Below are positions 1-64,000 of a DNA stretch of 64,000 nt, piece after piece. Positions within the stretch are counted from its first letter, which is position 1. Each line of letters starts with the position of its first letter. The translations under genes were made by a program, and so were the position numbers. The notes beneath the pieces are model-generated. The model did not search any database and was not told the origin of the DNA. It worked only from the letters and a program-made list of their open reading frames with translations. Source of the DNA: Chamaelirium japonicum (lineage: Eukaryota > Streptophyta > Magnoliopsida > Liliales > Melanthiaceae); contig CANTAL010000146.1 of assembly GCA_947650365.1 (NCBI GenBank), positions 682,001 through 746,000 on the forward strand. Reading direction: 5' to 3'.

Positions 1-3000
1 AATTCATTCATAGGATGCATTCTAATTCATTCATACGATCTATTCTAATTCTTTCGCACGAATGTATCCATTCTAATTCATTCGCACGAATGTATCCATT
101 CTAATTCATTCGTACGATCCATTCTAATTCATTCGTACGATCCATTCAAATTCATTCGTACGATCCATTCTAATTCATTCGCACAATCCATTCTATTTCA
201 TTCGTACGATCCATTCTTACTCATTCGTATGATCCATTCTAATTCATTCGTATGAATGAATTAGAATAGATCGTATGAATGAACTAGAAGGGATCGTACG
301 AATGAATTAGAATGGATCCTACGAATGAATTAGAATGGATCGTACGAATGAATTAGAATGGATACATTCGTGCGAATGAATTAGAATGGATACATTCGTG
401 CGAAAGAATTAGAATAGATCGTATGGATGAATTAGAATGGATCCTATGAATGAATTAGAATGGATCGTGCGAATGAATTAGAATGGATCGTACGAATGAA
501 TTACAATGGATCGTGCTAATGAATTAGAATTGATCGAACGAATGAATTAGAATGGATACATTCGTGCGAATGAATTAGAATGGATCGGACGAATGAATTA
601 GAATGGATCGTACGAATGAGTAAGAATGGATCATACGAATGAAATAGAATAGATCGTACGAATGAATTAGAATGGATCGTACGAAGGAATTAGAATGGAT
701 CGTACGAATGAATTAGAATGGATATATTCGTGCAAATGAATTAGAATGGATCGTATGAATGTATTAGAATGGATCATATGAGTGAATTACAATGGATCGT
801 ACGAATGAATTAGAATGGATCGTATGAATGAATTAGAATGGATACATTCGTGTGAATGAATTAGAATGGATCGTATGAATGAATTAGAATAGATTTTGTG
901 AATGAATTAGAACAGATCGTACGAATGAATTAGAATGGATACATTCGTGCGAATGAATTAGAATGGATTGTATGAATGAATTAGAATGGATCCTATGAAT
1001 GAATTAGAATAGATCGTGCGAATGAATTAGAATGGATCGTACGAATGAATTAGAATGGATCGTACGAATGAATTAGAATGGATCTTACGAATGAATTAGA
1101 ATGGATCGTATGAATGAATTAGAATGGTTCGTACGAATGAATTAGAATGGATACATTCGTGCGAATGAATTAGAATGGATCGGACGAATGAATTAGAATG
1201 TATCGTACGAATGAATTAGAATGGATCAAATGAATGAGTTAGAATGGTTACATTCATGCGAATGAATTAGAATGGATCGTACGAATGGATTAGAATGGAT
1301 CGTACGAATGGATTAGAATGGATACATTCGAGCGAATGAATTAGAATGGATCGTACGAATGAATTAGAATGGATCGTACGAATGGATTAGAATGGATCCT
1401 ACGAATGGATTAGAATGGATACCTTTGTGCATATGAATTAGAATGGATCGTACGAATGAATTAGAATGGATCAAATTAATGAATTAGAATGGATCGTACG
1501 AATGAATTAGAATGGATACATTCGTGCGAATGAATTAGAATGGATCGTGCGAATCAATTAGACTGGATCATGCGAATGAATAAGAATAGATCATACGAAT
1601 GAATTAGAATGGATCGTACGAATTAATTAGAATGGATACATTCGTGCGAATGAATTAGAATGGATTGTATGAATGAATTAGAATGGATCGTGCGAATGAA
1701 TTAGAATGGATCATACGAATTAATTAGAATGGATGATACGAATGAATTAGAATGGATCGTACGAATGAATTAGAATGGATCGTGCGAATGAATTAGAATG
1801 GATACATTCGTGCGAATGAATAAGAACAGATCGTGCGAATGAATTAGAATGGACCGTACGAATGAATTAGAATGGATTAAGCGAATGAATTAGAATGGAT
1901 TGTACGAATGAATTAGAATGGATCGTACGAATAAATTAGAATGGATCCATTCTAATTCATTTGCACGAATATATCCATTCTAATTCATTCGTACGATCCA
2001 TTCTAATTCATTCGTACGATCCATTCTAATTCATTCGTAAGATCCATTCTAATTTATTCGTACTATCCATTCTAATTCATTCGTACGATCCATTCTAATT
2101 CCTTCATACGAATGAATTAGAATAGATACATTTGTGCGAATGAATTAGAATGGATCATACGAATGAATTAGAATGGATCGTATGAATGAATTAGAATGGA
2201 TCGTACAAATGAATTAGAATGGATCGTACGAAGGAATTAGAATGGATCGTACGAATGAATTAGAATGGATTGTACGAATAAATTAGAATGGATACATTCG
2301 TCCGAATGAATTAGAATGGATCATACGAATGAGTAAGAATGGATCGTACGAATGAAATAGAATAGCTTGTACGAATGAATTAGAATGGATCCTACGAATG
2401 AATTAGAATGGATCGTGTGAAAGAATTAGAATGGATTGTATGAATGAATTAGAATGGATCGTATGAATGAATTCGAATGGATCGTACGAATTCATTCTAA
2501 TTGATTCATACAATCCATTCTAATGATTTCACACGATCCATTCTAATTCATTCGTACGTTCCATTCTAATTCATTAGCACGATCCATGCTAATTCATTCG
2601 TTCGATCAATTCTAATTCATTAGCACAATCCATTCTAATTCATTCGTATGATCCATTCTAATTTTTTCGCACGATCCATTCTAATTCATTCATAGGATCC
2701 ATTCTAATTCATTCATACGATCTATTCTAATTCTTTCGCACGAATGTATCCATTCTAATTCATTCGCACGAATGTATCCATTCTAATTCATTCGTACGAT
2801 CCATTCTAATTCATTCGTACGATCCATTCTAATTCATTCATACGATCTATTCTAATTCATTTATACAATCCATTCTAATTCTTTCACACGATCCATTCTA
2901 ATTCATTCGTACGATCCATTCTAATTCATTCGCACAATCCATTCTATTTCATTCGTACGATCCATTCTTACTCATTCGTATGATCCATTCTAATTCATTC

Positions 3001-6000
3001 GCACGATCCATTCTAATTTATTCGTACGATCCATTCTAATTCATTCATACAATCCATTCTAATTCATTCGTACGATCCATTCTAATTCCTTCGTACGATC
3101 CATTCTAATTCATTCGTATGATCCATTCTAATTCATTCGTACAATCTATTCTAATTCATTCATACAATACATTCTAATTCATTCGCACGATCCATTCTAA
3201 TTCATTCATACTATCCATTCTATTCGAATGGATCATGCGATCCATTCGAATTCATTCGCACAATCCATTCTAATTCATTCATATGATCCATTCTAATTCA
3301 TTCATCCGATCCATTCTAATTCATTTGCACGAATGTATCCATTCTAATTCATTCGTACGATCCATTCTAATTCATTCGTAAGATCCATTCTAATTCATTC
3401 GTACGATCCATTCTAATTCATTCGTACGATCTATTTTAATTCATTCGCATGAATGTATCCATTCTAATTCATTCATACGATCCATTCTACTTCATTCGTA
3501 CTATCTGTTCTAATTCACTCATACGATCCATTCTAATTCATTCGCACGATCCATTCTAATTCATTCGTACGATCCCTTCTAGTTCATTCGTACGATCCAT
3601 TCTAATTCATTCGTATGATCCATTCTAATTAATTTGTATGATCTATTCTAATTCATTCATACGATCCATTCTAATTCATTCATACAATCCATTCTAATTC
3701 ATTCGCACGAATGTATCCATTCTAATTAATTCGTACGATCCATTCTAATTCATTCGTATGATCTATTCTTATTCATTCGCACAATCCAGTCTAATTGATT
3801 CGCACGATCCATTCTAATTCATTCGCACGAATGTATCCATTATAATTCATTCGTACGATCCATTCTAATTCATTAATATGATCCATTCTAATTCATTCAT
3901 ACGATCCATTCTAATTCATATGCATAAAGGTATCCATTCTAATTCATTCGCACGAAAGATTTAGAATGGATTTTATGAAAGAATTAGAATGGATCGTGCG
4001 AATAAATTAGAATGGATCGTACGAAGGAATTAGAATGGATCGTAGGAAGGAATTAGAATGGATCGTACGAATGAGTAAGAATGGATCGTACGAATGAATT
4101 ATAATGGATCGTACGAATAAATTAGAATGGATACATTCATCCGAATGAATTAGAATGGATCATACGAATGAGTAAGAATGGATCGTACGAATGAAATAGA
4201 ATAGATTGTACGAATGAATTAGAATGGATCGTGCGAATGAATTAGAATGGATCGTACGAATGAATTAGAATGCATCGTACGAATGAATTAGAATGGATCG
4301 TGCGAATGAATTAGAATGGATCATATTAATGAATTAGAATGGATCGTACGAATGAATTAGAATGGATACATTCGTGCGAATGAATTAGACTAGATCGTGC
4401 GAATCCATTAGACTGGATCGTGCGAATGAATAAGAATGGATCATACGAATGAATTAGAATGGATCGTATGGATTAATTAGAATGGATACATTCGTGCGAA
4501 TGAATTAGAATGGATTGTATGAATAAATTAGAATGGATCGTACGAATGAATTAGAATGGATCGTACGAATTAATTAGAATGGATCGTACGAATGAATTAG
4601 AATGGATCGTACGAATGAACTAGAATGGATCGTACGAATGAACTAGAATAGATATATTCGTGCGAATGAATTAGAATGGATCGTAGGAATGAATTAGAAT
4701 GGATCGTACGATTCATTCTAATTCATTCGTACGATCCATTCCAATACATTCGTACGATTCATGCTAATTCATTCGAACGATCCATTCTAATTCATTCGTA
4801 CGATTCATTCTTATTCATTCATACGATCCATTCTAATTCATTCGCACAGTCCATTCTAATTCATTCGTACAATCCATTCTAATTCATTCGTATGATCCAT
4901 TCTAACTCATTCAGTGGATCCATTCTAATTCATTCGTACGATCCATTCTAATTCATTCCCACGATCCATTCTAATTTATTCGTACGATCCATTCTAATTC
5001 ATTCGTACGATCTATTCTAATTCATTCGCACGAATGTAACCATTCTAATTCATTCATACGATTCATTCTAATTCATTCGTATGAGCTATTCTAATTCATT
5101 CGTACGATCAATTCTAATTCATTCGTACGATCCATTGTAATTCATTCATACAATCCATTTAGATTCATTCGCACAATTATATCCATTCAAATTCATTCGT
5201 ACGATCCAGTCTAATTCATTCGTACGATCCATTCTAATTCATTCGCACGAATATATCCATTCTAATTCTTTCGTACGATGCATTCTAATTCATTCGTACG
5301 ATCCATTCTAATTCATTCGTACGATCCATTCTAATTCATTCGCACGAATGTATCCATTCTAATTCATTCGTACAATCCATTCTATTTCATTCGTACAATC
5401 CATTCTTACTCATTCGTATGATCCATTCTAATTCATTCGTATGATCCATTCTAATTCATTCGTACGATCCATTCTAATTCATTCGCACGATCCATTCTAA
5501 TTCATTCATATGATCCATTCTAATTCATTCATACAATCCATTCTAATCCTTTCACACGATCCATTCTAATTCATTCGTACGATCCATTCTATTTCATTCG
5601 TACGATCCATTCTTACTCATTCGTATGATCCATTCTAATTCATTCATATGATCCATTCTAATTCATTCGTACGATCCATTCTAATTCATTCGTACGATCC
5701 ATTCTAATTCATTCATACGATCCATTCTAATTCATTCGTACGATCCATTCTAATTCATTCGCACGATCCATTCTAATTCATTTATAGGATCCATTCTAAT
5801 TCATTCATACGATCTATTCTAATTCTTTCTCACGAATGTATCCATTCTAATTCATTCGCACGAATGTATCCATTCTAATTCATTCGTACGATCCATTCTA
5901 ATTCATTCGTACGATCCATTCTAATTCATTCGTACGATCCATTCTAATTCATTCATACGATCCATTCAAATTCATTCGCACGATCCATTCTAATTTATTC

Positions 6001-6911
6001 GTACAATCCATTCTATTTCATTCGTACGATCCATTCTTACTCATTCGTATGATCCATTCTAATTCATTCGCACGAATGTATCCATTCTAATCCATTCGTA
6101 CGATCCATTCTAATCCATTCGTACGATCCATTCTAATTCATTCGAATGAATGTAACCATTCTAATTCATTCATTTGATCCATTCTAATTCATTCGTACGA
6201 TCCATTCTAATTCATTCGTCCGATCCATTCTAATTCATTCACACGAATGTATCCATTCTAAACCATACATACGATCCATTCTAATTTATTCGTACGATCC
6301 ATTCTAATTCATTCGTAAGATCCATTCTAATTCATTCGTACGATCCATTCTAATTCATTTGTACGATCCATTCTAATTCATTCGTAAGATCCATTCTAAT
6401 TCATTCGTACGATCCATTCTAATTCATTCATACGATCCATTCTAATTCATTCGCACGAATGTATCCATTCTAGTTCATTCGTACGATCCATTCTAATTCA
6501 TTCGTACGATCCATTCTAATTCATTCGCACGATCCATTCTAATTCATTCGTACGATCCATTCTAATTCATTCATACGATCCATTCTAATTCATTCGTACG
6601 ATCCATTCTAATTCATTCATACGATCCATGCTAATTCATTCGTTCGATCAATTCTAATTCATTAGCACGATCCATTCTAATTCATTCGTACGATCCATTC
6701 TAATTCATTCGCACGATCCATTCTAATTCATTCATAGGATCCATTCTAATTCATTCATACAATCTATTCTAATTCTTTCGCACGAATGTATCCATTCTAA
6801 TTCATTCGCATGAATGTATCCATTCTAATTCATTCGTACGATCCATTCGAATTCATTCGTACGATCCATTCTAATTCATTCGCACAATCTATTCTAATTC
6901 ATTCATACGAT
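1..6911. repeat. Higher-order segment Q, copy 1
   Basis: This segment recurs in direct orientation at 19564-26337. Three anchors show it: the CATAGGAT variant ends at 16 and 19579 (offset 19563), GGATCGGAC ends at 600 and 20292 (offset 19692), and the right edge CATACGAT ends at 6911 and 26337 (offset 19426). Orientation inside is F 1-250, R 251-1945, F 1946-2107, R 2108-2490, F 2490-3955, R 3955-4705 and F 4705-6911. The left edge is cut by the window, so the true unit may be longer. From about 2.3 kb onward it overlaps segment P copy 1, so Q and P are two different repeat relationships over the same DNA. Confidence 0.85.
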
Positions 6912-9892
6912 CCATTCTAATTCATTCACACGAATGTATCCATTCGAATTCATTCATACGATCCATTCTACTTTATTCGTACGATCCATTCTAATTCATT
7001 CGCATGAATGTAACCATTCTAATTCATTCATTTGATCCATTCTAATTCATTCGTACGATCCATTCTAATTCATTCGTCCGATCCATTCTTACTCATTCGT
7101 ATGATCAATTCTAATTCATTCGCACGAATGTATCCATTCTAATTCATTCGTACGATCCTGAATTAGAATGGATCGTACGAATGAATTAGAATGGATACCT
7201 TTGTGCATATGAATTAGAATGGATCGTACGAATGAAATAGAATGAATTCGTACGATCCATTAGAATTCATTCGCACGATCCATTCTAATTCATTCATACG
7301 ATCCATTCTAATTCATTCATACAATCCATTCTAATTCTTTCACACGATCCATTCTAATTCATTCGTAGGATCCATTCTAATTCATTCGTATAATCTATTC
7401 TATTTCATTCGTACGATCCATTCTTACTCATTCGTATGATCCATTCTAATTTATTCGGACGAATGTATCCATTCTAATTTATTCGTACGATCCATTCTAA
7501 TTCATTCGTACGATCCATTCTAATTCATTCGTACGATCCATTCTAATTCATTCGTCCGATCCATTCTAATTCATTCGCACGAATGTATCCATTCTAATTC
7601 ATTCGTACGATCCATTCTAATTCATTCGTACGATCCATTCTAATTCATTCGTACGATCCATACTAATTCATTCGCACGAATGTATCCATTCTAGTTCATT
7701 CGTACGATCCATTCTAATTCATTCGTACGATCCATTCTAATTCATTCGCACGATCCATTCTAATTCATTCGTACGATCCATTCTATTTCATTAATACGAT
7801 CCATTCTAATTCATTCGTACGATCCATTCTAATTCATTCGCACAAATGTATCCATTCTAATTCATTCGTACGATCCATTCTAATTCATTCGCACGAATGT
7901 ATCCATTCTAATTCATTCGTACGATCCATTCTAATTCATTCGTATGATCCATTCTAATTAATTCGTATGATCCATTCTAATTCATTCATATGATCAATTC
8001 TAGTTCATTCGTTCGATCCATTCTAATTCATTCGTACGATCCATTCTAATTCATTCGCACGATCCATTCTAATTCATTCATACAATCCATTCTAATTCTT
8101 TCACACGATCCGTTCTAATTCATTCGTACGATCCATTCTAATTTATTCGTGCAATCTATTCGATTTCATTCGTACGATCCATTCTTACTCATTCGTACGA
8201 TCCATTCTAATTCATTCACACGAATGTATCCATTCGTACGAATGAATTAGAATAGATTGTACGAATGACTTAGAATGGATCGTACGAATGAATTAGAATG
8301 GATCGTATGAATAAATTAGAATGGATCGTACGAATGAATTAGAATGGATCGTGCGAATGAATTAGAATGGATCGTACGAATGAATTAGAATGGATCGTAC
8401 GAATGAACTAGAATGGATACATTCGTGCGAATGAATTAGAATGGATCGTACGAATGAATTAGAATGGATCGTACGAATGAATTAGAATGGACCATACGAA
8501 TGAGTAAGAATGGATCGTACGAATGAAATAGAATGGATTGTACGAATGAATTAGAATGGATCGTACGAATGAATTAGAATGGATCGTGTGAAAGAATTAG
8601 AATGGATTGTATGAATGAATTAGAATGGATCATATGAATGAATTAGAATGGATCGTGCGAATGAATTCGAATGGATCGTACGAATGAATTAGAATGGATC
8701 GTACGAATGAATTAGAATGGATACATTCGTGCGAATGAATTAGAATGGATACATTCGTGCGAAAGAATTAGAATAGATCGTATGAATGAATTAGAATGGA
8801 TCCTATGAATGAATTAGAATGGATCGTGCGAATGAATTAGAATGGATCGTACGAATGAATTAGAATGGATCGTGCTAATGAATTAGAATTGATCGAACGA
8901 ATGAATTAGCTTGGATCGTGCTAATGAATAAGAATGGAATGTACGAATGAATTAGAATGGATCGTGTGATAGAATTAGAATGGATTGTATGAATGAATTA
9001 GAATGAATTCGTACGATCCATTCGAATTCATTTGCACGATCCATTCTAATTCATTCATACGATCCATTCTAATTCATTCATACAATCCAATCTAATTCTT
9101 TCACACGATCCATTCTAATTTATTCGTACGATCCATTCTAATTCATTCGTAAGATCCATTCTAATTCATTCGTACGATCCATTCTAATTCATTCGTACGA
9201 TCCATTCTAATTCATTCGTAAGATTCATTCTAATTCATTCGTAAATTCATTCGTACGATCCATTCTAATTCATTCGCACGAATGTATCCATTCTAGTTCA
9301 TTCGTACGATTCATTCGTACGATCCATTCTAATTCATTCGTACGATCCATTCTAATTCATTTGCACGATCCATTCTAATTCATTCGTACGATCCATTTTA
9401 ATTCATTCATACGATCCATTCTAATTCATTCGTACGATCCATTCTAATTCATTCACACAAATGTATCCATTCTAATTCATTCGTACGATCCATTCTAATT
9501 CATTCGCACGATCCATTCTAATTCATTCGTACGATCCATTCTAATTCATTCGTACGATCCATTCTAATTCATTCGCACGATCCATTCTAATTCATTCGTA
9601 CGATCCATTCTAATTCATTCATACGATCCATTCTAATTCATTCGTACGATCCATTCTAATTCATTCGCACAAATGTATCCATTCTAATTCATTCGTACGA
9701 TCCATTCTAATTCATTCGTACGATCCATTCTAATTCATTCGTACGATCCATTCTAATTCATTCGCACAATCTGTTCTTATTCATTCGCACAATCCATTCT
9801 AATTCATTCGCACAAATGTATCCATTCTAATTCATTCGTACGATCCATTCTAATTCATTCGTGCAATCCATTCACACGATCCATTCTATTTC
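2341..9892. repeat. Higher-order segment P, copy 1 (about 7.5 kb)
   Basis: This is a long higher-order unit directly followed by a second copy. Rare variants keep a constant spacing to copy 2. The offset is 7551 bp at four anchors: GAATTCGAATGG near 2480, CATAGGATCC near 2700, ACAATCCAG near 3789 and CAGTGGATC near 4920. It is 7436 at 5792, 7242 at 7160, 7237 at 8110 and 8912, and 7159 near 9090. The drop from 7551 to 7436 is five 23-bp monomers, the drop to 7242 equals six 23-mers plus two 28-mers, and the last 5 bp equals one 28-to-23 change. Orientation switches in the same order lie near 2490, 3955, 4705, 7155, 7250, 8232 and 9005. Confidence 0.87.
3223..3250. repeat. Perfect 12-bp inverted repeat, 4-nt spacer
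   Basis: TTCGAATGGATC at 3223-3234 is followed by ATGC and by its exact reverse complement at 3239-3250. It sits inside an F block as a single reversed piece. Direct copies lie at 10774-10801 and 22718-22745, and an inverted copy at 63674-63701 (spacer GCAT). Confidence 0.9.
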
Positions 9893-12800
9893 ATTCGTAC
9901 GAATGAATTAGAATGGATCGTACGAATGAATTAGAATGGATCGTGTGAAAGAATTAGAATGGATTGTATGAATGAATTAGAATGGATCGTATGAATGAAT
10001 TAGAATGGATCGTGCGAATGAATTCGAATGGATCGTACGAATTCATTCTAATTCATTCATACAATCCATTCTAATTATTTCACACGATCCATTCTAATTC
10101 ATTCGTACGTTCCATTCTAATTCATTAGCACGATCCATGCTAATTTATTCGTTCGATCAATTCTAATTCATTAGCACGATCCATTCTAATTCATTCGTAT
10201 GATCCATTCTAATTTATTCGCACGATCCATTCTAATTCATTCATAGGATCCATTCTAATTCATTTATACGATCTATTCTAATTCTTTCGCACGAATGTAT
10301 CCATTCTAATTCATTCGCACGAATGTATCCATTCTAATTAATTCGTACGATCCATTCTAATTCATTCGTACGATCCATTCTAATTCATTCATACGATCTA
10401 TTCTAATTCATTCATACAATCCATTCTAATTCTTTCACACGATCCATTCTAATTCATTCGTACGATCCATTCTAATTCATTCGCACAATCCATTCTATTT
10501 CATTCGTACGATCCATTCTTACTCATTCGTATGATCCATTCTAATTCATTCGCACGATCCATTCTCATTCATTCGTACGATCCATTCTAATTCATTCATA
10601 CAATCCATTCTAATTCATTCGTACGATCCATTCTAATTCCTTCGTACGATCCATTCTAATTCATTCGTACGATCCATTCTAATTCATTCGTACAATCTAT
10701 TCTAATTCATTCATACAATCCATTCTAATTCATTCGCACGATCCATTCTAATTCATTCATACGATCCATTCTATTCGAATGGATCATGCGATCCATTCGA
10801 ATTCATTCGCACAATCCATTCTAATTCATTCATATGATCCATTCTAATTCATTCGTCCGATCCATTCTAATTCATTCGCACGAATGTATCCATTCTAATT
10901 CATTCGTACGATCCATTCTAATTCATTCGTAAGATCCATTCTAATTCATTCGTACGATCCATTCTAATTCATTCGTACTATCTATTCTAATTCATTCGCA
11001 CGAATGTATCCATTCTAATTCATTCATACGATCCATTCTACTTAATTCGTACTATCTGTTCTAATTCACTCATACGATCCATTCTAATTCATTCGCACGA
11101 TCCATTCTAATTCATTCGTACGATCCATTCTAGTTCATTCGTACGATCCATTCTAATCCATTCGTATGATCCTTTCTAATTAATTCGTATGATCCATTCT
11201 AATTCATTCGTACGATCCATTCTAATTCATTCATACAATCCATTCTAATTCATTCACACGAATGTATCCATTCTAATTAATTCGTACGATCCATTCTAAT
11301 TCATTCGTATGATCTATTCTTATTCATTCGCACAATCCAGTCTAATTGATTCGCACGATCCATTCTAATTCATTCGCACGAATGTATCCATTATAATTCA
11401 TTCGTACGATCCATTCTAATTCATTAATATGATCCATTCTAATTCATTCGTACGATCCATTCTAATTCATATGCACAAAGGTATCCATTCTAATTCATTC
11501 GCACGAAAGAATTAGAATGGATTGTATGAAAGAATTAGTATGGATCGTGCGAATGAATTAGAATGGATCGTACGAAGGAATTAGAATGGATCGTACGAAG
11601 GAATTAGAATGGATCGTACGAATGAGTAAGAATGGATCGTACGAATGAATTAGAATGGATTGTACGAATAAATTAGAATGGATACATTCATCCGAATGAA
11701 TTAGAATGGATCATACGAATGAGTAAGAATGGATCGTACGAATGAAACAGAATAGATTGTACGAATGAATTAGAATGGATCGTGCGAATGAATTAGAATG
11801 GATCGTACGAATGAATTAGAATGCATCGTACGAATGAATTAGAATGGATCGTGCGAATGAATTAGAATGGATCATATTAATGAATTAGAATGGATCGTAC
11901 GAATGAATTAGAATGGATACATTCGTGCGAATGAATTAGACTGGATCGTGCGAATCCATTAGACTGGATCGTGCGAATGAATAAGAATGGATCATACGAA
12001 TGAATTAGAATGGATCGTACGGATTAATTAGAATGGATACATTCGTGCGAATGAATTAGAATGGATTGTATGAATGAATTAGAATGGATCGTACGAATGA
12101 ATTAGAATGGATCATACGAATTAATTAGAATGGATCGTACAAATGAATTAGAATGGATCGTACGAATGAACTAGAATGGATCGTACGAATGAACTAGAAT
12201 GGATACATTCGTGCGAATGAATTAGAATGGATCGTACGAATGAATTAGAATGGATCGTACGATTCATTCTAATTCATTCGTACGATCCATTCTAATACAT
12301 TCGTACGATTCATGCTAATTCATTCGCACGATCCATTCTAATTCATTCGTACGATCCATTCTTATTCATTCATACGATCCATTCTAATTCATTCGCACAA
12401 TCTATTCTAATTCATTCGTACAATCCATTCTAATTCATTCGTATGATCCATTCTAACTCATTCAGTGGATCCATTCTAATTCATTCATACGATCCATTCT
12501 AATTCATTCCCACGATCCATTCTAATTTATTCGTACGATCCATTCTAATTCATTCGTACGATCTATTCTAATTCATTCGCACGAATGTAACCATTCTAAT
12601 TCATTCATACGATTCATTCTAATTCATTCGTATGAGCTATTCTAATTCATTCGTACGATCCATTCCAATTCATTCGTACGATCCATTGTAATTCATTCAT
12701 ACAATCCATTTAGATTCATTCGCATAATTGTATCCATTCAAATTCGTTCGTACGATCCAGTCTAATTCATTCGTACGATCCATTCTAATTCATTCGCACG

Positions 12801-15800
12801 AATATATCCATTCTAATTCTTTCGTATGATGCATTCTAATTCATTCGTACGATCCATTCTAATTCATTCGTACGATCCATTCTAATTCATTCGCACGAAT
12901 GTATCCATTCTAATTCATTCGTACAATCCATTCTATTTCATTCGTACGATCCATTCTTACTTATTCGTATGATCCATTGTAATTCATTCGTATGATCCAT
13001 TCTAATTCATTCGTACGATCCATTCTAATTCATTCGTACAATCCATTCTATTTCATTCGTACGATCCATTCTTACTCATTCGTATGATCCATTCTAATTC
13101 ATTCGTAAGATCCATTCTAATTCATTCGTACGATCCATTCTAATTCATTCGTATGATCCATTCTAATTCATTCGTACGATCCATTCTAATTCATTCGCAC
13201 GATCCATTCTAATTCATTCATAGGATCCATTCTAATTCATTCATAAGATCTATTCTAATTCTTTCTCACGAATGTATCCATTCTAATTCATTCGCTCGAA
13301 TGTATCCATTCTAATTCATTCGTACGATCCATTCTAATTCATTCGTACGATCCATTCTAATTCATTCGTACGATCCATTCTAATTCATTCGTACGATCCA
13401 TTCAAATTCATTCGCACGATCCATTCTAATTCATTCGTACAATCCATTCTATTTCATTCGTACGATCCATTCTTACTCATTCGTATGATCCATTCTAATT
13501 CATTCGCACGAATGTATCCATTCTAATCCATTCGTACGATCCATTCTAATCCATTCGTACGATCCATTCTAATTCATTCGAATGAATGTAACCATTCTAA
13601 TTCATTCATTTGATCCATTCTAATTCATTCGTACGATCCATTCTAATTCATTCATCCGATCCATTCTAATTCATTCGCACGAATGTATCCATTCTAAACC
13701 ATTCATACGATCCATTCTAATTTATTCGTACGATTCATTCTAATTCATTCGTAAGATCCATTCTAATTCATTTGTACGATCCATTCTAATTCATTCGTAC
13801 GATCCATTCTAATTCATTCGTAAGATCCATTCTAATTCATTCGTACGATCCTTTCTAATTCATTCGTATGATCCATTCTAATTCATTCGCACGAATGTAT
13901 CCATTCTAGTTCATTCGTACGATCCATTCTAATTCATTCGTACGATCCATTCTAATTCATTCGCACGATCCATTCTAGTTCATTCGTACGATCCATTCTA
14001 ATTCATTCATACGATCCATTCTAATTCATTCGTACGATCCATTCTAATTCATTCATACGATCCATGCTAATTCATTCGTTCGATCAATTCTAATTCATTA
14101 GCACGTTCCATTCTAATTCATTCGTACTATCCATTCTAATTCATTCGCACGATCCATTCTAATTCATTCATAGGATCCATTCTAATTCATTCATACGATC
14201 TATTCTAATTCTTTCGCACGAATGTATCTATTCTAATTCATTCGCACGAATGTATCCATTCTAATTCATTCGTACGATCCATTCTAATTCATTCGTACGA
14301 TCCATTCTAATTCATTCGCACAATCTATTCTAATTCATTCATATGATCCATTCTAATTCATTCGCACGAATGTATCCATTCTTATCCATTCGTACGATCC
14401 TGAATTAGAATGGATCGTACGAATGAATTAGAATGGATCATACGAATGAAATAGAATGAATTCGTACGATCCATTCGAATTCATTCGCACGATCCATTCT
14501 AATTCATTCATACGATCCATTCTAATTCATTCATACAATCCATTATAATTCTTTCACACGATCCATTCTAATTCATTCGTAGGATCCATTCTAATTCATT
14601 CATACAATTTATTCTATTTCATTCGTACGATCCATTCTTACTCATTCGTATGATCCATTCTAATTTATTCGGACGAATGTATCCATTCTAATTTATTCGT
14701 ATGATCCATTCTAATTCATTCGTACGATCCATTCTAATTCATTCGTACGATCCATTCTAATTCATTCATCCGATCCATTCTAATTCATTCGCACGAATGT
14801 ATCCATTCTAATTCATTCGTACGATCCATTCTAATTCATTCGTACGATCCATTCTAATTCATTCGTACGATCCATACTAATTCATTCGCACGAATGTATC
14901 CATTCTAGTTCATTCGTACGATCCATTCTAATTCATTCGTACGATCCATTCTAATTCATTCGCACGATCCATTCTAATTCATTCGTACGATCCATTCTAT
15001 TTCATTCATACGATCCATTCTAATTCATTCGTACGATCCATTCTAATTCATTCGCACAAATGTATCCATTCTAATTCATTCGTACGATCCATTCTAATTC
15101 ATTCGTACGATCCATTCTAATTCATTCGCACGAATGTATCCATTCTAATTCATTCGTACGATCCATTCTAATTCATTCGTACGATCCATTCTAATTAATT
15201 CGTATGATCTATTCTAATTCATTCGTATGATCAATTCTAGTTCATTCGTTCTATCCATTCTAATTCATTCGTACGATCCATTCTAATTCATTCGCACGAT
15301 CCATTCTAATTCATTCATACAATCCATTCTAATTCTTTCACACGATCCGTTCTAATTCATTCGTACGATCCATTCTAATTCATTCGTGCAATCCATTCTA
15401 TTTCATTCGTACGATCCATTCTTACTCATTCGTACGATCCATTTCAATTCATTCACACGAATGTATCCATTCGTACGAATGAATTAGAATAGATTGTACG
15501 AATGAATTAGAATGGATCGTACGAATGAATTAGAATGGATCGTATGAATAAATTAGAATGGATCGTAAGAATGAATTAGAATGGATCGTGCGAATGAAAT
15601 AGAATAGATCGTACGAATGAATTAGAATGGATCGTACGAATGAACTAGAATGGATACATTCGTGCGAATGAATTAGAATGGATCGTACGAATGAATTAGA
15701 ATGGTACGTACGAATGAATTAGAATGGACCATACGAATGAGTAAGAATGGATCGTACGAATGAAATAGAATGAATTGTACGAATGAATTAGAATGGATCG

Positions 15801-17410
15801 TACGAATGAATTAGAATGGATCATGTGAAAGAATTAGAATGGATTGTATGAATGAATTAGAATGGATCATATGAATGAATTAGAATGGATCGTGCGAATG
15901 AATTCGAATGGATCGTACGAATGAATTACAATGGATCGTACGAATGAATTAGAATGGATACATTCGTGCGAATGAATTAGAATGGATACATTTGTGCGAA
16001 AGAATTAGAATAGATCGTATGAATGAATTAGAATGGATCCTATGAATGAATTAGAATGGATCGTGCGAATGAATTAGAATGAATCGTACGGATGAATTAG
16101 AATGGATCGTGCTAATGTATTAGAATTGATCGAACGAATGAATTAGCTTGGATCGTTCTAATGAATTAGAATGGATCCATTCGAATTCATTCGCACGATC
16201 CATTCTAATTCATTCATACGATCCATTCTAATTCATTCATAAAATCCAATCTAATTCTTTCACACGATCCATTCTAATTTATTCGTACGATCCATTCTAA
16301 TTCATTCGTAAGATCCATTCTAATTCATTCGTACGATCCATTCTAATTCATTCGTACGATCCATTCTAATTCATTCGTAAGATCCATTCTAATTCTTTCG
16401 TAAATTCATTCGTACGATCCATTCTAATTCATTCGCACGAATGTATCCATTCTAGTTCATTCGTACGATTCATTCGTACGATCCATTCTAATTCATTCGT
16501 ACGATCCATTCTAATTCATTCGCACGATCCATTCTAATTCATTCGTACGATCCATTCTAATTCATTCATACGATCCATTCTAATTCATTCGTACGATCCA
16601 TTCTAATTCATTCGCACAAATGTATCCATTCTAATTCATTCGTACGATCCATTCTAATTCATTCGCACGATCCATTCTAATTCATTCGTACGATCCATTC
16701 TAATTCATTCGTACGATCCATTCTAATTCATTCGCACGATCCATTCTAATTCATTCGTACGATCCATTCTAATTCATTCATACGATCCATTCTAATTCAT
16801 TCGTACGATCCATTCTAATTCATTCGCACAAATGTATCCATTCTAATTCATTCGTACGATCCATTCTAATTCATTCGCACGATCCATTCTAATTCATTCG
16901 TACGATCCATTCTAATTCATTCGCACGATCTGTTCTTATTCATTCGCACAATCCATTCTAATTCATTCGCACGAATGTATCCATTCTAATTCATTCGTAC
17001 GATCCATTCTAATTCATTCGTATGATCCATTCTAATTCATTCATATGATCCATTCTAATTAATTCGTATGATCCATTCTAATTCATTCGTACGATCAATT
17101 CTAATTCATTCATACAATCCATTCTAATTCATTCGTACGATCCATTCTAATTCACTCATACGATCCATTCAAATACATTCATACGATCCATTCTAATTCA
17201 TTTGCACGAATATATCCATTCTAATTCATTCGTACGATCCATTCTAATTCCTTCGTAAGATCCATTCTAATTCATTCGTACGATCTATTCTAATTCATTC
17301 GTACGATCCATTCTAATTCATTCGTACGATCCATTCTAATTCCTTCTTACGATCCATTTTAATTCATTCGTACGATCCATTCCAATTCATTCGTACAATC
17401 TATTCTAATT
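9893..17410. repeat. Higher-order segment P, copy 2
   Basis: This is the second tandem copy of the unit that starts near 2341. Switches near 10040, 11500, 12265, 14400, 14460, 15473 and 16175 mirror those of copy 1. The end is marked by the shared TCTGTTCTTATTCATTCG variant (near 9770 in copy 1 and near 16930 here). Beyond about 17.0 kb the match becomes uncertain because the next block changes to R at about 17410. Part of this copy (about 9.9-14.4 kb) is also matched by 21.8-26.3 kb with an offset of 11921-11944. That offset moves by exactly 23 bp between anchors, which is one monomer. Confidence 0.85.
10774..10801. repeat. Inverted repeat, second copy of the 12-bp stem
   Basis: It has the same stem and ATGC spacer as at 3223 and lies 7551 bp downstream, exactly the higher-order offset of segment P. 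Confidence 0.9.
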
Positions 17411-19563
17411 CATTCGTACGAATGGATACATTCGTGTGAATGAATTAGAATGGATCGTACGAATGAGTAAGAATGGATCGTACGAATGAAATAGAATGGA
17501 TTGCACGAATGAATTAGAATGGATCGTACGAATGAATTAGAATGGATCGTGTGAAAGAATTAGAATGGATTGTATGAATGAATTAGAATGGATCGTACGA
17601 ATGAATTAGAATGGATCGTACGAAGGAATTAGAATGGATCGTACGAAGGAATTAGAATGGATCGTACGAATGAATTAGAATAGATCGTACGAATGAATTA
17701 GAATGGATCGTACGAAGGAATTAGAATGGATCGTACGAATGCATTAGAATGGATATATTCGTGCAAATGAATTAGAATGGATCGTATGAATGTATTAGAA
17801 TGGATCGTATGAGTGAATTAGAATAGATTTTGTGAATGAATTAGAACTGATCGTACGAATGAATTAGAATGGATACATTCGTGCGAATGAATTAGAATGG
17901 ATTGTATGAATGAATTAGAATGGATCGTACGAATGAATTAGAATGGATCGTATGAGTGAATTAGAATGGATACAAAGGAATTAGAATGGATCGTACGAAG
18001 GAATTAGAATGGATCATACGAATGAAATAGAATGGATCGTACGAATGAATTAGAATGGATCGTACGAAGGAATTAGAATGGATCGTACGAAGGAATTAGA
18101 ATGGATCGTACGAATGAATTAGAATGGATATATTCGTGCAAATGAATTAGAATGGATCGTATGAATAAATTAGAATGGATCGTATGAGTGAATTAGAACG
18201 GATAGTACGAATGAAGTAGAATGGATCGTATGAATGAATTAGAATGGATACATTCGTGCGAATGAATTAGAATAGATCGTATGAATGAATTAGAATAGAT
18301 TGTGCGAATGAATTAGAATGGATCGTACGAATGAATTAGAATGGATACATTCGTGCGAATAAATTAGAATAGATTGTATAAATGAATTAGAATGGATCGT
18401 ACGAATGAATTAGAATGGATCATACGAATGAATTAGAATAGATTGCGCGAATGAATTAGAATGGATCGTACGAATGAATTAGAATGGATCGTACGAATGA
18501 ATTAGAATGGATCGTACGAATGAATTAGAATGGATCGTACAAAGGAATTAGAATGGATCATACGAATGAATTAGAATGGATCGTACGATTGAATTAGAAT
18601 GGATCATACGAATGAGTAAGAATGGATCGTTTGAATGAATTAGATTGGATCGTACGATCCATTCTAATTCATTAGGATGGATCATGCTAATGAATTAGAA
18701 TGGAATATACGAATGAATTAGAATGGATCGTAGAATGAATTGTACGAATAAATTAGAATGAATTAGAATGGATCGTACGAATGAATTAGAATAGATCATA
18801 GGAATGAATTAGAATGGATCGTGCAAATGAATTAGAATGAATACATTCGTGCGAATGAATTAGAATGGATCGTGCGAATGAATTAGAATGGATCGTACGA
18901 ATGAATTAGAATGGATATATTTGAAGGAATAAATTAGAATGGATCATACGAATAAATTAGAATGGATCGTACAAATGAATTAGGGTGGATAGTGCGAATG
19001 AATTAGAATCGATCGTACGAATGAATTAGAATGGATCCTACGAATGAATTAGAATGGATCATACGAATGAGTAAGAATGGATCGTACGAATGAATTAGAA
19101 TGGATCGTTCGAATGAATTAGAATGGATCGTACGAATAAATTAGAATGGATGCATTCGTCCGAATGAATTAGAATGGATCATACGAATGAGTAAGAATGG
19201 ATCGTACGAATGAAATAGAATAGATTGTACGAATAAATTAGAATGGATCCTACGAATGAATTAGAATGGATCGTGTGAAAGAATTAGAATGGATTGTATG
19301 AATGAATTAGAATGGATCGTATGAATGAATTAGAATGGATCGTGCGAATGAATTCGAATGGATCGTACGAATTCATTCTAATTCATTCGTACAATCCATT
19401 CTAATTCTTTCACACGATCCATTCTAATTCATTCGTACGTTCTATTCTAATTCATTAGCACGATCCATGCTAATTCATTCGTTCGATCAATTCTAATTCA
19501 TTAGCACGATCCATTCTGATTCATTCGTACGATCCATTCTAATTCATTCGCACGATCCATTCT
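17411..19563. repeat. Satellite block, mostly R orientation
   Basis: The block begins at an F-to-R switch on the palindrome TTCATTCGTACGAATG near 17405. It is R to about 19370 and then F to the start of segment Q copy 2. Near 18640-18740 it carries a fold-back module (GATTGGATCG, a short F monomer, then R again). The same module occurs in direct orientation near 53340 and 57070. The fold-back is imperfect here and perfect in the other two copies. No other feature is visible. Confidence 0.9.
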
Positions 19564-22500
19564 AATTCATACATAGGATCCATTCTAATTCATTCATCCG
19601 ATCTATTCTAATTCTTTCGCACGAATGTATCCATTCTAATTCATTCGCACGAATGTATCCATTCTAATTCATTCGTACGATCCATTCTAATTCATTCGTA
19701 CGATCCATTCTAATTCATTCGTACGATCCATTCTAATTCATTCGCACAATCCATTCTATTTCATTCGTACGATCCATTCTTACTCATTCGTATGATCCAT
19801 TAAGGATACATTCGTGCGAATGAATTAGAATAGATCATACGAATGTGTAAGAATGGATCGTACGAATGAAATAGAATCGATTGTGCGAATGAATTAGAAT
19901 GGATCGTACGAATGAATTAGAATGGATCGTGTGAAAGAATTAGAATGGATTGTATGAATGAATTAGAATAGATCGTATGAATGAACTAGAATGGATCGTA
20001 TGAATGAATTAGAATGGATCCTACGAATGAATTAGAATGGATCGTACGAATGAATTAGAATGGATACATTCGTGCGAATGAATTAGAATGGATACATTCG
20101 TGCGAAAGAATTAGAATAGATCGTATGAATGAATTAGAATGGATCCTATGAATGAATTAGAATGGATCGTGCGAATGAATTAGAATGGATCGTACGAATG
20201 AATTAGAATGGATCGTGCTAATGAATTAGAATTGATCGAACGAATGAATTAGAATGGATACATTCGTGCGAATGAATTAGAATGGATCGGACGAATGAAT
20301 TAGAATGGATCGTACGAATGAGTAAGAATGGATCATACGAATGAAATAGAATAGATCGTACGAATGAATTAGAATGGATCGTACGAAGGAATTAGATTGG
20401 ATCGTACGAATGAATTAGAATGGATATATTCGTGCAAATGAATTAGAATGGATCATATGAATGTATTAGAATGGATCGTATGAGTGAATTAGAATGGATC
20501 GTACGAATGAATTAGAATGGATCGTATGAATGAATTAGAATGGATACATTCGTGTGAATGAATTAGAATGGATCGTATGAATGAATTAGAATAGATTTTG
20601 TGAATGAATTAGAACAGATCGTACGAATGAATTAAAATGGATACATTCGTGCGAATGAATTAGAATGGATTGTATGAATGAATTAGAATGGATCCTATGA
20701 ATGAATTAGAATGGATCGTGCGAATGAATTAGAATGGATCGTACGAATGAATTAGAATGGATCGTACAAATGAATTAGAATGGATCTTACGAATGAATTA
20801 CAATGGATCGAACGAATGAATTAGAATGGTTCGTACGAATGAATTAGAATGGATACATTCGTGCGAATGAATTAGAATGGATCGGACGAATGAATTAGAA
20901 TGGATCGTACGAGTGAATTAGAATGGTTACATTCATGCGAATGAATTAGAATGGATCGTACGAATGGATTAGAATGGATACATTCGAGCGAATGAATTAG
21001 AACGGATCGTACGAATGAATTAGAATGGATCGTACGAATGGATTAGAATGGATCCTACGAATGGATTAGAATGGATACCTTTGTGCATATGAATTAGAAT
21101 GGATCGTACGAATGAATTAGAATGGATACATTCGTGCGAATCAATTAGACTGGATCGTGCGAATCAATTAGACTGGATCGTGCGAATGAATAAGAATAGA
21201 TCATACGAATGAATTAGAATGGATCGTACGAATTAATTAGAATGGATACATTCGTGCGAATGAATTAGAATGGATTGTATGAATGAATTAGAATGGATCG
21301 TACGAATGAATTAGAATGGATCATACAAATTAATTAGAATGGATGATACGAATGAATTAAAATGGATCGTACGAATGAATTAGAATGGATCGTACGAATG
21401 AATTAGAATGGATACATTCGTGCGAATGAATTAGAATGGATTGTGCGAATGAATAAGAACAGATCGTACAAATTAATTAGAATGGATCGTACGAATGAAT
21501 TAGAATGGATCGTGCGAATGAATTAGAATGGATTGTACGAATGAATTAGAATGGATCATACGAATAAATTAGAATGGATCCATTCTAATTCATTTGCACG
21601 AATATATCCATTCTAATTCATTCGTACGATCCATTCTAATTCCTTCGTATGAATGAATTAGAATAGATACATTTGTGCGAATGAATTAGAATGGATCGTA
21701 CGAATGAATTAGAATGGATCGTATGAATGAATTAGAATAGATCGTACGAATGAATTAGAATGGATCGTACGAAGGAATTAGAATGGATTGTACGAATAAA
21801 TTAGAATGGATACATTCGTCCGAATGAATTAGAATGGATCATACGAATGAGTAAGAATGGATCGTACGAATGAAATAGAATAGATTGTACGAATGAATTA
21901 GAATGGATCCTACGAATGAATTAGAATGGATCGTGTGAAAGAATTAGAATGGATTGTATCAATGAATTAGAATGGATCGTATGAATGAATTAGAATGGAT
22001 CGTGCGAATGAATTCGAATGGATCGTATGAATTCATTCTAATTCATTCATACAATCCATTCTAATTATTTCACACGATCCATTCTAATTCATTCGTACGT
22101 TCCATTCTAATTCATTCGTATGATCCATTCTAATTTATTCGCACGATCCATTCTAATTCATTCATAGGATCCATTCTAATTCATTCATACGATCTATTCT
22201 AATTCTTTCACACGAATGTATCCATTCTAATTCATTCGCACGAATGTATCCATTCTAATTCATTCGTACGATCCATTCTAATTCATTCGTACGATCCATT
22301 CTAATTCATTCGTATGGTCCATTCTAATTCATTCATACGATCTATTCTAATTCATTCATACAATCCATTCTAATTCTTTCACACGATCCATTCTAATTTA
22401 TTCGTACGATCCATTCTAATTCATTCGCACAATCCATTCTATTTCATTCGTACGATCCATTCTTACTCATTCGTATGATCCATTCTAATTCATTCGCACG

Positions 22501-25500
22501 ATCCATTCTAATTCATTCGTACGATCCATTCTAATTCATTCATACAATCCATTCTAATTCATTCGTACGATCCATTCTAATTCCTTCGTACGATCCATTC
22601 TAATTCATTCGTACGATCCATTCTAATTCATTCGTACAATCTATTCTAATTCATTCATACAATCCATTCTAATTCATTCGCACGATCCATTCTAATTCAT
22701 TCATACGATCCATTCTATTCGAATGGATCATGCGATCCATTCGAATTCATTCGCACAATCCATTCTAATTCATTCATATGATCCATTCTAATTCATTCGT
22801 CCGATCCATTCTAATTCATTCGCACGAATGTATCCATTCTAATTCATTCGTACAATCCATTCTAATTCATTCGTAAGATCCATTCTAATTCATTCGTACG
22901 ATCCATTCTAATTCATTCGGACGATCTATTCTAATTCATTCGCACGAATGTATCCATTCTAATTCATTCATATGATCCATTCTACTTCATTCGTACTATC
23001 TGTTCCAATTCACTCATACGATCCATTCTAATTCATTCGCACGATCCATTCTAATTCATTCGTACGATCCATTCTAGTTCATTCGAACGATCCATTCTAA
23101 TTCATTCGTATGATCCATTCTAATTAATTCGTCTGATCCATTCTAATTCATTCGTACGATCCATTCTAATTAATTCATACAATCCATTCTAATTCATTCG
23201 CACGAATGTATCAATTCTAATTAATTCGTACGATCCATTCTAATTCATTCGTATGATCTATTCTTATTCATTCGCACAATCTAGTCTAATTGATTCGCAC
23301 GATCCATTCTAATTCATTCGCACGAATGTATCCATTATAATTCATTCGTACGATCCATTCTAATTCATTAATATGATCCATTCTAATTCATTCGTACGAT
23401 CCATTCTAATTCATATGCACAAAGGTATCCATTCTAATTCATTCGCACGAAAGAATTAGAATGGATTGTATGAAAGAATTAGAATGGATCGTGCGAATAA
23501 ATTAGAATGGATCGTACGAAGGAATTAGAATGGATCGTACGAATGAGTAAGAATGGATCGTACAAATGAATTAGAATGGATCGTACGAATAAATTAGAAT
23601 GGATACATTCATCCGAATGAATTAGAATGGATCATACGAATGAGTAAGAATGGATCGTACGAATGAAATAGAATAGATTGTACGAATGAATTAGAATGGA
23701 TCGTGCGAATGAATTAGAATGGATCGTACGAATGAATTAGAATGCATCGTACGAATGAATTAGAATGGATCGTGCGAATGAATTAGAATGGATCATATTA
23801 ATGAATTAGAATGGATCGTACGAATGAATTAGAATGGATACATTCGTGCGAATGAATTAGACTGGATCGTGCGAATCCATTAGACTGGATCTTGCAAATG
23901 AATAAGAATGGATCATACGAATGAATTAGAATGGATCGTACGGATTAATTAGAATGGATACATTCGTGCGAATGAATTAGAATGGATTGTATGATCGAAT
24001 TAGAATGGATCGTACGAATGAATTAGAATGGATCATACGAATTAATTAGAATGGATCGTACGAATAAATTAGAATGGATCGTACGAATGAACTAGAATGG
24101 ATCGAACGAATAAACTAGAATGGATACATTCGTGCGAATGAATTAGAATGGATCGTACAAATGAATTAGAATGGATCGTAAGATTCATTCTAATTCATTC
24201 GTACGATCCATTCTAATACATTCGTACGATTCATGCTAATTCATTCGCACGATCCATTCTAATTCATTCGTACGATCCATTCTTATTCATTCATACGATC
24301 CATTCTAATTCATTCGCACAATCCATTCCAATTCATTCGTACAATCCATTCTAATTCATTCGTATGATCCATTCTAACTAATTCAGTGGATCCATTCTAA
24401 TTCATTCGTACGATCCATTCTAATTCATTCCCACGATCCATTCTAATTTATTCGTACGATCCATTCTAATTCATTCGTACGATCTATTCTAATTCATTCG
24501 CACGAATGTAACCATTCTAATTCATTCATACGATTCATTCTAATTCATTCGTATGAGCTATTCTAATTCATTCGTACGATCCATTCTAATTCATTCGTAC
24601 GATCCATTGTAATTCATTCATACAATCCATTTAGATTCATTCGCACAATTGTATCCATTCAAATTCATTCGTACGATCCAGTCTAATTCATTCGTACGAT
24701 CCATTCTAATTCATTCGCACGAGTATATCCATTCTAATTCTTTCGTACGATGCATTCTAATTCATTCGTACGATCCATTCTAATTCATTCGTACGATCCA
24801 TTCTAATTCATTCGTACGATCCATTCTAATTCATTCGCACGAATGTATCCATTCTAATTCATTCGTACAATCCATTCTATTTCATTCGTACGATCCATTC
24901 TTACTCATTCGTATGATCCATTCTAATTCATTCGTATGATCCATTCTAATTCATTCGTACGATCCATTCTAATTCATTCGCACGATCCATTCTAATTCAT
25001 TCATATGATCCATTCTAATTCATTCATACAATCCATTCTAATTCTTTCACACGATCCATTCTAATTCATTCGTACGATCCATTCTAATTCATTCGTACAA
25101 TCCATTCTATTTCATTCGTACGATCCATTCTTACTCATTCGTATGATCCATTCTAATTCATTCGTATGATCCATTCTAATTCATTCGTACGATCCATTCT
25201 AATTCATTCGTACGATCCATTCTAATTCATTCGTACGATCCATTCTAATTCATTTGCACGATCCATTCTAATTCATTCATAGGATCCATTCTAATTCATT
25301 CATACGATCTATTCTAATTCTTTCGCACGAATGTATCCATTCTAATTCATTCGCACGAATGTATCCATTCTAATTCATTCGTACGATCCATTCTAATTCA
25401 TTCGTACGATCCATTCTAATTCATTCGTACGATCCATTCTAATTCATTCGCACGATCCATTCTAATTCATTCGTACAATCCATTCTATTTCATTCGTACG

Positions 25501-26337
25501 ATCCATTCTTACTCATTCGTATGATCCATTCTAATTCATTCGCACGAATGTATCCATTCTAATCCATTCGTACGATCCATTCTAATCCATTCGTACGATC
25601 CATTCTAATTCATTCGAATGAATGTAACCATTCTAATTCATTCATTTGATCCATTCTAATTCATTCGTACGATCCATTCTAATTCATTCGTCCGATCCAT
25701 TCTAATTCATTCGCCCGAATGTATCCATTCTAAACCATTCATACGATCCATTCTAATTTATTCGTACGATCCATTCTAATTCATTCGTAAGATCCATTCT
25801 AATTCATTCGTACGATCCATTCTAATTCATTCGTACGATCCATTCTAATTCATTCGTAAGATCCATTCTAATTCATTCGTACGATCCATTCTAATTCATT
25901 CGTACGATCCATTCTAATTCATTCGCACGAATGTATCCATTCTAGTTCATTCGTACGATCCATTCTAATTCATTCGTACGATCCATTCTAATTCATTCAT
26001 ACGATCCATTCTAATTCATTCGTACGATCCATTCTAATTCATTCATACGATCCATGCTAATTCATTCGTTCGATCAATTCTAATTCATTAGCAAGATCCA
26101 TTCTAATTCATTCGTACGATCCATTCTAATTCATTCGCACGATCCATTCTAATTCATTCATAGGATCCATTCTAATTCATTCATACGATCTATTCTAATT
26201 CTTTCGCACGAATGTATCCATTCTAATTCATTCGCACGAATGTATCCATTCTAATTCATTCGTACGATCCATTCTAATTCATTCGTACGATCCATTCTAA
26301 TTCATTCGCACAATCTATTCTAATTCATTCATACGAT
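19564..26337. repeat. Higher-order segment Q, copy 2
   Basis: This is a direct copy of 1-6911 with the same order of rare variants and switches: F to 19800, R to 21570, F to 21645, R to 22028, F to 23450, R to 24180 and F to 26337. The part from about 21.8 kb also aligns with the start of segment P copy 2. The copy ends abruptly at CATACGAT/GGATCG (26337), where the sequence jumps to R monomers, whereas copy 1 continues in F. That jump marks a rearrangement breakpoint. Confidence 0.85.
22718..22745. repeat. Inverted repeat, third copy of the 12-bp stem
   Basis: It has the same stem and ATGC spacer as at 3223, carried within segment Q copy 2. Confidence 0.9.
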
Positions 26338-29300
26338 GGATCGTACGAATGAATCCATGAATTAGAATGGATCGTACGAATAAATTAGAATGGATACATT
26401 CGTGCGAATGAATTAGAATGGATACATTCGTGCGAAAGAATTAGAATAGATCGTATGAATGAATTAGAATGGATCCTATGAATGAATTAGAATGGATCGT
26501 GCGAAAGAATTAGAATGGATCGTGCGAATGAATTAGAATGGATCGTGCTAATGAATTAGAATTGATCGAACGAATGAATTAGAATGGATCGTGCTAATGA
26601 ATTAGAATGGAACGTACAAATGAATTAGAATGGATCGTGTGAAAGAATTAGAATGGATTGTATGAATGAATTAGAATGAATTCGTACGATCCATTCGAAT
26701 TCATTCGCACGATCCATTCTAATTCATTCATACGATCCATTCTAATTCATTCATACAATCCAATCTAATTCTTTCACACGATCCATTCTAATTCATTCGT
26801 AGGATCCATTCTAATTCATTCGTACAATCTATTCTATTTCATTCGTACGATCCATTCTTACTCATTCGTATGATCCATTCTAATTCATTCGTACGATCCA
26901 TTCTAATTCATTCGTACGATCCATTCTAATTCATTCGCACAATCTATTCTAATTCATTCGTACGATCGTACGAACGAATTAGAATGGATCGTACGGAATG
27001 AATTAGCATGGATTGTATGAATGAAATTAGAATAAATAAATTCGTGCGAATGAATTAGAATGGATCATACGAATGAGTATGAATGGATCGTACGAATGAA
27101 ATAGAATGGATTGTACGAATGAATTAGAATGGATCGTACAAATGAATTAGAATGGATCATACGAATGAATTAGAATGGATCGTACGAAGGAATAAGAATG
27201 GATCGTACGAATGAATTAGAATGGATATATTCGTGCAAATGAATTAGAATGGATCGTATGAATGTATTAGAATGGATCGTATGAGTGAATTAGAATGGAT
27301 CGTACGAATGAATTAGAATGGATTGTATGAATGAATTATAATGGATCGTACGAATGAATTAGAATGGATCGTATGAATGAATTAGAATGGATCGTACGAA
27401 TGAATTAGAATGGATCGTGTGAATGAATTAGAATGGATCGTACGAATGAATTAGAATGGATCGTACGAATGAACTAGAATGGATACATTCGTGCGAATGG
27501 ATTAGAATTGATCATACGAATGAATTAGAATGGATCGTACGAATGAATTAGAATGGATCGTACGAATGGATTAGAATGGATCATACGAATGAATTAGAAT
27601 GGATCGTGCGAATGAATTAGAATGGATCGAACGAATGAATTAGAATTGATATATTCGAGCGAATGAATTAGAATAGATCGTAGGAATGAATTAGAATGGA
27701 TCATACGAATGAATTAGAATGGATCGTACGAACGAATTAGAATGGACTGTACGAACGAATTAGAATGGATCATATGAACGAATTAGAATGGATCGTACGA
27801 GGTTACATTCATTCGAATGAATTAGAATGGATCGTACGAATGGATTAGAATGGATCGTACGAATGGATTAGAATGGATACATTCGAGCGAATGAATTAGA
27901 ATGGATCGTACGAATGAATTAGAATGGATCGTACGAATGGATTAGAATGGATCCTACGAATGGATTAGAATGGATACCTTTGTGCATATGAATTAGAATG
28001 CATCGTACGAATGAATTAGAATGGATCATATTAATGAATTAGAATGGATTGTACGAATGAATTAGAATGGATACATTCGTGCACGATCCATTCTAATTCA
28101 TTCGCACGAATGTATCTATTCTAATTCATTCGTACGATCCATTCTAATTCATTAATATGATCCATTCTAATTCATTCGTACGATCCATTCTAATTCATAT
28201 GCACAAAGGTATCCATTCTAATTCATTCGTACGATCCATTCTAATTCAGGATCGTACGAATGAATTAGAATGGATACATTCGTGCGAATGAATTAGAATT
28301 GATCGTACGAATGAATTAGAATGGATCGTGCGAATGAATTAGAATGGATCGTACGAATGAATTAGAATGGATCGTACGAATGAACTAGAATGGATACATT
28401 CGTGCGAATGAATTAGAATGGATCGTACGAATGAATTAGAATGGATCGTACAAATGAATTAGAATGGATCTTACGAATGAATTAGAATGGATCGTACGAA
28501 TGAATTAGAATGGATACATTCGTGCGAATGAATTAGAATGGATCGGACGAATGAATTAGAATGGATCGTACGAATGAATTAGAATGGATCAAATGAATGA
28601 ATTAGAATGGTTACATTCATGCGAATGAATTAGAATGGATCGTACGAATGGATTAGAATGGATCGTACGAATGGATTAGAATGGATACATTCGAGCGAAT
28701 GAATTAGAATGGATCGTAGGAATGAATTAGAATGGATCGTACGAATGGATTAGAATGGATCCTACGAATGGATTAGAATGGATACCTTTGTGCATATGAA
28801 TTAGAATGGATCGTACGAATGAATTAGAAATGATCATATTAATGAATTAGAATGGATCGTACGAATGAATTAGAATGGATACATTCGTGCGAATGAATTA
28901 GAATGGATCGTGCGAATCAATTAGACTGGATTGTGCGAATGAATAAGAATAGATCATACGAATGAATTAGAATGGATCGTACGAATTAATTAGAATGGAT
29001 ACATTCGTGCGAATGAATAAGAATGGATTGTATGAATGAATTAGAATGGATCGTACGAATGAATTAGAATGGATCATACGAATTAACTAGAATATATCAT
29101 ACGAATGAATTAGAATGGATCGTACGAATGAGTTAGAATGGATCGTACGAATGAATTAGAATGGATACATTCGTGCGAATGAATTAAAATGGATTGTGCG
29201 AATGAATAAGAACAGATCGTGCGAATGAATTAGAATGGATCGTACGAATGAATTAGAATGGATCGTGCGAATGAATTAGAATGGATCGTTCGAATGAATT

Positions 29301-29934
29301 AGAATGGATACATTTGTGCGAATGAATTAGAATGGATCGTACGAATGAATTAGAATGGATCATATGAATGAATTAGAATGGATCGTATGAATGAATTAGA
29401 ATGGATCGTGCGAATGAATTAGAATGGATCGTACGAACGAATTAGAATGGATCGTACGAATGAACTAGAATGGATACATTCGTGCGAATGAATTAGAATG
29501 GATCGTACGAATGAATTAGAATGGATCGTACGAATGAATTAGAATGGATCTTACGAATGAATTAGAATGGATCGTACGAATGAATTAGAATGGATCATAC
29601 GAATGAATTAGAATGGATACATTCGTGCGAATGAATTAGAATGGATCGGACGAATGAATTAGAATGGATCGTATGAATGAATTAGAATGGATCGTACGAA
29701 TGAATTAGAATGGATACATTCGTCCGAATAAATTAGAATGGATCATACGAATGAGTAAGAATGGATCGTACGAATGAAATAGAATAGATTGTACGAATGA
29801 ATTAGAATGGATCCTACGAATGAATTAGAATGGATCGTGTGAAAGAATTAAAATGGATTGTATGAATGAATTAGAATGGATCGTATGAATGAATTAGAAT
29901 GGATCGTGCGAATGAATTCGAATGGATCGTACGA
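26338..29934. repeat. Satellite block with inverted module and local duplication
   Basis: Orientation is R 26338-26685, F to 26965, R to 28080, F to 28249 and R to 29934. Two R stretches of about 0.8 kb are near-duplicates: the CCTTTGTGCATATG variant lies at about 27978 and 28786, 808 bp apart, each preceded by a GGTTACATTCAT variant. The short F piece 28080-28249 and its junction TTCAGGATCG are the reverse complement of the junction found at 7155 and 51050, so this piece sits here as an inverted copy. Confidence 0.85.
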
Positions 29935-32900
29935 ATTTATTCTAATTCATTCATACAATCCATTCTAATTCTTTCACACGATCTATTCTAATTCATTCGT
30001 AGGATCCATTCTAATTCATTCGTATAATCTATTCTATTTCATTTGTACGATCCATTCTTACTCATTCGTATGATCCATTCTAATTCATTCGGACGAATGT
30101 ATCCATTCTAATTTATTCGTATGATCCGTTCTAATTCATTCGTACGATCCATTCTAATTCATTCGTACGATCCATTCTAATTCATTCGTCCGATCCATTC
30201 TAATTCATTCGCACGAATGTATCCATTCTAATTCATTCGTACGGTCCATTCTATATCATTCGCACAATCCATTCTATTTCATTCGTACGATCCATTCTTA
30301 CTCATTCGTATGATCCATTATGGATACATTCGTGCGAATGAATTAGAATGGATTATACGAATGAGTAAGAATGGATCGTACGAATGAAATAGAATGGATT
30401 GTGCGAATGAATTAGAATGGATCGTACGAATGAATTAGAATGGATCGTGTGAAAGAATTAGAATGGATTGTATGAATGAATTAGAATAGATCGTATGAAT
30501 GAATTAGAATGGATCGTACGAATGAATTAGAATGGATCGTACGAATGAACTAGAATGGATACATTCGTACGAATGAATTAGAATGGATCATACGAATGAA
30601 TTAGAATGGATCGTACGAATGAATTAGAATGGATCTTACGAATGAATTAGAATGGATCGTACGAATGCACGATCCATGCGAATGAATTAGAATAGATCGT
30701 TCGAATGAACTAAAATGGATACATTCGTGCGAATGAATTAGAATGGATCGTACGAATGCATTCTAATTCATTCGTACGATCCATTCTAATTCATTCGCAC
30801 GATCCATTCTAATTCATTCATAGGATCCATTCTAATTCATTCATACGATCTATTCTAATTCTTTCGCACGAATGTATCCATTCTAATTCATTCGCACGAA
30901 TGTATCCATTCTAATTCATTCATACGATCCATTCTAATTCATTCGTACGATCCATTCTAATTCATTCATACGATCCATTCTAATTAATTCGTATGATCCA
31001 TTCTAATTCATTCGTACGATCCATTCTAATTCATTCATACAATCCATTCTAATTCATTCATACGATCCATTCTAATTCACTCATACGATCCATTCTAATA
31101 CATTCACACGATCCATTCTAATTCATTTGCACGAATATATCCATTCTAATTCATTCGTACGATCCATTCTAATTCCTTCGTACGATCGATTCTAATTCAT
31201 TCGTACGATCTATTCTAATTCATTCGTACGATCCATTCTAATTCATTCGTCCGAATGAATTAGAATGGATACATTCGTGCGAATGAATTAGAATGGATAC
31301 ATTCATGCGAAAGAATTAGAATAAATCGTATGAATGAATTAGAATGGATCCTATGAATGAATTAGAATGGATCGTGCGAATGAATTAGAATGGATCGTAC
31401 GAATGAATTAGAATAGATCGTGCTAATGAATTAGAATTGATCGAACGAATGAATTAGCATGGATCGTGCTAATGAATTAGAATGGATCGTACGAATGAAT
31501 TAGAATGGATCGTGTGAAAGAATTAGAATGGATTGTATGAATTAATTAGAATGGATCGTACGAATGAATTAGAATGGATCGTACGAATGAATTAGAATGG
31601 ATCGTACAAATGAATTAGAATAGATCGTACGAATGAATTAGAATGGATCATACGAAGGAATTAGAATGGATCGTACGAATGAGTTAGAATGGATCGTATG
31701 AATGAATTAGAATGGATACATTCGTGTGAATGAATTAGAATGGATCGTATGAATGAATTAGAATAGATTTTGTGAATGAATTAGAACTGATCGTACGAAT
31801 GAATTAGAATGGATACATTCGTGCGAATGAATTAGAATGGATTGTATGAATGAATTAGAATGGATCCTATGAATGAATTAGATTGGATCGTATGAATGAA
31901 TTAGAATGGATATATCCGTGCGAATGAATTAGAATTGATCGTACGAATGAATTAGAATGGATCGTGCGAATGAATTAGAATGGATCGTACGAATGAATTA
32001 GAATGGATACATTCGTGCGAATGAATTAGAATGGATACATTCGTTCGAAAGAATTAGAATAGATCGTATGAATGAATTAGAATGGATCCTATGAATGAAT
32101 TAGAATGGATCGTGCGAATGAATTAGAAAGGATCGTACGAATGAATTAGAATGGATCGTGCTAATGAATTAGAATTGATCGAACGAATGAATTAGCATGG
32201 ATCGTGCTAATGAATTAGAATGGAACGTACGAATGAATTAGAATAGATCGTGTGAAAGAATTAGAATGGATTGTATGAATGAATTAGAATGAATTCGTAC
32301 GATCCATTCGAATTCATTCGCACGATCCATTCTAATTCATTCATATGATCCATTCTAATTCATTCATACAATCCATTCTAATTCTTTCACACGATCCATC
32401 CTAACTCATTCGTAGGATCCATTCTAATTCATTCGTACAATCTATTCTATTTCATTCGTACGATCCATTCTAATTCATTCGTACGATCCATTCTAATTTA
32501 TTCGCTCGAATGTATCCATTCTAATCCATTCGTATGATCCTTTCTAATCCATTCGTACGATCCATTCTAATTCATTCGCATGAATGTAACCATTCTAATT
32601 CATTCATTTGATCCATTCTAATTCATTTGTACGATCCATTCTAATTCATTAGCACGATCCATGCTAATTCATTCGTTCAATCAATTCTAATTCATTAGCA
32701 CGATCCATTCTAATTCATTCGTACGATCCATTCTAATTCATTCGCACGATCCATTCTAATTCATTCATAGGATCCATTCTAATTCATTCATACGATCTTT
32801 TCTAATTCTTTCACACGAATGTATCCATTCTAATTCATTCGCACGAATGTATCAATTCTAATTCATTCGTACGATCCATTCTAATTTATTCGCACGATCC

Positions 32901-33494
32901 ATTCTAATTCATTCGTACGATCAATTCTAATTCATTCGCACGAATGTATCCATTCTAATTCATTCGTACGATCCATTCTAATTCATTCATTGGATCCATT
33001 CTAATTCATTCATACAATCCATTCTAATTCATTCGCACGAATGTATCCATTCTAATTCATTCGTACGATCAGTTCTAATTCATTCACAAAATCTATTCTA
33101 ATTCATTCATACGATCCATTCTAATTCATTCACACGAATGTATCCATTCTAATTCATTCATACGATCCATTCTAATTCATTCGTACGATCCATTCTAATT
33201 ACTTCGTACGATCCATTCTAATTCATTCGTACGATCTATTCTAATTCATTCGTACAATCCATTCTAATTCATTCGTACGATCCATTCTAATTCCTTCGTA
33301 CGATCCATTCTAATTCATTCGTACGATCCATTCTAATTCATTCATACAATTCATTCTAATTCTTTCACACTATCCATTCTAATTCATTCGTACGATCCAT
33401 TCTAATTCATTCGTGCAATCCATTCTATTTCATTCGTACGATCCATTCTTACTCATTCGTACGATCCATTCTAATTCATTCACACGAATGTATC
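29935..33494. repeat. Satellite block, alternating orientation
   Basis: Orientation is F 29935-30318, R to 30760, F to 31250, R to 32295 and F to 33495. The first F part (CATACAATCC, TTTCACACG, CGTAGGATCC, CTATTTCATT, CGGACGAATG in that order) is the module that also opens the right array at 48671 and recurs at 59749. Its later part, with CGTCCGATCC, matches the end of the left array at 37466-37701. Confidence 0.88.
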
Positions 33495-36400
33495 CATTCG
33501 TACGAATGAATTAGAATAGATTGAACGAATGAATTAGAATGGATCGTACGAATGAATTAGAATAGATCGTACGAAGGAATTAGAATGGATCGTACGAATG
33601 AATTAGAATGGATCATACGAATGAATTAGAATAGATCGTACAAAGAAATTAGAATGGATCGTACGAAGGAATTAGAATGGATCGTACGAAGGAATTAGAA
33701 TGGATCGTACGAATGAATTAGAATGGATATATTCGTGCAAATTAATTAGAATGGATCGTATGAATGTATTAGAATGGATCGTATGAGTGAATTAGAATGG
33801 ATCGTACGAATGAATTAGAATGGATACATTCGTGTGAATGAATTAGAATGGATCGTATGAATGAATTAGAATAGATTTTGTGAATGAATTAGAACTGATC
33901 GTACGAATGAATTAGAATGGATACATTCGTGCGAATGAATTAGAATGGATTGTATGAATGAATTAGAATGGATCCTATGAATGAATTAGAATGGATCGTA
34001 CGAATGAATTAGAATAGATACATTCATGCGAATGAAATAGAATGGATCGTACGAATGAGTAAGAATGGATCGTCATTCTAATTCATTCGTATGATCCATT
34101 CTAATTCATTTGTATCCATTCTATTTCATTCGCACGATCCATTCTAATTCATTCGCGCAATCTATTCTAATTCATTCGTACGATCCATTCTAATTCATTC
34201 GTACGATCCATTCTAATTCATTCATACAATCCATTCTAATTTATTCGCACGAATGTATCCATTCTAATTCATTTGCACGATCCATTCTAATTCATTCCTA
34301 TGATCTATTCTAATTCATTCGTACGATCCATTCTAATTCATTCTAATTCATTCGTACGATCCATTCTACGATCCATTCTAATTCATTCGTATATTCCATT
34401 CTAATTCATTAGCACGATCCATGCTAATGAATTAGAATGGATCGTACGATCCAATCTAATTCATTCATACGATCCATTCTTACTCATTCGTATGATCCAT
34501 TCTAATTCAATCGTACGATCCATTCTAATTCATTCGTACGATCCATTCTAATTCCTTCGTACGATCCATTCTAATTCATTCGTACGATCCATTCTAATTC
34601 ATTCGTACGATCCATTCTAATTCATTCACGCAATCTATTTTAATTCATTCGTATGATCCATTCTAATTCATTCGTACGATCCATTCTAATTCATTCATAC
34701 AATCCATTCTAATTTATTCGCACGAATATATCCATTCTAATTCATTCGTACGATCCATTCTAATTCATTAATATGATCCATTCTAATTCATTCGTACGAT
34801 CCATTCTAATTCATTCGTAGGATCCATTCTAATTCATTCGTACAATTTATTCTATTTCATTCGTACGATCCATTCTTACTCATTCGTATGATCCATTCTA
34901 ATTTATTCGGACGAATGTATCCATTCTAATTTATTCGTACGATCCATTCTAATTCATTCGTACGATCCATTCTAATTCATTCGTATGATCCATTCTTACT
35001 CATTCGTATGATCCATTCTAATTCATTCGTACGATCCATTCTAATTCATTCGTACGATCGATTCTAATTCATTCGCACTATCCATTCTAATTCATTCGTA
35101 CGATCCATTCTAATTCATTCGTATGATCCATTCTAATTTATTCGTTCAAATATATCCATTCTAATTCATTCGTACGATCCATTCTAAATCATTCGTACGG
35201 TCCATTCTAATTCATTCGCACAATCCATTCTATTTCATTCGTACGATCCATTCTTACTCATTCGTATGATCCATTATGGATACATTCGTGCGAATGAATT
35301 AGAATGGATCAAACGAATGAGTAAGAATGGATCGTACAAATGAAATAGAATGGATTGTGCGAATGAATTAGAATGGATCGTACGAATGAATTAGAATGGA
35401 TCGTGTGAAAGAATTAGAATGGATCATGCTAATGAATTAGAATGGATCGTACGAATGGATTAGAATGGATACATTCGAGCGAATGAATTAGAATGGATCG
35501 TACGAATGAATTAGAATGGATCATACGAATGAGTAAGAATGGATCGTACGAATGAATTAGAATGGATCGTATGAATGAATTAGAATGGATCGTACAAATA
35601 AATTAGAATGGATACATTCATCCGAATGAATTAGAATAGATCATACGAATGAGTAAGAATGGATCGTACGAATGAAATAGAATAGATCGTACGAATGAAT
35701 TAGAATGGAATATACGAATGAATTAGAATGGATCGTACGAATGAATTAGAATGGATCGTATGATTGAATTAGAATGGATCGTACGAATGAATTAGAATGG
35801 ATCGTGCGAATGAATTCGAATGAATTGTAAGATCCATTCTAATTCATTCATACAATCCATTCTAATTCATTCGCACGAATGTATCCATTCTAATCCATTC
35901 GTACGATCCATTCTAATCCATTCGTACGATCCATTCTAATTCATTCGCACAAATATATCCATTCTAATTCATTCGTACGATCCATTCTAATTCATTCGTA
36001 CGATCCATTCTAATTCATTCGTATGATCCATTTTAATTAATTCGTATGATCCATTCTAATTCATTCGTACGATCCATTCTAATTCATTCGTACGATCCAT
36101 TCTAATTCATTCGTACGATCCATTCTAATTCATTTGTATGATCCATTCTAATTAATTCGTATGATCCATTCTAATTCATTCGTACGATCCATTCTAATTT
36201 ATTCGTACGATCCATTCTAATTCATTCGCACAATCCATTCTATTTCATTCGTATGATCCATTCTTACTTATTGGTACGATCCATTCTAATTCATTCGCAC
36301 GAATGTATCCATTCTAATTCATTCGTACAAATCCATTCTAATTCATTCGTACAATCCATTCTATTTCATTCGTACGATCCATTCTTACTCATTCGTATGA

Positions 36401-37701
36401 TCCATTCTAATTCATTCGCACGAATGTATCCATTCTAAATCATTCGTACGATCCATTCTAATTCATTCGTACGATCCATTCTAAATCATTCGTACAATCC
36501 ATTCTATTTCATTCATACGATCAATTCTAATTCATTCTAATTCATTCTATTTCATTCGTACGATCCGTTCTAATTCACTCATACGATCCATTCTAATTCA
36601 TTCATACGATCCATTCTAATTCATTTGCACGAATATATCCATTCTAATTCATTCGTACGATCCATTCTAATTCCTTCGTACAATCCATTCTAATTCCTTC
36701 GTACGATCCATTCTATTTCATTCGTATGATCCATTCTAATTCCTTCGTACGATCCATTCTAATTCCTTCGTATCCATTCTAATTCACTCGTACGATCCAT
36801 TCTAATTCATTCATACGATCTATTCTAATTCATTCATACAATCCATTCTAATTCTTTCACACGATCCATTCTAATTCATTCGTACGATCCATTCTAATTC
36901 ATTCGCACAATCCTTTCTATTTCATTCGTACGATCCATTCTGACTCATTGGTACGATCCATTCTAATTCATTCGCACGAATGTATCCATTCTAATTCATT
37001 CGTATGAATCCATTCTAATCCATTCGTACAATCTATTCTATTCCATTCTAATTCATTAGCATGATCCATTCTAATTCATTCGTACGATCCATTCTAATTC
37101 ATTCGTACGATCCATTCTAATTCATTCGTCCGATCCATTCTAATTCATTCGCACGAATGTATCCATTCTAATTCATTCGTTCGATCAATTCTAATTCATT
37201 AGCACGATCCATTCTAATTCATTCGTATGATCCATTCTAATTCATTCGCACGATCCATTCTAATTCATTCATAGGATCCATTCTAATTCATTCGTACGAT
37301 CCATTCTAGTTCATTCGTACGATCCATTCTAATTCATTCGAACAATCCATTCTATTTCATTCGTACGATCCATTCTTACTCATTGGTACGATCCATTCTA
37401 ATTCATTCGCACGAATGTATCCATTCTAATTCATTCGTACGAATCCATTCTAATTCATTCATACAATCTATTCTATTTCATTCGTACGATCCATTCTTAC
37501 TCATTCGTATGATCCATTCTAATTCATTCGGACGAATGTATCCATTCTAATTCATTCGTACGATCCATTCTAATTCATTCGTACGATCCATTCTAATTCA
37601 TTCGTACGATCCATTCTAATTCATTCGTCCGATCCATTCTAATTCATTCGCACGAATGTATCCATTCTAATTTATTCGTACGATCCATTCTAATTCATTC
37701 G
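33495..37701. repeat. Satellite block adjoining the retroelement
   Basis: Orientation is R 33495-34070, F to 34425, a very short R piece to about 34450, F to 35275, R to 35830 and F to 37701. The F part from about 35.8 kb is the longest uninterrupted F run next to the insertion. The last 240 bp (CTATTTCATT, CGGACGAATG, CGTCCGATCC, CGCACGAATG) reproduce the module at about 30030-30240. The array ends at TTCATTCG and foreign DNA starts immediately. Confidence 0.9.
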
Positions 37702-38880
37702 AGCAGCGACCTACTCCGGCTCTGCGACCTCTCGTCGTTAAGGCCGTGGAGAGGCGGGAGGTGCCACAGGTGGCACCTTTGCCCGGACCACCCGCAGTTC
37801 CTACCGTACAGCCCGCTGAAGCCCCCCAGGTGGTCGCTGGAAGGCCGGCAAACTAGCGCCAGCCTACGGGACCCGGGGAGCGGGATTTCACCGTGTTAAC
37901 CCACTCGCCAGGGCAAATCTTTCACCAGATTCGGAACGAACCTTTCTTTCAGTATCCCCCCCCTACAGGTCGGGGAGCCCGGCTCAACCGACAATTCGCG
38001 GCGGTGCGCCTTTCATCGCAGCCCCGGGCATCACACCAACAGATGTCGGGCTCTCAAGAACTACCTCGAGGACTTGGTCACCCAGGGCCATTTGAATCAG
38101 TTTATTTCGCCTCCAAGGAGGTTCGAGGTGATACCGGCACGGGCTCCTCGGGAGGAAGATCGCCCGGGGCCCACTGAGCCCGCCCTGCCTCCACCGCCCC
38201 CGGGAGGGCCGGCGGTCTGTCACACCATCAGTGGGCGCCTGAACGGCCCAAGATCTAGCAACGAGGTTCGGCGGCAAGTTAGAGAGATGGAGCGGGCTCA
38301 GAAGGTATTCTCTGTTTCTCTAACTCCTGTACTGCACCAAACACCAAGGGTAGAAGTCCGAGACTTTATCTGGTTCTCGGAGGAGGACATGGCCAGGGTG
38401 GTTACCCCCCACAATGATCCCCTCGTCATACGCCTTATAATGGCGAACATCGAAGTAAGGCGGGTCCTGGTTGACCCAGGAAGTGCCGTAGACATCCTGT
38501 TCTTGTCGGCCTTCCAGCGAATGGGGTTGAGACAAATTGATTTGTCTCCCTCAACGGGCTCGCTCACCGGTTTCACCGGCGAGGTCGCTAAGGTGGTAGG
38601 GGAGATAACCCTCACCGTAACGGCGGGCCCGGAGGTGCGTCAAGTCCGCTTCACGGTGGTAGATGGACAGTCCACTTTCAATGCCATCCTAGAGCGACCT
38701 TGGCTGAGGCAGATGAAAGCAGTGTCCTCGCCTAATCACCAGGCCCTCAAGTTTCCCACAAACGGAGGGGTCGTGGTAATTCGAGGAGATCAGGTCGCCG
38801 CTACCAGGTGCGAGCAGGACGTCTTTCACCTCGCGGACGTTGAGGTCGCCGAGGCCAAAAGGCCCGCGCCCTCCTAGCAA
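37702..38880 (+). pseudogene. Gag (zinc-knuckle side) and protease region, fossil
   Basis: The left end has a proline-rich stretch typical of Tat Gag. A zinc-knuckle-like segment around 38010-38100 (HRSPGHHTNRC, then ALKNYLEDLVTQGHLNQFI) matches the conserved C-terminal part of Tat Gag. From about 38340 to 38830 follows an aspartic-protease-like domain with VLVDPGSAVDILF around 38465-38505 and a later FNAILERPWL segment, both standard in Tat proteases. In a working element Gag forms the particle and the protease cuts the polyprotein. Pol follows about 95 bp downstream on the same strand. It is treated as a broken fossil. Confidence 0.85.
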
Positions 38881-38973
38881 TTAACACCCACCTCGAGCGG
38901 GCTCCCTCAAAGCCCGAGAGAGGTCTCCTCGCTTAAATCCCCTACTTCACCCTCGGGTGGGAGCGGTGCGGAT

Positions 38974-41900
38974 ATGGAGCTCGAGGAGAAAGGTCGCCCA
39001 CCAGGATCCCGGGGAGGGAGTTTTCCCATTGCCGAGCCGCTACAAGAAGTCAACATCGGTAGCGAGGACGGACCGAGGATTGTTAGTCTCGGGACCTCGC
39101 TAACCAGGGGCGAGGTCCTGGCCCTAACTGATATACTCAGGGAATACCGCGACTTATTCGCCTGGAGCTTCGCGGACATGCCTGGGATTGACCCGGAGGT
39201 CGCTTGTCATCGTCTGCACACCATGAAAGAATTCCTGCCGGTCAAGCAAAAAGCTCGGCACATACCGGCTGCGAAGTCCATCGCAGTGGTGGCGGAGATA
39301 GACAAGCTAGAGCGGGCTGGCTTTATACGCGAGGCGTACTTCCCTGAGTGGATCTCCAATATTGTGGCGGTCCCCAAGAAGAGCGAGGCGGTGAGAGTGT
39401 GCATTGACTTCTCCGACCTCAATAAGGCATGCCCGAAGGATGGTTTTCCACTTCCACGAATAGGCGCACTGGTCGACGCAGCTGTCGGGTTCCAGGCCCT
39501 ATCCTTCATGGATGGATATTCAGGGTATAACCAGATACCTCTACACGTCGACGATCAAGAGAAGACCGCTTTCTATTCTGGGGCGGGCTACCAGAAGCTA
39601 TTCTGCTATCGCGTGATGCTTTTTGGACTTAAGAACGCTGGAGCGACCTACCAAAGGTTAGTCACTCAGATGTTTAAGGGTCAGATCGGCAGGAATGTCG
39701 AAGTTTATGTGGACGACCTCCTGGTGAAAAGTCGAGAGCGAGAGGGGCATGTCGCCGATCTCTGCGAAACCTTTGAAGTGTTGAGAAAGTACCAAATGAG
39801 GCTGAACCCGGCAAAGTGCGCATTCGGGGTGACTTCTGGGAAATTCCTAGGGTACCTGGCCACCCACAGGGGGATCGAGGCGGACCCTGGGCAAATCCGA
39901 GCACTTGTCGAGATGCCCGCACCAAAAACCCGGCAGGAAGTCCAAAGGTTGAGCGGGCGAATCGCCGCGCTCAATCGATTCATCTCCAAATCCTCAGACA
40001 ACTGCCGACCTCTTTTCGAGCTACTTCGAAAAGGAGCGAGCATATGTTGGGATGAAAAGTGCGAGCACGCTTTTCAGAAGATCAAGGACTATCTGGCGAG
40101 CCCGCCAATCCTAGCGGCGCCTAAGGAGGGTGCCGAGCTGGGCGTGTACCTGGCAGTCACCGAGAATGCGGTAAGCGGAGTCCTTGTTGTGGAAGAAGCA
40201 AAGGTGGAGCGGCCTGTCTACTTTGTAAGCCACACAATGCTTCCCGCCGAGCTCCGGTATCGACCAATCGAGAAGGTCGCATTGGCCTTTGTCCTTACCG
40301 CGAGAAAGCTTCACCCCTACTTCTCGGCGCACCCTGTTAAGGTCATCACGGAGCACCCTCTAAAGAGCACGCTCTCCAGACCCTCGGTGGCCGGCAGGCT
40401 CTACCGATGGTCCGCCGAGCTCGCCGCCTATGGTTTGGAGTATGTCCCTCGAGTTGCTGTCAAAGGGCAGGCTCTCGCCAATTTCTTGGCGGACTTCCCC
40501 ATAGAAGAACCAGTCCAGTACCAGGAGGATGAGCCAACTGAGGCACATCCTGGGAAGGCGAGGTTCTTGAACAACCAAGGCGAGCTTCCTCCAACTAAGC
40601 ATTCAGAGATGGCGGGCTGGGAATTATTCGTCGATGGATCCTCCAACGCTTTGGGGGCCGGGATCGGGGTTGCACTGATCGCTCAGTCGGTAATTCTTGA
40701 GAAATCAGTCCGGTTGGATTTCGCTGCTACCAACAACGAAGTAGAATATGAGGCATTGTTGGCTGGTCTGGAGCTCGCTCAAGAGGTAGGCGCCAAGCGC
40801 TTGAAGGTTTTCAGCGATTCCCAACTAATTATTTGCCAAATCAATGGAGAGTACGCCTCCCGGGATGCGCGAATGGCGGGCTATATGGATCTGGTAAAGG
40901 GCAAGGCCACAGAGTTCGAAAAGATCTCTTTCGAGCAAATCCCTCGAACCGATAATAGGCGAGCTGATGCATTGGCAAACGCTGCCTGCCTGCTGGGAAC
41001 ATCAGAAGCTCGCCAGATTCTCATCGAGGTCCAGAATCAGTCTCGGCTCCGACTGATAGAGCCCGTTGTTAACCAAGTCTCCGCCGACGTACCACCCGGC
41101 GGATGGACCGCCCCCATTCTTTGTTTTCTCCAGAAGGGCGAGCTTCCAGAGAATAGAGAGGAAGCCCGGCGAGTGGAGAAATGCGCTGGGCGCTACCTCA
41201 TTCGCTGGGATCTCCTTTTTCGAAGATCCTTTGGCGGGCCAAATCTTCGTTGCGTCGAGAGCCCGGAGACCGAAGAAGTTTTGAATAGCATTCACTCGGG
41301 CGAGCTGGGAAACCACGCTGGTGGGCGGTCTCTAGCTGCGAAAGTACGGAGGCAAAGATACTGGTGGCCCACTCTGGAGCAAGATGCCTTGAAGATCGCA
41401 CAAAGCTGCATCCAATGCCAGAAGCACGCCACGACAAATCATATGCCCGCAGAGGAACTGCATCCTCTGGCGAGCCCCTGGCCGTTTCAACAATGGGGGT
41501 TAGATATTGTGGGACTTTTCCCCGTATCAGCCCGGCAAAAGAAATTCATCTTAGTGGCAACGGACTACTTCACCAAATGGGTGGAAGCGGTCCCGCTAGC
41601 TAAGATAGGCGAAAAGCAAGTAAGAGACTTCCTTTGGAAGAATATTTTCTGCCGGTTCGGTCTGCCTCGGGTACTTATCACCGACAATGGTCGCTAGTTC
41701 GATAATCGCTTGATCAGAAGCTTTTGTGTTGAATATGGAGTCGACCTAAGGTTCTCGTCCCCAAGGTACCCTCAAAGCAATGGGCAGGCCGAAGCTACGA
41801 ATCGTGTAATCCTAGACAACCTCAAGAAAAGGCTGGAAGGGAAAAAAGGATTGTGGGAGCAGGAGCTCGATGGAGTCTTGTGGGCCTATCGCACTACTCC

Positions 41901-42339
41901 ACGTCGCTCAACTAACGAGTCCCCTTTCAGTCTCACTTTTGGTTGCGAAGCCGTGCTACCCATCGAAGCCGAGCTGCTCACTGAAAGAATGCTTGCGTCG
42001 GAGGAGGTCGACAACGACAAACTGCTCGTCGACTCCCTCGATCAGCTCAAAGAAAGACGAGAGCGCGCCAATCTACACCTCGCCGGATATAGACAGGAAA
42101 TGAAGCGCGCCTATGACAAAAGAGTCCGCCACCGGGCATTCAAGGCTGGCGATCTGGTGATGAGAAAGGTGTTCGCAAACACGCAAGAGCCTAATGCAGG
42201 AAAGCTCGCGGCGAACTTGGAAGGCCCCTACATAGTACACGAAGCACGAAGCTCGGGGGCTTACCGGTTGATGACCGCTGGAGGCGACCTGTTAGAGCGA
42301 CCTTGGAACGCTTTGCACCTTCGCAAGTTTTATGCATAA
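38974..42339 (+). pseudogene. Pol region: RT, two RNase H domains, integrase (fossil)
   Basis: Domains in order: reverse transcriptase about 39230-39860 (CIDFSDLNKACPKD, FMDGYSGYNQI, and the catalytic YVDD at 39706-39717); the Gypsy RNase H about 40070-40500; a linker; a second, archaeal-type RNase H about 40615-40985 (LFVDGSS, with its first Asp codon at 40633, then ATNNEVEYEAL and FSDSQLI); the integrase zinc finger (His at 41293 and 41314, Cys at 41407 and 41416); the integrase core beginning at WGLDIVG near 41500; and a GPY-type tail (NLEGPYIV) near 42210-42240 with no chromodomain. The second RNase H is the hallmark of the Tat lineage. In a live element this polyprotein copies the RNA genome and integrates the DNA. 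This copy is broken and not expected to work. Confidence 0.95.
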
Positions 42340-42454
42340 GACCAAGGGATTTTGTAAATCAACTCCTGAAAAAGTTATGAATGAGCGATGGGGGTTTCAA
42401 CAAAGAATTTAACTAGGAAGCTCGGCGCAGCAAGAGCCCCAATGATCTATAACG
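42340..42454 (+). other. Spacer after pol
   Basis: This short non-coding stretch of the retroelement lies between the end of pol and the 78-bp repeats. I see no motif in it. Confidence 0.6.
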
Positions 42455-42885
42455 TGCAGTCCGCCGTTGTGCGGACTTAAAACAAGATCGGGATCCTCAG
42501 AGGCAGCCAGTGGGCGACCTTGAGATTCTCGGGGCAGTCCGCCGTTGTGCGGACTTAAAGCAAGACCGGGATCCTCAGAGGCAGCCAGTGGGCGACCTTG
42601 AGCTTCCCGGGGCAGTCCACCGTCGTGCGGACTTAAAACAAGACCGGGATCCTCAGAGGCAGCCAGTGGGCGACCTTGAGATTCCCGGGGCAGTCCGCCG
42701 TTGTGCGGACTTAAAGCAAGACCGGGATCCTCAGAGGCAGCCAGTGGGCAACCTTGAGATTCCCGGGGCAGTCCGCCGTTGTGCGGACTTAAAGCAAGAC
42801 CGGGATCCTCAGAGGCAGCCAGTGGGCGACCTTGAGATTCCCGGGGAAGTCCGCTGCCTAGTGGACTCTAAACCTAACCGGGATC
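42455..42885 (+). repeat. 78-bp tandem repeats, each with a hairpin
   Basis: The stem start recurs at 42461, 42539, 42617, 42695, 42773 and 42851, exactly 78 bp apart, giving five full units and a partial sixth. Each unit carries AGTCCGC, a 6-nt loop and GCGGACT, a 7-bp hairpin. The last unit has changed on both arms yet still pairs through one G-T wobble. Because 78 is a multiple of three, the array reads as an open frame of 26-residue repeats (42510-42926). I regard that as a by-product, since it has no match to a known Gag, Pol or accessory protein that I can recognise. The array lies in the long 3' region typical of Tat elements. Confidence 0.93.
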
Positions 42886-43346
42886 CTTCGTGTTCACCTG
42901 CCATGAACGGAAGCATCCTGGCATGAGCGTACCCCTCAAAGGGCAAATCCGCTGAATAGGATCATCGAGGGAAATTAACCGGGTAGGGGGCAGCTAGCAC
43001 TTATTAGTTTCTTTCAAAAATAAAAATGGTTTAAGTCTCTGAGTGTAGGGAAGTTTTTGAAGTCTTTTGGTTCGCTTATCATTTTTCCGGGCTCAGGGAC
43101 TATATTGAGGTTTAGCGAGCATGCCGAGTTTTTAGTTTGCATGTATTTTAAAATAAAATGGTTGAATCGAATTAGTTGCCTCGCCCGGGGTATCACTCTC
43201 GAGATCACTGCGAAACTCCTAAAGCGGACTCATGAGCGGATTCGCAGAAAGAAAAGAAACACAGAAGAGTACACAAAGGCGAGCTCAGAAATATTCTATT
43301 CATCACATTTATCGTAAAGATTACAACAGGGTTACAAAGATATAGC
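42886..43346. other. Spacer between 78-bp repeats and antisense gene
   Basis: This is AT-richer non-coding retroelement DNA lying just beyond the 3' end of the antisense gene, so it probably includes that gene's 3' UTR. No canonical AATAAA was found on the minus strand. Short open frames here on both strands have no recognisable content. Confidence 0.5.
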
Positions 43347-46290
43347 CTAGGCTGGGCCCGCGCCAGCGCCCTCGTCGTCGTCGCGCTTCCTCTTCTTCGA
43401 CCTTTCGGTCTTGTATTTCTTGATGGCGTCCAGCGCGCCCTTCTGGAGGAGCTCGCCCAGCTGCGACTGGAGGCGCTCTCGCTGGGAGTTGAGGTCGCGG
43501 AGATGGGCCTCCTTCAGCGCCGCGATCTCATCCCGGGAGGCCGCTACCTGGCTGCGGAGCTCAAGGATCTCTTTCTGGGCGGCCTCTTTGGCTTTGGTCG
43601 CCTCTTGTAGGTCAGCAAGGGCGCGAGCGCGAGCCTCCTCGACCGAGGCTATCCCCGTGGTGAGAGTGGCAGCCCGCTGGCGCAGTTGGGCAACCTCTGT
43701 ATCAACAGAGGCGGCCTGCTGGCGCAGCCGGTCCACCTCAGCTCGGAGCTCGCCGGATCGGTCCGCCTGGTGAAGCTGGTGGATGTGCTCGTCTACTCTC
43801 CTCTCCGAGCTATGGAGAGTGTCATCGTAGAGAGCAACCGTGTCCCCCGCAACGCCGGCGACCTCATCGGCGAGGGCCCGGCTGACTCGCTCCACCTACG
43901 CCAAGGTGAAACAGTTAGAGAAAGTCCTAGGAAGGATTTAAGGCGGAGAAATGTGAAGGTAATCTTACCTCGAGGAGTCGGTTGATGAGGGCGATGTAGG
44001 GAGTCCGGGCGAAAATGTTGTGCCCCAGGATTTCCCGCGTGAAGTAGGGGGCGCGCTCGGGGTCGCCTGAGGAGGAGCCCGCCTGGCTCACCTCAGTTGG
44101 GGCAGCCGGGGAAGGCGCATCGACGGCAGTAGCGGCGGGCTCGCCCCCTTGAGCGCCGGCACCCCCTTCCTTGGTAAGGGGAGGCACGGCGGCACCCCCT
44201 TTCCCGAGCAAGTCTGGCTCCGAGGCTTCCGAGCTGGAGCTCGGAAGGTCGTCCAGGATGGCCCCCAGGTCCGGAGACCAGTAGACCAACCCGTCCAGCT
44301 CCGGGAGGATAGGAGCCTCGAGAGCAGAGGGCGCGCTGGCAGCAGAGGGCGCAAGCGCGCTGGCAGCGGCAGGCGCGGGCGCGGGTGTGGGCGCGGGCGC
44401 ACTGGAAGCGGCCAACGCGGGCTCGGGTGCGGGCGCGCTGGGAGCCATAGGCGCGGGTGCAGGCGCGGGCGCACTGGAAGCGGCCGGCGCGGGCTCGGGT
44501 GCGGGCGCACTGGGAGCCATAGGCGCGGGTGTGGGCGTGGGCGCACTGGAATTAGCGGGCACGGGCGCGGGCGCGCTGCCAACAGAGGGCACAGACGCAC
44601 TGGGGGCAATAGGCGCGGGCTCGAGCGCAGGCGCGCTGGGGGCAGTAGGCGCGGGCTCGGGCGCAGGCGCGCTGGGGGCAGTAGGCATGGGCTCGGGCGC
44701 GGGCGCGGGCGCGCTGGCAGCAGCGGGCGCGGGCGTGCTGGGAGCAGGCGCGGCCGGCGCTGGTGTCTCACTCGGAGCAGGCGGAAGGGTTGAGCTCGGC
44801 GGAGCCGGTCCCTCGAAGGGCGGGGGAGGCCCCGCAGTTGCAGTCGCGGGCTCATCTCCCGAAGCCCGCTCCTCGTCGTCGGAGCTGGAGGTCGTGCTGA
44901 GATCATCGGCTGATCCCAAGCCCGCCTCCACGAGGGCGACCTTCCTCCGCTCCTCGAGGACCTGTTGGAAGGCTTCGCGAGCCTCCCGAACAGCGTTGTC
45001 CTCTCCCGATGGGCAGGCTGAAGGGGTCTTCTTCTTCCTCGCCTTCTTCTGCGAGGCGCCCTCCTCTGGATTCATCACCGCAACAAACAAAGTTTTAGTC
45101 AGGTCACCTGGGAATCCGCGCATCAGCACTTCAGCCATTGGGGACTCCACTTCCGCCATGCTGAGAAGAAGCTCGACGCACGGATCCTCGGGCTCGACGA
45201 AGGAAATGCGACGTCGCCGAGGCTCCGAGACTGGGGCCCTCGGAGAAATGACAGAAAGGGTGGTCGCCTGACCTTGGGCTGCTTCGCGGGCTGGTGGCGG
45301 CGGTGGCGCGACATCCTCCTCATGGAGCATCTCGAGGGTGTCCTTGTCGGCGACCTGAATGGGGGAAGCCCGCTTCTTCCCCTTCTTCACCGAGGTCCCC
45401 GCAGAGGAGGTTGCGGGAGCCGCCGTGGAGGTCGCGGTAGCACGCCGGGAGACCGCGACCTTCTTCTGCATCACCTTCTGGCGGGTGGTGATGGTTCCGG
45501 TCCGGAGATCCTTCCAGAGGAAGGAAAAGTCCGACGGGAGGACCTTCTCGAGGGTTCGACCCCCGAGGAAGTCCAGAATCGCCTCATCGAGCGATCTCTC
45601 GCGGGCTGCGGCGATGCATTTCTTTCCCTTTGCCCGGTATTCCGCGATCTCCTTGAAGACAGGGAGAGGCGGTCTACCGGGAAGAGAGGGGACGTCGGCT
45701 CGAGGACCTCGCCACTCGCCGTCGATCACGAACGGGTAGGCTTTCCAGTACCGGTCCTTATTCTCGACGGCGGTGAACGGAAGCACCTCGCCGGAGCGGC
45801 CCGTGAGGTATAACTGACCACAGTCTACCTCGTTGAAGACGGGTCCCGGTTTCAGGAACCACTTCTTCAGGAGGTAGGCTAGGGGGATCCTCGCGTTTAG
45901 GGCTTCCTCGATGCGAGCAAGCTCATAGAGGATCCCCCACGAGTTTCCCGGAAGCTGGGCAGGGCATAAGCCCGCTAGTTCCAGGAGCTCACTGGCCAGA
46001 TGGTTCAGGGGCAGCCGGAGCCCTGACCATATCTGCCCCACGGAGACCACGGTCCCCGAGAGCGGCCTCCCGGAGCTCGGAAGAGGAAGAATGGCGAGCT
46101 CTTGGGGAATGCCCACCGCGGTTCGCAGACTATCGGGGATGGGCACACCCCCGATGTTATTGAACCAAACGACGGCGGGCTCCTTCGGAGGTGCCTCTTC
46201 CCCTGAGCCCGAAGCCCGCACCGAGATAGGGGCAACATTGAGAGGCCCCTCTCGGGAGGATGCAGAAGTAGCAGCAGCAGAGGAAGCCAT
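43347..46290 (-). CDS. Antisense gene of the Tat element, apparently two exons
   Basis: A long minus-strand gene fills the 3' region. I chose the ATG at 46290 (MASSAAATSASS) because the frame upstream offers only a TTG. The first block, 46290-43969 (774 codons), has an N-terminal globular part of about 300 residues (for example GVPIPDSLRTAVGIP and LKKWFLKPGPVFNEVDCGQL), then basic and acidic stretches, then a long Ala/Pro low-complexity region made of APAPEPAPTAPS-like repeats. The second block, 43895-43347 (182 codons), is a strong coiled-coil candidate rich in Glu, Arg, Ala and Gln, ending in a basic nuclear-localisation-like KTERSKKRKRDDD. The 73 bp between them look like an intron: AG/GTAAGA donor, CTAAC branch-like site, GCGTAG acceptor, with both blocks in phase 0. 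Antisense genes in this position are known in Tat elements, but their function is not established and I recognise no enzyme motif. Confidence 0.75.
43896..43968 (-). other. Probable 73-nt intron in the antisense gene
   Basis: On the minus strand the segment begins GTAAGA after CTCGAG and ends GCGTAG before GTGGAG, with TTTCTCTAACTG upstream of the acceptor as a branch-point candidate. It is T-rich compared with the flanking coding DNA. The exon before it ends on a codon boundary and the next block starts on one. The size is near the lower end for plant introns. The call is an inference from consensus sites only. Confidence 0.72.
44240..44800 (-). repeat. Ala/Pro codon repeat within the antisense gene
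   Basis: This is a GC-rich minisatellite-like region with alternating GCGCCC and GGCGCG motifs, encoding repeated Ala-Pro-rich blocks on the minus strand. It also creates long Arg/Pro-rich or Gly/Ala-rich open frames in other frames, which I treat as shadows. Probable intrinsically disordered linker. Confidence 0.8.
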
Positions 46291-46383
46291 GAGCAAGAAG
46301 GCGCTAGAGAGCTGCGAGCTGAAAGCAAAGAAGAAAGGGAGAGCTGTTTTTCACGCAGCGGTAGAAAATCGCCCCCCGTCCCC

Positions 46384-46391
46384 TATTTATA
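46384..46391 (-). promoter_or_regulatory. TATA box of the antisense gene
   Basis: The minus strand reads CTATAAATAGGG, a near-ideal plant TATA box, about 95 bp upstream of the chosen ATG at 46290. That leaves room for a transcription start near 46360 and a leader of about 70 nt. A CCAAT motif on the minus strand lies about 165 bp further upstream, near 46550. Separate transcription of the antisense gene is therefore plausible. Confidence 0.7.
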
Positions 46392-46699
46392 GGCAAGTGA
46401 AAGGCAGGTGAATCGGGCCGCAGTTAATACTCGAGCGCGCCCAACAAGGCGACACGCCGACGGTTGAAGCGACAGCTCGCCTTTTTCCAATCAGGCAGTG
46501 CCACGTGGACCACGCGTGGGAAAAGGCTGCGCCGGCACCGACGCTGTCCTTTATTGGCAGAAAAAGGAATAAATGAGAAGGAGACATGTGTCTCGCGCCG
46601 ATCAGGATCTCATGATGAGATTCATTGTATCAATATCGAGCCTCGCACCGTATTTAAGATGAAGCGACCGTTGGAGATTTGGAGCGATACCCGAGCCAC
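46392..46699. other. Upstream region of the antisense gene
   Basis: This stretch lies between the TATA box and the 146-bp repeats. It contains CCAAT-like sites in both orientations (near 46487 and 46550) and a CACGTGG element near 46503, a G-box-like motif. These are consistent with promoter function but prove nothing alone. Confidence 0.4.
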
Positions 46700-47440
46700 A
46701 AGATCGCCTAAGGCTGGTGCCCGCAGCTCGCCCGAGGCAGACCCTGACCGTGTGTGGCAAGCTCGCACCGGAAGGAGATTGCTCGTGGCTGATGCTCCCG
46801 GCCCGCCCAGCGTTTGTGAAATACTGGCAGTCAAAGCTCTCGGCGCAGACCACCCACGGCAGGTGCCCAAGCTCGCCCGAAGCAGACCCTGACCGCGTGT
46901 GACAAGCTCACACCGGAAGGAGATCGCTCGTGGCTGACGCTCCCGGCCCGCCCAGCGTTTGTGAAATACTGGCAGTCAAAGCTCTTGGCGCAGACCACCC
47001 ACGGCAGGTGCCCGCAGCTCGCCCGAGGCAGACCCTGACCGCGCGTGATGAGCTCGCGCCGGAAGGAGATCGCTCGTGGCTGACGCTCCCGGCCCGCCCA
47101 GCGTTTGTGAAATACTGGCAGTCAAAGCTCTCGGCGTAGACCGCCTACGGCAGGTGCCCGCAGCTCGCCCGAGGCAGACCCTGATCGCTTGTGATGAGCT
47201 CGCGCCGGAAGGAGATCGCTCGTGGCTGACGCTCGCGGCCCGCCCAGCATTTGTGAAATACTGGGAGTCAAAACTCTCGACAAAGATCGCCCACGGCTGG
47301 CGCCCAAGCTCGCACTGGAAGGAGATTGCTCGTGGCTGATGCTCCGGCCCGCCCAGCAGTTGCGAAATACTGACAGTCAAAGTTCTCGGCGCAGACCACC
47401 CGCGGTTGGTGCCCGTAGCCTACCGGGTGGAGGTCGCAAA
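46700..47440. repeat. 146-bp tandem repeats upstream of the antisense promoter
   Basis: The marker TTTGTGAAATACTGGCAGTC starts at about 46813, 46958, 47104 and 47250, giving periods of 145, 146 and 146 bp. A shortened copy follows 109 bp later. Each unit includes GCTCGTGGCTGA, GGCCCGCCCAGC and CTCGCCCGAGGCAGACCCTG. The array lies between the antisense gene and the LTR. Open frames on either strand here differ between copies and look non-coding. Confidence 0.9.
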
Positions 47441-47514
47441 TGACTAGAACTCCCAATTCGACCGTCGTGTGCAATAAGACTCCTGAGCAAGCGCCAAAGT
47501 CTCCTTGGTCGCTC

Positions 47515-47530
47515 CCTCAGGAGGGGGTAA
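47515..47530 (+). promoter_or_regulatory. Polypurine tract
   Basis: CTCAGGAGGGGGTAA directly precedes the TGTTGGGGG that opens the LTR. In LTR elements a purine run at this place primes plus-strand DNA synthesis. Confidence 0.75.
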
Positions 47531-47640
47531 TGTTGGGGGTAGCTGAAATCTGCTTTGGAGTTCGCCCCCCCTCTCCGCGCTCACCAAATCACCTTGACAG
47601 GGAGCGAGATCCACATTGGGCTGTAGGGGCCTTGGACTAA

Positions 47641-48003
47641 AAGCTCGCTCAGGAGCTCGCCCAAGCTCGCACAGGAGTTCGCTAGAAATGGCAGCGGGAG
47701 TTAGACCGTCATGCATGCAAAGATACCGGTACCACAAACGCCCCTAGCTCACGCAGGGGCTCGCCCAAGCTCGCGCAGGAGCTCGCCCAAGCTCGCGCAG
47801 GAGCTCGCCCAGGGAGCGAGCTCCGCATTGGGCCGAAGGGGCCTAGGCAAAGAGCTCGCTCAGGAGCTCGCCCAAGTTCGCTCAGGAGCTCGATCAAGCT
47901 CGCTCAGGAGCTCGCCCAAGTTCGCTCAGGAGCTCGATCAAACTCGCTCAGGAGCTCGCCCAAACTCGCTCAGGAGCTCGCCTAAGCTCGCTCAGGAGCT
48001 TGC
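47641..48003 (+). repeat. 22-bp tandem repeats in U3 of the LTR
   Basis: This is an imperfect array of units such as GAGCTCGCCCAAGCTCGC and CTCAGGAGCTCG, about 22 bp each. It is interrupted at about 47685-47750 and 47815-47850 by non-repeat sequence. It could act as an upstream enhancer-like array in U3. It also produces a spurious Arg/Ser-rich open frame. Confidence 0.85.
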
Positions 48004-48335
48004 CAGTTTATCGAAGAGGTCGCTCCCGCGAGGTCCGACTCTTGATAGATGTGGAAGAGAGGGCGGAGCAATGGAGGGCGAGCTCGCCTTGGCTCCCCAC
48101 CGGAGGTCGCCCACAGTGCACGAAGACCTCCCAGACTTGAATATTCCAGAATAGCCAGCTGGCAGCAACAAGAAAGATGCTCTCCCCCACTCAAACCGCC
48201 TGGCAGGCTCGACGATAAAGAATGTCAGGGCGTGAGTACCAAGGACTGTCAGAGACCCACGCGAGCCGGATCATGGGGGTCTAGAAGGCTCTGGAAGAAT
48301 CTCCACGTGTCGGGCCACGGTAGGCCGCCGATTGC

Positions 48336-48343
48336 TATAAATA
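48336..48343 (+). promoter_or_regulatory. TATA box of the LTR promoter
   Basis: GCTATAAATACTC lies about 200 bp before the LTR end on the plus strand. It would drive the genomic transcript toward the primer-binding site and gag. Confidence 0.75.
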
Positions 48344-48537
48344 CTCACCCCCAGGCTCCATAGTACAGGTTGGAAAACCTTTTCCCTACCACTTTCATCC
48401 ACAAAAGCTCGCCGTTGTGCACCTGAGACTGACTTGAGCGTCGGAGGGTCTGTGCTCCTACGGGAGCCAGCCGTTCTCACGCTTTTTCTTCGTCTTGCAG
48501 GTAGCCCGCACGGACCAGCGAAAACATCCCCCGAACA

Positions 48538-48556
48538 TTTGGCGCCGTCTGTGGGA
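48538..48556 (+). promoter_or_regulatory. Primer-binding site
   Basis: TTTGGCGCCGTCTGTGGGA follows the LTR end directly. TGGCGCC-type sites at this place are the tRNA-primer sites of Tat and many other plant Gypsy elements. I cannot assign the tRNA with certainty. Confidence 0.8.
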
Positions 48557-48578
48557 TCTTCGACTGGTTCCTGCGAGA

Positions 48579-48670
48579 ATGCTCCCGACCACGCGGTTGA
48601 ACGCCGTCGGCTCTCGTAACCCCAAAGATGGCTCTGGCGACAAGGGGACGCAGGCGACCAAGGACCCGTG
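48579..48670 (+). pseudogene. Start of gag at the right end of the insertion
   Basis: An ATG at 48579 begins a frame of about 30 codons (MLPTTRLNAVGSRNPKDG) running up to the satellite border. Its position just past the primer-binding site and a short leader is that of gag. Beyond the border the frame runs on into satellite repeats and has no meaning. Confidence 0.65.
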
Positions 48671-50580
48671 CGAATTCATTCTAATTCATTCATACAATCC
48701 ATTCTAATTCTTTCACACGATCTACTCTAATTCATTCGTAGGATCCATTCTAATTCATTCGTACAATCTATTCTATTTCATTCGTACGATCCATTCTTAC
48801 TCATTCGTATGATCCATTCTAATTCATTCGGACGAATGTATCCATTCTAATTTATTCGTACGATCCATTCTAGTTCATTCGTACGATCCATTCTAATTCA
48901 TTCGTACGATCCATTCTAATTCATTCGTATGATCCATTCTAATTAATTCGTATGATCCATTCTAATTCATTCGTATGATCCATTCTAATTCATTCATACA
49001 ATCCATTCTAATTCATTCGCACGAATGTATCCATTCTAATTAATTCGTACGATCCATTCTAATTCATTCGTATGATCCATTCTAATTCATTCGTACGATC
49101 CATTCTAATTCATTCGCACGATCTGTTCTTATTCATTCGCACAATCCATTCTAAACCATTCATACGATCCATTCTAATTTATTCGTACGATCCATTCTAA
49201 TTCATTCGTAAGATCCATTCTAATTCATTCGTCCGATCCATTCTAATTCATTCGTACGATCCATTCTGATTCATTCGCACGAATGTATCCATTCTAGTTC
49301 ATTCGTACGATCCATTCTAATTCATTCGTACGATCCATTCTAATTCATTCGCACGATCCATTCTAATTCATTCGTACGATCCATTCTAATTCATTCGCAC
49401 GAATGTATCCATTCTAATTCATTCGTACATATGATCCATTCTAATTCATTCGTACGATCCATTCTAATTCATTCGCACGATCTGTTCTTATTCATTCGCA
49501 CAATCCATTCTAATTCATTCGTACGAATATATCCATTTTAATTCATTCGTACGATCCATTCTAATTCATATGCACAAAGGTATCCATTCTAATTCATTCG
49601 TACGATCCATTCTAATTCAGGATCGTACAAATGAATTAGAATGGATACATTCGTGCGAATGAATTAGAATGGATCATACGAATGAGTAATAATGGATCGT
49701 ACGAATGAAATAGAATAGATTGTACGAATGAATTAGAATGGATCCTACGAATGAATTAGAATGGATCGTGTGAAAGAATTAGAATGGATTGTATGAATGA
49801 ATTAGAATGGATCGTACGAATGAATTAGAATTGATCGTACGAATGAATTAGAATGGATACATTCGTGCGAATGAATTTGAATTGATCGTACGAATGAATT
49901 AGAATGGATCGTGCGAATGAATTAGAATGGATCGTACGAATGAATTAGAATGGATCGTACGAATGAACTAGAATGGATACATTCATGCGAATGAATTAGA
50001 ATGGATCGTACGAATGAATTAGAATGGATCGTACGAATGAATTAGAATGGATCTTACGAATGAATTAGAATGGATCGTACGAATGAATTAGAATGGATCG
50101 TACGAATGAATTAGAATGGATACATTCGTGCGAATGAATTAGAATGGATCGGACGAATGAATTAAAATGGATCGTACGAATAAATTAGAATGGATCGTAC
50201 GAATAAATTAGAATGGATACATTCGTCCGAATGAATTAGAATAGATCATACGAATGAGTAAGAATGGATCGTAAGAATGGATCGTAAGAATGAAATAGAA
50301 TGGATCGTACGAATGAATCGTGCAAATGAATTAGAATGGATCGTATGAATGTATTAGAATGGATCGTATGAGTGAATTAGAATGGATCGTACGAATGAAT
50401 TAGAATGGATTATATGAATGAATTAGAATGGATCGTACGAATGAATTAGAACGGATCATACGAATTAATTAGAATGGATCATACAAATGAATGAGAATGG
50501 AACGTACGAATGAATTAGAATGGATCGTGTGAAAGAATTAGAATGGATTGTATGAATGAATTAGAATGAATTCGTTCGAT
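48671..50580. repeat. Higher-order segment S, copy 1
   Basis: It starts at the insertion edge with CGAATTCATTC. Orientation is F to 49618, R to 50570, then F. It matches 59749-61526 in direct orientation: offset 11078 at the start, 11051 at the TTCAGGATCG junction (49620 and 60671), and 10946 at GAATTCGTTCGAT (50580 and 61526). Confidence 0.85.
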
Positions 50581-53500
50581 CAATTCTAATTCATTAGCAC
50601 GATCCATTCTAATTCATTCGTACGATCCATTCTAATTCATTCGCACGATCCATTCTAATTCATTCGTACGATCCATTCTAATTCTTTCACACGATCCATT
50701 CTAATTCATTCGTACGATCCATTCTAATTCATTCGTACGATCTATTATAATTCATTCGCGCAATCTATTCTAATTCATTCGTACGATCCATTCTAATTCA
50801 TTCGTACGATCCATTCTAATTCATTCATACAATCCATTCTAATTTATTCGCACGAATGTATCCATTCTAATTCATCCGTACGATCCATTCTAATTCATTC
50901 GCACAATCTATTCTATTTCATTCATACGATCCATTCTAATTCATTCGCACGAATGTATCCATTCTAATTCATTCATACGATCCATTCTACTTCATTCGTA
51001 CTATCCGTTCTAATTCACTCATACGATCCATTCTAATTCATTCGTACGATCCTGAATTAGAATGGATCGTACGAATGAATTAGAATGGATACCTTTGTGC
51101 ATATGAATTAGAATGGATCATACGAATGAATTAGAATGGATCGTACGAATGAATTAGAATGGATCGTACGAATGAATTAGAATGGATCATACGAATGAAT
51201 TAGAATGGATCATACGAATGAGTAAGAATGGATCGTACGAATGAAATAGAATGGATTGTACGAATGAATTAGAATGGATACATTCGTGCGAATGAATTAG
51301 AATGGATCGTACGAATGAATTAGAATGGATCGTGCGAATGAATTAGAATGGATTGTATGAATGAATTACAATGGATCGTACGAATGAATTAGAATGGATC
51401 GTACGAATGAATTAGAATGGATCGTACGAATGAAATAGAATGGATTGTACGAATGAATTAGAATGGATCGTGTGAATGAATTTGAATGGATTGTACGAAT
51501 GAATTAGAAAGGATCGTGCTAATGAATTTGAATTGATCGTACGAAGGAAATAGAATGGATTGTACGAATGATTTAGAATGGATCGTACGAATGAATTAGA
51601 ATGGATCGTACGAATGATATAGAATGGATACATTCGTGCGAATGAATTAGAATGGATCATACGATTGAGTAAGAATGGATCGTACGAATGAAATAGAATG
51701 GATTGTACGAATGAATTAGTATGGATTCGTACGAATGAATTAGAATGGATACATTCGTGCGAATGAATTAGAATGGATCGTACCAATGATTAAGAATGGA
51801 TCGTACGAATGAAATAGAATGGATTGTGCGAATGAATTAGAATGGATCGTACGAATGAATTAGAATGGATCGTGTGAATGAATTAGAATGGATCGTACGA
51901 ATGGATTAGAATGGATCGTGTGAAAGAATTAGAATGGATTGTATGAATGAATTAGAATAGATCGTATGAATGAATTAGAATGGATCGTACGATTGAATTA
52001 GAATGGATCGTACGAATGAATTAGAATGGATACATTCGTGCGAATGAATTAGAATGGATCGTACGAATGAATTAGAATGGATCGTACGAATGAATTAGAA
52101 TGGATCTTACGAATGAATTAGAATGGATCGTACGAATGAATTAGAATGGATCGTACGAATGAACTAGAATGGATGCATTCGTGCGAATGAATTAGAATGG
52201 ATCGTACGAATGAATTAGAATGGATCGTACGAATGAATTAGAATGGATCTTACGAATGAATTAGAAAGGATCGTAAGAATGAATTAGAATGGATCGTACG
52301 AATGAATTAGAATGGATACATTCGTGATCGTACGAATGAATTAGAATGGATCGTACGAATAAATTAGAATGGATCGTGGGAATGAATTAGAATGGATCGT
52401 ACGAATGAATGAGAATGGATCCACCGAATGAGTTAGAATGGATCATACGAATGAATTAGACTGGATTGTACGAATGAATTAGAATGGATTGTGCGAATGA
52501 ATTAGAATAGATCGTACGAATGAATTAGAATGGATCGTACGAATGAATTAGAATGGATCAAATGAATGAATTAGAATGGTTACATTCATGCGAATGAATT
52601 AGAATGGATCGTACGAATGGATTAGAATGGATCGTACGAATGGATTAGAATGGATACATTCGTGCGAATGAATTAGAATGGATCATATGAATAAATTAGA
52701 ATAGATTGTGCGAATGAATTAGAATGGATCATACGAATGAATTAGAATGGATACATTCGTGCGAATAAATTAGAATGGATTGTATGAATGAATTAGAATG
52801 GATCGTACGAATGAATTAGAATGGATCGTACGAATGAATTATAATAGATTGCACGAATGAATTAGAATGGATCGTACGAATGAATTAGAATGGATCGTAC
52901 GAAGGAATTAGAATGGATCGTACGAATGAATTAGAATGGATCGTACGAATGGATTAGAATGGATCATACGAATGTATTAGAATGGATACATTCGTGCGAA
53001 TGAATAAGAATGGATCGTATGAATGAATTAGAATAGATTGTGCGAATGAATTAGAATGGATCGTACGAATGAATTAGAATGGATACATTCGTGCGAATAT
53101 ATTAGAATGGATTGTATGAATGAATTAGAATGGATCGTACGAATGAATTAGAATGGATCGTATGAATGAATTAGAATAGATCGTACGAAGGAATTAGAAT
53201 GGATCGTACGAATGAAATAGAATGGATCGTACGAATGAGTTAGAATGGATCGTACGAATGAATTAGAATGGAACGTACGATTGAATTAGAATGGATCATA
53301 CGAATGAGTAAGAATGGATCGTATGAATGAATTAGATTGGATCGTACGATCCATTCTAATTCATTAGCATGGATCGTGCTAATGAATTAGAATGGAATAT
53401 AGGAATAAATTAGAATGGATCGTAGAATGGATCGTACGAATGAATTAGAATAGATCATAGGAATGAATTAGAATGGATCGTGCAAATGAATTAGAATTGA

Positions 53501-54569
53501 TACATTCGTGCGAATGAATTAGAATGGATCGTGCGAATGAATTAGAATGGATCGTACGAATGAATTAGAATGGATATATTTGAATGAATAAATTAGAATG
53601 GATCATACGAATGAATTAGAATGGATCGTACGAATGAATTAGAATGGATAGTGCGAATGAATTAGAATCGATCGTACGAATGAATTAGAATGGATCGTAC
53701 GAATGATTTAGAATGGATCATACGAATGAGTAAGAATGGATCGTACGAATGAATTAGAATGGATCGTACGAATGAATTAGAATGGATCGTACGAATAAAT
53801 TAGAATTGATACATTCATCTGAATGAATTAGAATGGATCATACGAATGAGTAAGAATGGATCGTACGAATGAAATAGAGTAGATTGTACGAATGAATTAG
53901 AATGGATCCTACGAATGAATTAGAATGGATCGTGTGAACGAATTAGAATGGATTGTATGAATGAATTAGAATGGATCGTACGAATGAATTATAATGGATC
54001 GTACGAATGAATTAGAATGGATATATTCGTGCAAATGAATTAGAATGGATCGTATGAGTGTATTAGAATGGATCGTATGAGTGAATTAGAATGGATCGTA
54101 CGAATGAATTAGAATGGATTGTATGAATGAATTAGAATGGATCGTACGAATGAATTAGAATGGATCGTATGAATGAATGGATCATACGAATGAATTAGAA
54201 TGGATCGTACGAAAGAATTAGAATGGATAGTGCGAATGAATTAGAATCGATCGTACGAATGAATTAGAATGGATCGTACGAATGAATTAGAATGGATTGT
54301 ATGAATGAATTACAATGGATCGTACGAATGAATTAGAATGGATCGTACGAATGAATTAGAATGGATCAAATGAATGAATTAGAATGGTTATATTCATGCG
54401 AATAAATTAGAATGGATCGTACGAATGGATTAGAATGGATCGTATGAGTGAATTAGAATGGATACGAAGGAATTAGAATGGATCGTACGAAAGAATTAGA
54501 ATGGATCATACGAATAAAATAGAATGGATCGTACGAATGAAATAGAATGGATCGTACGAAGGAATTAGA
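50581..54569. repeat. Satellite block, mostly R orientation
   Basis: It is F to about 51050, switches at the GATCCTGAATTAG junction also seen at 7155 and 14400, then R to 54569 except for the fold-back at 53351. Near 52418 it carries GGATCCACCGAATGAG, the reverse complement (with one change) of the CAGTGGATCC module near 4911, 12461 and 24383, so this is an inverted copy. The R run gives a 124-codon open frame at 51412-51786 on the minus strand, which is a repeat by-product. Confidence 0.88.
53351..53395. repeat. Perfect 19-bp inverted repeat, 7-nt spacer
   Basis: CCATTCTAATTCATTAGCA at 53351-53369 is followed by TGGATCG and by its exact reverse complement at 53377-53395. It is preceded by another palindrome, TGGATCGTACGATCCA. 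This is a single F monomer embedded in a long R block, and it could extrude as a cruciform. Confidence 0.92.
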
Positions 54570-56490
54570 ATGCATTCGTATGATCCATTCTAATTCATTC
54601 GGACGATCCATTCAAATTCATTCATACGATCCATTCTAATTCATTCGCACGAATATATCCATTCTAATTCTTTCGTACGATGCATTCTAATTCATTCGTT
54701 CGATCAATTCTAATTCATTAGCACGATCCATTCTAATTCATTCGTACGATCAATTCTAATTCATTCGTACGATCCATTCTAATTCATTCATAGGATCCAT
54801 TCTAATTCATTCATACGATCTATTCTAATTCTTTCGCACGAATGTATCCATTCTAATTCATTCGCACGAATGTATCCATTCTAATTCATTCGTACGAATC
54901 TATTCTAATTCATTCGTACAATCTATTCTATTTCATTCGTACGATCCATTCTAGTTCATTCGTACGATCCATTCTAATTCATTCGTACGATCCATTCTAA
55001 TTCATTCGTATGATCCATTCTAATTAATTCGTATGATCCATTCTAATTCATTCGTACGATCCATTCTAATTCATTCATACAATCCATTCTAATTCATTCG
55101 CACGAATGTATTCATTCTAATTAATTCGTACGATCCATTCTAATTAATTCGTACGATCCATTCTAATTCATTTGTATGATCCATTCTTATTAATTAGCAC
55201 GATCCAGTCTAATGGATTCGCACGATCCATTCTAATTCATTCATACGATCCATTCTAATTCATTCGTACGATCCATTCTAATTCATTCGCACAAATGTAT
55301 CCATTCTAATTCATTCGTACGATCCATTCTAATTCATTCGTACGATCAGTTCTAATTCATTCACAAAATCTATTCTAATTCATTCATACGATCCATTCTA
55401 ATTCATTCGCACGATCCATTCTAATTCATTCGTAAGATCAATTCTAATTCATTCGTACGATCGATTCTAATTCATTCGCACGATCCATTCTAATTCATTC
55501 ATACGATCCATTCTAATTCATTCGTACGATCCATTCTAATTCATTCGCACGATCCATTCTAATTCATTCGTACGATCCATTCTAATTCATTCGTACGATC
55601 CATTCTAATTCATTCGCATGAATGTATCCATTCTAATTCATTCGTACGATCCATTCTAATTCATTCGTATGATCTATTCTTATTCATTAGCACGATCCAG
55701 TCTAATTGATTCGCACGATCCATTCTAATTCATTCGCACGAATGTATCCATTCTAATTCATTCGTACGATCCATTCTAATTCATTAATATGATCCATTCT
55801 AATTCATTCGTACGATCCATTCTAATTCATATGCACAAAGGTATCCATTGTAATTCATTCGCACGAAAGAATTAGAATGGATTGTATGAAAGAATTAGAA
55901 TGGATCATGCGAATGAATTAGAATGGATCGTACGAAGGAATTAGAATTGATCGTACGAAGGAATTAGAATGGATCATACGAATGAGTAAGAATGGATCGT
56001 ACAAATGAATTAGAATGGATCGTACGAATAAATTAGAATGGATACATTCGTCCGAATGAATTAGAATGGATCATACGAATGAGTAAGAATGGATCGTACG
56101 AATGAAATAGAATAGATTGTACGAATGAATTAGAATGGATCGTATGAATGAATTAGAATGGATCGTATGAGTAAATTAGAATGGATAGTACGAATGAAGT
56201 AGAATGGATCGTATGAACGAATTAGAATAGATTGTGCGAATGAATTAGAATGGATCGTACGAATGAATTAGAATGGATACATTCGTGCGAATAAATTAGA
56301 ATGGATCGTACAAATGAATTAGAATGGATCGTACGAATGAATTAGAATGGATCATACGAATGAGTAAGAATGGATCGTACAAATGAAATAGAATGGATTG
56401 TACGAATGAATTAGAATGGATCCTACGAATGAATTAGAATAGATCGTGTGAAAGAATTAGAATGGATTGTATGAATGAATTAGAATGAAT
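54570..56490. repeat. Satellite block, F then R
   Basis: It is F to 55866 and R to 56490. The end of the F part (CATATGCACAAAGG near 55830, then GCACGAAAGAATTAG) is the same F-to-R junction as near 3955, 11500 and 23450. The block therefore contains another direct copy of part of segments P and Q. Confidence 0.85.
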
Positions 56491-59400
56491 TCGTACGATC
56501 CATTCGAATTCATTCGCACGATCCATTCTAATTCATTCGTACGATCCATTCTAATTCATTCGTAGGATCCATTCTAATTCATTCGTAAGATCCATTCTAA
56601 TTCATTCGTACGATCCATTCTAATTCATTCGTACAATCCATTCTAATTCATTCGCACGAATGAATTAGAATGGATCGTACGAATGAATTAGAATGGATCA
56701 TATTAATGAATTAGAATGGATCGTACGAATGAATTAGAATGGATACATTCGTGCGAATAAATTAGAATGGATTGTATGAATGAATTAGAATGGATCGAAC
56801 GAATGAATTAGAATGGATCGTACGAATGAATTAGAATAGATTGCGCGAATGAATTAGAATGGATCGTACGAATGAATTAAAATGGATCATACGAAGGAAT
56901 TAGAATGGATCGTACGAATGAATTAGAATGGATCGTACGAATGAATTAGAATGGATCGTACGGAGGAATTAGAATGGATCGTACGAATGAATTAGAATGG
57001 ATCGTACGATTGAATTAGAATGGATCATACGAATGAGTAAGAATGGATCATATGAATGAATTAGATTGGATCATACGATCCATTCTAATTCATTAGCATG
57101 GATCGTGCTAATGAATTAGAATGGAATATACGAATGAATTAGAATGGATCGTAGAATGGATCGTACGAATGAATTAGAATGAATTAGAATGGATCGTACG
57201 AATGAATTAGAATAGATCATAGGAATGAATTAGAATGGATCGTGCAAATGAATTAGAATGGATACATTCGTGCAAATAAATTAGAATGGATCGTACGAAT
57301 GAATTAGAATGGATCGTACGAATGAATTAGAATAGATTGCGCGAATGAATTAGAATGGATCGTACGAATTAATTAGAATGGATACATTCGTGCGAATGAA
57401 TTAGAATGGATACATTCGTGCGAATGAATTAGAATGGATTGTATGAATGAATTAGAATGGATCGTACGAATGAATTAGAATGGATCATACGAATTAATTA
57501 GAATGGATCATACGAATGAATTAGAATGGATCGTACGAATGAATTAGAATGGATCGTACGAATGAATTAGAATGGATCGTACGAATGAATTAGAATGGAT
57601 CGTGCGAATGAATTAGAATGGATCGTACGAATGAATTAGAATGGATACATTTGTGCGAATGAATTAGAATGGATCGTACGAATGAATTAGAATGAATCGT
57701 ATGAATGAATTAGAATGGATCGTACGAATGAATTAGAATGGATCGTGCGAATGTATTAGAATGGATCGTACGAATGATTTAAAATGGATCGTGTGAAAGA
57801 ATTAGAATGGATCGTACGAATGAATTAGAATGGATCGTGCGAATGAATTAGAATGGATCGTATGAATGAATTAGAATAGATTTAGTGAATGAATTAGAAC
57901 TGATCGTACGAATGAATTAGAATGGATCGTACGAATGAATTAGAATGTATACATTTGTGCGAATGAATTAGAATGGATCGTACGAATGAATTAGAATGGA
58001 TCTTATGAATGAATTAGAATGGATACATTCGTGCGAATGAATTAGAATGGATCGTGCGAATCCATTAGACTGGATCGTGCGAATGAATAAGAATGGATCA
58101 TACGAATGAATTAGAATGGATCGTACGAATTAATTAGAATGGATACATTCGTGCGAATGAATTAGAATGGATTGTATGAATGAATTAGAATGGATCGTAC
58201 GAATGAATTAGAATGGATCATACGAATTAATTAGAATAGATCATACGAATGAATTAGAATGGATCGTACGAATGAATTAGAATGGATCGTACGAATGAAC
58301 TAGAATGGATCGTACGAATGAAATAGAATAGATTGTACGAATGAATTAGAATGGATTCGTACGAATGAATTAGAATGGATACATTCGTGCGAATGAATTA
58401 GAATGGATACATTCGTGCAAAAGAATTAGAATAGATCGTATGAATGAATTAGAATGGATCCTATGAATGAATTAGAATGGATCGTGCGAATGAATTAGAA
58501 TGGATCGCACGAATGAATTAGAATGGATCGTGCTAATGAATTAGAATTGATCGAACGAATGAATTAGCATGGATCGTGCTAATGAATTAGAATGGATCGT
58601 ACGAATGAATTAGAATGGATCAAATGAATGAATTAGAATGGTTACATTCATGCGAATGAATTAGAATGGATCGTACGAATGGATTAGAATAGATCGTACG
58701 AATGGATTAGAATGGATACATTCGAGCGAATGAATTAGAATGGATCGTACGGAATGAATTCGAATGGATTGTATGAATGAATTAGAATGGATACATTCGT
58801 GCGAATGAATTAGAATGGATCGTGCGAATGAATTAGAATGGATTCGTACGAATGAATTAGAATGGATACATTCGTGCGAATGAATTAGAATGGATCGTAC
58901 CAATGAGTAAGAATGGATCGTATGAATGAAATAGAATGGATCGTACGAATGAATTATAATGGATCGTACGTAATGAATTAGAATGGATTGTATGAATGAA
59001 TTAGAATGGATCGTACGAATGAATTAGAATGGATCATACGAATTAATTAGAATGGATCATACAAATGAATTAGAATGGATCGTACGAATGGATTAGAATG
59101 GATTGTACCAATGAGTAAGAATGGATCGTGCGAATGAATTAGAATGGATCAGACGAATGAATTAGAATGGATCGTACGAATGAATTAGAGCGGATCGTAC
59201 GAATGAATTAGAATGGATCGTACGAATAAATTAGAAAGGATACATTCGTCCGAATGAATTAGAATGGATCATACGAATGAGTAAGAATGGATCGTACGAA
59301 TGAATTAGAATGGATCGTACGAATGAATTAGAATGGATCGTACGAATGAATTAGAATGGATCATACGAATGAATTAGAATGGATCATACGAATGAGTAAG

Positions 59401-59748
59401 AATGGATCGTATGAATGAAATAGAATGGATTGTACGAATGAATTAGAATGGATCGTACGAATGAATTAGAATGGATCGTGTGAAAGAATTAGAATTAGAA
59501 TGGATCGTACGAATAAATTAGAATGGATACATTCGTTCGAATGAATTAGAATGGATCATACGAATGAGTAAGAATGGATCGTACGAATGAAATAGAATAG
59601 ATTGTACGAATGAATTAGAATGGATCCTACGAATAAATTAGAATGGATCGTGTGAAAGAATTAGAATGGATTGTATGAATGAATTAGAATGGATCGTATG
59701 AATGAATTAGAATGGATCGTGCGAATGAATTCGAATGGATCGTACGAA
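56491..59748. repeat. Satellite block, mostly R orientation
   Basis: It is F to about 56655 and then R to 59748, interrupted by the perfect fold-back at 57080. The GGTTACATTCATGCG variant near 58637 is shared with about 1236, 20925, 28603 and 52574. The 80-codon minus-strand open frame at 58661-58903 is repeat-derived. Confidence 0.88.
57080..57124. repeat. Perfect 19-bp inverted repeat, second copy
   Basis: It has the same stem and spacer as at 53351, 3729 bp downstream and in direct orientation, with the same neighbours (GATTGGATC before, GGAATATA after). A degenerate version lies at about 18659-18702. Confidence 0.92.
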
Positions 59749-61526
59749 TTCATTCTAATTCATTCATACAATCCATTCTAATTCTTTCACACGATCCATT
59801 CTAATTCATTCGTAGGATCCATTCTAATTCATTCGTACAATCTATTCTATTTCATTCGTACGATCCATTCTTACTCATTCGTATGATCCATTCTAATTCA
59901 TTTGGACGAATGTATCCATTCTAATTTATTCGTACGATCCATTCTAATTCATTCGTACGATCCATTCTAATTCATTCGTACGATCCATTCTAATTCATTC
60001 GTATGATCCATTCTAATTAATTCGTATGATCCATTCTAATTCATTCATACGATCCATTCTAATTCATTCGCACAAATGTATCCATTCTAATTAATTCGTA
60101 CGATCCATTCTAATTCATTCGTATGATCCATTCTAATTCATTCGTATGATCTATTCTAATTCATTCGCACGATCTGTTCTTATTCATTCACACAATCCAT
60201 TCTAAACCATTCATACGATCCATTCTAATTTATTCGTACGATCCATTCTAATTCATTCGTAAGATCCATTCTAATTCATTCGTACGATCCATTCTAATTC
60301 ATTCGTACGATCCATTCTAATTCATTCGCACGAATGTATCCATTCCAGTTCATTCGTACGATCCATTCTAATTCATTCGTACGATCCATTCTAATTCATT
60401 CGCACGATCCATTCTAATTCATTCGTACGATCCATTCTAATTCATTCGCACGAATGTATCCATTCTAATTCATTTGTACATACGATCCATTCTAATTCAT
60501 TCGTACGATCCATTCTAATTCATTCGCACGATCTGTTCTTATTCATTCGCACAATCCATTCTAATTCATTCGTACGAATGTATCCATTCTAATTCATTCG
60601 TACGATCCATTCTAATTCATATGCACAAAGGTATCCATTCTAATTCATTCGTACGATCCATTTTAATTCAGGATCGCACGAATGAATTAGAATGGATACA
60701 TTCATGCGAATGAATTAGAATGGATCATACGAATGAGTAATAATGGATCGTACGAATGAAATAGAATAGATTGTACGAATGAATTAGAATGGATCCTATG
60801 AATGAATTAGAATGGATCGTGTGAAAGAATTAGAATGGATCGTACGAATGAATTAGAATGGATCTTACGAATGAATTAGAATGGATACATTCGTGCGAAT
60901 GAATTAGAATTGATCGTACGAATGAATTAGAATGGATCGTGCGAATGAATTAGAATGGATCGTACGAATGAATTAGAATGGATCGTACGAATGAACTAGA
61001 ATGGATACATTCGTGCGAATGAATTAGAATGGATCGTACGAATGAATTAGAATGGATCGTACGAATGAATTAGAATGGATACATTCGTGCGAATGAATTA
61101 GAATGGATCAAACGAATGAATTAGAATGGATCATACGAATGAATTAGAATAGATCGTACGAATAAATTAGAATGGATACATTCGTCCGAATGAATTAGAA
61201 TGGATCATACGAATGAGTAAGAATGGATCGTACGAATGAAATAGAATGGATCGTACGAATGAATCGTGCAAATGAATTAGAATGGATCGTATGATTGTAT
61301 TAGAATGGATCGTATGAGTGAATTAGAATGGATCGTACGAATGAATTAGAATGGATTGTATGAATGAATTAGAATGGATCGTACGAATGAATTAGAACGG
61401 ATCATACGAATTAATTAGAATGGATCATACGAATGAATGAGAATGGAACGTACGAATGAATTAGAATGGATCGTGTGAAAGAATTAGAATGGATTGTATG
61501 TATGAATTAGAATGAATTCGTTCGAT
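59749..61526. repeat. Higher-order segment S, copy 2
   Basis: This is a direct copy of 48671-50580. Here the left edge continues without interruption into R monomers through GGATCGTACGAATTC, so it shows the uninterrupted form of the site at which the right border of the retroelement lies in copy 1. Confidence 0.85.
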
Positions 61527-64000
61527 CCATTCTAATTCATTCGTACGATCCATTCTAATTCTTTCACACGATCCATTCTTATTCATTCATACGATCCATT
61601 CTAATTTATTCGTACGATCTATTCTAATTCATTCGTACGATCCATTCTAATTCATTCGTACGATCCATTCTAATTCCTTCGTACGATCCATTCTAATTCA
61701 TTCATACAATCCATTCTAATTCTTTCACACGATCCATTCTAATTCATTCGTACGATCCATTCTAATTCATTCGTCCAATCCATTCTAATTCATTCGCACG
61801 AATGTATCCATTCTAAACCATTCATACGATCCATTCTAATTTATTCGTACGATCCATTCTAATTCATTCGTAAGATCCATTCTAATTCATTCGTACGATC
61901 CATTCTAATTCATTCGTACGATCCATTCTAATTCATTCGCACGAATGTATCCATTCTAGTTCATTCGTACGATCCATTCTAATTCATTCGTACGATCCAT
62001 TCTAATTCATTCGCACGATCAATTCTAATTCATTCGTACGATCCATTCTGATTCATTCGCACGAATGTATCCATTCTAATTCATTCGTACATACGATCCA
62101 TTCTAATTCATTCGCACGAATGTATCCATTCTAATTCATTTGTATAATCCATTCTATTTCATTCGTACGATCCATTCTTACTCATTCGTATGATCCATTC
62201 TAATTCATTCGCACGAATATATCCAATCTAATTCATTCGTACGATCCATTCTAATTCATTCGCACTATCCATTCTAATTCATTCGTACGATCCATTCTAA
62301 TTCATTCGTATGATCCATTCTAATTTATTCGTTCAAATATATCCATTCTAATTCATTCGTACGATCCATTCTAATTCATTCGCACGATCCATTCTAATTC
62401 ATTCGCACGATTGTATCCATTCAAATTCATTTGCACGATCCATTCTAATTCAATCCTATGATCTATTCTAATTCATTCGTACGATCCATTCTAATTCATT
62501 CGCTCGAATGTATCCATTCTAATTCATTCGTACGATCCATTCTAATTCGTTCATATGATCCATTCTAATTTGTTCGTACGATCCATTCTAATATGTTCGT
62601 ACGATCCATTCTAATTCATTCATATGATCCATTCTAATTCATTCCTACGATCTATTCTAATTCATTCGCTCGAATATATACATTCTAATTCATTCGTTCG
62701 ATCCATTCTAATTCATTCGCACGATCTATTCTAATTCATTCGTATGATCCATTCTAATCCATTCGTACGATCCATTCTAATTCATTCGTACGATCCATTC
62801 TAATTCATTCGTACGATCCATTCTAATTCATTCGCACGAATGTATCCATTCTAGTTCAGTCGTACGATCCATTCTAATTCATTCGTACGATCCATTCTAA
62901 TTCATTCGCACGATCCGTTCTAATTCCTTCGTACGATCCATTCTAATTCATTCGTACGATCTATTCTAATTCATTCGTACGATCCATTCTAATTCATTTT
63001 GTACGATCCATTCTAATTCCTTCGTACGATCCATTCTAATTCATTCGTACGATCCATTCTAATTCATTCGTACAGTCTATTTTAATTCATTCGTACGAAT
63101 GGATACATTCGTGTGAATGAATTAGAATGGATCGTTCGAATGAATTAGAATGGATACCTTTGTGCAAATGAATTAGAATGGATCGTATGAATGAATTAGA
63201 CTGGATCGTATGAGTGAATTAGAACGGATTGTACGAATGGATCATACGAATGAATTAGAATGGATCGTGTGAAAGAATTAGAATGGATTGTATGAATGAA
63301 TTATAATGGATCAAATGAATGAATTAGAATGGATCGTACGAAGGAATTAGAATGGATCGTACGAATGAATTAGAATGTATCGTACGAATGAATTAGAATA
63401 GATCGTACAAAGGAATTAGAATGGATCGTACGAAGGAATTAGAATGGATCGTACGAATGAATTAGAATGGATATATTTGTGCAAATGAATTAGAATGGAT
63501 CGTATGAATATATTAGAATGGATCGTATGAGTGAATTAGAATGGATCGTATGAATGAATTAGAATGGATCGTAGGAATGAATTAGAATGGATCGTGCGAA
63601 AGAATTAGAATGCATTGTATGAATGAATTATAATGGATCGTATGAATGAAGTAGAATGGATCGTGCGAATGAATTCGAATGGATCGCATGATCCATTCGA
63701 ATAGAATGGATCGTATGAATGAATTAGAATGGATTGGGCGAATGAATTAGAATGGATTGTAGGAATGAATTAGAATGGATCGGATGAATGAATTAGAATG
63801 GATCGTATGAATGAATTAGAATGGATCGTGCGAATGAATTAAAATGGATCGTACGAATGAATTAGAATGGATTGTACGAATGAATTAGAATGGATCATAC
63901 GAATGAATTAGAATGGATCATACGAATGAGTAAGAATGGATCGTACGAATGAAATAGAATGGATTGTACGAATGAATTAGAATGGATACATTCATGCGAA
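61527..64000. repeat. Satellite block to the window edge
   Basis: It is F to about 63090 and then R to the end. The switch near 63090 (TTCATTCGTACGAATGGATAC) matches the one near 17410. It contains the inverted 12-bp-stem fold-back at 63674. The array continues past the window. Confidence 0.9.
63674..63701. repeat. Inverted repeat, reversed copy of the 12-bp stem
   Basis: It has the same 12-bp stem with the spacer reading GCAT, the reverse complement of ATGC, and the outer flanks are swapped (ATAGAATGG on the right). The surrounding module is therefore an inverted copy of the one at 3.2 kb. Confidence 0.88.

Follow-up and report, generated by a model that had tools for sequence, protein, structure and literature searches.

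How did an LTR retroelement come to lie in satellite DNA with gag sequence at both of its ends and its only LTR in the interior? We examined this question in the window, a 64-kb stretch of contig C158, where the borders of the element are exact (37701/37702 and 48670/48671) and a 23-bp satellite lies on either side. The left array (TCGTACGATCCATTCTAATTCAT; 1..37701), delimited with TRF and orientation blocks, consists of blocks alternating in orientation, with a plus block adjoining the element; the right array (48671..64000), delimited in the same way, is plus-oriented at the joint. Reading along the plus strand, the element begins with the 3' part of gag and the protease region (37702..38877, open frame 37900-38877; the Pfam match to an aspartyl protease is weak, with an E value of 0.006 and below the cut-off), followed by pol (38878..42339, assigned from ORFs and Pfam), whose frame is broken by a stop ending at 41697. 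A tandem-repeat search revealed 78-bp repeats between pol and the antisense ORF (42456..42854, no strand) and 146-bp repeats in the 3' non-coding region (46712..47313, no strand), and between the two arrays the ORF list places antisense open frames on the minus strand (43347..46350, comprising 43927-46350 and 43347-43895). The polypurine tract (PPT) GGAGGGGG (47520..47527, plus) lies immediately 5' of a single plus-strand LTR of 1,007 bp, TGTTGGGGG...CCCCGAACA (47531..48537), with limits at which many other loci begin (47531) or end (48537). It is followed by a putative plus-strand primer-binding site (PBS) TGGCGCCGTCTGTGGGA (48540..48556), named from its position right after the LTR and its TGG start, and by the leader and gag start (48557..48670, plus), ending at CCGTG. 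Genome-wide, PPT-LTR joints number 2,123 and LTR-PBS joints 1,640, each with at most one mismatch.

The family is Retand-like (Tat clade, Ty3/gypsy), as judged from its sequence features. Retand elements are described in passages of PMC11963269 and PMC6317226 as having the order RT, RNase H, second RNase H and integrase, a long region between pol and the 3' LTR, an antisense ORF and tandem repeats. The window copy shares the domain order (RVT_1, RT_RNaseH, RVT_3, Integrase_H2C2 and rve in Pfam), with a second RNase H between RNase H and integrase on our reading of RVT_3. It also has an antisense ORF between pol and the 3' LTR, open for 807 codons (43927-46350, minus), and its 78-bp and 146-bp arrays correspond to the tandem repeats present between pol and the 3' LTR in about half of Retand elements. 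Pfam revealed no chromodomain at the pol end of the window copy, and no match to Transposase_28 (PF04195, TRP28) in the antisense ORF at a threshold of 0.001, the weak similarity present having an E value of 0.082 and 13.6 bits against a cut-off of 26.2. Unlike Retand, the window copy is permuted, with a single LTR and without a target-site duplication, and its TRP28 match falls below the cut-off.

The part order was compared by piecewise BLAST with nine other copies in the same genome. Eight of the nine have the conventional order with two LTRs; the window copy is therefore circularly permuted. The ninth relative (L021/L022) begins within pol straight after satellite and retains only its 3' LTR. 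Conventional copies of the family also reside in the 23-bp satellite, and the copies with both ends (n = 8) all have LTR ends and short target duplications, of 5 bp in five and 3 bp in three, the latter three representing one site. The absence of both is thus particular to the window copy, which has gag at both borders and neither a target-site duplication nor an LTR remnant at either one. Nor is its LTR a solo LTR, an LTR alone with a target-site duplication, since the PPT and PBS regions abut it. The exact borders and the piecewise BLAST thereby bore out the permuted order that had been proposed earlier, with one LTR inside and satellite on both sides. Gag is present at both ends, as also proposed, but the two pieces do not add up to a whole gag: between them, 1,284 bp are missing. 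The corresponding spacing in relatives is 1,282-1,284 bp (14 loci among the matches listed for both pieces), and the retained length is 10,969 bp of a 12,253-bp unit, or 89.5%. The divisibility of 1,284 by 3 is treated as coincidence.

Inspection of the junctions, which the earlier note had suggested for microhomology, revealed 3 bp at each joint. At the left joint (37699..37701, plus), TCG is common to the satellite ATTCATTCG and to the gag of relatives, which reads CAGTCG|AGCAG in all 22 relative rows. At the right joint (48671..48673, plus), CGA is common to relatives' gag CCGTGCGAG and the satellite CGTACGAATTC, the gag triplet being CGA in 20 of 24 rows, TGA in three and GGA in one; three common bases per joint could arise by chance. 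The two flanks keep the monomer phase and share one orientation, making the later satellite growth that had been invoked to bound the element unnecessary. When joined, the 40-bp flanks are 91-94% identical to ordinary array positions, among the matches listed, with one or two bases missing, which is consistent with the filling of a small break. The best match of the right flank (98.7% over 300 bp) is a satellite strand-change site at 59745, where the bases ahead of the joint position are minus-oriented satellite. The right flank may therefore derive from a strand-switch site, in which case the loss or rearrangement of satellite there may exceed 2 bp; the chance of a joint within 3 bp of a strand switch is about 0.12%, a proximity noticed post hoc. 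The 1,284-bp loss, the bases in common at the joints and the location of relatives in the 23-bp satellite were not part of the earlier note.

Three further accounts of the borders were considered. The 283 bp just left of the element resemble satellite starting 46 bp right of it (264 of 288 aligned columns equal), as in a long target-site duplication. This account was discarded, since each flank has closer counterparts elsewhere in the array (up to 97.5% for the left and 98.7% for the right), and the resemblance between the flanks is ordinary higher-order satellite similarity. Entry of the permuted piece by way of integrase was rejected in view of gag at both ends together with the lack of a duplication. 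The preferred integrase cut in CGTACG is 2 bp away from each joint; breakage at such a cut is not claimed, since two cuts per 23-bp unit are expected to make a 2-bp proximity frequent.

Satellite arrays are difficult to assemble, and element and satellite could have been fused artefactually, as the earlier note had allowed. This is very improbable, because the element and both of its joints recur on contig C23, which matches the window at 99.5% identity along 18.5 kb (flanks included), has its own substitutions in both element and satellite, and has rare anchors on both sides. A genome search for the joint patterns (at most two mismatches) retrieved only C158 and C23, so the permuted copy is one locus or a pair rather than a repeated unit. 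Apart from C23, no potential donor locus exceeded 98% identity among the best 40 loci per query.

The order of the parts supports a source in which PPT, LTR and PBS were joined. This much of the earlier proposal, a circle or a slice of an array, was upheld; of the two, we slightly prefer a circle opened in gag. A one-LTR extrachromosomal circle has PPT, LTR and PBS joined and comprises at most one unit, and the window copy likewise has one LTR between PPT and PBS and no more than one unit. A Retand-like element, of a family whose members insert in the 23-bp satellite, would have given rise to such a ring, which would have opened within gag with the loss of about 1.3 kb at the opening; the linear piece would then have been captured in a satellite break by microhomology-mediated end joining, integrase not being involved. 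We put this sequence of events forward tentatively, at somewhat short of an even chance. In its favor, retention of 89.5% of one unit is predicted by a circle and would be a matter of chance for free cuts in an array.

A head-to-tail array (LTR-int-LTR-int-LTR) formed by unequal or ectopic LTR recombination is also a quite plausible source, the window copy being a slice of it trimmed by deletions into gag on both sides, or copied by template switching from an array at another place. Tandem arrays are described as a product of ectopic recombination in a passage of PMC12477314. The search for tandem copies sharing one LTR, proposed in the earlier note, was productive: PPT, LTR and PBS are contiguous in the sequence at C1:30,106,427-30,107,650, a short derivative with satellite on both sides (70-80-bp probes), and PBS sites occur in pairs on C60, with a spacing of 5,870 bp and within stretches that share 99.7% identity across 3.26 kb, and on C1, with a spacing of 12,342 bp, approximately one unit length. 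With such units in the family, an array slice needs no circle, and L021, which lost an element end and has a direct pol-satellite joint, demonstrates that end-loss joints occur. The structure of L021/L022 lowered our confidence in the circle from evenly balanced to slightly less than that, and raised the array from a reasonable candidate to a stronger one. Against an array, it would take two independent deletions, or a fortunate copying event, with end points falling within one gene at a distance of 1.28 kb, and no further unit adjoins the piece in the window, satellite lying on both sides. Moreover, among the best 40 of 5,604 candidates for the query 47400-48670, full coverage is confined to the window and C23; that list lacks the C1:30.107 Mb locus and carries little weight as to the frequency of shared-LTR loci. 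Finally, a conventional insertion might have been rearranged later within the satellite, by inversion or by exchange between neighboring copies at LTR and gag. The window array flips orientation about every 0.9 kb (60 blocks, motif count), suggesting frequent rearrangement; yet both outer LTRs would have to go and a second internal region would have to join precisely at the PBS, and neither border has a duplication or LTR remnant, making this course unlikely.

The window copy thus resembles one-LTR circles in its joined PPT-LTR-PBS and its length of at most one unit, and differs in being integrated, opened in gag and short of 1,284 bp. It shares the joined PPT-LTR-PBS with tandem shared-LTR arrays and differs in lacking a second unit and in passing from gag into satellite at either end. 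According to passages of PMC12477314, Retand of Silene latifolia is subtelomeric, a precedent for a chromosomal niche, and ATHILA, of a sister non-chromovirus gypsy clade, invades the centromeric satellite arrays of Arabidopsis; centromeric ATHILA copies contribute a disproportionate share of Arabidopsis eccDNA (PMC12273906), a point in favor of a circle as the source of the window copy. The family described here similarly occupies satellite arrays, in this case arrays of a 23-bp unit whose share of the genome is put at about 19% (roughly a fifth of 1.5 Gb), and with a monomer register.

This register was observed in 14 of 15 examined 5' ends, which break the monomer at one place, and 476 LTR starts genome-wide match the common monomer joint. 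By contrast, PMC6317226 reports 1,008 of 1,024 target-site duplication 5-mers across plant elements and takes integration as random. A limited literature search retrieved no earlier report of satellite-register insertion of LTR elements. Several copies have a common site and 5' flanks 97-99% identical, most simply explained by amplification along with the satellite. We cautiously suggest, as a reading with a little less than even prospects, that the family integrates register-specifically in the 23-bp satellite, that satellite amplification multiplies its copies, and that breaks capture circles by end joining. In our judgement, it is uncommon for both joints to be legible in a copy that came in through repair, as they are in the window copy, for which the conventional relatives residing in that satellite provide a control. 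If this reading is correct, an integrase without a recognized chromodomain would use one 5-bp site per 23-bp unit, providing a simple, countable system for the choice of satellite DNA by a retrotransposon, and for copy number raised by satellite turnover rather than transposition.

Tandem-repeat analysis of the whole window showed that all sequence other than the insert at 37702–48670 is a 23-bp satellite. The G+C content of the insert was approximately 54–68%, compared with 33% in the surroundings (2-kb windows). Its parts run from the gag end and protease through pol, an array of 78-bp repeats, an antisense ORF, an array of 146-bp repeats, a polypurine tract (PPT), one LTR (47531–48537) and a primer-binding site (PBS) to the gag start, confirming the rotated order, single internal LTR and flanking satellite described in the earlier note. 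Pfam analysis of the pol frame identified reverse transcriptase, RNase H, a second RNase H-like domain and integrase, and the antisense frame gave only a sub-threshold match to Transposase_28. This domain order, together with the antisense ORF and the repeats, agrees with Retand as described in PMC11963269 and PMC6317226, suggesting that the element belongs to this lineage. The copy looks broken, since a stop separates the gag/protease frame from the pol frame and a further stop within pol ends at 41697.

At the left joint, satellite ATTCATTCG continues directly as AGCAGCG. The relatives read CAGTCG before this position and AGCAG after it in 22 of 22 rows (two rows overlapping), so TCG is common to satellite and gag. 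At the right joint, CCGTG of gag continues directly as CGAATTC; CCGTG is followed in the relatives by CGA in 20 of 24 rows (TGA in 3, GGA in 1) and the satellite counterpart is CGTACGAATTC, making CGA common to both. Inspection of the junctions for microhomology, as the earlier note had advised, was thus positive on both sides. No duplication was found at the element borders. The joined flanks (40+40 bp) matched many array positions at 91–94% over the full 80 bases, with the array 1–2 bases longer at these positions, among the matches listed. By contrast, 300 bp of the right flank matched best at 59745 (98.7%), where the array switches from minus to plus, and 9 of 9 other window copies of CGAATTCATTCTAATTC were turning points in their own orientation. 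Because these matches point differently, the empty site may have been either an ordinary unit minus approximately 2 bp, or a turning point with a loss of undefined size. The flanks 37419–37701 and 48717–48998 are alike over about 283 bp, with 264 of 288 aligned positions equal; this was judged to be ordinary higher-order similarity.

The same part order and joints were present at C23:1010482–1021441, on a second contig, and joint patterns allowing ≤2 mismatches matched only this contig and that of the window (C158, where the window occupies 682001–746000) in the 1.52-Gb assembly searched. The two copies were 99.46% identical over 9,009 aligned bases and 99.58% over 9,500, satellite included. 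Substitutions numbered 23 of 4,481 compared sites in the left satellite, 17 of 4,519 and 34 of 6,441 in the element, and 6 of 3,059 in the right satellite. Rare 60-mers anchored both window ends in C23, with a 47-bp difference in the right span and a left span ~19.8 kb longer in C23. The C23 copy is either allelic or a recent duplicate.

A first family search yielded 1,161 candidate loci, of which the best 40 were scored. Nine relatives other than C23 were retrieved, each as two pieces. In eight, the order was LTR-PBS-gag-pol-spacer-antisense-3' region-LTR, and some of these had internal deletions. The remaining relative (L021/L022, contig C30) starts within pol at L021:7532 with satellite immediately before, and keeps its 3' LTR; it thus shows a further type of LTR-free junction between element and satellite. 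In 14 loci found among the listed matches of two further searches, relatives carried an extra 1,282–1,284 bp separating the sequences that correspond to the window's two gag pieces; the one-LTR unit is therefore 12,253 bp, of which 89.5% is retained in the window.

Satellite preceded 15 of 15 LTR starts lacking a PPT before them in the fetched loci (L012, L014, L015, L017, L019, L024, L026, L028, L041–L046, L048), which were chosen as best matches to the window element. In 14 (all except L041), it was broken at one place, after GAATGGATCG, GAATGGATTG, GAATGGATAC or the complement ACGATC. Eight copies with both flanks read carried 5-bp duplications (five copies; CAATC, GATCG, GATCG, CAATC and CGATC in locus orientation) or 3-bp duplications (three copies, at one common site). 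GATCG agrees with the base preferences found at target-site duplications in PMC6911290; PMC6317226 gives 1,008 of 1,024 possible 5-mers at such duplications and takes integration as random. A warning for the register reading comes from PMC2679016, where identical rDNA positions arose by duplication, not site choice. Several fetched conventional copies look, from their flanks, like duplicates of one insertion. In the 5' flank, four same-site pairs were 97.1–98.6% identical, compared with 84% for a single pair from different sites; in the 3' flank, one same-site pair was 95% identical. Flank strings gave ~7 distinct sites. Within the same-site groups (L017/L019/L028, L015/L026 and L012/L024), flank divergence was close to LTR-LTR divergence, as if the copies had been amplified along with the satellite.

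Genome-wide, 476 LTR starts matched a degenerate register pattern (chance match ~1/512 flanks at equal base use), and the 18 strings read were all satellite ends. On contig C1, 18 of 50 exact PBS sites had a register-type LTR start upstream, the expectation being 0.017 per site for random insertion into a genome of which 19% is satellite; the binomial value of 1e-19 is overstated because copies are non-independent, and the remaining 32 sites, mostly not read, may have other contexts or altered ends. The satellite share was calibrated on the window (~292 Mb, 19%; 9% at 23 bp per match) from 5.94 million monomers at ≤1 mismatch. This apparent satellite-register habit of the family is the wider point and merits a proper genome-wide count.

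The genome search for copies sharing one LTR, also proposed earlier, was productive. For the query 47400–48670 (PPT-LTR-PBS-gag start), the best 40 of 5,604 candidates were scored, other loci with these parts joined existing outside this set; among the 40, only the window and C23 gave full coverage, the rest being 5' LTRs, 3' LTRs, solo LTRs or partial matches. Exact 26-mers marked 50 PBS joints and at least 100 PPT joints on C1, the latter covered up to 135.42 Mb. Among the PPT matches listed, a PPT lay 8–14 kb downstream of 24 of 50 PBS sites and one LTR upstream of one, at C1:30.107 Mb. This locus (L051, C1:30106350–30107650) has a contiguous PPT-LTR-PBS by sequence, 89% identical, and nine 70–80-bp probes around it revealed satellite on both sides, reached on one of them after gag, spacer and LTR-type repeats in turn; the locus is apparently a tandem arrangement of a short deletion derivative. 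Two PBS-gag stretches on contig C60 (L031 and L032, at 1118080 and 1123950), spaced 5,870 bp apart and 99.7% identical over 3.26 kb, match pol only in its first 323 bp and probably form a tandem of a pol-deleted derivative. At C54:401906–403989, a full LTR-PBS follows a PPT and partial LTR by 260 bp on the same strand, possibly an LTR-LTR junction or expanded LTR repeats.

Because the permuted copy is without the LTR ends, duplication and register seen in conventional copies, we infer that its entry was not integrase-mediated. The source must have had PPT, LTR and PBS joined, and to this extent the earlier proposal of a circle or an array slice stands; the choice between them is less firm. We tentatively favor a one-LTR circle opened in gag, at slightly under even chances, which would deliver at most one unit, matching the retained length. 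A slice of a head-to-tail array sharing LTRs ranks close behind it as a serious contender. L021 illustrates that an element can lose an end and abut satellite, a loss that a slice needs twice; freely placed cuts would come this near one unit in ~1/5 of cases (estimate: 2 x 1.3/12.3). Precedents for arrays and circles appear in PMC12477314 and PMC12273906. The rotated copy looks like a well-readable case of repair-type entry.

The satellite itself (1–37701 and 48671–64000) changes strand approximately every 0.9 kb. Motif counting divides it into 60 orientation blocks, one of them extending across the element, and turning-point sequences such as GGATCGTACGAATTCATTC recur in the satellite.
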